Of a DNA stretch of 44,166 nt, positions 1 through 44,166 are shown piece after piece. Both the position numbers and the translations under genes were made by a program. Under the pieces are notes generated by a model that made no database searches, was not told the DNA's origin, and saw only the letters and a program-made list of their open reading frames with translations. The first letter of the stretch is position 1, and every line of letters begins with the position of its first letter. Source of the stretch: Deltaproteobacteria bacterium (GTDB taxonomy: Bacteria; Desulfobacterota; Desulfobacteria; Desulfobacterales; B30-G6); contig JAJDNW010000092.1 in NCBI GenBank assembly GCA_022340465.1, positions 1 to 44,166 of the forward strand, in the 5' to 3' direction.

Positions 1-450
1 CCGGACGATCCAACGGACAAGGCCTACTTCTTCGCCCATTCGGTTTTCATAGATTCAATCGGCATTTTTATCGGTGATGCCGGACGCATCGAAGGGTACC
101 AGGCCATTTACGTCAACTATGATGATGATGGGAACGCGGGCGTGGAGGCGTGGATGACGCTGGTGTTCGACGCGGACGACCATTTTCTTTCCGGGCATCT
201 CATCGGCGATGACGACAATGCCTTGACCGTGGCCAAAGGCCAGATCGGAACCTATACGGTTAATGCCGATGGGTCCGTCGATTTAACCTACCTGTTGAAT
301 CACAATCTGACCGTGTATTACCTTTACGGTTTCGAGAGACAGGACAACATTTCAGACCGATCCCCTACAGCGGTATATGACAGTGACAATCAATTTGATT
401 CGTTCGAGGGATCGGGTGAGGCAGAGTTCATTTTAAGGCACGTTCAATAG
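1..450 (+). CDS. Hypothetical protein, 5'-truncated by window edge
   Basis: The frame is open from base 1 to the TAG at 448-450, so the first visible residues (PDDPTDKAYFF) are internal and the start lies outside the window. The visible 149 residues are rich in Asp, Gly, Tyr and Phe and alternate polar and hydrophobic positions (for example GIFIGDAGRIEGYQAIYVNY), as expected for an all-beta, possibly secreted or surface protein. There are no cysteines and no membrane segment in this part. I recognise no family. It is separated by 99 bp from the next gene, which has its own strong ribosome binding site, so co-transcription is uncertain. Confidence 0.6.
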   Translation, partial: PDDPTDKAYFFAHSVFIDSIGIFIGDAGRIEGYQAIYVNYDDDGNAGVEAWMTLVFDADDHFLSGHLIGDDDNALTVAKGQIGTYTVNADGSVDLTYLLNHNLTVYYLYGFERQDNISDRSPTAVYDSDNQFDSFEGSGEAEFILRHVQ

Positions 451-549
451 AGACGCCATTTGTGGAACGGAAATGAATAGCATCGGGTCGTAGTGACGGT
501 GGGCAAAAGATGAAACCCAAAACAAGCTGTGACAAAAGGAGGGCCTCAC

Positions 550-846
550 ATGACGGTTAAAATTTTGATCACCCGCACGGTTCCTCAGGACAAGGCTCTG
601 AAATTGCTGCGTTTATTCAGAGAAATGCGAACATTGGCAGCCGACCAGCCCGGCTATATTTCCGGCGAAACGATGAAAAGCAGTGACCAGCCGGACAACT
701 ATTTGATCATCAGCACATGGGAAAAAGCCGAAGACTGGGAAAAATGGTTGCTGAGCAAGGACAGGCAGGAGATTCAAACTCGAATCGATGCCCTGCTGGG
801 CGGAAACACCAGGTATGAAATGTTTCATTATGGGTTTCGTTCCTAA
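550..846 (+). CDS. Antibiotic biosynthesis monooxygenase (ABM) domain protein
   Basis: A 98-residue protein with the ABM/YgiN-type dimeric ferredoxin-like fold pattern: a first strand VKILITRTV, a helix with LLRLFREMRTLAADQPGY, then strands SGETMKSS and YLIISTWEKAEDWEKW. The central STWE..EDWEKW element is typical of the family. Relatives include quinol monooxygenases and heme-degrading enzymes, but many are uncharacterised and the substrate cannot be read from sequence. The ATG at 550 is chosen because AAGGAGG (536-542) sits 7 nt upstream; a GTG at 529 in the same frame lies before that site. Cytoplasmic, with no signal peptide. Confidence 0.8.
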   Translation: MTVKILITRTVPQDKALKLLRLFREMRTLAADQPGYISGETMKSSDQPDNYLIISTWEKAEDWEKWLLSKDRQEIQTRIDALLGGNTRYEMFHYGFRS

Positions 847-1018
847 CCGAAGAAGCGATTGCACGCGGCACCGAACCATCGTTGCTCCTGTGGTGGCCGG
901 GTCATATATCGATTTCGATTGAAAAAGAAAGATCCCCTCATCGTCGAGAATCTCTCAACCCAAGGGTCCGCCGGATAATTTTACGGCCGATTCGGCTGAC
1001 TTGCTTGTGATACCAATA

Positions 1019-1098
1019 GGTTGACAGGTCCCCTTAAGGCACTTATCTTTATGGCAGGAAGGGGAAAAGCCCTTTTTCCCCACTGTTGCTTTGTCAAC
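1019..1098. other. Hairpin-rich intergenic DNA (possible structured RNA or repeat remnant)
   Basis: The gap between the ABM gene and tRNA-Leu (847-1245) holds no convincing gene. It contains GTTGACA (1020-1026) pairing with TGTCAAC (1092-1098), and inside that GGGGAAAA (1061-1068) pairing with TTTTCCCC (1074-1081). TATCCTT/AAGGATA lies further on, near 1164-1179. The arrangement could be a structured RNA or an old palindromic mobile-repeat remnant; I cannot decide between them. Confidence 0.35.
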
Positions 1099-1117
1099 AC
1101 AACTTCCTAACCTCCTT

Positions 1118-1150
1118 CTGGCCCCTGCGTTTTGTAGGGGCCAGTCTTTT
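1118..1150 (+). terminator. Rho-independent terminator-like hairpin
   Basis: CTGGCCCCTGC (1118-1128) pairs with GTAGGGGCCAG (1134-1144), 11 bp including one G-U pair, around a GTTTT loop. TCTTTT follows on the plus strand. No annotated plus-strand gene ends close by, so the transcript it stops may be the ABM gene or an unannotated RNA from 850-1117. Confidence 0.55.
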
Positions 1151-1195
1151 AACCATGTTTCGATATCCTTAAAAGGATACAACCGTGCGTTAAAG

Positions 1196-1233
1196 AAAAA
1201 AAGGGGGACCGGTCTCAATGAAACCCGATCCCC
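1196..1233 (-). terminator. Terminator downstream of tRNA-Leu
   Basis: On the minus strand, 13 nt after the CCA end of the tRNA, GGGGATCGGG...GACCGGTCCCC folds into a near-perfect stem and is followed by a run of seven T (A-run at 1196-1202 on plus). This is a standard intrinsic terminator for the tRNA transcript. Confidence 0.8.
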
Positions 1234-1245
1234 TGTATTTTTTTA

Positions 1246-1332
1246 TGGTGCCGGAGCTCGGAATCGAACCGAGATGACCTCGCGGTCGGAGGATTTTGAG
1301 TCCTCTGCGTCTACCAGTTTCACCACTCCGGC
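1246..1332 (-). tRNA. tRNA-Leu (anticodon CAA)
   Basis: An 87-nt class II tRNA with a 7-bp acceptor stem GCCGGAG/CTCCGGC, discriminator A and genomically encoded CCA. The D arm contains TGGTGAAACTGGTAGACGC. The anticodon stem is GAGGA/TCCTC with loop CTCAAAA, giving CAA, which reads UUG. A variable arm (GACCGCGAGGTC) and GGTTCGATTCC T arm are present. The long variable arm fits leucine. It follows tsaC by 120 nt in the same direction and has its own terminator. Confidence 0.97.
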
Positions 1333-1452
1333 ATGGATGTGAGTTTATAGTTGAATCGTTCTATTTTGTCAAATCATTCATACACCGAACCGGCCCCTGA
1401 CCGCAACATTGAAAGCGGTCTGCTCCGACGCCACCGCTAAAAAGGCGGGGGG

Positions 1453-2112
1453 TCAAATGTCCACGTCAAAACCGGCCATGGCAAGGCGCTTTTTGGAGAT
1501 GGCGCCTTCCCGGAGAACCACCGGGCGTTCGGTCGTGGCGTCCACCACCGTCGAGCCGATGTCACCCTTTAACGGTCCGGCATCCAGCACTAAATCAACG
1601 GCCCCCGTTATCCCGGGGTCCAGTTTGGCAACGGCGGCACAGCCCTTTTGACCGGACAGGTTGGCGCTGGTGGCGGTAACCGGACCGCCAAAGGCCTTGA
1701 CCAGGGACCGCGCCACCGGGTGCCTTGACATCCGGATGCCGATCTTGCCCGTGCCGCCGGTCAGGACACCCGGCAGATCGGGCCGGGCTTTCACCACGAC
1801 GGTCAGCCGTCCCGGCCAGAACAGGCCCATGAGCCCGGCCGCGGTTTTCGTCACCTCGGTGCAGAGTTTTTTCAGCTCGGGTATCTCAGCGATCAATACC
1901 AGGATGGGTTTGGCGGACGCCCGCTGTTTGGCCCGGTAAACGCGTTCGACAGCCGCGGGGTTCAGGGCGTCGGCGCCCAGGCCATAGAGGCCTGTAGTGG
2001 GAAAAACCACCAGCCCGCCCTTTTTCAGGACCTTGACGGCGTCCGCGATGACCCATGGTTCCGGTTCTGTGGCTGCAACCTTCCTAAAAATCGAGTTTTG
2101 CCTCAAGGCCAT
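1453..2112 (-). CDS. tsaC: Threonylcarbamoyl-AMP synthase (Sua5/YciO/YrdC family)
   Basis: A 219-residue protein that makes L-threonylcarbamoyl-AMP from threonine, bicarbonate and ATP for the t6A37 modification of ANN-decoding tRNAs. Visible family signatures are GGLVVFPTTGLYGLGADA near the N terminus, KQRASAKPILVLI (nucleotide and substrate binding), SRHPVARSL and TATSANLSG. Length is normal for the short TsaC form without the extra Sua5 domain. The ATG at 2112 lies inside the end of purE, giving a 29-nt overlap. The only in-frame alternative nearby is a TTG two codons later, so translational coupling to purE is likely. It is the last protein gene before tRNA-Leu. Confidence 0.93.
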   Translation of the reverse strand: MALRQNSIFRKVAATEPEPWVIADAVKVLKKGGLVVFPTTGLYGLGADALNPAAVERVYRAKQRASAKPILVLIAEIPELKKLCTEVTKTAAGLMGLFWPGRLTVVVKARPDLPGVLTGGTGKIGIRMSRHPVARSLVKAFGGPVTATSANLSGQKGCAAVAKLDPGITGAVDLVLDAGPLKGDIGSTVVDATTERPVVLREGAISKKRLAMAGFDVDI

Positions 2113-2608
2113 CCGCCTTTTCAGCCACTTTATCCGCCATCTCCCGCTTGAAGGCATCGAGTTTTTCCGCGAGTTCGGGGTCCGCCAGCGCCAGTATCTG
2201 CACCGCCAGTATGCCGGCATTGCGCGCCCCGGGTTTTCCCAGGGCCGTCGTGGCCACGGGAATGCCCGGCGGCATCTGCACGGTTGCCAGCAGGGCGTCC
2301 AGCCCCTGCAGGCAGGATGAATCGATGGGGACGCCGATGACCGGCAGGGATGTGTGCGCTGCCATGGCGCCGGCCAGGTGGGCGGCGTGCCCGGCGCCGG
2401 CGATAACGACCCTGACGCCGCGATCCCGTGCCGTCGCAGCGAACTCGGCGGCCCGTTCGGGGCTGCGGTGGGCCGAAGCCACGGTGATTTCAAAGGGGAC
2501 ATCGAATTGTTTCAATACGGCGGCGGTCTCTTTCATCACGGCAAGGTCCGAGTCGCTGCCCATGACGATGCCGACGCCGGGTTTGTCTGTAAAAACTTTA
2601 AAGGTCAT
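2084..2608 (-). CDS. purE: 5-(carboxyamino)imidazole ribonucleotide mutase
   Basis: A 174-residue class I PurE that rearranges N5-CAIR to CAIR in de novo purine synthesis. Conserved elements are GIVMGSDSD near residue 12, SAHRSPERAAEF, AGAGHAAHLAGAMAAHT, PVIGVPIDSS, and GKPGARNAGILAVQIL near the end. The ATG at 2608 is used because GAGG lies about 12 nt upstream and because the sequence before it is the repetitive 2642-2683 array rather than coding. No purK is adjacent. A PurD-like gene lies about 2.3 kb away on the opposite strand. Confidence 0.95.
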   Translation of the reverse strand: MTFKVFTDKPGVGIVMGSDSDLAVMKETAAVLKQFDVPFEITVASAHRSPERAAEFAATARDRGVRVVIAGAGHAAHLAGAMAAHTSLPVIGVPIDSSCLQGLDALLATVQMPPGIPVATTALGKPGARNAGILAVQILALADPELAEKLDAFKREMADKVAEKADGLEAKLDF

Positions 2609-2641
2609 GTTTAGAATTTCCTCATCTGGGTTGCAGTGCAG

Positions 2642-2683
2642 GGTGTTCGGTATATGGTATACGGTGTACGGTTTGTGGTGTAC
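2642..2683. repeat. Degenerate heptamer tandem array (GGTRTAY type)
   Basis: Six consecutive 7-nt units: GGTGTTC, GGTATAT, GGTATAC, GGTGTAC, GGTTTGT, GGTGTAC. It fills the gap between ddl and purE. The complementary unit (CCGTATA type) recurs at 42326-42360. Confidence 0.75.
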
Positions 2684-2736
2684 AGCCGTTGAGCCGGCCA
2701 CGATCTTCTTACCGCACGGCTACCGGCCTGACATAC

Positions 2737-3678
2737 TTATCGGTTCCTGTGCCTCTCGATACCCAGTTCGATGAGCCGGTCGAGGAGGGCCGTGAACGTC
2801 ATCCCCCCGACCCGGGCGGCCTGGGGCAGCAGGCTGGTAGCGGTCATCCCCGGAATAGTGTTGGTTTCCAGGATATACAGCTCACTGTTTTTGAGCATCA
2901 TATCCGTGCGGCTGTAACCCTCGCAGAAAAGCGCCTGGTGGGCCATCTTGGCATAGGTCTGCGCTTTTTCGGTGATGGCGTCATCGATGCGGGCAGGACA
3001 GATTTCCTGTGTTTTTCCGGCCGTGTATTTGGCCTCGTAATCGAAAAACGCATATTCTTCATTGGGAACGATTTCGATGAGCGGCAGTGCTTCCAACACA
3101 TCATTGCCGACGACACCCGCCGTCAACTCGAGGCCGTCGATATAGGCTTCGATGAGAATGGTTCTGCCGTGTTCGAAAGCCGTGTCCATAGCGCTCTGCA
3201 AGCTGTCTTGTTCCTGGACGATGGACATGCCGACGCTGGACCCGGCCTCGGCGGGCTTGACGACCACCGGAAACCCGATCCGCTCCCCGACCTCCCCGGG
3301 ATCGACAATATCCCCGCGGCTGCAGACAATGTACGGCGGCACGGGAAGACCTGCCAGTTCATACATTTTTTTCGTGGCGACCTTGTTCATGGCCACGGCA
3401 CTCCCCATGACGCCCGACCCCTGATAGGGAATGTCGAGCAGTTCCAGAAGTCCCTGGACGGTCCCGTCCTCCCCGAAAGGGCCGTGGAGAATAATAAGCG
3501 CGGCGTCTATATCGGGGGCGTCCTGCACCAGTTTCCCGAGATCCGTCTTGGGGTCGTAACGCGTTATCAGATACTTCTCCTTGTCCAGGGCCTCGAATAC
3601 CTGATCACCGCTGTTCAACGAAACCTCACGCTCGGAAGATATGCCACCCGATAGCAGAGCAAGGTTCAGCTTTTTCAT
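2737..3678 (-). CDS. ddl: D-alanine--D-alanine ligase
   Basis: A 313-residue ATP-grasp enzyme that joins two D-Ala for peptidoglycan precursors. The N-terminal LLSGGISSEREVSL, ALIILHGPFGEDGTVQG, PYQGSGVMGSAVAMNK, VVKPAEAGSSVGMS and C-terminal ILETNTIPGMTATSLLP motifs are all characteristic; the last carries the Mg-binding Glu and Asn. The PYQGSG form rather than PYTGSG is a mild variation. It starts 24 nt after the SHOCT membrane gene on the same strand and probably shares its transcript. Length is at the short end for Ddl but no motif is missing. Confidence 0.95.
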   Translation of the reverse strand: MKKLNLALLSGGISSEREVSLNSGDQVFEALDKEKYLITRYDPKTDLGKLVQDAPDIDAALIILHGPFGEDGTVQGLLELLDIPYQGSGVMGSAVAMNKVATKKMYELAGLPVPPYIVCSRGDIVDPGEVGERIGFPVVVKPAEAGSSVGMSIVQEQDSLQSAMDTAFEHGRTILIEAYIDGLELTAGVVGNDVLEALPLIEIVPNEEYAFFDYEAKYTAGKTQEICPARIDDAITEKAQTYAKMAHQALFCEGYSRTDMMLKNSELYILETNTIPGMTATSLLPQAARVGGMTFTALLDRLIELGIERHRNR

Positions 3679-3702
3679 AATCCGCCCCCCTCGAACAAAT
3701 GT

Positions 3703-4182
3703 TTATTTGAAATTGAAGAGTTGCTGCTTCGCGATTTCGTATTCCTCGCGGGTGATCAAATCATTTTTTAAAAGGTAGGCAAGCTCCTTGATCTCCCGCA
3801 GCCGTACGCTGTCCGGATCCTCCAACTGCTGCCGGGATCGATGCGTGTCCGAACCCAGTGCAGGCGTCCCGTCGCCCCCCCCCAGTTTAAAGGAGGCCAT
3901 TCCCCCCAGCAGGCTGACTTCGACAGGCCGGCCATTGAACAGGGGTGACGCCATCATCCGGCGCAGCGAGCGCCCCTCTGCCTTCATGCGCCGGTAAAAA
4001 TAGTAAAATGACGCCAGGATGGCGGCAGCCCCAAAAAGGAAAATCCAGAGCACGTATTGAATGATGCCGCTGAAAAAGATGACGACGAGTCCCAGAACCA
4101 CGATCAAGACCAGGTGGAGGGCCAGGACAAGATAGGCCATCATCACGGGTTTTAAAATCCCGTCTTCTTGTATCCTGCTCAT
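3703..4182 (-). CDS. Two-TM membrane protein with C-terminal SHOCT domain
   Basis: A 159-residue protein with two hydrophobic segments at about residues 15-38 and 40-63, then a basic juxtamembrane stretch and a linker. A C-terminal short helical motif (about 130-157, IKELAYLLKNDLITREEYEIAK) matches the SHOCT pattern, which is seen at the ends of otherwise unrelated proteins and is thought to be an oligomerisation or interaction module. Its start overlaps the end of the DnaJC28-like gene by 4 nt, so the two are translationally coupled. Function unknown. Confidence 0.8.
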   Translation of the reverse strand: MSRIQEDGILKPVMMAYLVLALHLVLIVVLGLVVIFFSGIIQYVLWIFLFGAAAILASFYYFYRRMKAEGRSLRRMMASPLFNGRPVEVSLLGGMASFKLGGGDGTPALGSDTHRSRQQLEDPDSVRLREIKELAYLLKNDLITREEYEIAKQQLFNFK

Positions 4183-4589
4183 TTTATCTGCTTCCCTCGG
4201 CCGGTATCGGATGACTCGCCTTTTGAGGACAGGCGCTCGGTTATCGGATCCATATAATACTGGGGGACGTCGAAGTGGACAGGTCCGCTGCGCAGGGAAT
4301 TCAGTTTCAGTATCAGGAAGTTCAATTTTTTAAGGATGTTGTATTTCTCCCCGGTCTCCCCCATGCCGGACAACAGTTCCTGCGTGCTGCGGATCTCCTT
4401 CTTGATTTCCAGTTCAGGAGGAATGCAGTCCGCATTTTTCAATATTTTATAGGCCATCCGTATGTCCTCGGGCACATTCACATCCTCCCTGGGCAGGGGT
4501 TTCCCCTTCCCCGGCAGGTCCTCGAATTCACCCTTTTGCTGGGCCGCCCGGATGCGCTCTTCGACGATTTTTTCAAACCCTGTAAACAT
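4179..4589 (-). CDS. DnaJ homologue subfamily C member 28-like (DUF1992) protein
   Basis: A 136-residue protein matching the DUF1992 family: an N-terminal EKIVEERIRAAQQKGEF, then LPGKGKPL (highly conserved), PEDIRMAYKILKNAD and PPELEIKKEI. Despite the family name there is no J domain here. The biochemical role is not established. It is the first gene of the minus-strand group leading to ddl and overlaps the next gene by ATGA. It probably has its promoter in the 4590-4710 gap, which I could not resolve. Confidence 0.88.
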   Translation of the reverse strand: MFTGFEKIVEERIRAAQQKGEFEDLPGKGKPLPREDVNVPEDIRMAYKILKNADCIPPELEIKKEIRSTQELLSGMGETGEKYNILKKLNFLILKLNSLRSGPVHFDVPQYYMDPITERLSSKGESSDTGRGKQIK

Positions 4590-4710
4590 AAACTTTCATG
4601 CGCCGTTTTTAAGGAATAGCGATGACCTTTCAAGATAAATATACATTTCATGCTTCGTTGTGGGTGGCAGGGCATGAGAATTTACATATAATCATCCCCA
4701 CACTTGCATT

Positions 4711-4851
4711 TCAACACTTAAATCTAGGGCCAAAATCGCCGTTTGTCCAGAGGGGAGGCGGTCCGCAACCGCGACATTTGTAGCGGCCATTATTTTTCGG
4801 GTATTGACCTGCGCCACAACCATTTGTTACTGTCGATTCAGCAACCACCAT
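4711..4851 (-). CDS. Candidate small Cys-rich protein (46 aa)
   Basis: This sits in the roughly 330-bp gap between the DnaJC28-like gene and the PurD-like gene. It encodes 46 residues ending in RYKCRGCG...FGPRFKC, with Cys at 12, 26, 29 and 46 and many Gly, Asn and Pro. The CxxC pair and flanking Cys suggest metal binding or disulfides. No convincing ribosome binding site precedes the ATG at 4851, and the frame stays open upstream into DNA opposite the PurD-like gene. It could be chance or a gene remnant. I do not recognise a family. Confidence 0.3.
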   Translation of the reverse strand: MVVAESTVTNGCGAGQYPKNNGRYKCRGCGPPPLWTNGDFGPRFKC

Positions 4852-4918
4852 ATAATGGGATTCTAACGCGAGTGACGACCCCCCCAGTCTTGGGTTTGGC
4901 AGGAAAGGGACCCTCTGT

Positions 4919-6424
4919 ATGAAAAAAATTGCCTTTGCCGGAACCGACGGCCGGACCCTGCAGTGGGCCCATGTCGTATCCACAGCCACCAGCGAGCTAT
5001 ACGAGGACCACTTCGAGGGGCTCGTCATCAGGGGCACCCCCAGCATGCCGGCCTTTTCCAGAGCCATGGGATGGCCGGTGGCTTTCGTACCCACGGAAAG
5101 CAACGATGTGGAAAGCTACGCTAACACCATCATTGCCGCCCTCGAAGCCGGCACGATCGACTGTGTCGTTCCCATGCCGGAGGCCCTGCTGTTCGACGGC
5201 CTCGTGGACCGGGTCGAAGCTGCCGGATTCGGTGAGCGGATTCTGGGGCTCAACAGGGCCGGCGCCTTTATCGAGGGGGATAAAATCAAGTGCAAGGAGT
5301 TGTGCCGTGATGCGGGCATAGCGGTCGCCGATGCCTGGACCGAGGTGGACGCTCACGACTATGCCGCCGTTCTCAGAACCTGCCTCGAATACATTCAGGC
5401 CTTTGGCGGCGCCGTTTTGAAATACCCGTACAGCGCCGGCGGCAAAGGCGCCAGGATCATACTGAATTCATGGGAAATCCGCGAGGTGTACGACACGCTT
5501 GTCCGAGATTACAGGGACAGCTACAAAAAAGGATTCGGCAAAAAGGCTGTTTGGCCCCTTTTGATCGAAGCGCTCATGTCGGGGGTCGAAATCAGCTTCA
5601 CCCTTTTCGTGGACGGCAACGGGAATTATTGCATTCTGCCGACCTCCATGGACTACCCCGAACGCTTCGAAGGACCGGCCAGCAAAACGAACCCCATCAC
5701 CGGCGGTACGGGCGCCGTTTCCCCCCACCCTATGGAAACGCCCGCGCTGATGGCTATGGCCGGAAAAAGCATTGCCGAACCTTTGGTGAACATCATGCGC
5801 GAGCGGGATATCCTGCGGCCCTGCATTCTCTATCCGGGCTGTTTCGTTTCCTTTGACGCGTCCATGCAGCCGGTCAAGATACGGGTGAGCGAAATCAACA
5901 TCCGCCCTGGAGAACCCGAAGCGCAGCCGGTGGCCAGACGGCTGAGAAACCTGGGCGCTCTGGTCGAGGCCGCCTTGACGGGCAAACTGGACCGCGTCAA
6001 CCCGGAAGTGCGGGAAAACCAGGTCGCCGTCTGCATCGCCCTCATGACCGGACCCGGGGGACCGGACGGGCAGAAGGGCTACCCCTGGTCCTGCACGAAG
6101 AATGAACCCATTGAATTCGATCTGAAATATCTGAAGCGCAAAGGCATACAGATCATCCCGTCGGCCATGACCTATGTGGAAAATGACGGCACTTTCAAGT
6201 CCGACGGTACCCGGGTGGCATTTCTCAACGCCAACCTGACGGTCAAGGAAAACGAATCCCGGGGCGTTCAGGCCGACCGTTTGAGAAAAAAGCTGCTGAC
6301 GGCCTTTGACAACGGAAAATTCAGGGTTATCCCCCGGGAAGACGATACCGGCAACCGCCTTGACCTGCGTCGGGACATCGGGGCACACTTCCTCAAGGCG
6401 GAGGAGATCTTTTCGATCCGATGA
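4919..6424 (+). CDS. PurD-like ATP-grasp enzyme (phosphoribosylamine--glycine ligase family)
   Basis: A 501-residue ATP-grasp protein. An N-terminal Rossmann-like part (IAFAGTDGRTLQWAHVV; VVPMPEALLFDGLVDR) matches the PurD N domain. The ATP-grasp loop is KYPYSAGGKGARI and the metal-binding segment is VSEINIRPGEPEAQP, comparable to the EFNVRFGDPE segment of PurD. It is longer than typical PurD (about 420-430 aa) and has a C-terminal part resembling the PurD C domain with inserts. It probably ligates glycine to phosphoribosylamine in purine synthesis, but a paralogue with a different amine or acid substrate is possible, so no symbol is given. GGAAAGGGA lies upstream of the ATG. Confidence 0.82.
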   Translation: MKKIAFAGTDGRTLQWAHVVSTATSELYEDHFEGLVIRGTPSMPAFSRAMGWPVAFVPTESNDVESYANTIIAALEAGTIDCVVPMPEALLFDGLVDRVEAAGFGERILGLNRAGAFIEGDKIKCKELCRDAGIAVADAWTEVDAHDYAAVLRTCLEYIQAFGGAVLKYPYSAGGKGARIILNSWEIREVYDTLVRDYRDSYKKGFGKKAVWPLLIEALMSGVEISFTLFVDGNGNYCILPTSMDYPERFEGPASKTNPITGGTGAVSPHPMETPALMAMAGKSIAEPLVNIMRERDILRPCILYPGCFVSFDASMQPVKIRVSEINIRPGEPEAQPVARRLRNLGALVEAALTGKLDRVNPEVRENQVAVCIALMTGPGGPDGQKGYPWSCTKNEPIEFDLKYLKRKGIQIIPSAMTYVENDGTFKSDGTRVAFLNANLTVKENESRGVQADRLRKKLLTAFDNGKFRVIPREDDTGNRLDLRRDIGAHFLKAEEIFSIR

Positions 6425-6639
6425 GCGGGGGGGCCCATGCGGTGTGTCAAAAACCCTGAAGAATCTTTTGACATGTTGGCCAAATTAGGTTACGTTGTGT
6501 CCCGTTGATTGCCTTTCTTGAAACAGGGCTCTGACGACCCTTCGGGGGAACGACCAGAGCGTTTCCGTTATCACTTTTTCATTCAATTGTTTAACGCAGC
6601 GGCGGTTCTTCCGCGTACCTGAAGTGGGGAGAAAGCAGT

Positions 6640-7059
6640 ATGATCAAGCTCGGCGCCACGTCCCGGAATTCGAAAATGCCCGATAGAAGGAACCTGTTTT
6701 TCTCAAGGCTGAAACTGCTGATCATCATGGCCAAGGCGTTTTTGGAGAACTACCCCATGGGTGAATACCGCATGCAAGCCGTCATCCGCAACGCCGACGA
6801 GATAGCCAAAGATTGCGTAGACTGGAACGGATACTTTCAAAATTTCAGGGCCAGCACCGAATCGGGAAGATTGCTTGCGTTGGATCACATCTTTTTTCAG
6901 AGAGTCAAGCTGCTGGCGATCATGACCAAGTCTTTTGCCGAAAACAATCCCATGGGGCAGCACAGAAGAATGGCTGTCGGCAACAATATCGATTACTTGT
7001 GTGAGACCCTCGGTTATGCGCCGACCGTCGAAGAGATCGAAATGCTGAAGGTGGCCTGA
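6640..7059 (+). CDS. Small protein with an internal duplication
   Basis: A 139-residue protein of unknown family. A block of about 30 residues occurs twice, at 19-48 (FFSRLKLLIIMAKAFLENYP...) and 84-113 (FFQRVKLLAIMTKSFAENNP...), exactly 65 residues apart. It reads roughly FFxRxKLLxIMxKxFxENxPMGxxRxxAV. Both blocks look like an amphipathic helix followed by a PMG turn. There is no signal peptide, no clear transmembrane segment and only two Cys. GGGGAGA lies about 9 nt before the ATG. It is followed by two other small unknown genes on the same strand (7226 and 7663), separated by gaps of 100-170 nt. Confidence 0.7.
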   Translation: MIKLGATSRNSKMPDRRNLFFSRLKLLIIMAKAFLENYPMGEYRMQAVIRNADEIAKDCVDWNGYFQNFRASTESGRLLALDHIFFQRVKLLAIMTKSFAENNPMGQHRRMAVGNNIDYLCETLGYAPTVEEIEMLKVA

Positions 7060-7225
7060 TCCCCCGGAAAAAACCGCCTGTAAAACCGGCGACAAGCACA
7101 GCGAACACCAAAAGCCAGATGCCGCTCCCTGCTCTCACCCATGGCCTGACCTTTCCCCAATCCGCTCTTCCCAAGGTGGAATAACGCTTTACCATTGTCG
7201 TCCCTTGTGGTATGGAAGACCGCTT

Positions 7226-7534
7226 ATGAACAACTTATCTAAAAAATTCCCCCGCACGGTCGAAGGTGCGGTGAACAAGCTCCTGGATGAAATGTCGCTC
7301 CGTGACAAAACCCGCATCGCCAACATGAATGAAACCAAACTGGTCGAATTCCATATAAATTACGGTATTTACATCAAAAACGAACTCCGGTTGTGGAGCA
7401 ATGACGAATTGATGAACGCCTGCAAGGAATTGGCGGGAGTAAAGCGGTTGAGCCCCGACCAGGCCTCCTACATCATCCTGAAAGAGATTCAGGAAAAACT
7501 GCTGCAGTCCGACGTGTTGCGCGTCGTCAAATAG
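7226..7534 (+). CDS. Small conserved protein resembling DUF6794
   Basis: A 102-residue protein. The pattern PRTVEGAVNKLLDEMSLRDK...ANMNETKLVEFH...GIYIKNELRLWSNDELMNAC resembles the DUF6794 family, small soluble proteins of unknown function often found in operons of hypothetical genes. It is predicted to be mostly helical. The ATG at 7226 is preferred over one at 7205 because the conserved region starts just after it and GGAAG lies 6-7 nt upstream. No partner gene indicates a role. Confidence 0.72.
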   Translation: MNNLSKKFPRTVEGAVNKLLDEMSLRDKTRIANMNETKLVEFHINYGIYIKNELRLWSNDELMNACKELAGVKRLSPDQASYIILKEIQEKLLQSDVLRVVK

Positions 7535-7662
7535 TACCGCGCCGATAGTTGCATTTTCTCCCATCTCCGGTTATGGTGACCCTTGTGTGAACCTGAGCCG
7601 GATGTTTCAGATTATCGAATGGATTCACGATACCCGGCATAACTCGACGACCAAGAGGATCG

Positions 7663-7962
7663 ATGATGGCCGACAAACAAAAACGGGTTTCGCTCAAAGA
7701 CGGGATGGTGCTGGCTGGAATGGTGATCGGCGTCATCTATTGGGCCGTGGAAACGCTGTATTACGCCTTTGCATCAAATGGCGAGAGCTTTTGGGATGTC
7801 TTGTTCGGCGCCGGTCTGACAGGCGTCGGCGTAAAAGTCATCGCTATTTGTTTCTTCATCCTTCTCGGAGCCCACGCGCAGTACAATCTCAACAAGTGCA
7901 AAAAGCTGGAAAATGACGTTGCCTCCCTATCCAAGGAACTGAAGAAACTCAAGAAAAAGTGA
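7663..7962 (+). CDS. Small membrane protein with C-terminal coiled coil
   Basis: A 99-residue protein. Two hydrophobic segments at about residues 14-36 (GMVLAGMVIGVIYWAVETLYYAF) and 45-68 (VLFGAGLTGVGVKVIAICFFILLG) are followed by a charged helix KLENDVASLSKELKKLKKK with heptad spacing, likely a short coiled coil. Tandem ATG codons at 7663 and 7666 are both possible; GAGG at 7655-7658 is better spaced for 7666. Function unknown. Overall design (two TM plus coiled coil) resembles small scaffold or phage-shock-like membrane proteins, but I see no specific match. Confidence 0.68.
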   Translation: MMADKQKRVSLKDGMVLAGMVIGVIYWAVETLYYAFASNGESFWDVLFGAGLTGVGVKVIAICFFILLGAHAQYNLNKCKKLENDVASLSKELKKLKKK

Positions 7963-8016
7963 CTGCTGCCGCGTTCGAGCAAAGGGCCTTTGCAGGCATT
8001 GCAAGGCCGTTATTTT

Positions 8017-8412
8017 TCAGATCCTCAGCACGTCCCTGCCCACTTGAAGATACTCGGCACACCTATCCACAGAATCCGTTACCATCAAATTGCCATTTTC
8101 GATTCCCGCCTCCTGGACATATATCTCGACAACCGCCCTTAAAATGCCGAATGGAAGATACACAGCTGTTTTTACGCCGTTTTCAAAGGGGTTGGCCTTG
8201 CGGTACCAATAGATCTGATCGCGGATGGAATCGAAATGGGCGTTCACGTCGCCGATCTTCGACAAGTCAAGAAAGCGGTCATAAGACGAGTACCTACCTT
8301 GGTCTTTAAGATAGATCTGGTGCAGCGCACTCCGAATGCTGGCATAATCGAGGCTGGCGCTCGACTTGACCAGGACCAGCTTTCGATCCTCGTTGATAGT
8401 AACCGACCACAT
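8017..8412 (-). CDS. Conserved small protein, possibly STAS/SpoIIAA-like fold
   Basis: A 131-residue soluble protein starting MWSVTINEDRKLVLVKSSA, followed by a helix and YSSYDRFLDLSKIGDV. The strand-helix order and the central RFLDLSKI element recall SpoIIAA-like STAS proteins, but I cannot confirm this by eye. The C-terminal half (AVYLPFGILRAVVEIYVQEAG) is hydrophobic but not a clear membrane segment. It is isolated and faces its neighbour at 7663 tail to tail. The ribosome binding site is weak. No phosphorylatable partner gene is adjacent. Confidence 0.65.
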   Translation of the reverse strand: MWSVTINEDRKLVLVKSSASLDYASIRSALHQIYLKDQGRYSSYDRFLDLSKIGDVNAHFDSIRDQIYWYRKANPFENGVKTAVYLPFGILRAVVEIYVQEAGIENGNLMVTDSVDRCAEYLQVGRDVLRI

Positions 8413-8569
8413 GCTTCACTTGATATCAGGGAATCGCCTCTTTGAAAATACTGGATTTTCATGTAGCGACCACCTATTTTTATTACATATAGAGCCCTAA
8501 AGTGTTTCAAATTAGGTATGACAAAGAGGCGCTGTAATGCGGCCGGACCGAAAGGTGCGAGGAAATCGC

Positions 8570-8599
8570 TTGTCAAATTACAGCCGGGTCGATTAATAT
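8570..8599 (+). promoter_or_regulatory. Putative sigma-70 type promoter
   Basis: TTGTCA (8570-8575) and TAATAT (8594-8599) are separated by 18 nt, upstream of the flavodoxin-fold gene at 8652. The match is moderate and rests on position alone. Confidence 0.35.
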
Positions 8600-8651
8600 T
8601 TATGTTTACGAAACTTGAGTGTTTAAATTTCCGTGTACAGGGAGGGCATTC

Positions 8652-9458
8652 ATGACAGAAAACGCAACCGTCCTGGGAATTGTGGGAAGTCCGAACCCGG
8701 AAGGCATCACCAACCGACTCGTTTCAGCGGCATTGAAGGGAGCCGCTGATTCCGGCGCACCAACCGAACTGATACAGCTGTCTGAACACGTTGTGGACGC
8801 CTGTAAGGACTGCCTCCCGTGGGTCTGTAAAGAAAACTTGAAGTGTACCTATGACGATGAGGCATTCGATTATGTAAGGCATAAAATTCTGAAATGCGGC
8901 GCACTCGTAATGGGAACGCCTGTTTACTGGTGGGATACCAGTGGGCTGATCAAGTACCTAATTCTGAAAATGTTTCGGGTGTATGCGTTTACAGGACCAT
9001 TGAAGGGCCTGCCCGCTTTAGGTCTCGGTATTGCCGGCGGAACCGGCAATGGCCTGGTGTCCGGACTCAGGCCGGTATACCATTTTTTCCAGATGATGCA
9101 GATGAGGGCGCTTGAACCGGTCCCCGCCACCCGCTTCAACCTCAATCAGTCTCTGAAGCGTGCCGGCGAGCTCGGAAGAGAAATTGCCGGCATGGCCAAT
9201 GAGCGCAACCCGTTCAACGGTCTTGAAGAGCGTTTGGTGTGGTATGACAGTCTTCCTTATTTGGGGCTGAGCCGCGCACAAGAACGGCGCCTTCTGGCTG
9301 ATACAATTGCCATGGCCGTACCGGAGAAATTGGGCCACGACGTGCTGTCGAGCCTTGCACGAGCCGGCGCACTTGAAGCGTCCGGGCGAAGCGTAGAAGC
9401 CCAGTCGGAAATCACACGGGTGTACGAAGCCGGTGTGAAGGCTTTCGATAAAAACTGA
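8652..9458 (+). CDS. Flavodoxin-fold NAD(P)H-dependent FMN reductase family protein
   Basis: A 268-residue protein. The N-terminal VLGIVGSPNPEGITNRL is the phosphate-binding loop of FMN_red/flavodoxin-like enzymes. GALVMGTPVYWWDTSGLIK is the second flavin-contact region. CKDCLPWVCKENLKC is a Cys-rich stretch typical of iron-sulfur flavoprotein-like relatives, although the classic compact CX2CX2CX4-7C cluster is not clear. The C-terminal 90 residues are an extension of unknown role. AGGGAGGG ending at 8646 precedes the ATG at 8652, which is preferred over an upstream in-frame ATG at 8619. Probably a cytoplasmic electron-transfer or quinone/nitro-type reductase; substrate unknown. Confidence 0.85.
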   Translation: MTENATVLGIVGSPNPEGITNRLVSAALKGAADSGAPTELIQLSEHVVDACKDCLPWVCKENLKCTYDDEAFDYVRHKILKCGALVMGTPVYWWDTSGLIKYLILKMFRVYAFTGPLKGLPALGLGIAGGTGNGLVSGLRPVYHFFQMMQMRALEPVPATRFNLNQSLKRAGELGREIAGMANERNPFNGLEERLVWYDSLPYLGLSRAQERRLLADTIAMAVPEKLGHDVLSSLARAGALEASGRSVEAQSEITRVYEAGVKAFDKN

Positions 9459-9616
9459 AACCCGACCACCGACGGCTTACATCTATGTTTGGATCTTTTG
9501 AATTTCGGTCATTTGGTGCTTGGAATTTTATTACCCCTGGTACCGGTACGGTCAAATATCGTTGACCGGGCCCAAAGGACCAGGATTTCAATACGTCATT
9601 AAAGGAGCAAGGACCC

Positions 9617-10087
9617 ATGTTCACCATCGGCATCCCCGGAGGGAAAACGCTTGAACTCGACCATCTGGTACTTGACTATAACGGAACCATCGCTCTGGAT
9701 GGCGATTTGCTCCCGGGTGTGCCGGAGATGATCCATGAGCTGACAGAGCGATTGAAGGTCCATGTCCTGACAGCCAACACTCATGGAACCGTAGCGGAAA
9801 AGCTGGAAGGCCTGGCTTGCCGGCTGCATGTCATTCCAGCGGGACATCAGGACCAGGCCAAACGGGACTACATCCGCCGGCTTGGTTGCAACCGTGTCGC
9901 CGCGATCGGCAACGGCAGAAACGATGCACTCATGCTCGAGGAGGCCGCACTCGGCATCGGCGTTCTTCAGGCCGAAGGAGCCTCGCCCGCCGCCCTTCAG
10001 GCGGCAGGAGTGGTCTGCCATTCCATCCGGGACGCCTTGAATCTGTTCGTTAAACCGGCGCGGCTCAAAGCAACCCTCCGAAATTAA
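9617..10087 (+). CDS. HAD-superfamily hydrolase (soluble P-type ATPase-like)
   Basis: A 156-residue compact HAD protein without a cap domain. Motif I is DYNGT (residues 20-24), where the second Asp of DxDGT/DxDxT is replaced by Asn, as in some soluble P-type-ATPase-like members. Motif II is HVLTANTHG and motif IV is AIGNGRNDALMLEEA. The replaced second Asp may weaken classic phosphatase activity. The start is supported by AAAGGAG about 10 nt upstream of the ATG. These proteins are often seen near metal or redox genes, but the neighbours here do not define a substrate. Confidence 0.86.
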   Translation: MFTIGIPGGKTLELDHLVLDYNGTIALDGDLLPGVPEMIHELTERLKVHVLTANTHGTVAEKLEGLACRLHVIPAGHQDQAKRDYIRRLGCNRVAAIGNGRNDALMLEEAALGIGVLQAEGASPAALQAAGVVCHSIRDALNLFVKPARLKATLRN

Positions 10088-10102
10088 TTTCAGAAAATAG
10101 AC

Positions 10103-10137
10103 AAAAAACCCGAAATCCGTCTCCGGAAATCGGGTTT
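10103..10137 (-). terminator. Terminator of the minus-strand regulator/membrane operon
   Basis: AAACCCGA (10106-10113) pairs with TCGGGTTT (10130-10137), with an inner TCCG/CGGA helix. On the minus strand the stem runs into TTTTTT. On the plus strand no T-run follows, so it ends the transcript from 10273-11245 despite lying about 130 nt beyond that stop codon and just after the HAD gene. The stretch 10138-10272 is AT-rich with no gene. Confidence 0.65.
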
Positions 10138-10272
10138 CAGGTGCCATCGCCCATTTTATTTTCCGGGAGCCCTATTTGGCATAATTTTAGAACTTTCAGA
10201 TTCTATCGAATTCGCTAACTTAGCTTAAAGGGTTCTATCCGTCTATAAATACAATAATCGGTATTAAACGAT

Positions 10273-10569
10273 TTATCTTTTGAGCGAATGAATCAAGGTT
10301 TCCATTTCCTCCACGTAGCGGTATAGGGCCTCAGAACCCAGAGGCGTAATTTTTACGCTTGTGTAAGGCTTATTGTTTCTAAAGGTTTTTTTGATGGCAA
10401 GGTAATCGGCCGCCTGCAGTTTCCTTAATTGAATAGATAAATTGCCAGAAGTGAAATCGAGCTCCTTTTGGAGTTCGTTGAAGCTGACAGCTTTTTTTTC
10501 ACTACTGGCCAGATAAGTCAAGATGAGCAATCTTGCGCGTTCGTGAATGATTTTGTTGATGTTGACCAT
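10273..10569 (-). CDS. Winged-helix transcriptional regulator (HTH_34/ArsR-like)
   Basis: A 98-residue DNA-binding protein beginning IIHERARLLILTYL, with a helix-turn-helix VSFNELQKELDFTSGNLSIQLRKL and a wing YLAIKKTFRNNKPYTSVKITPLG. This matches the compact winged-helix domain found in small MarR/ArsR-like regulators with no effector domain. The ATG at 10569 is chosen because it lies 4 nt after the membrane gene's stop codon, where the two would be coupled. The sequence upstream of it in the same frame is opposite-frame noise from that gene. It likely represses its own operon through the palindromes at 11276-11299. Confidence 0.86.
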   Translation of the reverse strand: MVNINKIIHERARLLILTYLASSEKKAVSFNELQKELDFTSGNLSIQLRKLQAADYLAIKKTFRNNKPYTSVKITPLGSEALYRYVEEMETLIHSLKR

Positions 10570-10573
10570 TGGG

Positions 10574-11245
10574 CTACTCCTCATTTGAGGCCTTGGATGC
10601 CCAACCAGAAATGGCAAACAACAAAGCGCCAATGCCAAGCGACAGCGAAGCTGCCAGCGGGACATACATGGGGCCTGTCGCCAGCAGAAAGAGGCCGGTA
10701 ACCAGAAACCAGTAACCGCTGATGAGCCATTGCCAGAGCTGCGTCACACTGCCAATAAAGTTGTGCACCAAGCCGAGACCCACGGCTATGGTTGGTATCA
10801 CATAGAAATCTACATTGTGTTGAACAAAGACAGTGCAGATGCATATTACCAACACCAGCAGAGGCCAGTAAACATGCACGATTCTGAAGGAGAAAAATTC
10901 CTGCAAAAAATAAGGTACAGTAAAGCGTTTGTCGATTTTGGACAACGACCCTGCCAACTTCAGCCATTTGATCCAACCCAGCAGTATCCAAACCATTACG
11001 ATTGCAGTGTACACTGCAGTTTTTGTGATAGCGGGTATCGCTTCGAAGCTGCCGTGGTGTCTCATCAAAAGGTGAAAGGCCAACGAAAATCCAATCACGC
11101 TGAGGCCAACAAGCAGATATAGCAATCTGAAATGCACCGGAAGCAATATCAAGCGGATTGCTTCCCGATTCCGACTGATGGCGTTCTTGATGGAGGAGAT
11201 GTCCTCCAGCAGTTTGTCAACTTGTCTGTCGGTCATGGCATTCAT
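10574..11245 (-). CDS. Polytopic membrane protein paired with winged-helix regulator
   Basis: A 223-residue protein with a short cytoplasmic N terminus (about 35 aa) and around six hydrophobic segments: RLLYLLVGLSVIGFSLAFHL, AVYTAIVMVWILLGWI, VYWPLLVLVICICTVFV, FYVIPTIAVGLGLVHNFIG, a segment near SGYWFLVTGLFLLATG, and LAASLSLGIGALLFAI. No transport or enzyme motif is recognisable. Such proteins commonly sit beside HTH_34 regulators, so a role in envelope-stress or membrane sensing is possible but unproven. AGGAGG lies 8 nt before the ATG. The gene is first in a two-gene operon under the 11276-11316 promoter/operator. Confidence 0.82.
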   Translation of the reverse strand: MNAMTDRQVDKLLEDISSIKNAISRNREAIRLILLPVHFRLLYLLVGLSVIGFSLAFHLLMRHHGSFEAIPAITKTAVYTAIVMVWILLGWIKWLKLAGSLSKIDKRFTVPYFLQEFFSFRIVHVYWPLLVLVICICTVFVQHNVDFYVIPTIAVGLGLVHNFIGSVTQLWQWLISGYWFLVTGLFLLATGPMYVPLAASLSLGIGALLFAISGWASKASNEE

Positions 11246-11275
11246 TTTTCAATCCTCCTATATTAAGGAATTTTT

Positions 11276-11316
11276 ACTTTATGATATAAAGTACTTTATT
11301 TTAAAACTGCTGTCAA
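11276..11316 (-). promoter_or_regulatory. Promoter with overlapping palindromic operator
   Basis: On the minus strand a perfect -35 TTGACA (11316-11311) is followed 17 nt later by TACTTT as a weak -10. The -10 region is embedded in two overlapping perfect palindromes: ATAAAGTACTTTAT (11286-11299) and ACTTTATGATATAAAGT (11276-11292). Together they form three alternating ACTTTAT half-sites. A repressor bound here would block the promoter. The adjacent winged-helix protein is the natural candidate. Confidence 0.65.
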
Positions 11317-11394
11317 GCGGTTTTTTTATTACTGTGATTGTTGTTTGGTAAGGATCTGTGAAAGGGAATCAAAGAAATGAGAATCGTAAGAATC

Positions 11395-11417
11395 AACTTT
11401 ATGATATTACAATATCA
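11395..11417. promoter_or_regulatory. Inverted repeat TGATATT-AC-AATATCA
   Basis: A perfect 7-bp dyad with a 2-nt spacer (11402-11417). The preceding ACTTTATGATAT (11396-11407) repeats the 12 bases at 11276-11287 exactly, 120 bp away. It may be an auxiliary operator. The rest of 11317-11570 holds no supported gene. Confidence 0.4.
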
Positions 11418-11570
11418 ACTCGAGCAGAGATACATGGAGAGTATGCCCACCCTGCCGAGATTACTGATGCCATCATTCATGGCTGCTGTGCAACCACTCG
11501 GCACATGAAATCGTCAAGATGATCCCATTGAGGTAAATGTAGGTCGGTGCGCTTCTGATTCCACCCATAA

Positions 11571-11630
11571 GAAAAACCCCCTTTTCCGATGAATCCGCTT
11601 CAGTTCGGATAACGATTTCGGATAAGGAGG
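11571..11630 (-). terminator. Terminator downstream of tRNA-Met
   Basis: On the minus strand CCTCCTTATCCGA pairs with TCGGAAAAGGGGG over 12 of 13 positions, enclosing a smaller ATCCG/CGGAT hairpin. It is followed by TTTTTCTTAT. It lies about 50 nt beyond the tRNA 3' end. Confidence 0.7.
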
Positions 11631-11677
11631 CTGTCCTTGGGTGTAACCTATTTATATAATAAAATAAATTGCTTATA

Positions 11678-11754
11678 TGGTGGCGATGCAGGGAATTGAA
11701 CCCCGGACACTGCGGATATGAGCCGCATGCTCTGACCATCTGAGCTACATCGCC
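11678..11754 (-). tRNA. tRNA-Met (anticodon CAT)
   Basis: A 77-nt tRNA with acceptor stem GGCGATG/CATCGCC, discriminator A and encoded CCA. The D arm is AGCTCAGATGGTCAGAGCA. The anticodon stem TGCGG/CCGCA carries loop CTCATAT, giving CAT. The T arm is GGGGTTCAATTCCCT with minor imperfections. It looks like elongator tRNA-Met rather than initiator (paired first base, no GGG/CCC anticodon stem). A lysidine-modified tRNA-Ile(CAT) cannot be fully excluded by eye. Confidence 0.95.
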
Positions 11755-11918
11755 ACATCGGAAAATTGACAGCGGCTTACGTATCAGCTCGTTTTTATGA
11801 AGTCAAGCCGAAAACGTCAATTGAACACGCCCGCCGCCCCATCCTGAAGGGTGGGGTCCGCACTCCGACAAACTGCCGGGAATGGCCCGCTTTTGCACTT
11901 CACAAGCAGCCCTCGATC

Positions 11919-14195
11919 CTATGGTTGCACCGGAATAGACTTGCTGACCTCGATGGTGAATTCCTCCAGGTCCTGTGGAAGCTGCGAAAAAACCACCATG
12001 AAGGGAATCTCCTGCCCCGGTTTCACTTGGACGTTGGATCTGTTGTCGCCAAGACGGTTGTGCAGTTTTTTGTTGATGTCCGCCAGGTCCATCCGGGCCA
12101 ACTGGTCATCCGTCAACGAGTTTCCACAGTAGACCGTCTCCTCCTTAACCAGGGTTTTTCCACTTCCGAAGAGTCTCCCGGTCAACTGGATGAACCGCCG
12201 GCTCTGGGGAAATTCGTTTTTCACCATGCCGGTTATCACAAAAAACTTCCCATGCTTTTCATTGTCCACGAACTGGCTCTTGATCTCCGACGTGGTGATT
12301 TCCCCGATCGTCTTGACTTCCTGATGCATCAACTGGTCCACATAGGGAACCTGTCTTACATATTCCGTGACAAAGGGGACCTCAACGCCGAACCTGTCAA
12401 GGAGAATTACGGCAGCAAAGGCGGCAATTAAAAGCAGCAGGAGAATCAATATCGGTCGCGCCGGGCCGCTTTTACCCACCGGCCTGGTTTTCTTCTGTTT
12501 TTTCTTCTTTTCCGTCTTTTTCTTTTTTTCCGGTTCTTGCGCGGCAGAAGCCGCTGCGGCGGCCACTATTTCCTGCTGGTCCGTAGTTTTTAGCGTTTCC
12601 CGGTTCTGCCCCCCGTCTTCCTGACCGAAAGCGAAAGCGGCGGCTTCAGCCTGCTCTTCATCCCCTTCGATCTCGAACTCCAGTTCGAGATCGCCTCCGT
12701 CCCCGGAACTGTCGGCAGACGCCTCATCCATCTCCAGTTCCTCAAAATTGGAGATGTCCAGTTCCTCGGGTTTCTCGGATATTTTTGCTGCAGCCTCTGC
12801 CTTGTCCCGGTCCACATCATCACTGATGTCCAGATCGAGCTCCATGTCCTCGATCTCTTCGTCTTCCATCCCCTCCGCTTCAAACTGAATGTCCGAAAGA
12901 TCGATCTCCGCGGTTTCTTCCACCAGGTCTTCGTCACCCGGTGTCACCTTCCATTTTTCTACTTCGGCTTCAGCTGAATCGGATTCTCGGGCATCTTCAC
13001 CGGCAATCTCCTCATCTTTGACTTCAAGCATTTCCTCGATGTCGGAAAGGTCGAGGTCATCGGTATCGTCTGCTTCCAGATCCGGCCCTGCGGGCTCCAG
13101 GTCTTCGCCGGGTTCGAACTCCATGTCCAGCTCGAAGTCGAGATCTTCCAGCTCCTCTTCCCTGTCTTCCGCGGCTTCGGCCACCTTTTCGGGTGGCACC
13201 GCGGGCGGTGTGTCATCTTCCATCTCGAGCTCGAGGTCCAGCTCCTCGGGGGCGTCGCCGGCCTTGTCCTCGCCCGTTTCAGATCGGGGCGGCGAATCCA
13301 TTGACAGGGTCTCCTCGAACCCGGCCATATCCAGCTCTTCCACCTCCTTCGCTTCGCCTTCACCGGATTCCACGTCGATATCCAGCTCCAGTTCGGCATC
13401 CTCGCCAGGGGCCGGAGGTTCTTCGTCGATATCCAATTCCAAATTTACGTCGGACATGTCGAGCTCATTTTCGGATGCCGACCCGTCTGACGGTTCCATC
13501 TCGAAGTCCGTGTCGAAGTCCGTGTCGAAATCCAGTTCGAGCTCCCCTTCCGCTTCCGCGGAGTCCTCCACAGGCGATTCGACCTCCGCCCCGACATCCT
13601 TTTCCAAAATCTCGTCAAGTGATGAGAGGTCCAGGTCCTCCTCTTTCCGCCCTTCCGGATCCGTTCCTCCCGCCGCGGCGCCCTCCGCACCGGCGGCAGC
13701 CGGTTCTTCATCCATCTCCAGATCCAGGTCATCCAGACCCAAGTCGAGGTCCGATCCCTCGTCTGCGGCTGCTTCCGGGGCACCGTCCAGCTCTATCGTT
13801 TCGCCAAAGGCCGAAAAGTCGGGCTCAGCCGGTTCCTCAGCTTCGCCGGCTTCCAGTGCGGCGTCCACGTCAAGGTCGAAATCCCCGGGTGTTGCCTCAT
13901 CCGCCGCAGTCTCTTCGGATTCCGTTCCGGCTGCAAGATCGGAAGCCGCCGCCATGACCGGAGCCGCATCACCGCCGTCAACGGCTTCTGCTTCACCACC
14001 TGCGGCTTTCTCCTGTGGAGCCTCCTCGTCCGGAACGGGTGCTTCTTCAGTTGGGGCTTGCTTTTCCGGAGCGGCTTCTGGGAAGGCGATAAAAACATGC
14101 TTGCATTTCGAGCACCGAACCTTGCTGCCTGAAGGTTTGATCAACGTATCATCCAGGTTAAAGCTGGTTTGGCACTCTTCACAGGTAATAATCAT
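11919..14195 (-). CDS. Zinc-ribbon (MJ0042) / acidic linker / TM / DUF3426 protein
   Basis: A 758-residue protein. Residues 5-31 form an MJ0042-type zinc ribbon (CEEC and CSKC, Cys 5, 8, 28, 31). A very long acidic, Glu/Asp/Ala-rich low-complexity region (about 40-580) follows, with repeated short motifs such as DLDLSDIEEML, EIDLSDIQFE and LDISNFEELEMDE. Then comes a Lys-rich patch (KKKTEKKKKQKK), one transmembrane segment (about 615-635, LILLLLLIAAFAAVILL) and a C-terminal DUF3426-like domain. The ribbon would be cytoplasmic and the C terminus periplasmic. This architecture is common in deltaproteobacteria, with an unknown function. The repeated LDLSD/LDISN motifs look like ligand motifs for a partner protein. 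GAGGGG precedes the ATG. Confidence 0.85.
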   Translation of the reverse strand: MIITCEECQTSFNLDDTLIKPSGSKVRCSKCKHVFIAFPEAAPEKQAPTEEAPVPDEEAPQEKAAGGEAEAVDGGDAAPVMAAASDLAAGTESEETAADEATPGDFDLDVDAALEAGEAEEPAEPDFSAFGETIELDGAPEAAADEGSDLDLGLDDLDLEMDEEPAAAGAEGAAAGGTDPEGRKEEDLDLSSLDEILEKDVGAEVESPVEDSAEAEGELELDFDTDFDTDFEMEPSDGSASENELDMSDVNLELDIDEEPPAPGEDAELELDIDVESGEGEAKEVEELDMAGFEETLSMDSPPRSETGEDKAGDAPEELDLELEMEDDTPPAVPPEKVAEAAEDREEELEDLDFELDMEFEPGEDLEPAGPDLEADDTDDLDLSDIEEMLEVKDEEIAGEDARESDSAEAEVEKWKVTPGDEDLVEETAEIDLSDIQFEAEGMEDEEIEDMELDLDISDDVDRDKAEAAAKISEKPEELDISNFEELEMDEASADSSGDGGDLELEFEIEGDEEQAEAAAFAFGQEDGGQNRETLKTTDQQEIVAAAAASAAQEPEKKKKTEKKKKQKKTRPVGKSGPARPILILLLLLIAAFAAVILLDRFGVEVPFVTEYVRQVPYVDQLMHQEVKTIGEITTSEIKSQFVDNEKHGKFFVITGMVKNEFPQSRRFIQLTGRLFGSGKTLVKEETVYCGNSLTDDQLARMDLADINKKLHNRLGDNRSNVQVKPGQEIPFMVVFSQLPQDLEEFTIEVSKSIPVQP

Positions 14196-14386
14196 GACAT
14201 CCCCTCAATGGTTATGATTTAAACCGAACGCTTCACCGATTGGCGAGGGATTTTCTCCCATTCCCGGTATGGAATATTAAAGGCCGGTATCCGACATCCA
14301 ATGGCTTTTGCAACTGCCTGATCTGCCTTTGTTAATCGCTGTAGAGGTACAACAACTACAAAATATTGTCAATATTTTTGATCGCT

Positions 14387-15301
14387 TTACATGCCGGAGG
14401 CGGCCAATTTATTAAGCAGATCCTTTTGTTCGTCGGTCAGTTTTTTCGGGGTGGTTACGATTATGGACACATACAAATCTCCCCTGCCGCCGCCTTTCAT
14501 GTGGGGGAGGCCGCGGCCGCCGAGGCGCATTTTGGTCTTGTGTTTGGTCCCGGGGGGCACTTTCAGGCTCAGCTCCCCGCCGTCGAGGGTGGGAATACGG
14601 ACGGTCGTCCCCAGCACGGACTCGCTCAATCTGATCTGCCGGTCGATAAAAAGGTCGTACCCCTTGGAGGTAAAAACAGAATCCGGCGCTGTCTTGGCCT
14701 GGATAAACAAATCTCCCGGAGCCCCCCCGAACTGACTGGGTTCGCCTTTGCCGGCGATGCGCAGCTTTTTACCCTCGATCATGCCCTTCGGTATCTTGAC
14801 AGAGAGGCTTTCCGTTTTCCCCTTGTGCTGGAAGCTGATGGTTTTGTCCGCTCCCGCAGCTATTTCGCCGTAGGTAAGGGGTAGTTCATACACCAGGTCG
14901 GTTCCCTTGACCTGGCCCTGATTGCGTCCCATACCACCAAAGGGATCCCCTCCCCCGAAGGAAAATCGGGTCCCCCCCCTGCCGGTCGAGCCGAAGTTCA
15001 TCCCCCCGAACCCGAATTCCCTGAAAATGTTTCCAAAATCGAAGTTCCTGAAAATGTCTTCCTGTGAATAGCGCTGTTGGAAATCCGTGGATCCGAAGGT
15101 GTCGTACTGCTGGCGCTTTTCCTTGTCGCTCAACACCGCATAGGCTTCACTGATGGCCTTGAATTTATCTTCCGCGGATTTGTCCCCCTTGCTGTGGTCC
15201 GGGTGATATTTCATGGCCAGCTTCCGGTAAGCCTTTTTTATCTCCTCAGCGGTGGCCTTTTTGTCCACGCCCAGTGTTTTATAATAGTCTTTTCCCGCCA
15301 T
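14387..15301 (-). CDS. DnaJ-like co-chaperone, CbpA type
   Basis: A 304-residue J protein. The J domain (residues 1-70) has the HPD triad in [10 protein letters not shown] Gly/Phe-rich region (about 75-135, [10 protein letters not shown] and similar) leads directly into the two-lobed DnaJ C-terminal substrate-binding domain ([35 protein letters not shown]). The four-repeat CxxCxGxG zinc finger of true DnaJ is absent, so it is CbpA-like. It would deliver clients to DnaK and stimulate its ATPase. No dnaK or grpE is in the window. The 14196-14386 gap holds the upstream region of the acidic protein gene. Confidence 0.93.
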
Positions 15302-15423
15302 TTAACGATTGATCCTCCTCTGTAACCAGGGTAACACATTATTATAGCTGTAAAAATAAGCGCCGTGCCCCCCTGTGTCAAGGCAGCCACCTGTCGATCG
15401 GACCGCCTGGGGGCGATGATTCA

Positions 15424-15458
15424 CCGGATACGGTGTTCGATGTTGGACGTTCAGCTTA
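15424..15458. repeat. Degenerate heptamer tandem array (CGATGTT type)
   Basis: Units CCGGATA, CGGTGTT, CGATGTT, GGACGTT, CAGCTTA follow each other at period 7, overlapping the mnmG stop codon region. The reverse complement contains TGAACGTCCAACATCGAA, which is also present word for word at 40964-40981. Confidence 0.7.
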
Positions 15459-17358
15459 GATCTGACGACTGGTTTCTGACTCCCGGCCTCCTGCCGGCGG
15501 CCTTGAGGGCCACCATCAGCACGGATATGGCCGCCGGTGTCATACCGTCAATTCTGGAAGCCTGCCCCAGGGATGCGGGTTTTATGGCGGTCAACTTTTC
15601 CCTGATTTCGGTCGAAAGGCTGTGAACGGCTCCGTAATCGAACGACCCGGGTATCCTGATCCGCTCCAGATGCTTGAATTTATTGATCTCGTTGATCTGC
15701 CGCCGGATGTATCCCTCGTATTTGATTTCTATCTCCACCTGCCGCGTCACCTTCCGGTCCAGAGGCGTTGCCGGGGGTGCCAGTCGCTCCACCACGTCGT
15801 AATCCAGCTCCGCCCGCTTCAGCAGCTGATCCAGATAGACCCCGTTGGTCAATTTTTTCGTCCCCAGGCCGTTCAGATACCTATGTGCAGGAGCGCCCGG
15901 TTTGATTACGGTCCCCTTTATCCGCTCGATTTCCTCCTCAATCAGGCGTTTGCGATCCTTCACATCCTTCAGGGTGTCGCTGTCGATCAATCCCAGCTCG
16001 TTACCGATCTGCATCAGCCGCAGGTCTGCATTGTCTTCCCGCAGCATCAGGCGGTACTCGGCCCTCGACGTAAACATGCGGTAAGGTTCCCGGGTTCCCT
16101 TGGTGATCAGATCGTCGACCATGACACCCATGTAGGCCTGGGAACGGTCCAGTATAAAAGGAGGGCGCCCCTGAATCCTGCAGGCGGCGTTGATGCCGGC
16201 CCATATCCCCTGGGCCGCGGCCTCCTCGTATCCGGATGTGCCGTTGATCTGGCCGGCCATGTAAAGACCTGCAACCAGACGGGTTTCCAGGGTTGGCTCC
16301 AGGTGTACGGGGTTGATGTAATCGTATTCGATCGCGTATGCCGGGCGCATGATTTCAGCCGACTCGAGACCCTTCACCGACCGGACAAACTGCAGCTGAA
16401 TCTCCATGGGAAGGCTGTTGCCCAGACCGCTGGCGTAGATTTCATCCGTATTCAGCCCTTCCGGCTCCAGAATGATCTGGTGGGAGGATTTGTCCGGAAA
16501 CCGCACGACCTTGTCCTCGAACGAGGGGCAGTAGCGCGCGGAAACCCCTTTGATAACACCGCCGTACAGGGCGGAGCGCTCCAGGTTTTCTCCGACGATG
16601 CGGTGGGCTTCGGGGTTGGTCCGCCCAATATAGCTCGGCAGCTGGGGCAGGGTGATCCCGTCCGAAAAAAATGAAAACGGACGCGGGTCGAGCTCTTCCT
16701 GCTGCTTTTCGAACCGGCTGAAATCGATGGATCCCCTGTGCAGCCTGGGTGGCGTACCCGTCTTCATCCTGCCCAAGGTGAAGCCCAGCTGCCGCAGGTG
16801 CGCGGGAAGCCCGTACGATGCAAACTCGCCCGCACGCCCGGCCTGTATGGACGTAAAGCCGATGTGCACCAGACCGCTTAAAAAGGTGCCGGTCGCCAAT
16901 ATCACGGCCGGCGCCCTGTAGCCGAACCCGGTTTGGTCCTGAATACCGGCCACGGCGTCGTTCTCGACCACCAACCGCTCGACCAGGCATTGCTTCAGGT
17001 CCAGGCCGGCCTGCCCTTCGAGAACCGCCTTCATGGCCGTGTGGTAACGCAGCTTGTCGTTCTGCGCCCGCGAAGAGTGCACCGCGGGGCCCTTTTTGGT
17101 GTTGAGCGTCCGGTACTGGATGGCGGACTTGTCGGTAATCTTGGCCATTTCGCCGCCCAGGGCGTCGACTTCCTTTACCAACTGGCCCTTGGCCATTCCA
17201 CCGATGGAAGGGCTGCACGGCATGGCCGCGACCTTGTCCAGATCGATGGCCGTGAGCAATACCGTGCAGCCCATCCGGGCGGCGGCAAGCGCCGCCTCGC
17301 AGCCCGCATGCCCGGCGCCAACGACGATCACATCGTAGTGTTTATCATACTCAGCCAT
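15451..17358 (-). CDS. mnmG: tRNA uridine-5-carboxymethylaminomethyl modification enzyme MnmG (GidA)
   Basis: A 635-residue FAD enzyme that, with MnmE, installs the cmnm5 group on U34 of several tRNAs. Signatures are [21 protein letters not shown] (N-terminal FAD loop), [68 protein letters not shown] and a C-terminal helical region ending near [14 protein letters not shown]. Length is normal. The ATG at 17358 is preferred because the next residues ([15 protein letters not shown]) match the usual start and GGAGCG lies upstream. No mnmE, rsmG or parAB neighbours are present. Confidence 0.97.
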
Positions 17359-17494
17359 TTTGCCACGCTCCGTTACGTCCAATGCAACCTCCCGCCTTTC
17401 CCTCAACGCTGAGGTTTATCGAGCATCCGGTATTATAATGCCGTCATCCCCGTGTGTACAAGTCGAAATATCGCCAGTATCCGCTAATCACGTT

Positions 17495-17520
17495 TTGGCA
17501 GGGATAAATCCCTGCGCTAC
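17495..17520. repeat. REP-like palindrome
   Basis: GCAGGGATAAATCCCTGC (17498-17515) is a perfect 8-bp inverted repeat with an AA centre, flanked by GCTACC. It lies in the 400-bp divergent gap 17359-17760 between mnmG and the radical SAM gene. I see nothing else definite in that gap. It resembles dispersed intergenic palindromes, but only one copy is in this window. Confidence 0.45.
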
Positions 17521-17760
17521 CAACAGGATCGAAAACATGATCGTTAAAAGTCGGATATTGGACCATTTTAAATTGTTTCATATCCTGGTATTCGATATTA
17601 GGATTTCCATGAATAGCGGTTGCCATGTTATTCGGCTACCTTTCTGCTTCGGAAAAAAATTCCTTGTGCTGGACATCGGTTGTATCGGAACCTATATATG
17701 ACAACTGGTATTGATGTAACCCTAAAACCGGCCGCACGCCATAACCGTTTCCATTGTAAA

Positions 17761-18687
17761 ATGAGTATTCCCCAAAGAAGATACACCGACCTCAACACCT
17801 ACTTCAGGAGCCGCTTCGGCTGCAGGGTGCAAAAAATTGCGGTGGACGCCGGGCTGACCTGCCCGAACCGCGATGGAACCCTAGCAACCGGCGGCTGCAT
17901 ATACTGCAACGGCAGTGGTTCGGGCACCGGTTTGCTGAAAAAGGGTCTGAGCATCCCGGAACAGATCGAGAGGGGCAAAAAGTATCTGTCGAAGAGATAC
18001 AAGGCCGACAAATTCATGGTCTATCTACAATCCTTTACCAACACCTACGCCCCCCTGCCCGTGCTGGAAAAAATCTATGCCGAGGCCCTGGCCTCGCCGG
18101 ACGTTGTCGGGATGTCCGTGGGCACCCGGCCGGACTGCGTGGACGGTCCGGTGCTCGACCTGCTGCAGCACTACACCGCGAGCCACCTCATCTGGATCGA
18201 ATACGGACTCCAGTCGGCCCACGATGAAACCCTGGCCCTGATCAACCGGGGGCACGACGTGGCGGCCTTTTCACGGGCCCTTTGCAAAACAGCAAACAGG
18301 GGTATCAAGATTTGCGCCCACGTCATTATCGGCCTCCCCGGCGAAAAAAGGCGCCACGTTCTGGAAACGGCGGACTTTCTGGCACAGGCTGGCATAGACG
18401 GTGTGAAACTGCATCTTTTGTACGTGGTCAAGGGGACGGCGCTCGAGACCCTTTACCGAAACGGCAGTTATCGGTGCCTGGAACAGGATGCCTACGTGGA
18501 CCTCGTGTGCGATTTTCTGGAACGCATCCCCGAAAATGTGGTGATCCAGCGGCTGACCGGCGACCCGCACCCCCACGAACTGGCCGCGCCGCAGTGGTCG
18601 CTGGAGCGCAACGAAACCTTTACCCGCATCAACCGGGAACTGGAAAGAAGGGAGACCCGGCAGGGGAGGTTGTGCCCGCCCGCGTGA
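17761..18687 (+). CDS. Radical SAM protein, YhcC/TIGR01212 family
   Basis: A 308-residue protein starting YTDLNTYFRSRFGCRVQKI, the family's usual opening. It has the atypical radical SAM cluster C-PNRDGT...GG-C-IY-C in place of CX3CX2C. Further family features are KFMVYLQSFTNTYAPL, GTRPDCVDGPVLDLL, IEYGLQSAHDETL and HVIIGLPGEKR. The reaction of this family is not well established. The ATG at 17761 is chosen by homology; the ribosome binding site is weak, and in-frame starts at 17698 and 17620 would add sequence that does not look conserved. Confidence 0.9.
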   Translation: MSIPQRRYTDLNTYFRSRFGCRVQKIAVDAGLTCPNRDGTLATGGCIYCNGSGSGTGLLKKGLSIPEQIERGKKYLSKRYKADKFMVYLQSFTNTYAPLPVLEKIYAEALASPDVVGMSVGTRPDCVDGPVLDLLQHYTASHLIWIEYGLQSAHDETLALINRGHDVAAFSRALCKTANRGIKICAHVIIGLPGEKRRHVLETADFLAQAGIDGVKLHLLYVVKGTALETLYRNGSYRCLEQDAYVDLVCDFLERIPENVVIQRLTGDPHPHELAAPQWSLERNETFTRINRELERRETRQGRLCPPA

Positions 18688-18779
18688 GACGAGCGGAAGG
18701 TAAAAATGTCTGAAGGTGCGAACGTAAGAAGGTTTGCCGGTAGACCTGTGATCGGCAGTCGGAGAGAAATGTACGGATG

Positions 18780-18807
18780 AACATCCAACATTGAACATCG
18801 AACGGTT
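18780..18807. repeat. Degenerate heptamer tandem array (AACATCG type)
   Basis: Units AACATCC, AACATTG, AACATCG, AACGGTT at period 7, in the gap between the radical SAM gene and the SH3/AMIN gene. Same unit family as 15424-15458 (opposite orientation) and 40966-41000. Confidence 0.7.
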
Positions 18808-18860
18808 GGCTATTTGCTTTTGCCTGATTGCCCAAAAAACCTCAATACCGTCCACCTTGT

Positions 18861-18907
18861 AGCGCCCCCCCGGGGCGCTTGACAAAACAGCCCCACTGCA
18901 ATAGGCT
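18861..18907 (+). promoter_or_regulatory. GC-rich hairpin followed by putative sigma-70 promoter
   Basis: AGCGCCCC (18861-18868) pairs with GGGGCGCT (18872-18879). The last T begins a perfect TTGACA (18879-18884), and 17 nt later TAGGCT (18902-18907) is a weak -10. It would drive the SH3/AMIN gene at 18982. Confidence 0.35.
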
Positions 18908-18981
18908 GTCATTACTTAAACCTAAGTTCAATTTAGGTCAAAGAAAGCCTTGCAACCACACGGCGGCGGAACCGGGGGCAT

Positions 18982-19668
18982 ATGACATATCAGCTTTCTC
19001 CGATCTTACGTTTCAAAACCGCAGTTCGATTTTTTCTCTGCCTGGCAATGGCCGTCATCCTCGCACCGGTATCCCCGTTCAATCCCCGTGATGCCGGAGC
19101 CGTGGAAGAAACCCTTTACGTGAAAGTCCTGGTGGCCCGCGTGCGCCAGGCACCCACCACGGAAGCCCCTATTCTCTTCCGGGCCAGGCGGGGCGACCCC
19201 GTGGTCGTAGAAAAAAAGCGCAATGAGTGGTATTATATCCGCTACCCCGACGGTAGAACCGGCTGGGCTCACCGGGATCTGTTCGCCGCCCCGTCCGATG
19301 AAGGCCGCCGATCCGCAGAAAAAAGCCATTTTATCAAAACCATCACCTCGAAAATCGTCTCTGAAAACAGAGAAACCGTGGCCTTCGAACTGAACGGCTT
19401 TTACCCCCCGGAAACGTTTGTGCTGAAGGGGGAACGGCCGCGGGTCGTCTGTGATTTTCTGAACACCCGCATAGACGACAATATCGGCGACCGGATCGAA
19501 TCAGAAGGAAGCCTCATCAAAGGCATCCGTGTCGCGCCCTACGGTGGTGTTGCCGCCCGCGTGAGAATCGTCCTGGATTTGAGCCGCGACCGGCACTACG
19601 AGATCGATCAGACCTTTTATAAAAAAGAAAACATCTACCTCGTCACCGTGAGCACCGCGGTACCGTAA
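18982..19668 (+). CDS. Secreted SH3b + AMIN domain protein
   Basis: A 228-residue envelope protein. Residues 1-41 look like a signal peptide with a basic N region and hydrophobic core FFLCLAMAVILAPV, with a possible cut after DAGA. A bacterial SH3 domain follows (about 45-100, VLVARVRQAPTTEAPILFRARRGD...NEWYYIRYPDGRTGWAHRDL). An AMIN-like beta domain (about 118-226, FELNGFYPPETFVLKG...RVVCDFLN...RVRIVLDLS) comes next. Both domains bind peptidoglycan or target proteins to septal and envelope machinery. No catalytic amidase domain is present, so it is probably an adaptor. It is followed by a 100-nt gap to the signalling operon and may not be co-transcribed. Confidence 0.87.
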   Translation: MTYQLSPILRFKTAVRFFLCLAMAVILAPVSPFNPRDAGAVEETLYVKVLVARVRQAPTTEAPILFRARRGDPVVVEKKRNEWYYIRYPDGRTGWAHRDLFAAPSDEGRRSAEKSHFIKTITSKIVSENRETVAFELNGFYPPETFVLKGERPRVVCDFLNTRIDDNIGDRIESEGSLIKGIRVAPYGGVAARVRIVLDLSRDRHYEIDQTFYKKENIYLVTVSTAVP

Positions 19669-19770
19669 AACGCACCGCACCGCGCCGATGCACAGGGGAT
19701 GCCGCGCGGTCATCGCGGGTTTGAGAGACGGCCCGCGATTTAACCCCAACGCTGCAGGATCGAGCCGGGT

Positions 19771-20943
19771 GTGAACAGCATGCTTGCGAAACAGACCCTC
19801 CCTACGCATTCCTGGCACATCGTCCTGATCGACGATGAACGGGATATCCGCGACGTCGTATCCATCTCGCTGAAGGACAGCGGATACCATGTGGAGGTGG
19901 CTGCCGACGGGCAGGCAGGGCTGGACCTGTGCCTCGAAAAAAAGCCCCAGATCGTCATCACCGACATTCGCATGCCGGGTGTCGACGGCATCCAGGTCCT
20001 GACGGCGCTGAAAAAATCCGATCCAGACATCGAGGTCATCGTCATCACCGCCTTTGCCGACATGGATCTGGCGGTCAAGGCGTTGCAGCTGGACGCCTCT
20101 GACTTCATCACCAAACCCATTCACGACGAAACCCTGCACCTGGCCCTGCGTCGCGCCCGGGAGCGCTACACCGCCAGGAAGCAGGCCAGGGACTACACCG
20201 CTCTGCTCGAAAAGGAAAATGCCACCCAGGCCCAAATCCTGCACCAGGACAAAATGATGTCCCTCGGACGGCTGGCAGCCAGCGTCGTTCATGAAATCAA
20301 CAACCCCCTTTCCGGCATCCTCAATTACAGCCGGCTGATGATCAAGGTATTGGAAAAGGAGGACCTGAACGAAGAACGGCGAAGCCGGTTCCTCCGCTAC
20401 CTCGACCTGGTGGAAAAGGAATCGGACCGCTGCTCCAAGATCGTGTCGGGCCTCTTGGCTTTCTCCCGCAAGTCGCCGCCGTCCTTTGCGCCGGTGAATG
20501 TCGCCGACCTGCTGGAACGCTGCATCGCCCTGAGCCGCCACAGGTTGGCGCTTTCGGGAATCGACTTGACGCGCAGCATTCCGGGCGGCCTTCCCGCCGT
20601 TCGAGGAGATTTCAACCAGCTGCAGCAGTGCGTGATCAATCTGATATTCAACGCCATGGACGCCATGCCCCACGGTGGAAAAATTCACATCGAAAGCCGC
20701 GTCGAAGCACAGGGCGGCATGGTGGTCATCAGCTTTACGGACACGGGGTCCGGTATCTCCCCGAAGGATCTGCCGCACATTTTCGAACCCTTTTACACCA
20801 CCAAAAAAGAGGGCTACGGCGTCGGATTGGGGCTCTCCACGGTTTACGGCATCATGGCCCAGCACCACGGCAGCGTGGCGGTGGAAAGCAAGCCGGGGGA
20901 TGGAACCGTCTTTTTTCTGAAGCTGCCGCCCGCCGCATCGTGA
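19771..20943 (+). CDS. Receiver-histidine kinase hybrid (REC-HisKA-HATPase)
   Basis: A 390-residue soluble protein. The receiver domain (about 15-130) has acidic pair DD in IDDERDI, phosphoacceptor Asp65 in VITDIRMPG and the conserved Lys in ITKPIHD. A coiled linker joins it to a HisKA domain with His174 in SVVHEINNPLSGIL. HATPase motifs are NLIFNAMDA, DTGSGISPKD and GVGLGLSTVYG. A receiver placed before the kinase core means it is likely switched by phosphotransfer from another kinase, or acts as a hub. There is no DNA-binding output. A GTG at 19771 (shown) and an ATG at 19780 are both possible starts. Its likely partners are the three downstream regulators. Confidence 0.88.
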   Translation: MNSMLAKQTLPTHSWHIVLIDDERDIRDVVSISLKDSGYHVEVAADGQAGLDLCLEKKPQIVITDIRMPGVDGIQVLTALKKSDPDIEVIVITAFADMDLAVKALQLDASDFITKPIHDETLHLALRRARERYTARKQARDYTALLEKENATQAQILHQDKMMSLGRLAASVVHEINNPLSGILNYSRLMIKVLEKEDLNEERRSRFLRYLDLVEKESDRCSKIVSGLLAFSRKSPPSFAPVNVADLLERCIALSRHRLALSGIDLTRSIPGGLPAVRGDFNQLQQCVINLIFNAMDAMPHGGKIHIESRVEAQGGMVVISFTDTGSGISPKDLPHIFEPFYTTKKEGYGVGLGLSTVYGIMAQHHGSVAVESKPGDGTVFFLKLPPAAS

Positions 20944-21085
20944 TAAAGGGAGAAATCCGGAGATGGGCCGATGATCGACAGGGAAATAACGCAAAAAGCG
21001 TGTTCAGGTGTTTACAGCCGGTGGTCGAAAAGCCCGCCGCAAACCCTGAACCGAACACCGATTACCTTGTATCTAAAGAACCACT

Positions 21086-22828
21086 ATGAGCGACCGATTC
21101 CAGAACGACGTCATTCTCAGCCAACAGACGCTGGCCCTGCTTGACGAACTCAGTGTGGGGGCCTTTACGGTGGATGTCAACCGCCGGGTCAAGGCCATGA
21201 ACCTGAATGCCCAGGCGCTCATGGGGCTGAAAGAAGTGGATGTCATCGACAAGGACTGCCGCGAAATATTCACGGGTGTCCCCTGCATGGTCGACTGTGT
21301 CCTGCAGAACAAACACAGCGGCGCCGCCGATGAACCGGACGTCGAAATCGTCGATGAAAACGAAGCCAGGATGTTTTTGACCCGCATGGCCATCCCCGTG
21401 TACGATCACAATCACCGCCCGGCCGGCTGTCTGACCATCCTGCAGGATCACTCCCCCATCGCCGATCTCATCGACCGGATCCACTATGAGGAACGCACCT
21501 TAAAGGTAATCCTGGACAATCTCGACGTCGGCATTTTTACGGTAAACCGCGGCGGTCTGATCACCTTCTTCAACAACGAAGCCGAAAAAATATCCGGCTA
21601 TAACCGCCGCCAGGTGCTTGGCAAGCCCTGCTCGACGCTTTTCGGCGGCCAGGTCACCGACGACATGTGCCTTTTCAGGGAGTCCCTGGAAAAGGGATGG
21701 ATGAACAAACCCAGGCAGGGGGAAATTGTCACCCAGGACGGAGAGGCCGTTCCGATCCGCACCAATTACATCGCCCTGAAAAACGAAAAAGGGGCCATCA
21801 TCGGAGGGCTGGCAACCTTTCACGACCTGACCCTGGTCCGTCAACTGGACCAGGCCATGCACGACCGCTACACCTTTCACGACATGATCGGCAAAAGCCA
21901 GGCCATGCAGAAGGTTTTCGAAAAGGTCGAGATTGTCGCCGACGCCGACGCCACCATTCTCATCGAAGGCCCCACCGGAACGGGAAAGGACCTGCTGGCC
22001 AAGGTGATCCATCATGCCAGCCAACGATCTTCCCGTCCGTTTGTCAAGGTCAACTGTGCCGCCATCCCGGCCGACCTCCTGGAATCGGAGCTGTTCGGAT
22101 ACGCCAGGGGCGCCTTCACCGGCGCCGAACGCGACAAACCGGGAAGATTCAACGAAGCCGACGGCGGTACGATTTTCCTGGACGAAATCGGCGACCTGCC
22201 CCTGCCCCTGCAGGCCAAACTCCTGCGGGTACTGGAAGACAAGGAGTTCTACCCCCTGGGAAGCCGGCACACGCAAAAAGTGGATGTACGCATCATCTCC
22301 GCCACCAATCGGGGGCTGGACAAACTCGTGGAAAAAGGCCTGTTCCGGGAAGACCTGTTTTACCGTCTGAACGTTTTCCGGTTCGACCTCCCCGCTCTGG
22401 AAGAACGCATGGTGGACCTGCCGCTTTTGATCCAGCACATTTTGAGAAGACTGTGTGCGGCCCGCGGCACCCCCACGGTGGACATCGCCCGGCCGGCCAT
22501 GGAAATTCTGTTGAACCGCGATTACCCGGGCAACGTTCGCGAGTTGGAAAACATTCTGGAACATGCCCTGATCGTCAGCCGGGAAAGCGAAATACTGCCC
22601 CGGCATCTGCCGGATTACATTTGTCGCCCCCAAAAGCCGGCCGGTAATCACGACCATCGAAGCGCTCCCCGTTTCGATGCCCTTCAACAGGAGGAGCGGC
22701 ACAAAATAATCGAGGCGCTGGCACGGCACAACGGAAACCGCACACGAGCCGCCGGGGCCCTCGGGATTGACCGCTCCACGTTATGGCGCAAGATGAATCG
22801 ATATAAAATTTCGAAAAATTCATCATGA
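21086..22828 (+). CDS. Sigma-54-dependent enhancer-binding protein, PAS-PAS-AAA+-Fis
   Basis: A 580-residue regulator. Two PAS domains (about 14-125 and 140-255) precede the AAA+ core. Walker A is GPTGTGKD, the sigma-54 contact loop GAFTGA is intact (342-347), Walker B is GGTIFLDEIGDLP, and arginine-finger and sensor regions such as FREDLFYRLNV are present. The C-terminal Fis-type helix-turn-helix is RTRAAGALGIDRSTLWRKM. There is no receiver, so control is through PAS ligand or redox sensing. CVPCM...C-type cysteines near residues 72-79 could bind metal or sense redox. Its stop overlaps the next gene's start (ATGA). It is a candidate activator of the sigma-54 promoter at 27818. Confidence 0.93.
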   Translation: MSDRFQNDVILSQQTLALLDELSVGAFTVDVNRRVKAMNLNAQALMGLKEVDVIDKDCREIFTGVPCMVDCVLQNKHSGAADEPDVEIVDENEARMFLTRMAIPVYDHNHRPAGCLTILQDHSPIADLIDRIHYEERTLKVILDNLDVGIFTVNRGGLITFFNNEAEKISGYNRRQVLGKPCSTLFGGQVTDDMCLFRESLEKGWMNKPRQGEIVTQDGEAVPIRTNYIALKNEKGAIIGGLATFHDLTLVRQLDQAMHDRYTFHDMIGKSQAMQKVFEKVEIVADADATILIEGPTGTGKDLLAKVIHHASQRSSRPFVKVNCAAIPADLLESELFGYARGAFTGAERDKPGRFNEADGGTIFLDEIGDLPLPLQAKLLRVLEDKEFYPLGSRHTQKVDVRIISATNRGLDKLVEKGLFREDLFYRLNVFRFDLPALEERMVDLPLLIQHILRRLCAARGTPTVDIARPAMEILLNRDYPGNVRELENILEHALIVSRESEILPRHLPDYICRPQKPAGNHDHRSAPRFDALQQEERHKIIEALARHNGNRTRAAGALGIDRSTLWRKMNRYKISKNSS

Positions 22829-24381
22829 CAACCAATCACCCCCCAAACAACAAGCAGCTGAACAAGCTCCCGCTCAACATCGCCATTGTCGGCGGCGGAA
22901 GGGCCTGTAAATTTTTTCTGGATCTTCTGCGTACGGACTATTTCGCATACCTTAGCATCAACGTCCTTGGCGTCTGCGACATCGATCCGGAAGCATCGGG
23001 TCTTCAGAGGGCCAGGGAAATGGGTATCTTCACTACCGACAATTTCAAAGACTTGTTCGAGTTCGAACACCTGGACAGCATTCTGGAACTGACCAACAGC
23101 AGGGATGTCCTTCTGGAACTCGTTAAACTGAGGCCAAAAGGCGTCGGGGTCGTGGAGCACAACACCGGTCGTTTTTTCCGCTCCTTCTATGAATTAAACC
23201 AGCGTCTGCAGTCAGCGGAGCATCAGGCCAATGTTGAAAAACTGTTCTCCAACTTCATGGTCCAGCAAAGCACGGCCGCCATCGTCGTTATCAACACGGA
23301 TTTCACCATTCACGACGTAAACGAGGTCTATCTGAAGGTCGTCGGCAAGAAGAAAGAGGCCGTCCTCGGTACTCGCTGCCACGAGGCCTTCTACGGCCTG
23401 AGCGCCCCGTGTTCCAGCAGCAACTTCCAGATGCGATGCCCCATGCTGGAAACCATGCAGACCGGCAAATCCGCCCATGTCATTCATGAATTCCCGGGAA
23501 TAATGAACCAGAAATCCTATGGCAATATCGTCACCTATCCCTTTAAGAACGAAAACGGCGACGTCTTCCGGGTGATGGAACTGATCAGGGATATCACCGA
23601 GGAAATATCGTTGAAGTGGGAGAAGCGCGCCGAAGAACTCAGGGCCGATCTGAATAAAATGATCCAGGAAGACCGCATGATTTCACTGGGCAAGCTTGCC
23701 GCCAGTTGTGTGCACGAAATCAACAATCCCATTCAGGGTCTGCTCACATTTTCGGACCTGATGCAGAATATTCTCTCTGAAGAAACCCTTACGCCGGGCG
23801 ACACCGAAAATTTCAAGAAGTTCCTGACAATGATGTCCAGCGAACTCGAGAGGTGCGGCCACATTGTGTCCGGCCTGCTGTCTTTTTCCCGCCAGATACC
23901 GCTGGAATATAAAAAGCTGGACCTGAACGAGATTATGGATGCCGTTCTGCGTTTGAGCCGTCATAAAATGGAACTCCAAAACATCGAGTTGATCACACAA
24001 CTGCAACCCGGCGTCATCGCGATTCACGGCGACGCCAACAGGCTGCAGCAGGTGTTGCTCAACCTGATATTCAACGCCATCGAAGCCATGCCAGACGGCG
24101 GGCAGCTGAAAATAGTCTCGGAGATGGCTCCATCCGAAAATCAGGTGGAAATCAAGATTGCCGATAACGGTACCGGCATACCGGAAAAACAGGTCAGCCA
24201 CATTTTCGATCCTTTTTTTACCACCAAAAAGGAGGGCGAAGGCACCGGGCTCGGCCTGTCCATCGTTTACGGCGTTGTGCGCAATCATGGCGGCAAGGTC
24301 AGCGTGCAAAGCAAAGAAGGAGAGGGCACGGTGTTCACGCTCGTGTTTCCTGTGATTGAACAAGAGGGAGGATCGCTGTGA
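22825..24381 (+). CDS. Histidine kinase with N-terminal Rossmann-like domain and PAS
   Basis: A 518-residue soluble kinase. Residues 17-130 look like a dinucleotide-binding Rossmann fold: LNIAIVGGGRACKFFLDLL with a GGG loop at 23-25, then LGVCDIDPEASGLQRA with an acidic residue after the second strand, and LLELVKLRPKGVGVVEHN. A PAS domain follows (about 145-255, IVVINTDFTIHDVNEVYLKVVG) with a Cys-rich insert RCHEAFYGLSAPCSSSNF. HisKA has His297 in SCVHEINNPIQGLL, and HATPase has NLIFNAIEA, DNGTGIP and [11 protein letters not shown]. The Rossmann part resembles Gfo/Idh-type or homoserine-dehydrogenase-type N domains but has no catalytic half, so it may sense NAD(P)(H). It overlaps both neighbours by 4 nt, and the NtrC-type protein downstream is its likely partner. 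Confidence 0.92.
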   Translation: MTTNHPPNNKQLNKLPLNIAIVGGGRACKFFLDLLRTDYFAYLSINVLGVCDIDPEASGLQRAREMGIFTTDNFKDLFEFEHLDSILELTNSRDVLLELVKLRPKGVGVVEHNTGRFFRSFYELNQRLQSAEHQANVEKLFSNFMVQQSTAAIVVINTDFTIHDVNEVYLKVVGKKKEAVLGTRCHEAFYGLSAPCSSSNFQMRCPMLETMQTGKSAHVIHEFPGIMNQKSYGNIVTYPFKNENGDVFRVMELIRDITEEISLKWEKRAEELRADLNKMIQEDRMISLGKLAASCVHEINNPIQGLLTFSDLMQNILSEETLTPGDTENFKKFLTMMSSELERCGHIVSGLLSFSRQIPLEYKKLDLNEIMDAVLRLSRHKMELQNIELITQLQPGVIAIHGDANRLQQVLLNLIFNAIEAMPDGGQLKIVSEMAPSENQVEIKIADNGTGIPEKQVSHIFDPFFTTKKEGEGTGLGLSIVYGVVRNHGGKVSVQSKEGEGTVFTLVFPVIEQEGGSL

Positions 24382-25727
24382 CCAAGAAAATGCATATCAT
24401 GATCGTGGACGACGAAAAAATCGTCCGGGAGTCGTTGTACTACTGGTTTCAAAAATCGGGGCACACCGCCGAAACAGCGGCTTCCGGTTTTGAAGCCCTG
24501 GAAAAGCTTGAAAAGGTTCCCTTTGACCTGCTCTTTGTGGATATTAAAATGCCCGGCATGGACGGTATCGAGCTGCTGGAAAGGGTCAAAACGGATTTTC
24601 CGGATACCATCGTCGTCATTATCACCGCTTACGGTTCCATTGACTCCGCTGTCGACGCGATGAAAAAGGGCGCTCATGACTATCTGCTCAAGCCATTCAA
24701 GCCCGATTATCTGTCACTGGTCCTGGAAAAGGTCCTGCAGCAAAAAGCCCTGACCTCCGAATACAACTACCTCAAGGGACGCCTGGAAAAAATCACCCGG
24801 TTCGACAACATCATCGGCCAATCGCCTCCCATGAAAGAGATTTTCAAGTTGATCCCCGAGATCGCCGCCAGCGAGGCATCCATTTTGCTGACAGGCGAAA
24901 CGGGAACCGGCAAAGAGCTGGTGGCCAGGGCTATCCATGCCGAGAGCAACCGTGCCCTGCTCCCATTCATCGCCATTAACTGCGGCGCCATTCCGGATTC
25001 ATTGCTGGAAAGCGAGCTGTTCGGCCATCAAAAGGGGGCTTTTACAGACGCAAAGCACGCACGCAAGGGATTTCTCGAAGTCGTTTCCGGGGGCACCCTG
25101 TTCCTGGATGAAATCGGGGAAATCAGCCCGAAGATGCAAGTGGATCTTCTGCGGGTGCTGGACGAAAAAAAAATAACCCGCATCGGCAACCGCACGCCCG
25201 TCGCAGTGGATTTCCGGCTGATTTCAGCGACGCGCAAAGACCTGCAAAAAGCCATTGCCGACGATGACTTCAGGGAGGACTTCTTTTACCGTATCAACGT
25301 CATTCACATGCCTATCCCTCCCTTGCGGCAAAGAAAAGAGGACATCCCGCTGCTGGTGGATCATTTCCTCGAAAAATACAGCCAGGAAACCGCTAAACGG
25401 GTAGACCGGGTTTCAAAGCAAACCTTGAACGAGCTCGTGCAGTACCAGTGGCCGGGCAATATCAGAGAGCTGGAGAATGCCGTGGAGCGGGCGGTGGTGC
25501 TTTCCAAATCCCGAACCCTCACCACCAGCGACTTCGCCTTTTTGAAGACGGCGGCCTCTCCACGCGAAGAAACGCCAACCTTAAAGAGGCTGGAAAAAAC
25601 GTACATCCTGGAAACATTGAACGGATGCGGCTGGAATGTCACCCGGGCTGCGAAGGTGTTGGGCATCAACCGGGTAACCCTTCACAAAAAGATCGACCGC
25701 TATGAGCTGAAAAGCGGAAAGAGATGA
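24378..25727 (+). CDS. NtrC-family response regulator (REC-AAA+-Fis)
   Basis: A 449-residue response regulator starting at a GTG that overlaps the kinase stop codon. The receiver (5-120) has Asp55 in LLFVDIKMPGMDG, Thr/Tyr in ITAYGS and Lys in LLKPFKPD. The AAA+ domain has Walker A GETGTGKE, Walker B GGTLFLDEIGEIS and QWPGNIRELENAVERAV. The sigma-54 contact loop reads GAFTDA (220-225) in place of GAFTGA. The C-terminal Fis-type HTH is VTRAAKVLGINRVTLHKKI. It probably forms a two-component pair with the Rossmann-PAS kinase. Being next to the Hdr control region, it is a good candidate for binding the 27635-27733 dyads. Confidence 0.95.
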   Translation: MTKKMHIMIVDDEKIVRESLYYWFQKSGHTAETAASGFEALEKLEKVPFDLLFVDIKMPGMDGIELLERVKTDFPDTIVVIITAYGSIDSAVDAMKKGAHDYLLKPFKPDYLSLVLEKVLQQKALTSEYNYLKGRLEKITRFDNIIGQSPPMKEIFKLIPEIAASEASILLTGETGTGKELVARAIHAESNRALLPFIAINCGAIPDSLLESELFGHQKGAFTDAKHARKGFLEVVSGGTLFLDEIGEISPKMQVDLLRVLDEKKITRIGNRTPVAVDFRLISATRKDLQKAIADDDFREDFFYRINVIHMPIPPLRQRKEDIPLLVDHFLEKYSQETAKRVDRVSKQTLNELVQYQWPGNIRELENAVERAVVLSKSRTLTTSDFAFLKTAASPREETPTLKRLEKTYILETLNGCGWNVTRAAKVLGINRVTLHKKIDRYELKSGKR

Positions 25728-26269
25728 GCGCGGATCGTCCCTGCATCGGCCTGATACCCATGGGCGACATACCCGACATGACGCCCAAGGTCATCGCAGC
25801 CCATATTTCAGGCTACTTCGATCTGTCGGCGGAATTGATGCCTCCCATGAAAAACCCTGCCCATGCCCTGAACAGGCGGCTGCTTCAGTACGATGCAGGC
25901 GCCGTCATCAAACACATGGAAGCGATGTCGTTCGGGGCCTTCGACAAAGTCGTCTGCATCATGGATGTCGATCTCTTTTTACCGGTCTTCACCCACATAT
26001 TCGGCGAAGCGCGTCAGGGGGGGCGTGTCGCCCTGGTGTCCATGTTTCGCCTCAGGGAGAATGAAGCGGACACCGTCGCCCCGTCGGCCAGGACGCTGGA
26101 GCGCGTCGCCAAAGTGTCCCTCCACGAATTGTGCCACCTGTACGGCCTGACCCACTGCGAGGACAGTCGATGTCTCATGCACTTCTCAGGGAACCTGGCA
26201 GACCTGGACCGGAGCTCATTCAATCTGTGCCGCTACTGCCGGCGGTTTCTGAATGATGCCGTACAGTAG
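25724..26269 (+). CDS. amzA: Archaemetzincin-family zinc metalloprotease
   Basis: A 181-residue protein with the diagnostic archaemetzincin signature: HELCHLYGLTHC (zinc ligands and catalytic Glu), then SRCLM (Met-turn) and a final CRYC pair that binds the structural zinc. The N-terminal IGLIPMGDIP and DKVVCIMDVDLFLPVFTHIFGEA are also family-like. No signal peptide, so cytoplasmic. Physiological substrates of prokaryotic AmzA are not known. The ATG overlaps the NtrC-type gene's stop by 4 nt and a terminator follows 58 nt later, so this protease is the last gene of the two-component operon, which is an unusual setting. Confidence 0.93.
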   Translation: MSADRPCIGLIPMGDIPDMTPKVIAAHISGYFDLSAELMPPMKNPAHALNRRLLQYDAGAVIKHMEAMSFGAFDKVVCIMDVDLFLPVFTHIFGEARQGGRVALVSMFRLRENEADTVAPSARTLERVAKVSLHELCHLYGLTHCEDSRCLMHFSGNLADLDRSSFNLCRYCRRFLNDAVQ

Positions 26270-26326
26270 ACTCCGGCGTGGGGTAGATCCAATTTCACCA
26301 TAGAAAGCTGTGATGAAAACATATGT

Positions 26327-26366
26327 GACGACCGGTATATTATCTGCACGCCGGTCATCATTTTTT
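26327..26366 (+). terminator. Terminator of the signalling operon
   Basis: GACGACCGG (26327-26335) pairs with CCGGTCATC (26351-26359) with one mismatch, followed by TTTTTT and another T-rich run. It separates the plus-strand operon from the convergent gene at 26365-27309 and may also slow transcription from that side. Confidence 0.7.
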
Positions 26367-27309
26367 ACTTTTTCCCTGTCCCTAAAAACGCCTCCACCAG
26401 AACCTCCCATCCGATTTCGGGAAACGACCCGGCGACATCATTGAGGGGCTCCGCACCGGTGGCCGCCAAATTTTCATATTCCGGCCCCATCAACGACAAG
26501 AGTCTGCTGCTTTCATGCTCCATCCAACGGATGCTTTCACGACCGAAATAAAGCCCCTTCACATCCTTCTTCGGCATCACCGGTTCCAGGATAAACAGCC
26601 ATCCTTCATGATAGGGATCGATAGTGACTATTTCAGGATGTTCGAGCGCTTTATGGTTCACCGCCAAGACGACACCGGTCACCGGCGACAAAACCGCAGC
26701 TTCATGGCCGCCCTTTTTAAACGTCCACCCCACCTGACTCTGGTTCAACTTCTCGCCCAGCGGCGGCAGCAGCAGTTGCCGGGGGCAACCGAAGACTTTG
26801 GATGAAAAATCATCGAGCCCTACCCTGGCGCGCCCCCCGTGTTCAAATCGCGACCAGCTGTGTCCCATATGATAGTAATACCCTTTGGCCACCCGGTATC
26901 CGGATGCCGATGACAGCGGCGGCGCCTCCAATTCCCCCCCCAAATCGACCTCATCCAGTATTTGATCAAAAGGGCAGTGATAACACTCGTAATTCATGGT
27001 ACAAATTTTCGGTGCATCGATGCGGCCCGTCAGGGCATGACGGCATGGCCGCGTGGCGCCATAGTGCGACTTTTTCAGATAGTCGACCCAGCCCTCTGCG
27101 CTCAGTGTCTCTTTGCGCCGGCCTTTTTTCATACCCATGGCCTTGCGCATGCCCAAATCAAAGGGACAGTTGTTGCAGTCATAGTCGTTGTCGCATTTAC
27201 GGAAATTAATCACGCCGGCTTTCATCCAGATGCACGCATCTTCCACCACCTCAAAGCCTTGTACCCGCGTTTTACCGTTTCTTTTTTTCATGTTCCCCTT
27301 TGCATTCAT
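26365..27309 (-). CDS. GcvH-like protein with duplicated Cys clusters, lacking the lipoyl lysine
   Basis: A 314-residue protein. The N-terminal part has two copies of a cysteine module: Cys26-x12-Cys39-x5-Cys45-x2-Cys48 ending in CPFD, then Cys-x13-Cys-x5-Cys-x2-Cys again ending in CPFD. The C-terminal part resembles the glycine cleavage H protein: VGWTFKKGGHEAAVLSPVTG, VVLAVNHKALEHPEIV and DPYHEGWLFILEP. At the position of the lipoylated Lys in the usual ESVKA loop this protein has GGHEA, so it probably is not lipoylated there. The Cys modules could hold metal or iron-sulfur centres. AAAGGAGG lies 6 nt upstream of the chosen ATG at 27309. It is transcribed divergently from the Hdr operon and shares its control region. 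Function unknown. Confidence 0.82.
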   Translation of the reverse strand: MNAKGNMKKRNGKTRVQGFEVVEDACIWMKAGVINFRKCDNDYDCNNCPFDLGMRKAMGMKKGRRKETLSAEGWVDYLKKSHYGATRPCRHALTGRIDAPKICTMNYECYHCPFDQILDEVDLGGELEAPPLSSASGYRVAKGYYYHMGHSWSRFEHGGRARVGLDDFSSKVFGCPRQLLLPPLGEKLNQSQVGWTFKKGGHEAAVLSPVTGVVLAVNHKALEHPEIVTIDPYHEGWLFILEPVMPKKDVKGLYFGRESIRWMEHESSRLLSLMGPEYENLAATGAEPLNDVAGSFPEIGWEVLVEAFLGTGKK

Positions 27310-27634
27310 TGCGGCACCTCCTTTACGCCACATCCCGTGGTGTGGTTGAAATCTGTCTCTTGCTTATTGGTAGAGCAATATGAATACCAACGGACTCGAT
27401 GAGGGTGTATTTTATTACAACTATTTGTATTTATTGTTATTAACTGTTGCAAGCCGCATGATTGGCCCACGACTGCCCGGCGACGGCCGGGCGGAAACGA
27501 TGCGTTTTTTTACACATCTGAATCTCGCACCGGCATGGATGACATTCTTATTGTTTAAATACAGTGAATTAACATGTGTATCGCTTTGCTACACCCCCTG
27601 TTGCCATTTCTAATGGCGCGAAGACGGTTTCGGG

Positions 27635-27733
27635 ATGTTGCGTTTAGGCAACTTATCGTTGTGCAACAATTATCTTATTTAATTTATTGTTAAATAAATA
27701 TTTACACCCTTATTTGTTGCATTTGCTGCAACA
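27635..27733. promoter_or_regulatory. Cluster of GTTGC...GCAAC dyads (putative enhancer sites)
   Basis: Three related inverted repeats: GTTGCGTTTAGGCAAC (27637-27652), ATCGTTGTGCAACAAT (27655-27670, one mismatch pair) and TGTTGCATTTGCTGCAACA (27715-27733, perfect 7-bp arms). Half-sites TGTTGC also occur at 27445 and 27599. They lie about 110-210 bp upstream of the start site predicted for the sigma-54 promoter, the usual distance for enhancer-binding proteins. The remainder of 27310-27915 has a GCCCGGC/GCCGGGC hairpin (27475-27492), a TGATATTA/TAATATCA dyad (27769-27793), and no gene that I can support. Confidence 0.6.
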
Positions 27734-27817
27734 TAACGGGGACATTTTTCCGCCGTTTTCGGTCGCCATGATATTATAATCAACATAATATCAATTGGTT
27801 ATGATATTACGAGCGCT

Positions 27818-27833
27818 TGGCATGCTCTATGCA
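27818..27833 (+). promoter_or_regulatory. Sigma-54 (RpoN) promoter
   Basis: TGGCATGCTCTATGCA matches TGGCACGNNNNTTGCW at all invariant positions: GG at 27819-27820 and GC at 27831-27832, with the required 10-nt spacing. Only two conserved positions differ. The predicted transcript starts near 27844 and leaves a 5' leader of about 70 nt before the first gene of the Hdr operon. Confidence 0.7.
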
Positions 27834-27915
27834 GAAACATCCCCGAAGGCTTCATTGCCAGGATCACCATCAATGCAGCGGTCCTGATGCTGCCCGCTAA
27901 CATGGAGGGCACCCC

Positions 27916-28326
27916 ATGCATCGCCGTCAAAAAGCCAAAATCCTCGTAGTGGATGACGAACCTGATACGATAATTTTTCTCTCTAACCTTCTGCATTCGG
28001 ACGGGTTCAAGCCCATCACCGCCGACAACAAGAAAGACGGGCTGCAAAAGGCGGTCGAAGAAAAGCCAGCCGTCATCATTCTCAACGTGATGATGCCGGG
28101 GGAGGCCGGCGTCACCATGTATCGAAACCTCAAACGGAGCGCCCAACTGAAAAGTGTTCCCGTCATCATGCTCTCAACCATCGACAAAAAAACATTTCTA
28201 AAATGCCACAACATCTACGGCCAGTATATCTGCGAGGAGATGGCCACCATGGACCGGTTTATCGAAAAACCGCCGGAGGCCGATGATTTTCTCCTTACAG
28301 TCAGGGAGTTGTCAGGATATCGTTAA
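27916..28326 (+). CDS. Stand-alone receiver domain lacking the phospho-Asp
   Basis: A 136-residue CheY-like protein. The acidic pair is present in LVVDDEPD, Ser/Thr in IMLSTID and the Lys in FIEKPPE. At the phosphorylation site the sequence is VIILNVMMPGEAG, with Asn57 where Asp is expected. It therefore should not accept phosphate in the normal way and may work as a locked or ligand-gated adaptor. There is a small insertion (KCHNIYGQYICEEMATMDR) between the Thr and Lys positions. It is the first gene after the sigma-54 promoter and lies 35 nt before the HdrA-GltD fusion, so it is part of the same transcript. Confidence 0.9.
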   Translation: MHRRQKAKILVVDDEPDTIIFLSNLLHSDGFKPITADNKKDGLQKAVEEKPAVIILNVMMPGEAGVTMYRNLKRSAQLKSVPVIMLSTIDKKTFLKCHNIYGQYICEEMATMDRFIEKPPEADDFLLTVRELSGYR

Positions 28327-28361
28327 AGCGCTCAAACCGGCGAGACGTTCCGGAGGTCTGC

Positions 28362-31300
28362 ATGAGCATCAAAATAGGGTTTTACATCTGTCATTGCGGC
28401 ATCAATATCGCTTACAAGGTTCGGGTCGAGGAGGTCGCAGCCTATGCCGGCCGGTTGAAAAATGTCGTCGTTGCCAGAGACTACAAATTCATGTGTTCGG
28501 ATCCGGGCCAGGAAATGATCGAAAAAGACATTCGTGACTTTAATCTCGACCGGGTGGTGGTGGCCTCATGCTCGCCGCGGCTTCACGAAAAAACCTTTCA
28601 AAGTGCCTGCCAAAGGGCCGGCCTGAACCCGTACATGTTTCAAATGGCCTCTGTTCGCGAACAGGTTTCCTGGGTTACCGAAAGTGAAGACGAGGCCACC
28701 AACAAAGCCAAAACGCTGGCGGCGGGCGCCATAAACCGCGTCAATTTTCATCAGGCCCTGGAAACCAGGGAGGTCACGGTCAACCCGGATACCGTCGTCG
28801 TCGGCGGTGGCATCGCCGGCATGCAGGCCGCCATCGATATAGGCAACGCCGGCAACACGGTTCACCTCGTGGAAAAAGCCCCCACCATCGGCGGCCATAT
28901 GCTGCAGTTCGACAAGACATTCCCGACACTGGACTGCGCGGCCTGCATCGGAACTCCCAAAATGGTGGAAGTCGCCCAGAACCCAAATATCCGACTCCAC
29001 ACCTACAGCGAAGTCACCGACGTTTCCGGTTATATCGGCAATTACACGGTGACCATTCGCAAAAAACCCCGCTATGTCATCGAGGGCGTTTGTACGGGCT
29101 GTGGGGAATGTTCCCAGGTTTGCCCCGTAACGGCCCCCAATGCGTGGGATGAAAATCTGTGTATGCGCAAAGCTATCGGCAGGTCCTTTCCCCAGGCGGT
29201 CCCCATCACCTTCAACATCGAAAAAATGGACCGTGCGCCCTGCGTCACCACCTGTCCCGCCGGCGTCAACGTACAGGGGTATGTTCAACTTATCAAAGAA
29301 GGCAGGTATAAGGATGCGGTAAAATTGATCATGGAGCGTCTGCCCCTGCCGGGCGTCTTGGGGAGGGTCTGCCCTCATCCCTGCGAATCGGCATGCCGCC
29401 GCGGGGAGCTTGACGCCCCGGTGGCCATCAGGGCGCTGAAGCGATTTGCCGCCGATCAAATCACCCTTGAAGACCTGGAACGCCCGGCGATCGAAGACCG
29501 CCGGGAAAAAATCGCCGTCATCGGCTCAGGACCGGCCGGGTTGACGGTCGCCTACTATCTGCGTCTGAAGGGCTACCGGGTGACCATTTACGAAGCGCTA
29601 GAAAAACTCGGGGGCATGCTGCGTGTCGGCATTCCGGACTACCGGCTGCCGCCGGAAATTCTCGACAAAGAAATCGCGGCCATTCTCAGCCTGGGCATCG
29701 CCGTGGAGACCGGCAAACGTTTTGGGAAGGACATCTCACTCAAAACGCTGACATCCATGGGGTATGCGGCGGTATTTCTATCCATCGGTGCCCACCGGGC
29801 CCTGTCTCTGGGAATTCCCGGCCTTGAAAGGACCGACGGCGTGGTGGACGCCCTTGAATTTCTGCGCGACGTGAATCTCGACGGGGGCGTGCAGCCGGGC
29901 AGAGAGGTGGTGGTCATCGGCGGGGGAAATGTCGCCATGGATGCGGCCCGCGCGGCCAGACGTCTGGGCTCGGAAAAGGTGACCATCCTCTACCGCCGCT
30001 CCGAACGCGAAATGCCGGCCTACGCGGAAGAGATCGAAGATGCCAAGGCGGAAGGGATCGGGTTTCACTTTCTGACATCACCGGTGACGGTCCTCAGCCG
30101 GAACGGCCGGGTCACCGGTATCGAGTGTATTCGCAACGAACTGGGCCCTGCCGACGCCAGCGGTCGACGACGTCCGCTTCCCGTCAAGGATTCCGAGTTC
30201 GTCATTGCATGTGATGCGGTTGTCCCCGCCGTCGGTCAAAAAACGGACAACGCCTGGGCGCCAAACGAGCCGGGCCTCGATTGGACGTCACGGCAGACCA
30301 TCCGGGTAGATCCGCAAACCCTGCAAACCAGCGTCCCGCATGTGTTTGCAGCCGGTGACGCCGTCACCGGGCCTGCCACCGTGATCGAGGCGGTCAGTGC
30401 AGGCCACAAGGCGGTTGCAGCCATTCACGGATTTCTCGATCGTGACGACCCGGCCGCATTGGCGGCGGCATTACAGCCCCAGGAGCCCGCCGGAGAAAAC
30501 TGGCGGCCCCTGCCCGACGGCGTCGAACCCAACGGCCGCCCTCACGTCGTGCAGACCCCACCGGCCAACCGCTTGGATTCGTTCTGTGAAGTCGAGCTGG
30601 GATTCTCCGAACAGGATGCACGGCACGAGGCTGAACGGTGTCTGAATTGCGGGCTGTGTTGTGAGTGCATGGCGTGTGTACAGGCATGCGAGGCCCAGGC
30701 CATAGACCACCGGATGCAGGCCGAGGAATTAGAGGTGCAGGCCGGCACCATCATTCTCGCCACGGGCTATGACCTCATGGATCCGACGCCGTTGAAACCG
30801 TACGGCTATCACAAGTATCCCAACGTATACACCAGTCTCGAGTTCGAACGGTTGAGCAACGCCACCGGGCCCACCGGCGGCAATATTCTCATTCGCGATG
30901 CACGGGGAGAATTCACGAAAGAACCCGAAAGTGTCGCCTTGCTCCACTGTATCGGCAGCCGGGACGTCAATTACCATGAATACTGTTCAAGGGTCTGCTG
31001 CATGTACGCCCTCAAATACGCGCACCTGCTCAAGGAAAAAGTCGGGCACCATACCAAGGTCTACGATTTTTACATCGATCAGCGCTGCTACGGAAAAGGC
31101 TATGAGGAATTCTACCGGCGCTGCCAGGAAGAAGGCACCACCTTTATCCGGGGAAAGGTGGCGGAAATCACGGACAAGGCGACATCCGAGAGCGAAGAAG
31201 GGAAGCTTATCGCCATTGCCGAAGATACACTCTTGGGAAGCCGCCTTCGCGTTCCGGTGGACATGGTCGTACTCTGCGCGGCCATGGAAGCCAGAGAGGA

Positions 31301-31772
31301 TGCCGGCCAGGTGGGCCGGGTTTTCGGGATCAACCGGGGGGCCGACGGATTCTTTCTGGAGGAGCACCCCAAACTGGGGCCGCTGAACACGGCTACCGAC
31401 GGTGTGTTTATTGCCGGGGCTTGTCAGTCACCGAAAGATATCCCCGACACGGTCGCGCAGGCGTCCGGCGCCGCCGCCAAGGCCCTTTCCCTGTCTACCC
31501 GCGGCAAGGTGCCGGTCCCCTCGACCATTTCCTGGATCGACCCCTCTGTTTGCGCCGGATGTCAGACATGTATCGGGCTTTGCCCCTATTCCGCGATAGA
31601 GTTCGACGAGAGAAGAAATGTCTCGGTCATCAACGAGGCGGTCTGCAAGGGTTGCGGCAGCTGCAGCGGCGCCTGCCCCAGCGGGGCCGCCCAGGTGAAG
31701 CATTTCACAAAAAAACAGATTTTTGCGGAGTTCAGCGGCATCATGGATGCACTCAGTGCTGTGGGTATGTAA
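28362..31772 (+). CDS. HdrA-like flavoprotein with inserted GltD/NfnB-like NAD(P)H module
   Basis: An 1136-residue iron-sulfur flavoprotein. Residues 1-140 are the HdrA N-terminal domain (FYICHCGINIA...VVVASCSPRLHEKTF). The HdrA FAD loop [13 protein letters not shown] is near 145-157. The HdrA-specific Cys pair is DCAAC at 191-195, and a ferredoxin motif CTGCGECSQVC at 244-254. A complete glutamate synthase small-subunit-like module is then inserted (about 285-755): CVTTCPAG (Cys294, Cys298), RVCPHPCESACRRG, FAD loop VIGSGPAGL (about 387) and NAD(P) loop VVVIGGGNVAMDAARAA (about 515). A Cys-rich linker follows (CLNCGLCCECMACVQAC, 760-776), then the rest of HdrA with two C-terminal 2[4Fe-4S] motifs (CAGCQTCIGLC; CKGCGSCSGAC). 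It likely couples NAD(P)H to the Hdr electron pathway. Confidence 0.9.
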   Translation: MSIKIGFYICHCGINIAYKVRVEEVAAYAGRLKNVVVARDYKFMCSDPGQEMIEKDIRDFNLDRVVVASCSPRLHEKTFQSACQRAGLNPYMFQMASVREQVSWVTESEDEATNKAKTLAAGAINRVNFHQALETREVTVNPDTVVVGGGIAGMQAAIDIGNAGNTVHLVEKAPTIGGHMLQFDKTFPTLDCAACIGTPKMVEVAQNPNIRLHTYSEVTDVSGYIGNYTVTIRKKPRYVIEGVCTGCGECSQVCPVTAPNAWDENLCMRKAIGRSFPQAVPITFNIEKMDRAPCVTTCPAGVNVQGYVQLIKEGRYKDAVKLIMERLPLPGVLGRVCPHPCESACRRGELDAPVAIRALKRFAADQITLEDLERPAIEDRREKIAVIGSGPAGLTVAYYLRLKGYRVTIYEALEKLGGMLRVGIPDYRLPPEILDKEIAAILSLGIAVETGKRFGKDISLKTLTSMGYAAVFLSIGAHRALSLGIPGLERTDGVVDALEFLRDVNLDGGVQPGREVVVIGGGNVAMDAARAARRLGSEKVTILYRRSEREMPAYAEEIEDAKAEGIGFHFLTSPVTVLSRNGRVTGIECIRNELGPADASGRRRPLPVKDSEFVIACDAVVPAVGQKTDNAWAPNEPGLDWTSRQTIRVDPQTLQTSVPHVFAAGDAVTGPATVIEAVSAGHKAVAAIHGFLDRDDPAALAAALQPQEPAGENWRPLPDGVEPNGRPHVVQTPPANRLDSFCEVELGFSEQDARHEAERCLNCGLCCECMACVQACEAQAIDHRMQAEELEVQAGTIILATGYDLMDPTPLKPYGYHKYPNVYTSLEFERLSNATGPTGGNILIRDARGEFTKEPESVALLHCIGSRDVNYHEYCSRVCCMYALKYAHLLKEKVGHHTKVYDFYIDQRCYGKGYEEFYRRCQEEGTTFIRGKVAEITDKATSESEEGKLIAIAEDTLLGSRLRVPVDMVVLCAAMEAREDAGQVGRVFGINRGADGFFLEEHPKLGPLNTATDGVFIAGACQSPKDIPDTVAQASGAAAKALSLSTRGKVPVPSTISWIDPSVCAGCQTCIGLCPYSAIEFDERRNVSVINEAVCKGCGSCSGACPSGAAQVKHFTKKQIFAEFSGIMDALSAVGM

Positions 31773-31831
31773 ACCCCGCAGCTGCAACGCTGGGGTAAAG
31801 TCATAAAGCAAATCTTTCGGAGGAGACCGCT

Positions 31832-32254
31832 ATGGATGCATTTGAACCGACCATCATTGCCTTTGTTTGTAACTGGTGCACCTATACCGCCGCCGACCTG
31901 GCAGGAACCTCCCGGCTGACGTATCCCAAAAACGTGCGGTTGATACGCGTCATGTGCACGGGAATGGTGGATCCCCAATATGTCATCAAGGCATTTTTGG
32001 AAGGTGCCGACGGTGTCCTCGTCAGTGGCTGCCACCCCGGCGACTGCCACTACATCAACGGGAATTACAAAGCCCGCAGACGCATCAAGCTTCTTAAAGA
32101 AATTCTCCCGCAATTCGGGTTTGAAGAAACCCGCTTGAAGTTGACCTGGATCGGCGCCAGCGACGGCATCCTCTTCGCCGAGGTGATGCGTGAGCTTGTC
32201 GCCCGAATCAAAGCGCTGGGCCCGAATCAAGCCAAGCTGAAAATGGTGATTTAG
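31832..32254 (+). CDS. MvhD/FlpD-like [2Fe-2S] electron-transfer subunit
   Basis: A 140-residue protein of the hydrogenase delta/MvhD family: FVCNWCTYTAADLAG near the start, RVMCTGMVDPQYVIKAFLEGADGVLVSGCHPGDCHY, then NGNYKARRRI. The Cys residues carry a [2Fe-2S] cluster in characterised homologues and connect an electron donor to HdrA. Selenocysteine is found in some homologues, but here the NWC position is Cys. It sits between the HdrA-GltD fusion and the FdhB-like gene, 60 and 14 nt from them, with GGAGGAG upstream. It probably passes electrons between those two subunits. Confidence 0.93.
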   Translation: MDAFEPTIIAFVCNWCTYTAADLAGTSRLTYPKNVRLIRVMCTGMVDPQYVIKAFLEGADGVLVSGCHPGDCHYINGNYKARRRIKLLKEILPQFGFEETRLKLTWIGASDGILFAEVMRELVARIKALGPNQAKLKMVI

Positions 32255-32267
32255 CACGGAGGAAAGC

Positions 32268-33413
32268 ATGGGTGGCACAATGAAAATTGAAGTCGAAAAC
32301 AATGACATACTGCAATCCCTCCGGGATTTTTTCCGTTCCCTTCTCGAAAAGAAAGCCATCGATGCGATTTTGGTTCCCCAAAAGCTTCCCATGAAAAACA
32401 TGGTGATGCCCATGCTTGTTACGGATGCGAAGGACCTTTCGCACGTCGACCCTTTGGCGCCTGTATTCCCTTTGAATGCCGGCAGGATGGCTGCCAGGCT
32501 CACCAAAAAGCCCATCGGGGGCAAAATTCTCGTCGTGTTGCGCACCTGTGAACTGCGGGCCTTCATCGAGCTTGTCAAACTCAAACAGGCGCGCACGGAG
32601 GAGATCATCCTCCTCGGCATCGATTGCCTGGGAGCCTTTCAGAACCGGGACTACTTCGAACTGGTAGGAGACGATCCTTCCGAAACCACGCGTCTGTTCC
32701 ATGAAAGCGTTCTGGCCGGCGAAAGCGGCGCCATCAAGGGCTTTGAAATCGCACCCGCCTGTCAGACCTGTGAGCATCCCATACCCGAACAGGCGGATAT
32801 CCTCATCGGACTTTACGGTGTCGATACCCATCACAATTTGCTCGTTCAGGCCAACACGCAATCCGGCGAGGATTTTCTGGAAGGCGCGCACCTGTCTCCG
32901 GCGGCGTCGCCTTCACGGCGAAAAGCGGTCGTCGATGCCCTCCTGAAGGATCGAAAGGCCCGCCGGGACGCCATGTTTGCCAACACCCGGCAACAGATCG
33001 ACGGCATTGAAAAACTGACGACCTACTTCGCCAACTGCGTCAATTGCTACAATTGCAGGGTTGCCTGTCCGGTTTGTTACTGCAGGGAATGTGTCTTTTC
33101 CACGGATGTGTTCGAACACGAACCATCCCAGTACCTGGGGTGGTCCAAACGAAAGGGCATGATCAAAATGCCGACAGACACCGTTTTTTACCATTTAACC
33201 CGGCTGGCCCATATGAGCACGGCCTGCATCGGATGCGGTCAATGCTCCAATGCCTGTCCCAATGATATTCCGGTCATGGAGGTCTTTCGCACCATTGCCC
33301 ATCGTTCCCAGAAAGCTTTCGGCTACGAGGCCGGCCGGAGTCTCGATGAAAAGCCACCGCTGTCCGAGTTCCGGGAGAAAGAATTTGAAGATATCGTCGG
33401 AATGGGAGATTAG
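32268..33413 (+). CDS. FdhB/FrhB-like iron-sulfur subunit
   Basis: A 381-residue protein of the coenzyme F420 hydrogenase/dehydrogenase beta-subunit superfamily. An N-terminal domain (about 1-200) contains VVLRTCELRAFIELVKL and IILLGIDCLGAF, common to this family. The C-terminal iron-sulfur part contains CVNCYNCRVACPVCYCREC (257-275) and CIGCGQCSNACPN (about 320-332), enough for two or more [4Fe-4S] clusters. In bacteria without F420 such subunits usually feed electrons from formate dehydrogenase or ferredoxin; the direct donor here is unknown because no catalytic formate dehydrogenase or hydrogenase subunit is in the window. GGAGG precedes the ATG by 5 nt. Confidence 0.88.
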   Translation: MGGTMKIEVENNDILQSLRDFFRSLLEKKAIDAILVPQKLPMKNMVMPMLVTDAKDLSHVDPLAPVFPLNAGRMAARLTKKPIGGKILVVLRTCELRAFIELVKLKQARTEEIILLGIDCLGAFQNRDYFELVGDDPSETTRLFHESVLAGESGAIKGFEIAPACQTCEHPIPEQADILIGLYGVDTHHNLLVQANTQSGEDFLEGAHLSPAASPSRRKAVVDALLKDRKARRDAMFANTRQQIDGIEKLTTYFANCVNCYNCRVACPVCYCRECVFSTDVFEHEPSQYLGWSKRKGMIKMPTDTVFYHLTRLAHMSTACIGCGQCSNACPNDIPVMEVFRTIAHRSQKAFGYEAGRSLDEKPPLSEFREKEFEDIVGMGD

Positions 33414-33501
33414 CTGTCGACTCCTCCCCGATGCCTGTCAGCGTTCAGGAAAAAACCGCTGCCAGTGACATGTGACGGAGTCCACTTACCAGGAGGCTTG
33501 A

Positions 33502-36500
33502 ATGCATAAAAAAATCGGCAAAGCCCTTGTTGTCGGCGCCGGTATCGGCGGCATCCGCGCAGCGCTGGATTTGGCGGAAACGGGTTATGGCGTCACCCTT
33601 ATCGACAAATCGCCCCACATCGGCGGTATTCTGAGCAAACTCGATTATCAGTTTCCAACGAATCATTGCGGCATGTGCAAAATGCTGCCGCTGGTGGACC
33701 GGGACAAATCCTCCCAGTACTGCCTCCGCAAAGGACTTTTTCACGAAAATATCGAGATCCTTCTATCCACCGAGCTCATCGCCGTTGACGGCGAAGCCGG
33801 ACAGTACACCGCCCAACTGAAACAGAGGCCCAACTGGGTGGATGCGAACAAGTGCATCGGGTGTGCCCTGTGCGTCGATGCCTGCCCGGTGGAGGTGCCG
33901 GATGAATTCAATGAGGGCATGAGTAAAAGAAAGGCCATTTACCTTCCGGTCCCCCACGCCATCCCCAATCCATTCATAATCGACATGGCCGCCTGCACGC
34001 GATGTGGGGAATGCGAAAAAATCTGTCCCACAGGCGCCATTCGGCTTTCCGAACAGGCTAGAAGCGAATTCAAGATTCTTGTGGTGGATGATGAACTGAT
34101 CGTGCGTGACTCGCTCAAAGAATTGCTCGGGGAGGAGGGATTTGCCGTCCAAATGGCGGCCTCGGGTTCCGAGGCGCTGGAAAAACTGGATGTGGAAACA
34201 TATCATCTCATGCTGACGGACATCAAAATGCCCGGTATGGACGGCGTCGAGCTGCTCGGGGTCGCAAAAGAAAAGTGCCCGGATCTTACCGTCATCATGA
34301 TGACGGCGTATGCCACCGTCGAAACGGCGGTCGAAGCCATGAAAATAGGTGCGTTGGATTATCTGATCAAACCTTTCGATCCCGACAAAATGATTCCCAT
34401 GCTCCTCGATATCTACGCAGACTTCGAGGCCGCCGGCGGTCTCGAAAGGGAAGTCGGCGCCATTGTGCTGTGCGGGGGCACCGACTACTATCGGCCCGAA
34501 ACCGGAAAAAACGCCTATGGCTATGGAATTATACCCAACGTGGTGACCAGTATGGAATTTGAACGAATGCTGAGCGGACTGGGGCCGGCACAGGGCCGCC
34601 TTGTGCGGCCATCCGACGGTAAACCGGTGCGCAATATCGGCTGGATTCAGTGCGTCGGCTCCCGGGACCTCCAGTCGAACGCCGATTTCTGTTCGAGCAT
34701 CTGCTGCATGCATGCCATAAAGGAAGCGCTGCTGGCCAAGGAGAAAAGCACCGACGATGTCGAAACGACCCTGTTCTACATGGACATGCGCACATTTGAA
34801 AAATCCTTCCAGCGGTACCGGGATTCCGCGGAAAAAACGCATGGGGTTCGATTCCTGAGAGGAAGGGTCCACTCCACCGAACAAAACGTCGCGGGGGATG
34901 TCGTCGTTCGATACGCGGAGCCCGACGGCACCGCCCGGAACATGTCACTCGACCTGATGGTGCTCTCCCTGGGGCAGCGACCGGCCAAAGGCGCCGATAT
35001 GCTGGCGAACATGCTGGATCTCGGTCAGAATCAATGGGGCTTTTTGGACACCCTTCCCTTTTACGCCACACGGACGCAACGGGAAGGGGTCTTTATCGGC
35101 GGCGCTTTTTCGGGCCTGACGGATATAAGCAATTCCGTTATACAGTCATCGGCCGCCGCCCTGGCGGCATCGAGCGCCATCCATTCGTCCGGGGGCGGGC
35201 TGGCGCCGGAGGTTTCCAGCGTTGCGCCGCTGCGGGATGTTTCGCGCGAACGGCCTGAAATACTCGTGATTCTCTGCACCTGCGACGAAACGCTTTCCGA
35301 CGGCCTCGATGTCGACGCCATGGCAAATGCGCTGCAAAACGATCCGTCGGTCAAATGGGTCGAGCGGCTGCGGCAGGCCTGTACGGAAACCGGCTGGAAC
35401 GAGTTGACCGAACACATCAAGGACCGTCGGCCGAATCGGGTCGTTATCGGTGCCTGCCGGCCCTATGTGTACGCCCGAAAATTGAACGAGCTGTCCAAGG
35501 CAACCGGACTCCCGCCCTCGCTGATGGATGTGGTGGACATCCGGACACCGCTTTTCGGATTTGCCGAAACCGACCCGGAAGACAGGCAAAGGGTTGTTTT
35601 GAGTGCCCTTAAAACGGGCATCGCCGGGCAACAATATGCAGACCCGGCGCCCGTTCCGACCTGCCCCGTTCGACAAAAAGCACTGGTTGTGGGTGGCGGA
35701 ATCGCCGGCTTGACGGCGGCGCTGGGCATTGCCGATCATGGGTTTCGTGTCGACGTGGTGGAAAAATCCGATGAACTTGGCGGCAATCTGAATTGGATGA
35801 AAAACACCATCGAAGGACACGACACAGCGTCACTTTTGGAAGAAACCGTCGCCAGGGTACACAAGCACCGACTGATAGACACGCACACGGCGTCGCGGAT
35901 CGTATCCTCGTTTGGCGACGTCGGCTCTTTTTTTACGACCATTCAGGACGAGAAAGGTGTCCCGCTTGACCTGCAACACGGGGTGACGGTTCTGGCCACC
36001 GGCGGCTGCGAAGCGCCGGCCGAAAGTTATGCATACGGCAGGCACGACGGAATTTTAACCCAGAAGGAGTTTGCGTGCCGGCTGGCATCCGAACAGATCG
36101 ACCCGGCTGCAATAGACTCGGTCGTGATGATTCAATGCGTGGGCAGCCGGGAAGCCCCGAGAAACTACTGCAGCCGGATCTGCTGCGCCGCTTCGTTGAA
36201 ATACGCGCTTCAATTGAAGGCGGGCAACCCGGGTATCAACATCTACGTTCTATACAGAGACATGATGGCATTCGGTTTTCTGGAATCCTACTACACCAGC
36301 GCCAGAAAAGCCGGTGTCGTGTTCATTCAATACCATGTCGACCGCAAGCCGGTTGTTCATGTGGACGGCGGCAAGCTCTCGGTGACGACCGTCGAACCGA
36401 TAATCGGCCGGCCCATTGAAATCAAACCGAATCTCGTAATTCTGGCCACGGGGATTGTGCCGAACCTGACCCGGGAACTGGCGGCGGTTTTCGACATTGC

Positions 36501-36918
36501 CATCGACCCGGACGGCTTTTTCCAGGAGGCCGAACCCAAATGGCGGCCTGTCGACGCCATCAAGGAGGGGGTGTTTGCCTGCGGGCTCACGCATTCGCCG
36601 CGCTCGGTTACGGAATCCATCGCCACCGCCGAAGCCGCTGCAGAGCGGTGCCTGAGAATTCTCACCAGGCACAATCTGCCGTCCGGAAAACTGGTGGCGC
36701 AAGTCCGGCACAACCTCTGCAGCCTGTGCGAACGCTGTATCGACGCCTGCCCGTACGGCGCCCGCGCACTGGACATGGACAAAGAAAGGGTCGAGGTCAA
36801 CCCGGTGATGTGCCAGGGATGCGGCTCGTGTGCTGCCGTTTGTCCCAACGACGCATCCATCCTGGCAGGGTTCCCGAAACAGCAAATGTTCCAGATACTG
36901 GATGCGGCCGTGATATGA
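33502..36918 (+). CDS. Tandem HdrA protein with an inserted CheY-like receiver domain
   Basis: An 1138-residue protein. Module 1 starts with FAD loop ALVVGAGIGGIRAALDLA and the HdrA Cys pair HCGMC (56-59), then two ferredoxin motifs (CIGCALCVDACP; CTRCGECEKICP, ending near 178). A complete receiver domain occupies about 190-310. It has DD196-197 in VVDDE, phosphoacceptor Asp240 in LTDIKMPGMDG, Thr268 in MMTAYA and Lys290 in LIKPFDP. The HdrA fold then resumes (YYRPETGKNAYGYG...; CVGSRD...CSSICCMHA). Module 2 (about 585-1138) has an HdrA N-terminal domain, FAD loop [12 protein letters not shown] (729-740), CVGSRE, and C-terminal CSLCERCIDAC (1073-1083) and CQGCGSCAAVC. AGGAGG precedes the ATG. 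All receiver residues needed for phosphorylation are intact, so the enzyme itself may be a two-component output. Confidence 0.93.
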   Translation: MHKKIGKALVVGAGIGGIRAALDLAETGYGVTLIDKSPHIGGILSKLDYQFPTNHCGMCKMLPLVDRDKSSQYCLRKGLFHENIEILLSTELIAVDGEAGQYTAQLKQRPNWVDANKCIGCALCVDACPVEVPDEFNEGMSKRKAIYLPVPHAIPNPFIIDMAACTRCGECEKICPTGAIRLSEQARSEFKILVVDDELIVRDSLKELLGEEGFAVQMAASGSEALEKLDVETYHLMLTDIKMPGMDGVELLGVAKEKCPDLTVIMMTAYATVETAVEAMKIGALDYLIKPFDPDKMIPMLLDIYADFEAAGGLEREVGAIVLCGGTDYYRPETGKNAYGYGIIPNVVTSMEFERMLSGLGPAQGRLVRPSDGKPVRNIGWIQCVGSRDLQSNADFCSSICCMHAIKEALLAKEKSTDDVETTLFYMDMRTFEKSFQRYRDSAEKTHGVRFLRGRVHSTEQNVAGDVVVRYAEPDGTARNMSLDLMVLSLGQRPAKGADMLANMLDLGQNQWGFLDTLPFYATRTQREGVFIGGAFSGLTDISNSVIQSSAAALAASSAIHSSGGGLAPEVSSVAPLRDVSRERPEILVILCTCDETLSDGLDVDAMANALQNDPSVKWVERLRQACTETGWNELTEHIKDRRPNRVVIGACRPYVYARKLNELSKATGLPPSLMDVVDIRTPLFGFAETDPEDRQRVVLSALKTGIAGQQYADPAPVPTCPVRQKALVVGGGIAGLTAALGIADHGFRVDVVEKSDELGGNLNWMKNTIEGHDTASLLEETVARVHKHRLIDTHTASRIVSSFGDVGSFFTTIQDEKGVPLDLQHGVTVLATGGCEAPAESYAYGRHDGILTQKEFACRLASEQIDPAAIDSVVMIQCVGSREAPRNYCSRICCAASLKYALQLKAGNPGINIYVLYRDMMAFGFLESYYTSARKAGVVFIQYHVDRKPVVHVDGGKLSVTTVEPIIGRPIEIKPNLVILATGIVPNLTRELAAVFDIAIDPDGFFQEAEPKWRPVDAIKEGVFACGLTHSPRSVTESIATAEAAAERCLRILTRHNLPSGKLVAQVRHNLCSLCERCIDACPYGARALDMDKERVEVNPVMCQGCGSCAAVCPNDASILAGFPKQQMFQILDAAVI

Positions 36919-37021
36919 GAGGAGTATCTGGCCTGGTTGCCAGAAAAAACGTTCAGAATGGGGTGCATGGCTTTAGTACGGTATAGACATGGCAATCGGT
37001 TAAATCTGAGGGGGTGATCAC

Positions 37022-37594
37022 ATGCATACGACAGCCTTTGACGAGGGAACGCCGGAACCCGGAGACAGACCGGAAAGAGACCCTCTTGACAGCATCAGAG
37101 AGATGGTCCTCCCGTGTATTCAGTGCGGCACCTGCACCGGTTCGTGCCCCAATGCGTTTGCCATGGACAAAACCCCCCGGCGGATGTGGCGTATGGTGCT
37201 CATGGGTGAGACGGATGCCATTTTCAACAGCCGGACATTCATTCTGTGCTCGTCATGCTACTACTGCACGCTCAGATGTCCGCGCGGGCTGCCCCTGACC
37301 GATGCCATGAACGCCCTCAAGCAGATTGCCGCCAGAAACAACCTGGCCAAATACAAGCCGAGCATTCTGTTTTACAAGAAGTTTATTGAAAGTGTCAGGC
37401 GTCACGGCCGGGTCAGGGAAATGGAATTCATGACCCTGTACTTCGGTGCGCTCAAAAGCCCTTTGGTGCCCTTCAAGTTCGCCCCCCTGGGCGTGAAGCT
37501 ATTGCAAAAAGGTAAGGTGTCGTTCCAGGTACCGTCCAAAGGAACGGCGCCCCTGGAAAAGCTTTTTCAAAAGGTGATGGAGTTGGAACGTTGA
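37022..37594 (+). CDS. hdrC: HdrC-like heterodisulfide reductase iron-sulfur subunit
   Basis: A 190-residue soluble HdrC with two classical [4Fe-4S] motifs, CIQCGTCTGSCPN (about 37-49) and CSSCYYCTLRCP (about 80-91). It would conduct electrons from HdrA to the catalytic HdrB. The C-terminal 90 residues (NNLAKYKPSILFYKKFIESVRRHGR) are helical as in the family. GAGGGGGTGATC precedes the ATG. It is separated from the HdrA-receiver gene by about 100 nt, and the stop codon lies inside the first unit of a three-copy 18-bp repeat that fills the gap to hdrB. Confidence 0.93.
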   Translation: MHTTAFDEGTPEPGDRPERDPLDSIREMVLPCIQCGTCTGSCPNAFAMDKTPRRMWRMVLMGETDAIFNSRTFILCSSCYYCTLRCPRGLPLTDAMNALKQIAARNNLAKYKPSILFYKKFIESVRRHGRVREMEFMTLYFGALKSPLVPFKFAPLGVKLLQKGKVSFQVPSKGTAPLEKLFQKVMELER

Positions 37595-37641
37595 ATAAAC
37601 CTCAGCGTTGAAATAAACCCAAGCGTTGAAAAAAACCGCGC
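37589..37641. repeat. Three tandem copies of an ~18-bp unit
   Basis: CGTTGAATAAACCTCAG (37589-37605), CGTTGAAATAAACCCAAG (37606-37623) and CGTTGAAAAAAACCGCGC (37624-37641) follow one another directly between the end of hdrC and the start of hdrB. The first copy contains the hdrC stop codon. Confidence 0.75.
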
Positions 37642-37665
37642 CAAAGCGCCAATGAGGGAAAGGGT

Positions 37666-38550
37666 ATGAAATACGTATACTATCCCGGCTGTTCACTGGA
37701 AGGAACCGCCAGGGAATATGATCTGGCCACCCGTGCCATGCTGCAGGCCGTTGGTGTCGAATTAATCGAAATAGAAAACTGGACATGCTGCGGCGCCAGC
37801 GCAGCGGAACCCATCAGTCGTCTTTTATCCCTTGCCCTGCCCGCCAGAAATATCGCCTTGGCGGAAGCGCATACCGACATCGATGACATTCTCGTACCGT
37901 GCAGCGCATGCTACCTCAATCTGAAAAAAGTTACCGAAACCGTCAAAAAGGAGCCTGCAACCCTCTCAACCCTCAACGGTGTTCTGGCCGAAGAGGGGCT
38001 GGAATTGAAGCGGCCGATGAATGTGCGGCACCTTCTGGATGTGCTTGCCAACGATCTCGGCGCCCGGCCCATAGGGGACCGGCTGCAAACCCCTATGTCC
38101 GGTTTCTCAATTGCCCCGTATTACGGTTGTCAGTGCCTGCGGCCTTACGCCGATTTCGACGATCCTGAAGCGCCGACATCCATGGAGGCCCTGATCGAAG
38201 CCACGGGCGCAACCGTGTTCGATTGGGAAATGGGGGGCAGATGCTGCGGCGCTTCCCACATGAACACCAAAATGGACGTCGCCCTGGAGCTGGTCGGTGC
38301 CATTCTGGAAGCCGCCCACGGGGCGGATGCCATCGTAACGGTTTGCCCCATGTGCCAGATGAACCTGGAGGCCTATCAGAAAAAAATATCGGGAATGCAT
38401 CGTAAAAACCTGCAGGTGACGATTCTTTACCTGCCCCAACTGCTGGGCTTGGCCATGGGGCTGCAGGACAGGTCATTGGGCCTTGGGCTGAATCTGGCCG
38501 TCACCGGCGGATTCAACTCCAAGTGGCACCGTGCCGTCGAAGCGGCATGA
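37666..38550 (+). CDS. hdrB: HdrB-like heterodisulfide reductase catalytic subunit
   Basis: A 294-residue protein with two CCG domains. The first has YYPGCSLEG, CCGAS and PCSACYLNL; the second has YYGCQCLRP, CCGASHMN and CPMCQMNLE. In methanogen HdrB these cysteines carry two noncubane [4Fe-4S] clusters that split CoM-S-S-CoB. In bacteria the disulfide substrate is unknown, with DsrC-type proteins or small thiols as possibilities. GAGGGAAAGGGT precedes the ATG. It closes the operon that begins at 27916; 88 nt without an obvious terminator separate it from the heme-kinase gene, so read-through is possible. Confidence 0.94.
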   Translation: MKYVYYPGCSLEGTAREYDLATRAMLQAVGVELIEIENWTCCGASAAEPISRLLSLALPARNIALAEAHTDIDDILVPCSACYLNLKKVTETVKKEPATLSTLNGVLAEEGLELKRPMNVRHLLDVLANDLGARPIGDRLQTPMSGFSIAPYYGCQCLRPYADFDDPEAPTSMEALIEATGATVFDWEMGGRCCGASHMNTKMDVALELVGAILEAAHGADAIVTVCPMCQMNLEAYQKKISGMHRKNLQVTILYLPQLLGLAMGLQDRSLGLGLNLAVTGGFNSKWHRAVEAA

Positions 38551-38638
38551 TGACCTTTTAGAAAATTATGGATCTAGCTACAGCATTAAGGCGCGGGCCG
38601 GCAAGCAAACCTTCGTTGGTAGATAGTACCGAAAAATT

Positions 38639-40924
38639 ATGCTGAACATTTTTAGCAAAATCCGACGACGACTCGTATCGAAGCTGATCCTCACAGTAGG
38701 GTTCGTCTTTCTGTTCTCGATCACGACGTGGGCCTATTTCAACATCGATTATCAAAAAGAAAAGCTCATGCAGAACATCGTCAATGCAACCGACAGGCTG
38801 ACGTCCACCATACGCCTGGGCACCCACTATGCCATGATGCTCAATTCCCGGGACGACATCAACCAGATCATCACCAATATCGGGAAACAGCCCGAAATAA
38901 AACACATCCGCATCTACAACAAATCGGGTGAAATCAAATACTCCAACCACGCATCGGAAGTAAACTCGGCCACCAACATCAAGGCGGAAGCCTGCAATAT
39001 CTGCCACCGCTCGAAACCGCCTCTGACCGAACTGGCGCTGAACCGGAGAACCCGGTTTTTCAACGACCCGTCCGGAGAACGGCTCCTGGGCATCATCAGC
39101 CCGATTCGCAACGAGCCCGGTTGTGCAGAGGGCTGCCATGTGCACCCTGAAAACAAGAAAATCCTGGGCGCCCTGGACCTGGTTGTCTCCCTGAAGGAAA
39201 CCGACCGGGAGATTATCATCGCCCAGAGAAGAATCTTCGTGCTGGCCTTTACCGTCTTTCTGCTCACCTCGATCATCATTCTGGTTTTCGTGCTGACCTT
39301 CGTAAACCGCCCCATTAAAAAACTGATCGAAGATACGCGCCTGATTGCCCAGGGGAAATATCCCGGAGAAGTCGAAATAGATCGGGAGGACGAGATGGGG
39401 CAACTCGCAGCCGCCATCCACCAGATGAGCGAAAAAATCGCGCAGAAACAGGCCGCCCTGAACCAGCAGAGGGATGAATACATGGACCTTTTCCAGCGGG
39501 TTCCCTGCCTGATCACGGTTCAAGACCGGTCCTTCAAACTGATCCGCTACAACCAGGAGTTCGCCGACAAATTCGACCCCCAGCCGGGAGAGCACTGCTA
39601 CGAAGCCTACAAAGGCCGTTCCGAAAAATGCCGGTCGTGTCCGGTAGAAAAAACGTTTAGCGACGGGCAATCCTACTCCACGGAAGAGACGGGTGTGGAC
39701 AAAGACGGGTCCATCAAGCATTGGATCGTCAGGTCATCCCCCATTTTCAACGAAAAGGGCGACATCGTGGCCGCCATGGAAATATCCCTCGACATCACCG
39801 CCAGAAGGCTTCTGGAAGTCGAGTTGGAACAATCCGAAAAAAAATACCACGCCATTTTCAACAATATCCCCAACCCGGTGTTTGTCCTCGACCAGAACAA
39901 CTTCGAAATCCTGGACAGCAACAACAGCGTGGCAACCGTGTACGGTTACACCGCGGACGAGATCAGGGGGCGCACCTTCCTGGAGCTGTTCCGAACCGAC
40001 GAAACCGAGCACTATGCCTTCAAGCTGCGCACCGCCTCCATCATCAACCAGGCCCGGCACATCGGAAAGGACGGCAAGGAGCTGTTCGTCAACATCCGCA
40101 TGTCACCCTCGGAGTACTCCGGACAGCGGGTGCTCCTGGTAACCACCAGCGATATCACCAAACGCCTGGAGACCGAACAGCAGTTGATCCAGGCCAGCAA
40201 AATGGCCACCCTGGGCGAGATGGCCACCGGCGTCGCCCACGAACTCAACCAGCCGCTTTCGGTCATCAAAACGGCCTCCAGTTTCCTGGTGAAAAAGCTC
40301 AACACCCAACAGCCCATCGCGGAGCAAATCCTGGCAACCATGCTCGAAAAGGTCGATGGCAACGTTGACCGGGCCACCAAGATCATCAATCACATGCGAC
40401 AGTTCGCCAGAAAATCGGATGTGGCCATGGAAAAAGTCGATGTCCATTCGGTGCTGGAAAGCGCCTTTGAAATCTTCAGCCAGCAGCTCAAAGTGCGGGG
40501 CATCGAGATCCTGCGCGAGTTCTCCCCGGACCTGCCCAGGGTAAAAGCCGATCCCGGCCGCCTGGAGCAGGTGTTTATCAATCTGCTGCTCAACGCCAGG
40601 GACGCCATCGAGGAACGCTGCAGCGGCCAGCCAGGCAGCGACCAGGAAAAAAGCATCCTCTTGAAAACCTACGCCGACCGGGACCATGTGACCGTCGAGA
40701 TCTGCGACACCGGCGTGGGCATACCGCCCGATATCGTGGAAAAGGTTTTCGAACCCTTTTTCACCACCAAAGAGGTCGGCAGGGGCACCGGCCTGGGACT
40801 GTCGATCAGCTACGGGATCGTCAAAGACTGCGGCGGGGAAATCATGGCCGTGCCCAATCGAGGCCGGGGAACCTGTTTTCGCCTTGTCTTCCCCGCCCTG
40901 AAACCACCGGCGCAACCCGAATAG
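38639..40924 (+). CDS. Membrane histidine kinase with periplasmic c-type heme motifs
   Basis: A 761-residue sensor. TM1 is at about 14-35 and TM2 at about 198-222, with a periplasmic domain of about 160 residues between them. This domain contains CNICH (119-123), a canonical CXXCH heme c site, and CAEGCH (162-167), a CX3CH variant. HAMP follows (about 223-270), then a PAS with [16 protein letters not shown], a second PAS (about 400-515), HisKA with His534 in [14 protein letters not shown], and HATPase motifs [16 protein letters not shown] and [11 protein letters not shown]. Heme attachment outside the membrane would let it sense redox state or a gas ligand. The ATG has a poor ribosome binding site. 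It is followed by a receiver-kinase hybrid. Confidence 0.92.
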
Positions 40925-40965
40925 AGGCCGGCGCTCAGAATCACGGCGGTCGAAGGCCTAAGATG

Positions 40966-41000
40966 AACGTCCAACATCGAAAGCTGAACATCGAACTGGA
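40966..41000. repeat. Degenerate heptamer tandem array (AACATCG type)
   Basis: Units AACGTCC, AACATCG, AAAGCTG, AACATCG, AACTGGA at period 7, between the heme-kinase gene and the receiver-kinase gene. It shares the 18-mer TGAACGTCCAACATCGAA with the reverse complement of the mnmG 3' array. Confidence 0.72.
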
Positions 41001-41062
41001 TGAATAGATTTTATCTCCTGCACATACAGCAGGAGGCGACATGAGTTCGGGAGAGGTTATGC

Positions 41063-42202
41063 ATGTCAGCCGATAATGAAAAAAACGAGATCTTGCTGGT
41101 CGACGATGAAGCCGACATCCGCGACGTTCTCGCCATCGCACTCGAGGATCTGGGGTATGACGTGCTTGCGGCGGTCAACGGTGAAGAGGCGCTGCGGATC
41201 TTCAAAACCCGTTCCCCCTCGCTGGTGCTGACGGACATCAAGATGCCTCACATGGACGGCATCGAACTCCTCAAGCGCATCAAACAGGAAAATCCGGAGT
41301 GCGAGGTGATTATGATCACCGGTCACGGTGACATGAACCTGGCCATCAAAAGCCTCAAGCACGAAGCCACCGATTTCATCACCAAACCCATCAATGTCGA
41401 TGCCCTGGAAATATCCCTCAAGCGTGCCGAGGATAAAATCGTTGTCAGGGAAAAACTCAAAGCCTACACGCGCAGCCTCGAGGCCCTCATCAGGGAAAAA
41501 ACAGAACTGCAGGACAATCTTTCCGCGCTGGGATTGATGATCGGCTCCATCTCGCACGGTATCAAGGGTCTCATCACCGGCCTTGACGGGGGCATCTACC
41601 TCGTCAATGCCGGCATCGAAAAAAAGGACCTGTCCCGCATCCAGGAAGGGTGGGACATCATCCTGACCATGATCGACCGGATCCGCAAACTGGCCGAGGA
41701 CATTCTGCTGCAGGCCAAGGAGCGGGAACCGGAAATGAGGCCGGTGGACCTGCCGTCTTTTGCCGGCGAAGTTGCCCAAATCATCGCGCCCAAAATGGAA
41801 AAGCACGGGATCGATTTCATCTGTGACTTCGAGGCCGATGCCGGGGCCGGCATTCTCGACGCCAGATATATCACCACGGCCCTGGTCAACATCCTGGAAA
41901 ACGCGGTCGATGCCTGTGTCAAAGACATCCGCAACAAAAACAAACGCATCACCTTCGGCCTCGAGACCGACAATCGGCATGTACGGTTCACCATTCACGA
42001 CAACGGCATCGGCATGGACCTGGAAACCAGGGAAAAAATATTCTCCCTGTTCTATTCCTCCAAAGGGCGCAAGGGTACCGGCCTGGGACTTTTCATCGCC
42101 CACAAAATCATCGGGCAGCACGACGGCGGCATCCATGTGGATTCGATGCCGGGTCAGGGGGCGAAATTTACCGTCAAGCTCCCCAGGAAACCGGCCCGGT
42201 AA
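41063..42202 (+). CDS. Receiver-histidine kinase hybrid with atypical H-box
   Basis: A 379-residue soluble protein. The receiver (about 8-125) has DD in LVDDEADI, Asp58 in VLTDIKMPHMDG, Thr in MITGHGD and Lys in ITKPINVD. The kinase half has His165 in the sequence ISHGIKGLITGLDGG, not the usual HEINNP or HELNQP. HATPase motifs are NILENAVDA, DNGIGMD and GTGLGLFIAHK. The layout resembles the protein at 19771 but the histidine box belongs to a different class. It probably receives phosphate from the heme-containing kinase next door. No DNA-binding output; targets could be receivers in the Hdr operon. Confidence 0.88.
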   Translation: MSADNEKNEILLVDDEADIRDVLAIALEDLGYDVLAAVNGEEALRIFKTRSPSLVLTDIKMPHMDGIELLKRIKQENPECEVIMITGHGDMNLAIKSLKHEATDFITKPINVDALEISLKRAEDKIVVREKLKAYTRSLEALIREKTELQDNLSALGLMIGSISHGIKGLITGLDGGIYLVNAGIEKKDLSRIQEGWDIILTMIDRIRKLAEDILLQAKEREPEMRPVDLPSFAGEVAQIIAPKMEKHGIDFICDFEADAGAGILDARYITTALVNILENAVDACVKDIRNKNKRITFGLETDNRHVRFTIHDNGIGMDLETREKIFSLFYSSKGRKGTGLGLFIAHKIIGQHDGGIHVDSMPGQGAKFTVKLPRKPAR

Positions 42203-42325
42203 GGGCTCGCGTCGTATAGAAATCCAACCCGGTTAACCGGAAATTCCTATATCGAACACCTAACCCGGATAAACCGGAAAAGACAAAGATCATTTATCAC
42301 GACTCACGACCTAACACGGGGATCG

Positions 42326-42360
42326 CCGTATACCGTGCACCCTACACCGTGTACCGTCCT
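42326..42360. repeat. Degenerate heptamer tandem array (CCGTRTA type)
   Basis: Units CCGTATA, CCGTGCA, CCCTACA, CCGTGTA, CCGTCCT at period 7, just beyond the miaA stop codon. This is the reverse-complement type of the array at 2642-2683. The preceding 42203-42325 gap has a CCGGTTAACCGG palindrome and no gene. Confidence 0.72.
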
Positions 42361-42374
42361 AGTAATTGAAACCC

Positions 42375-43319
42375 TCACCTTAGGAGAAAATCACTTACCA
42401 GCGAAGCCGCCGCTTCGGCATCATCCGGCCCCAGCCAGACAACCTCGGGATCCGCCCTGAACCAGGTCATCTGCCGCTTGGCATAGCGGCGGGTGTCGCG
42501 TTTCAATGTTCTGACCGCCTCTTCCCAAACCGCGGCGCCGCTCAGGTATTCGGCCATGTGGCGATAGCCCAGGGACCGCATGGATTTCAGATCCTTTGAA
42601 TAGCCCTTGCCGACCAGCCCCTCGACCTCCTGCAGCAGCCCCTGCCGGATCATGGCGTCCACGCGCCTGTCGATGCGCCTGTACAGGTCTGCCCTTTCCA
42701 TAAAAAGCCCGATTTTCAGCGTCCTCAGGCGCCGCCCGCTGAACTGGTGTGACCGCTGGCGCGCGGACAGCGGCGTGCGGGACGTCTCGAACACTTCCAG
42801 CGCCCTGACGATGCGGTAGGTGTCGTTTTCATGGATGCGCGCGGCGGCGGCGGGGTCGCAGCTCACCAGGCGCCGGTAAAGATGCTGCCCGCCTTTTGCC
42901 GCGGCTTCCTCTTTGAGCCGCCGCCTCACTTCGGGGTCCACTTTTACGGTCTCGAACAGACCGTGTATCAGCGACTTGATGTACAGACCCGTCCCGCCCA
43001 CCACAAACGGCAGAACGCCGCGTTGGGACAGCTCCAGAACCTTGGCATAGGCCATGCCGGCAAACATTTCCGCGTCGAAATGTTCATCCGGCTCCACCAC
43101 GTCCACCATGTGATGGGTGACGGCCGCCCGCTCCTCCGACGTGGGTTTGGCCGTCCCGATGTCCATCCGGCGGAAAAGCTGCATCGAGTCGGCGCCGATG
43201 ATCTCGCCGTGGAAGCGTTTGGCCAGGGCGATGGCAAACGAGGTCTTGCCGATGCCGGTAGGGCCGCAGATCACCACCGCCGCCGGGAGGTCGTTATTCT
43301 GAACGTTGCCATTAATCAA
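42375..43319 (-). CDS. miaA: tRNA dimethylallyltransferase
   Basis: A 314-residue enzyme that adds a dimethylallyl group to A37 of tRNAs reading U-starting codons. Signatures are the P-loop CGPTGIGKTSFAIAL, IIGADSMQLFRRMDIGTAKP, HHMVDVVEPDEHF, FVVGGTGLYIKSLIHG, NDTYRIVRALEVFE and RYAKRQMTWFR. Length is normal. The start shown is a TTG at 43319; the P-loop is only 15 residues further, so the true start cannot be far away. No strong ribosome binding site is visible, and a small upstream open frame overlaps this start. There are no hfq or mutL neighbours. Confidence 0.95.
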   Translation of the reverse strand: MINGNVQNNDLPAAVVICGPTGIGKTSFAIALAKRFHGEIIGADSMQLFRRMDIGTAKPTSEERAAVTHHMVDVVEPDEHFDAEMFAGMAYAKVLELSQRGVLPFVVGGTGLYIKSLIHGLFETVKVDPEVRRRLKEEAAAKGGQHLYRRLVSCDPAAAARIHENDTYRIVRALEVFETSRTPLSARQRSHQFSGRRLRTLKIGLFMERADLYRRIDRRVDAMIRQGLLQEVEGLVGKGYSKDLKSMRSLGYRHMAEYLSGAAVWEEAVRTLKRDTRRYAKRQMTWFRADPEVVWLGPDDAEAAASLVSDFLLR

Positions 43320-43476
43320 TCAAAGTAACCCGTAAACCCAAGAATGCGTTTGTTGCCGCCCTGAAAATATCGGAGGCGGCAATGGACGCTATTCGGAATA
43401 TTTGTCCGGCGGCCACTCCAAAATCCCATATGACATTCCGCGCCGGGTTGCCAGCATAAAATTTCTGGCTCTTCAT
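43312..43476 (-). CDS. Candidate small protein overlapping the miaA start
   Basis: A 54-residue frame beginning MKSQKFYAGNPARNV and ending shortly inside miaA. It contains a repeated peptide pattern, AAGQIFRIA then AASDIFRAAT, which reflects inverted repeats in the DNA (TTGCCGCC at 43353-43360 with GGCGGCAA at 43375-43382). It has no good ribosome binding site. It could be a leader that couples translation to miaA, or a chance frame over a repeat. The rest of the 43477-43831 gap holds only the promoter below. Confidence 0.25.
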   Translation of the reverse strand: MKSQKFYAGNPARNVIWDFGVAAGQIFRIASIAASDIFRAATNAFLGLRVTLID

Positions 43477-43714
43477 GAATCTAAATTGTATCACACGGCC
43501 GCGGGAAGTTGAGCCGGTTTTCATTTTTTTCACCGCAAATATACAATGATAAGAGGCGGGGAAGCTTGGCGACCGTAGTGCCAGGATGCTGGTAAATCCG
43601 GAGCCATAATGCTTCCATTTCATACTAAATTTATCTGAAAAATCATTATTTTAATAATTCTTAGACCTTAAACCCGAAAGCAATGCATCCCCCCTCATTT
43701 CCCGTCAAATTTCA

Positions 43715-43743
43715 TTGACAAGCATAGGTCCACCATATAGATA
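43715..43743 (+). promoter_or_regulatory. Putative sigma-70 promoter of the selenoprotein HdrA gene
   Basis: A perfect TTGACA (43715-43720) is followed 17 nt later by TAGATA (43738-43743), or 15 nt later by TATAGA. It is 90 nt upstream of the start codon. No sigma-54 match with correct spacing is present here, unlike the other Hdr operon. Confidence 0.45.
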
Positions 43744-43831
43744 AATTTCTTGGCCCTTTTTTCAGCATATTGGCAAATGCGAATCATATCATCTGTTTGG
43801 CTCTATTAAATTTTTGACCGGGAGATACACA

Positions 43832-44166
43832 ATGGCAAAAGATGTAATCGGTTCGGTACTGGTAGTCGGCGGCGGCATCGCCGGAATGCAGTCCGCGCTT
43901 GATCTGGCAAATTCCGGCTACTACGTACATCTTCTCGAAAAGTCGCCCGCCATCGGCGGCGTGATGAGTGAACTGGACAAGACCTTTCCAACCAACGACT
44001 GCGCGATGTGAATTATTTCACCTGTACTGGTCGAGGTCGGCCGGCATCTGAACATCAACCTGATCACCAACTCCGAAATAGAAAAAATCGAGGGTTCCGC
44101 GGGCAATTTCAAGGCCTTCATCAACTCGAAGCCCCGCTACATCAATCCCGACGCCTGCACCTCCTG
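43832..44166 (+). CDS. hdrA: HdrA-like selenoprotein (partial, runs off window; UGA-encoded Sec60)
   Basis: The frame starts at ATG 43832 with GGGAG 7 nt upstream. The FAD loop [18 protein letters not shown] is followed by [24 protein letters not shown], then an in-frame TGA at 44009-44011. Beyond it the same frame continues to the window end with [22 protein letters not shown]...[12 protein letters not shown], which is clearly HdrA. The TGA is at the second Cys of the HdrA-specific Cys pair (DCAAC 191-195 and HCGMC 56-59 in the two other HdrA proteins here). Selenocysteine is known at this site in some HdrA proteins. Ordinary gene calling would stop at residue 59. At least 111 residues are visible and several hundred more are expected. 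It probably heads a second Hdr or Qmo-like operon. Confidence 0.93.
44009..44040 (+). promoter_or_regulatory. Bacterial SECIS-like hairpin after in-frame UGA
   Basis: Downstream of the UGA (44009-44011) ACCT (44020-44023) can pair with AGGT (44034-44037). An alternative extended stem uses CC (44021-44022) with GG (44039-44040) and CU with AG around a GGUCG loop (44029-44033). The loop starts 18 nt after the UGA and contains GGU, as expected for SelB recognition elements. The exact fold needs computation. Confidence 0.55.

Follow-up and report, generated by a model that had tools for sequence, protein, structure and literature searches.

A CheY-like receiver domain inserted in an HdrA-like protein of sulfate reducers: a possible direct link between histidine kinases and electron bifurcation

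Anaerobes depend centrally on HdrA-type electron bifurcation to conserve energy, and the question raised by the hdrA-REC gene of contig JAJDNW010000092.1 is whether this reaction might be controlled directly by phosphorylation. The gene lies in a window of 44,166 nucleotides, which is the whole stretch of DNA analysed, and encodes a double HdrA with a receiver domain inside its first module (Table 1). A first-pass annotation had described this receiver as complete and CheY-like, located between the second ferredoxin motif and the next FAD segment, and had proposed that kinases encoded on both sides of the operon might act on it.

The position and the completeness of the receiver were borne out. 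PF00072 matched residues 192-299 over positions 1-108 of the 111 in the profile, with a score of 103 bits against a cut-off of 30.2, and the segments flanking the receiver on both sides matched HdrA in profile searches. ORF call and translation gave an unbroken reading frame of 1138 residues, and this single frame together with the profile match places the protein within the definition of a receiver covalently joined to an enzyme domain. The four functional positions were those annotated, the acidic pair DD196-197, D240, T268, and K290, and they aligned in the orthologues; all are present in the gene of this contig, and a degenerate receiver was rejected for this copy.

Alignment to the solved HdrA structures (5odc, 8rvu) located the insertion exactly. 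Residues 7-185 corresponded to HdrA 145-312, which includes the start of the FAD domain and the ferredoxin domain, and residues 314-507 corresponded to HdrA 317-510, where the FAD domain resumes; in the second module, residues 583-749 and 955-1133 corresponded to the N-terminal and C-terminal regions of HdrA. The receiver is thus encoded 3' of the ferredoxin insert's second [4Fe-4S] motif, ahead of the resumed FAD strand, between residues ~312 and 317 of M. thermolithotrophicus HdrA in the phmmer alignment. From these boundaries it therefore takes the place of about four loop residues that close the inserted ferredoxin domain. In methanogen HdrA this ferredoxin domain is a polyferredoxin docking site and the anticipated electron exit (PMC12350162).

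Cluster cysteines and bifurcation-signature residues were also retained. The ferredoxin-domain cysteines of module 1 were kept in all aligned rows covering them, and the eight cluster cysteines of the HdrA fold were kept across rows. E354 and K407, which correspond to E356 and K409 of M. thermolithotrophicus HdrA, were kept in all rows; this pair is proposed as a mark of bifurcating HdrA (PMC12054007). The HdrA2 model for CoB-CoM heterodisulfide reductase (NF040770, NCBIfam) scored 680 bits, below its curated cut-off of 1100, and by sequence the protein is HdrA-like and outside this named family. The predicted complex containing HdrA-REC may carry out electron bifurcation.

Table 1. Features of the hdrA-REC region, with coordinates in the window
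Feature	Coordinates	Strand	Support
RR0, stand-alone receiver, phosphoacceptor Asp replaced by Asn (pseudo-receiver)	27916..28326	+	
HdrL, HdrA whose ferredoxin domain carries an inserted GltD/NfnB-like NAD(P)H domain	28362..31772	+	
MvhD (FlpD family)	31832..32254	+	PF02662 E=1.7e-54
FdhB/FrhB-like Fe-S protein	32268..33413	+	PF04432
hdrA-REC gene, 1138 aa, double HdrA carrying the receiver insert	33502..36918	+	
HdrA module 1, N-terminal FAD (thioredoxin-reductase-like) part, residues 1-110, conserved HCGMCK motif	33502..33831	+	
Module 1 inserted ferredoxin domain, two C..C..C...C motifs (residues 118-128, 165-175)	33835..34056	+	
CheY-like receiver, residues 188-303	34063..34410	+	PF00072 E=1.1e-29; (beta-alpha)5 in AlphaFold2 models
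D240 codon of fused receiver	34219-34221	+	
Module 1 FAD domain, resumed part, residues 313-560	34438..35181	+	Alignment to solved HdrA
HdrA module 2, residues 583-1138, without inserted ferredoxin domain, C-terminal dicluster ferredoxin	35248..36915	+	
HdrC-like	37022..37594	+	TIGR03290
HdrB-like, two CCG domains	37666..38550	+	
HK1, membrane histidine kinase, heme-type motifs CNICH and CAEGCH in its periplasmic part, then HAMP, PAS, HisKA, HATPase	38639..40924	+	
HK2, cytoplasmic REC-histidine kinase	41063..42202	+	

Structure prediction agreed with this layout. AlphaFold2 models of the full-length protein (21 homologues, pLDDT 79, pTM 0.81) and of residues 1-565 (71 homologues, pLDDT 87, pTM 0.82) both contained a canonical, separate (beta-alpha)5 receiver. 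The modelled receiver superposed on 3crn at 1.3 A over 125 residues (Z 22.5), and the rest of modelled module 1 superposed on solved HdrA (5odc_A) at 2.1 A over 423 residues (Z 46). These superpositions indicate that the receiver folds alone and leaves the HdrA fold undisturbed.

A search for further fusions of this kind, covering the genome draws described below and named records, collected 88 distinct loci (97 rows, including nine duplicates): 80 with intact receivers, one with a degenerate receiver, four cleanly without a receiver, and three cut by contig ends. DD/D/T/K was found in 79 of the 80 intact receivers and DE/D/T/K in the other. The same fusion was present in two finished chromosomes, that of Desulfobacterium autotrophicum HRM2 (G380), where all key receiver residues were retained, and that of Desulfobacula toluolica Tol2 (G285, locus L239). 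The idea that two genes were joined by misassembly or a frameshift has practically no probability, because the same junction occurs in 80 loci including these two chromosomes; chance and assembly error are excluded as the source of the fusion.

Sampling at several taxonomic depths showed where the fusion occurs. An even draw across the class gave matches at E<=1e-205 in 70 of 192 genomes, representing 43 of 99 genera, and at least two of the 70 were receiver-less orthologues. Approximately 27 of 58 genomes of relatives contained the fusion, whole or as a fragment. Eight of 198 genomes matched in a phylum-wide draw, two of them without the receiver and one with a degenerate receiver. A scan of genome contigs recovered mostly ordinary receivers and only four named fusions (L067, L068, L069, and L074). 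No full-length fusion was found at E<=1e-195 in 149 genomes of one other phylum (that of G401, whose record is titled Firmicutes), nor at E<=1e-120 in eight single genomes reached via other loci.

Conservation of the receiver bears on whether it still signals. It could be a relic, or serve only as structural filler without any part in signalling, and orthologues in the same operon type that lack the receiver (G115, G077, G395, and G336) or have a degenerate one (G097, in which DD is changed to TP and T to A) indicate that it is dispensable for the enzyme. This is nevertheless very unlikely, and is disfavoured by conservation: the phosphosite was invariant in nearly all of the 80 intact cases, while the mean pairwise identity of the fused receivers was 62%. 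An internal comparison comes from RR0, the operon's stand-alone receiver, as its phosphoacceptor is gone in five of nine orthologues, this contig's copy among them, so the conservation of the phosphosite is specific to the fused receiver. The fused phosphosite was kept while the RR0 aspartate decayed, and thus it is maintained by selection rather than reflecting recent origin.

The gene order RR0-HdrL-MvhD-FdhB-HdrA.REC-HdrC-HdrB was conserved, and in many genomes HK1 and HK2 then follow. The GltD-like insertion of HdrL sits between the first and second cluster motifs of its ferredoxin domain; the GltD insertion of archaeal HdrA has been interpreted as a repurposed ferredoxin site (PMC12054007). 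Thus, the two HdrA paralogues of the operon have insertions at neighbouring positions, one enzymatic and one predicted to be regulatory.

HATPase domains were found in all four of the annotated kinase genes (19771, 22825, 38639, and 41063), and those at 19771 and 41063 are REC-kinase hybrids. The claim of kinases on both sides held best for the downstream pair, HK1 and HK2, which is conserved; the upstream pair (19771 and 22825) adjoins sigma-54/NtrC-type regulators, and its linkage is less consistent. HK1 probably senses through c-type heme in the periplasm, because two predicted membrane segments (near 12-34 and 192-226) flank the motifs CNICH at 119 and CAEGCH at 162, and such CxxCH and CX3-4CH motifs were kept in all homologues covering them.

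Linkage of these kinases to the receiver was scored within 9.5 kb at a 45% identity cut-off. HK1 and/or HK2 were recognised at 47 of 55 readable intact loci and at none of the five loci with absent or degenerate receivers (Fisher p=2.4e-4, with ancestry ignored). Across the tree, co-occurrence of receiver and kinases amounted to only two or three independent contrasts, too few for significance, so that the linkage is suggestive. HK2 orthologues (>400 bits) were found in 18 of 27 genomes with the fusion and in 1 of 31 others (p=3e-7, likewise uncorrected for ancestry). The first-pass annotation had named loss of Asp240 without selection as evidence against control. Homologues with a lost or degenerate receiver do exist (four without and one degenerate among 85 readable loci), but in all five the linked kinases are missing too, a pattern that agrees with regulation instead of counting against it. 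One of them, G115, has an HK1-like kinase nearby that is 30% identical and so falls under the cut-off. Eight intact loci had no recognised HK1 or HK2 nearby. These included HRM2, in whose genome HK2 had no homologue at E<=1e-70 and the only HK1 homologue was unlinked, while Tol2 had the fusion with both kinases. The state of HRM2 versus that of its close relatives G395 and G336, which have lost the receiver but retain an intact catalytic operon, would fit an order in which the kinase link was lost first and the receiver later.

HK1 and HK2 belong to a wider group of kinases. Paralogous HK1-HK2 pairs adjoin TmcABC and HmcACF genes, which pass curated NCBIfam cut-offs, and the Tmc and Hmc complexes join the periplasmic cytochrome pool to the cytoplasm (PMC5109826). 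In the HK2 tree, branches with full support split the fusion-linked from the Tmc/Hmc-linked full-length proteins, a few exceptions aside. A specific pairing of HK1 with HdrA was not supported by sequence alone: the fusion-linked HK1s did not form one clade (five label changes in the tree), and HK1-type kinases were also found in genomes without the fused receiver, so HdrA is not their sole partner.

The occurrence of HK1-type kinases without the fusion is in keeping with a flow of information in the opposite direction, with HdrA as the redox sensor. The state of the ferredoxin clusters would then alter uptake, storage, or loss of phosphate by the receiver, which would inform HK1/HK2 and the nearby NtrC-type regulator as a phosphate sink or feedback arm. 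The receiver does adjoin the [4Fe-4S] domain, and REC-kinase hybrids and sigma-54/NtrC-type regulators are encoded in the same region. This direction is the less probable one: G395 and G336 have dispensed with the receiver and kept the catalytic operon, and in most genomes the kinases occupy the downstream part of the hdr operon and are not found beside a conserved transcription regulator.

The reading preferred here, which is fairly probable, is that HdrA is phosphorylated by a sensor of periplasmic redox conditions, which alters electron delivery at the ferredoxin exit. Via its c-type hemes, HK1 would read how reduced or how loaded with electrons the periplasmic cytochrome pool is, and phosphate would be passed to D240 of HdrA, either straight from HK1 or through the REC-kinase HK2. 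The usual change in a receiver, involving T268 and the beta4-alpha4/alpha4 face, might then move the neighbouring ferredoxin domain or change how it docks, so that low-potential electron delivery would be raised or lowered and bifurcation tuned or decoupled. Such a response could occur in seconds rather than through transcription. That phosphorylation gates bifurcation directly, the heme kinase switching the low-potential branch of HdrA via the receiver at the ferredoxin exit, has about an even chance of being correct.

Receivers commonly work through altered dimer contacts, and phosphorylation could instead select the partner that docks at the ferredoxin domain (HdrL, the FdhB-like protein, MvhD, or ferredoxin) and leave catalysis of the assembled complex unaffected. 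Such a role in assembly or dimerisation is in keeping with strong conservation of alpha4 (0.88 in the fused receiver versus 0.78 in HK2 receivers) and with an invariant F190 at the receiver junction. It is unlikely, as alpha5, which is part of the common dimer face, was less conserved in the fused receiver than in HK2 receivers (0.51 versus 0.65).

These data indicate that a single protein, widespread in one class of sulfate reducers, contains the hardware needed for direct two-component control, and the fusion suggests that energy metabolism can be switched by direct phosphorylation and not by gene expression alone. If gating by the heme kinase is correct, the cell could change its energy coupling at once, following the periplasmic electron pool. 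The cultivated carriers Tol2 and HRM2 make the question of fast signal control over bifurcation directly testable, and the four receiver-less orthologues and the degenerate one are available as natural controls.

Among known systems, the nearest is the HdrA4/hdrL locus VIII of D. autotrophicum HRM2, which in the HRM2 genome paper (2009; PMC2702500) has the same hdrL-mvhD-fdhB-hdrA-hdrC-hdrB order; unlike this contig, it is without HK2 and without a linked HK1. Kinase, response regulator, and CheY-like genes are listed near hdr loci in that paper, and its main text does not mention a receiver inside HdrA4. The HdrA2BC of D. multivorans, known from proteomics (PMC5109826), is probably a non-fusion HdrA; G013, the genome presumed to match, gave only a 36% hit, near 3.25 Mb, and this hit has no receiver. 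Methanogen HdrABC-MvhAGD and Elp-Hdr (5odc, 8rvu; PMC12350162) share the HdrA fold, the ferredoxin insertion, and the bifurcation-signature residues with HdrA-REC, but have no receiver and different operon partners. As described in PMC12054007, archaeal HdrA of type II (double thioredoxin-reductase domain) resembles HdrA-REC in its double FAD module, and type III (inserted GltD) in having a foreign domain in the ferredoxin region, which is enzymatic (NAD(P)H) there and predicted to be regulatory here; both types retain K409/E356, and none of the archaeal classes in the passages covered has a receiver.

Fusions of receivers to enzymes and insertions in HdrA are already known, and HdrA-REC is a new variant that combines them: within the open-access literature searched, no paper describes a receiver as part of HdrA or of another bifurcating enzyme. 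The first-pass view that receivers normally control transcription factors or flagella was right in calling this arrangement unusual but incomplete, as fusions of receivers with thioredoxin reductase and with pyruvate phosphate dikinase are documented (PMC5847659). In these, as in HdrA-REC, the receiver is covalently joined to a metabolic enzyme, and the FAD domain of HdrA is itself structurally related to thioredoxin reductase. HdrA-REC differs from them in that the receiver lies inside the enzyme and that candidate kinases are encoded alongside it.

At locus L167 in genome G097, the HdrA fusion ORF at 8667 encodes a degenerate receiver, in which DD is replaced by TP and T by A and which carries a short insertion; this domain is a natural pseudo-receiver. 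HdrA orthologues with no receiver were found at loci L252 and L253 in two genomes (G395 and G336, respectively), both from the genus of Desulfobacterium autotrophicum HRM2, and the rest of the Hdr operon was retained at both loci. For the stand-alone receiver RR0, the phosphoacceptor Asp was absent from five of nine orthologues, and RR0 may serve as a pseudo-receiver partner or scaffold for the Hdr operon.

Features of the window outside the HdrA fusion
Feature	Position	Strand	Remarks
REC-kinase, PAS-sigma54 activator, PAS-kinase, NtrC-type regulator	19771-25724	+	consecutive
Peptidase M54	25724-26266	+	archaemetzincin-like
GcvH-like protein	26368-27333	-	
RR0	27916-28326	+	stand-alone receiver; phosphoacceptor Asp to Asn
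HdrL	28362-31772	+	HdrA carrying inserted GltD-like NAD(P)H domain
Sensor kinase	38639-40924	+	two c-type heme motifs
Additional HdrA, 5' start	43847-44166	+	in-frame TGA within NDCAM*IISP

The insertion in HdrL lies in the ferredoxin domain, between its two clusters. The additional HdrA is likely a selenocysteine protein. Several other HdrA genes in the same genome also contain one in-frame TGA each.

Upstream, the genes for the peptidase and the GcvH-like protein separate the four regulator and kinase genes from the Hdr operon, and certain other genomes have relatives of these four genes close to the fusion. Paralogs of the heme-motif sensor kinase adjoin the operons for Tmc and Hmc, complexes that link the periplasmic cytochrome pool with the cytoplasm. 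In sulfate reducers, the kinase and these paralogs make up a family of proteins that are candidates for redox sensing in the periplasm.
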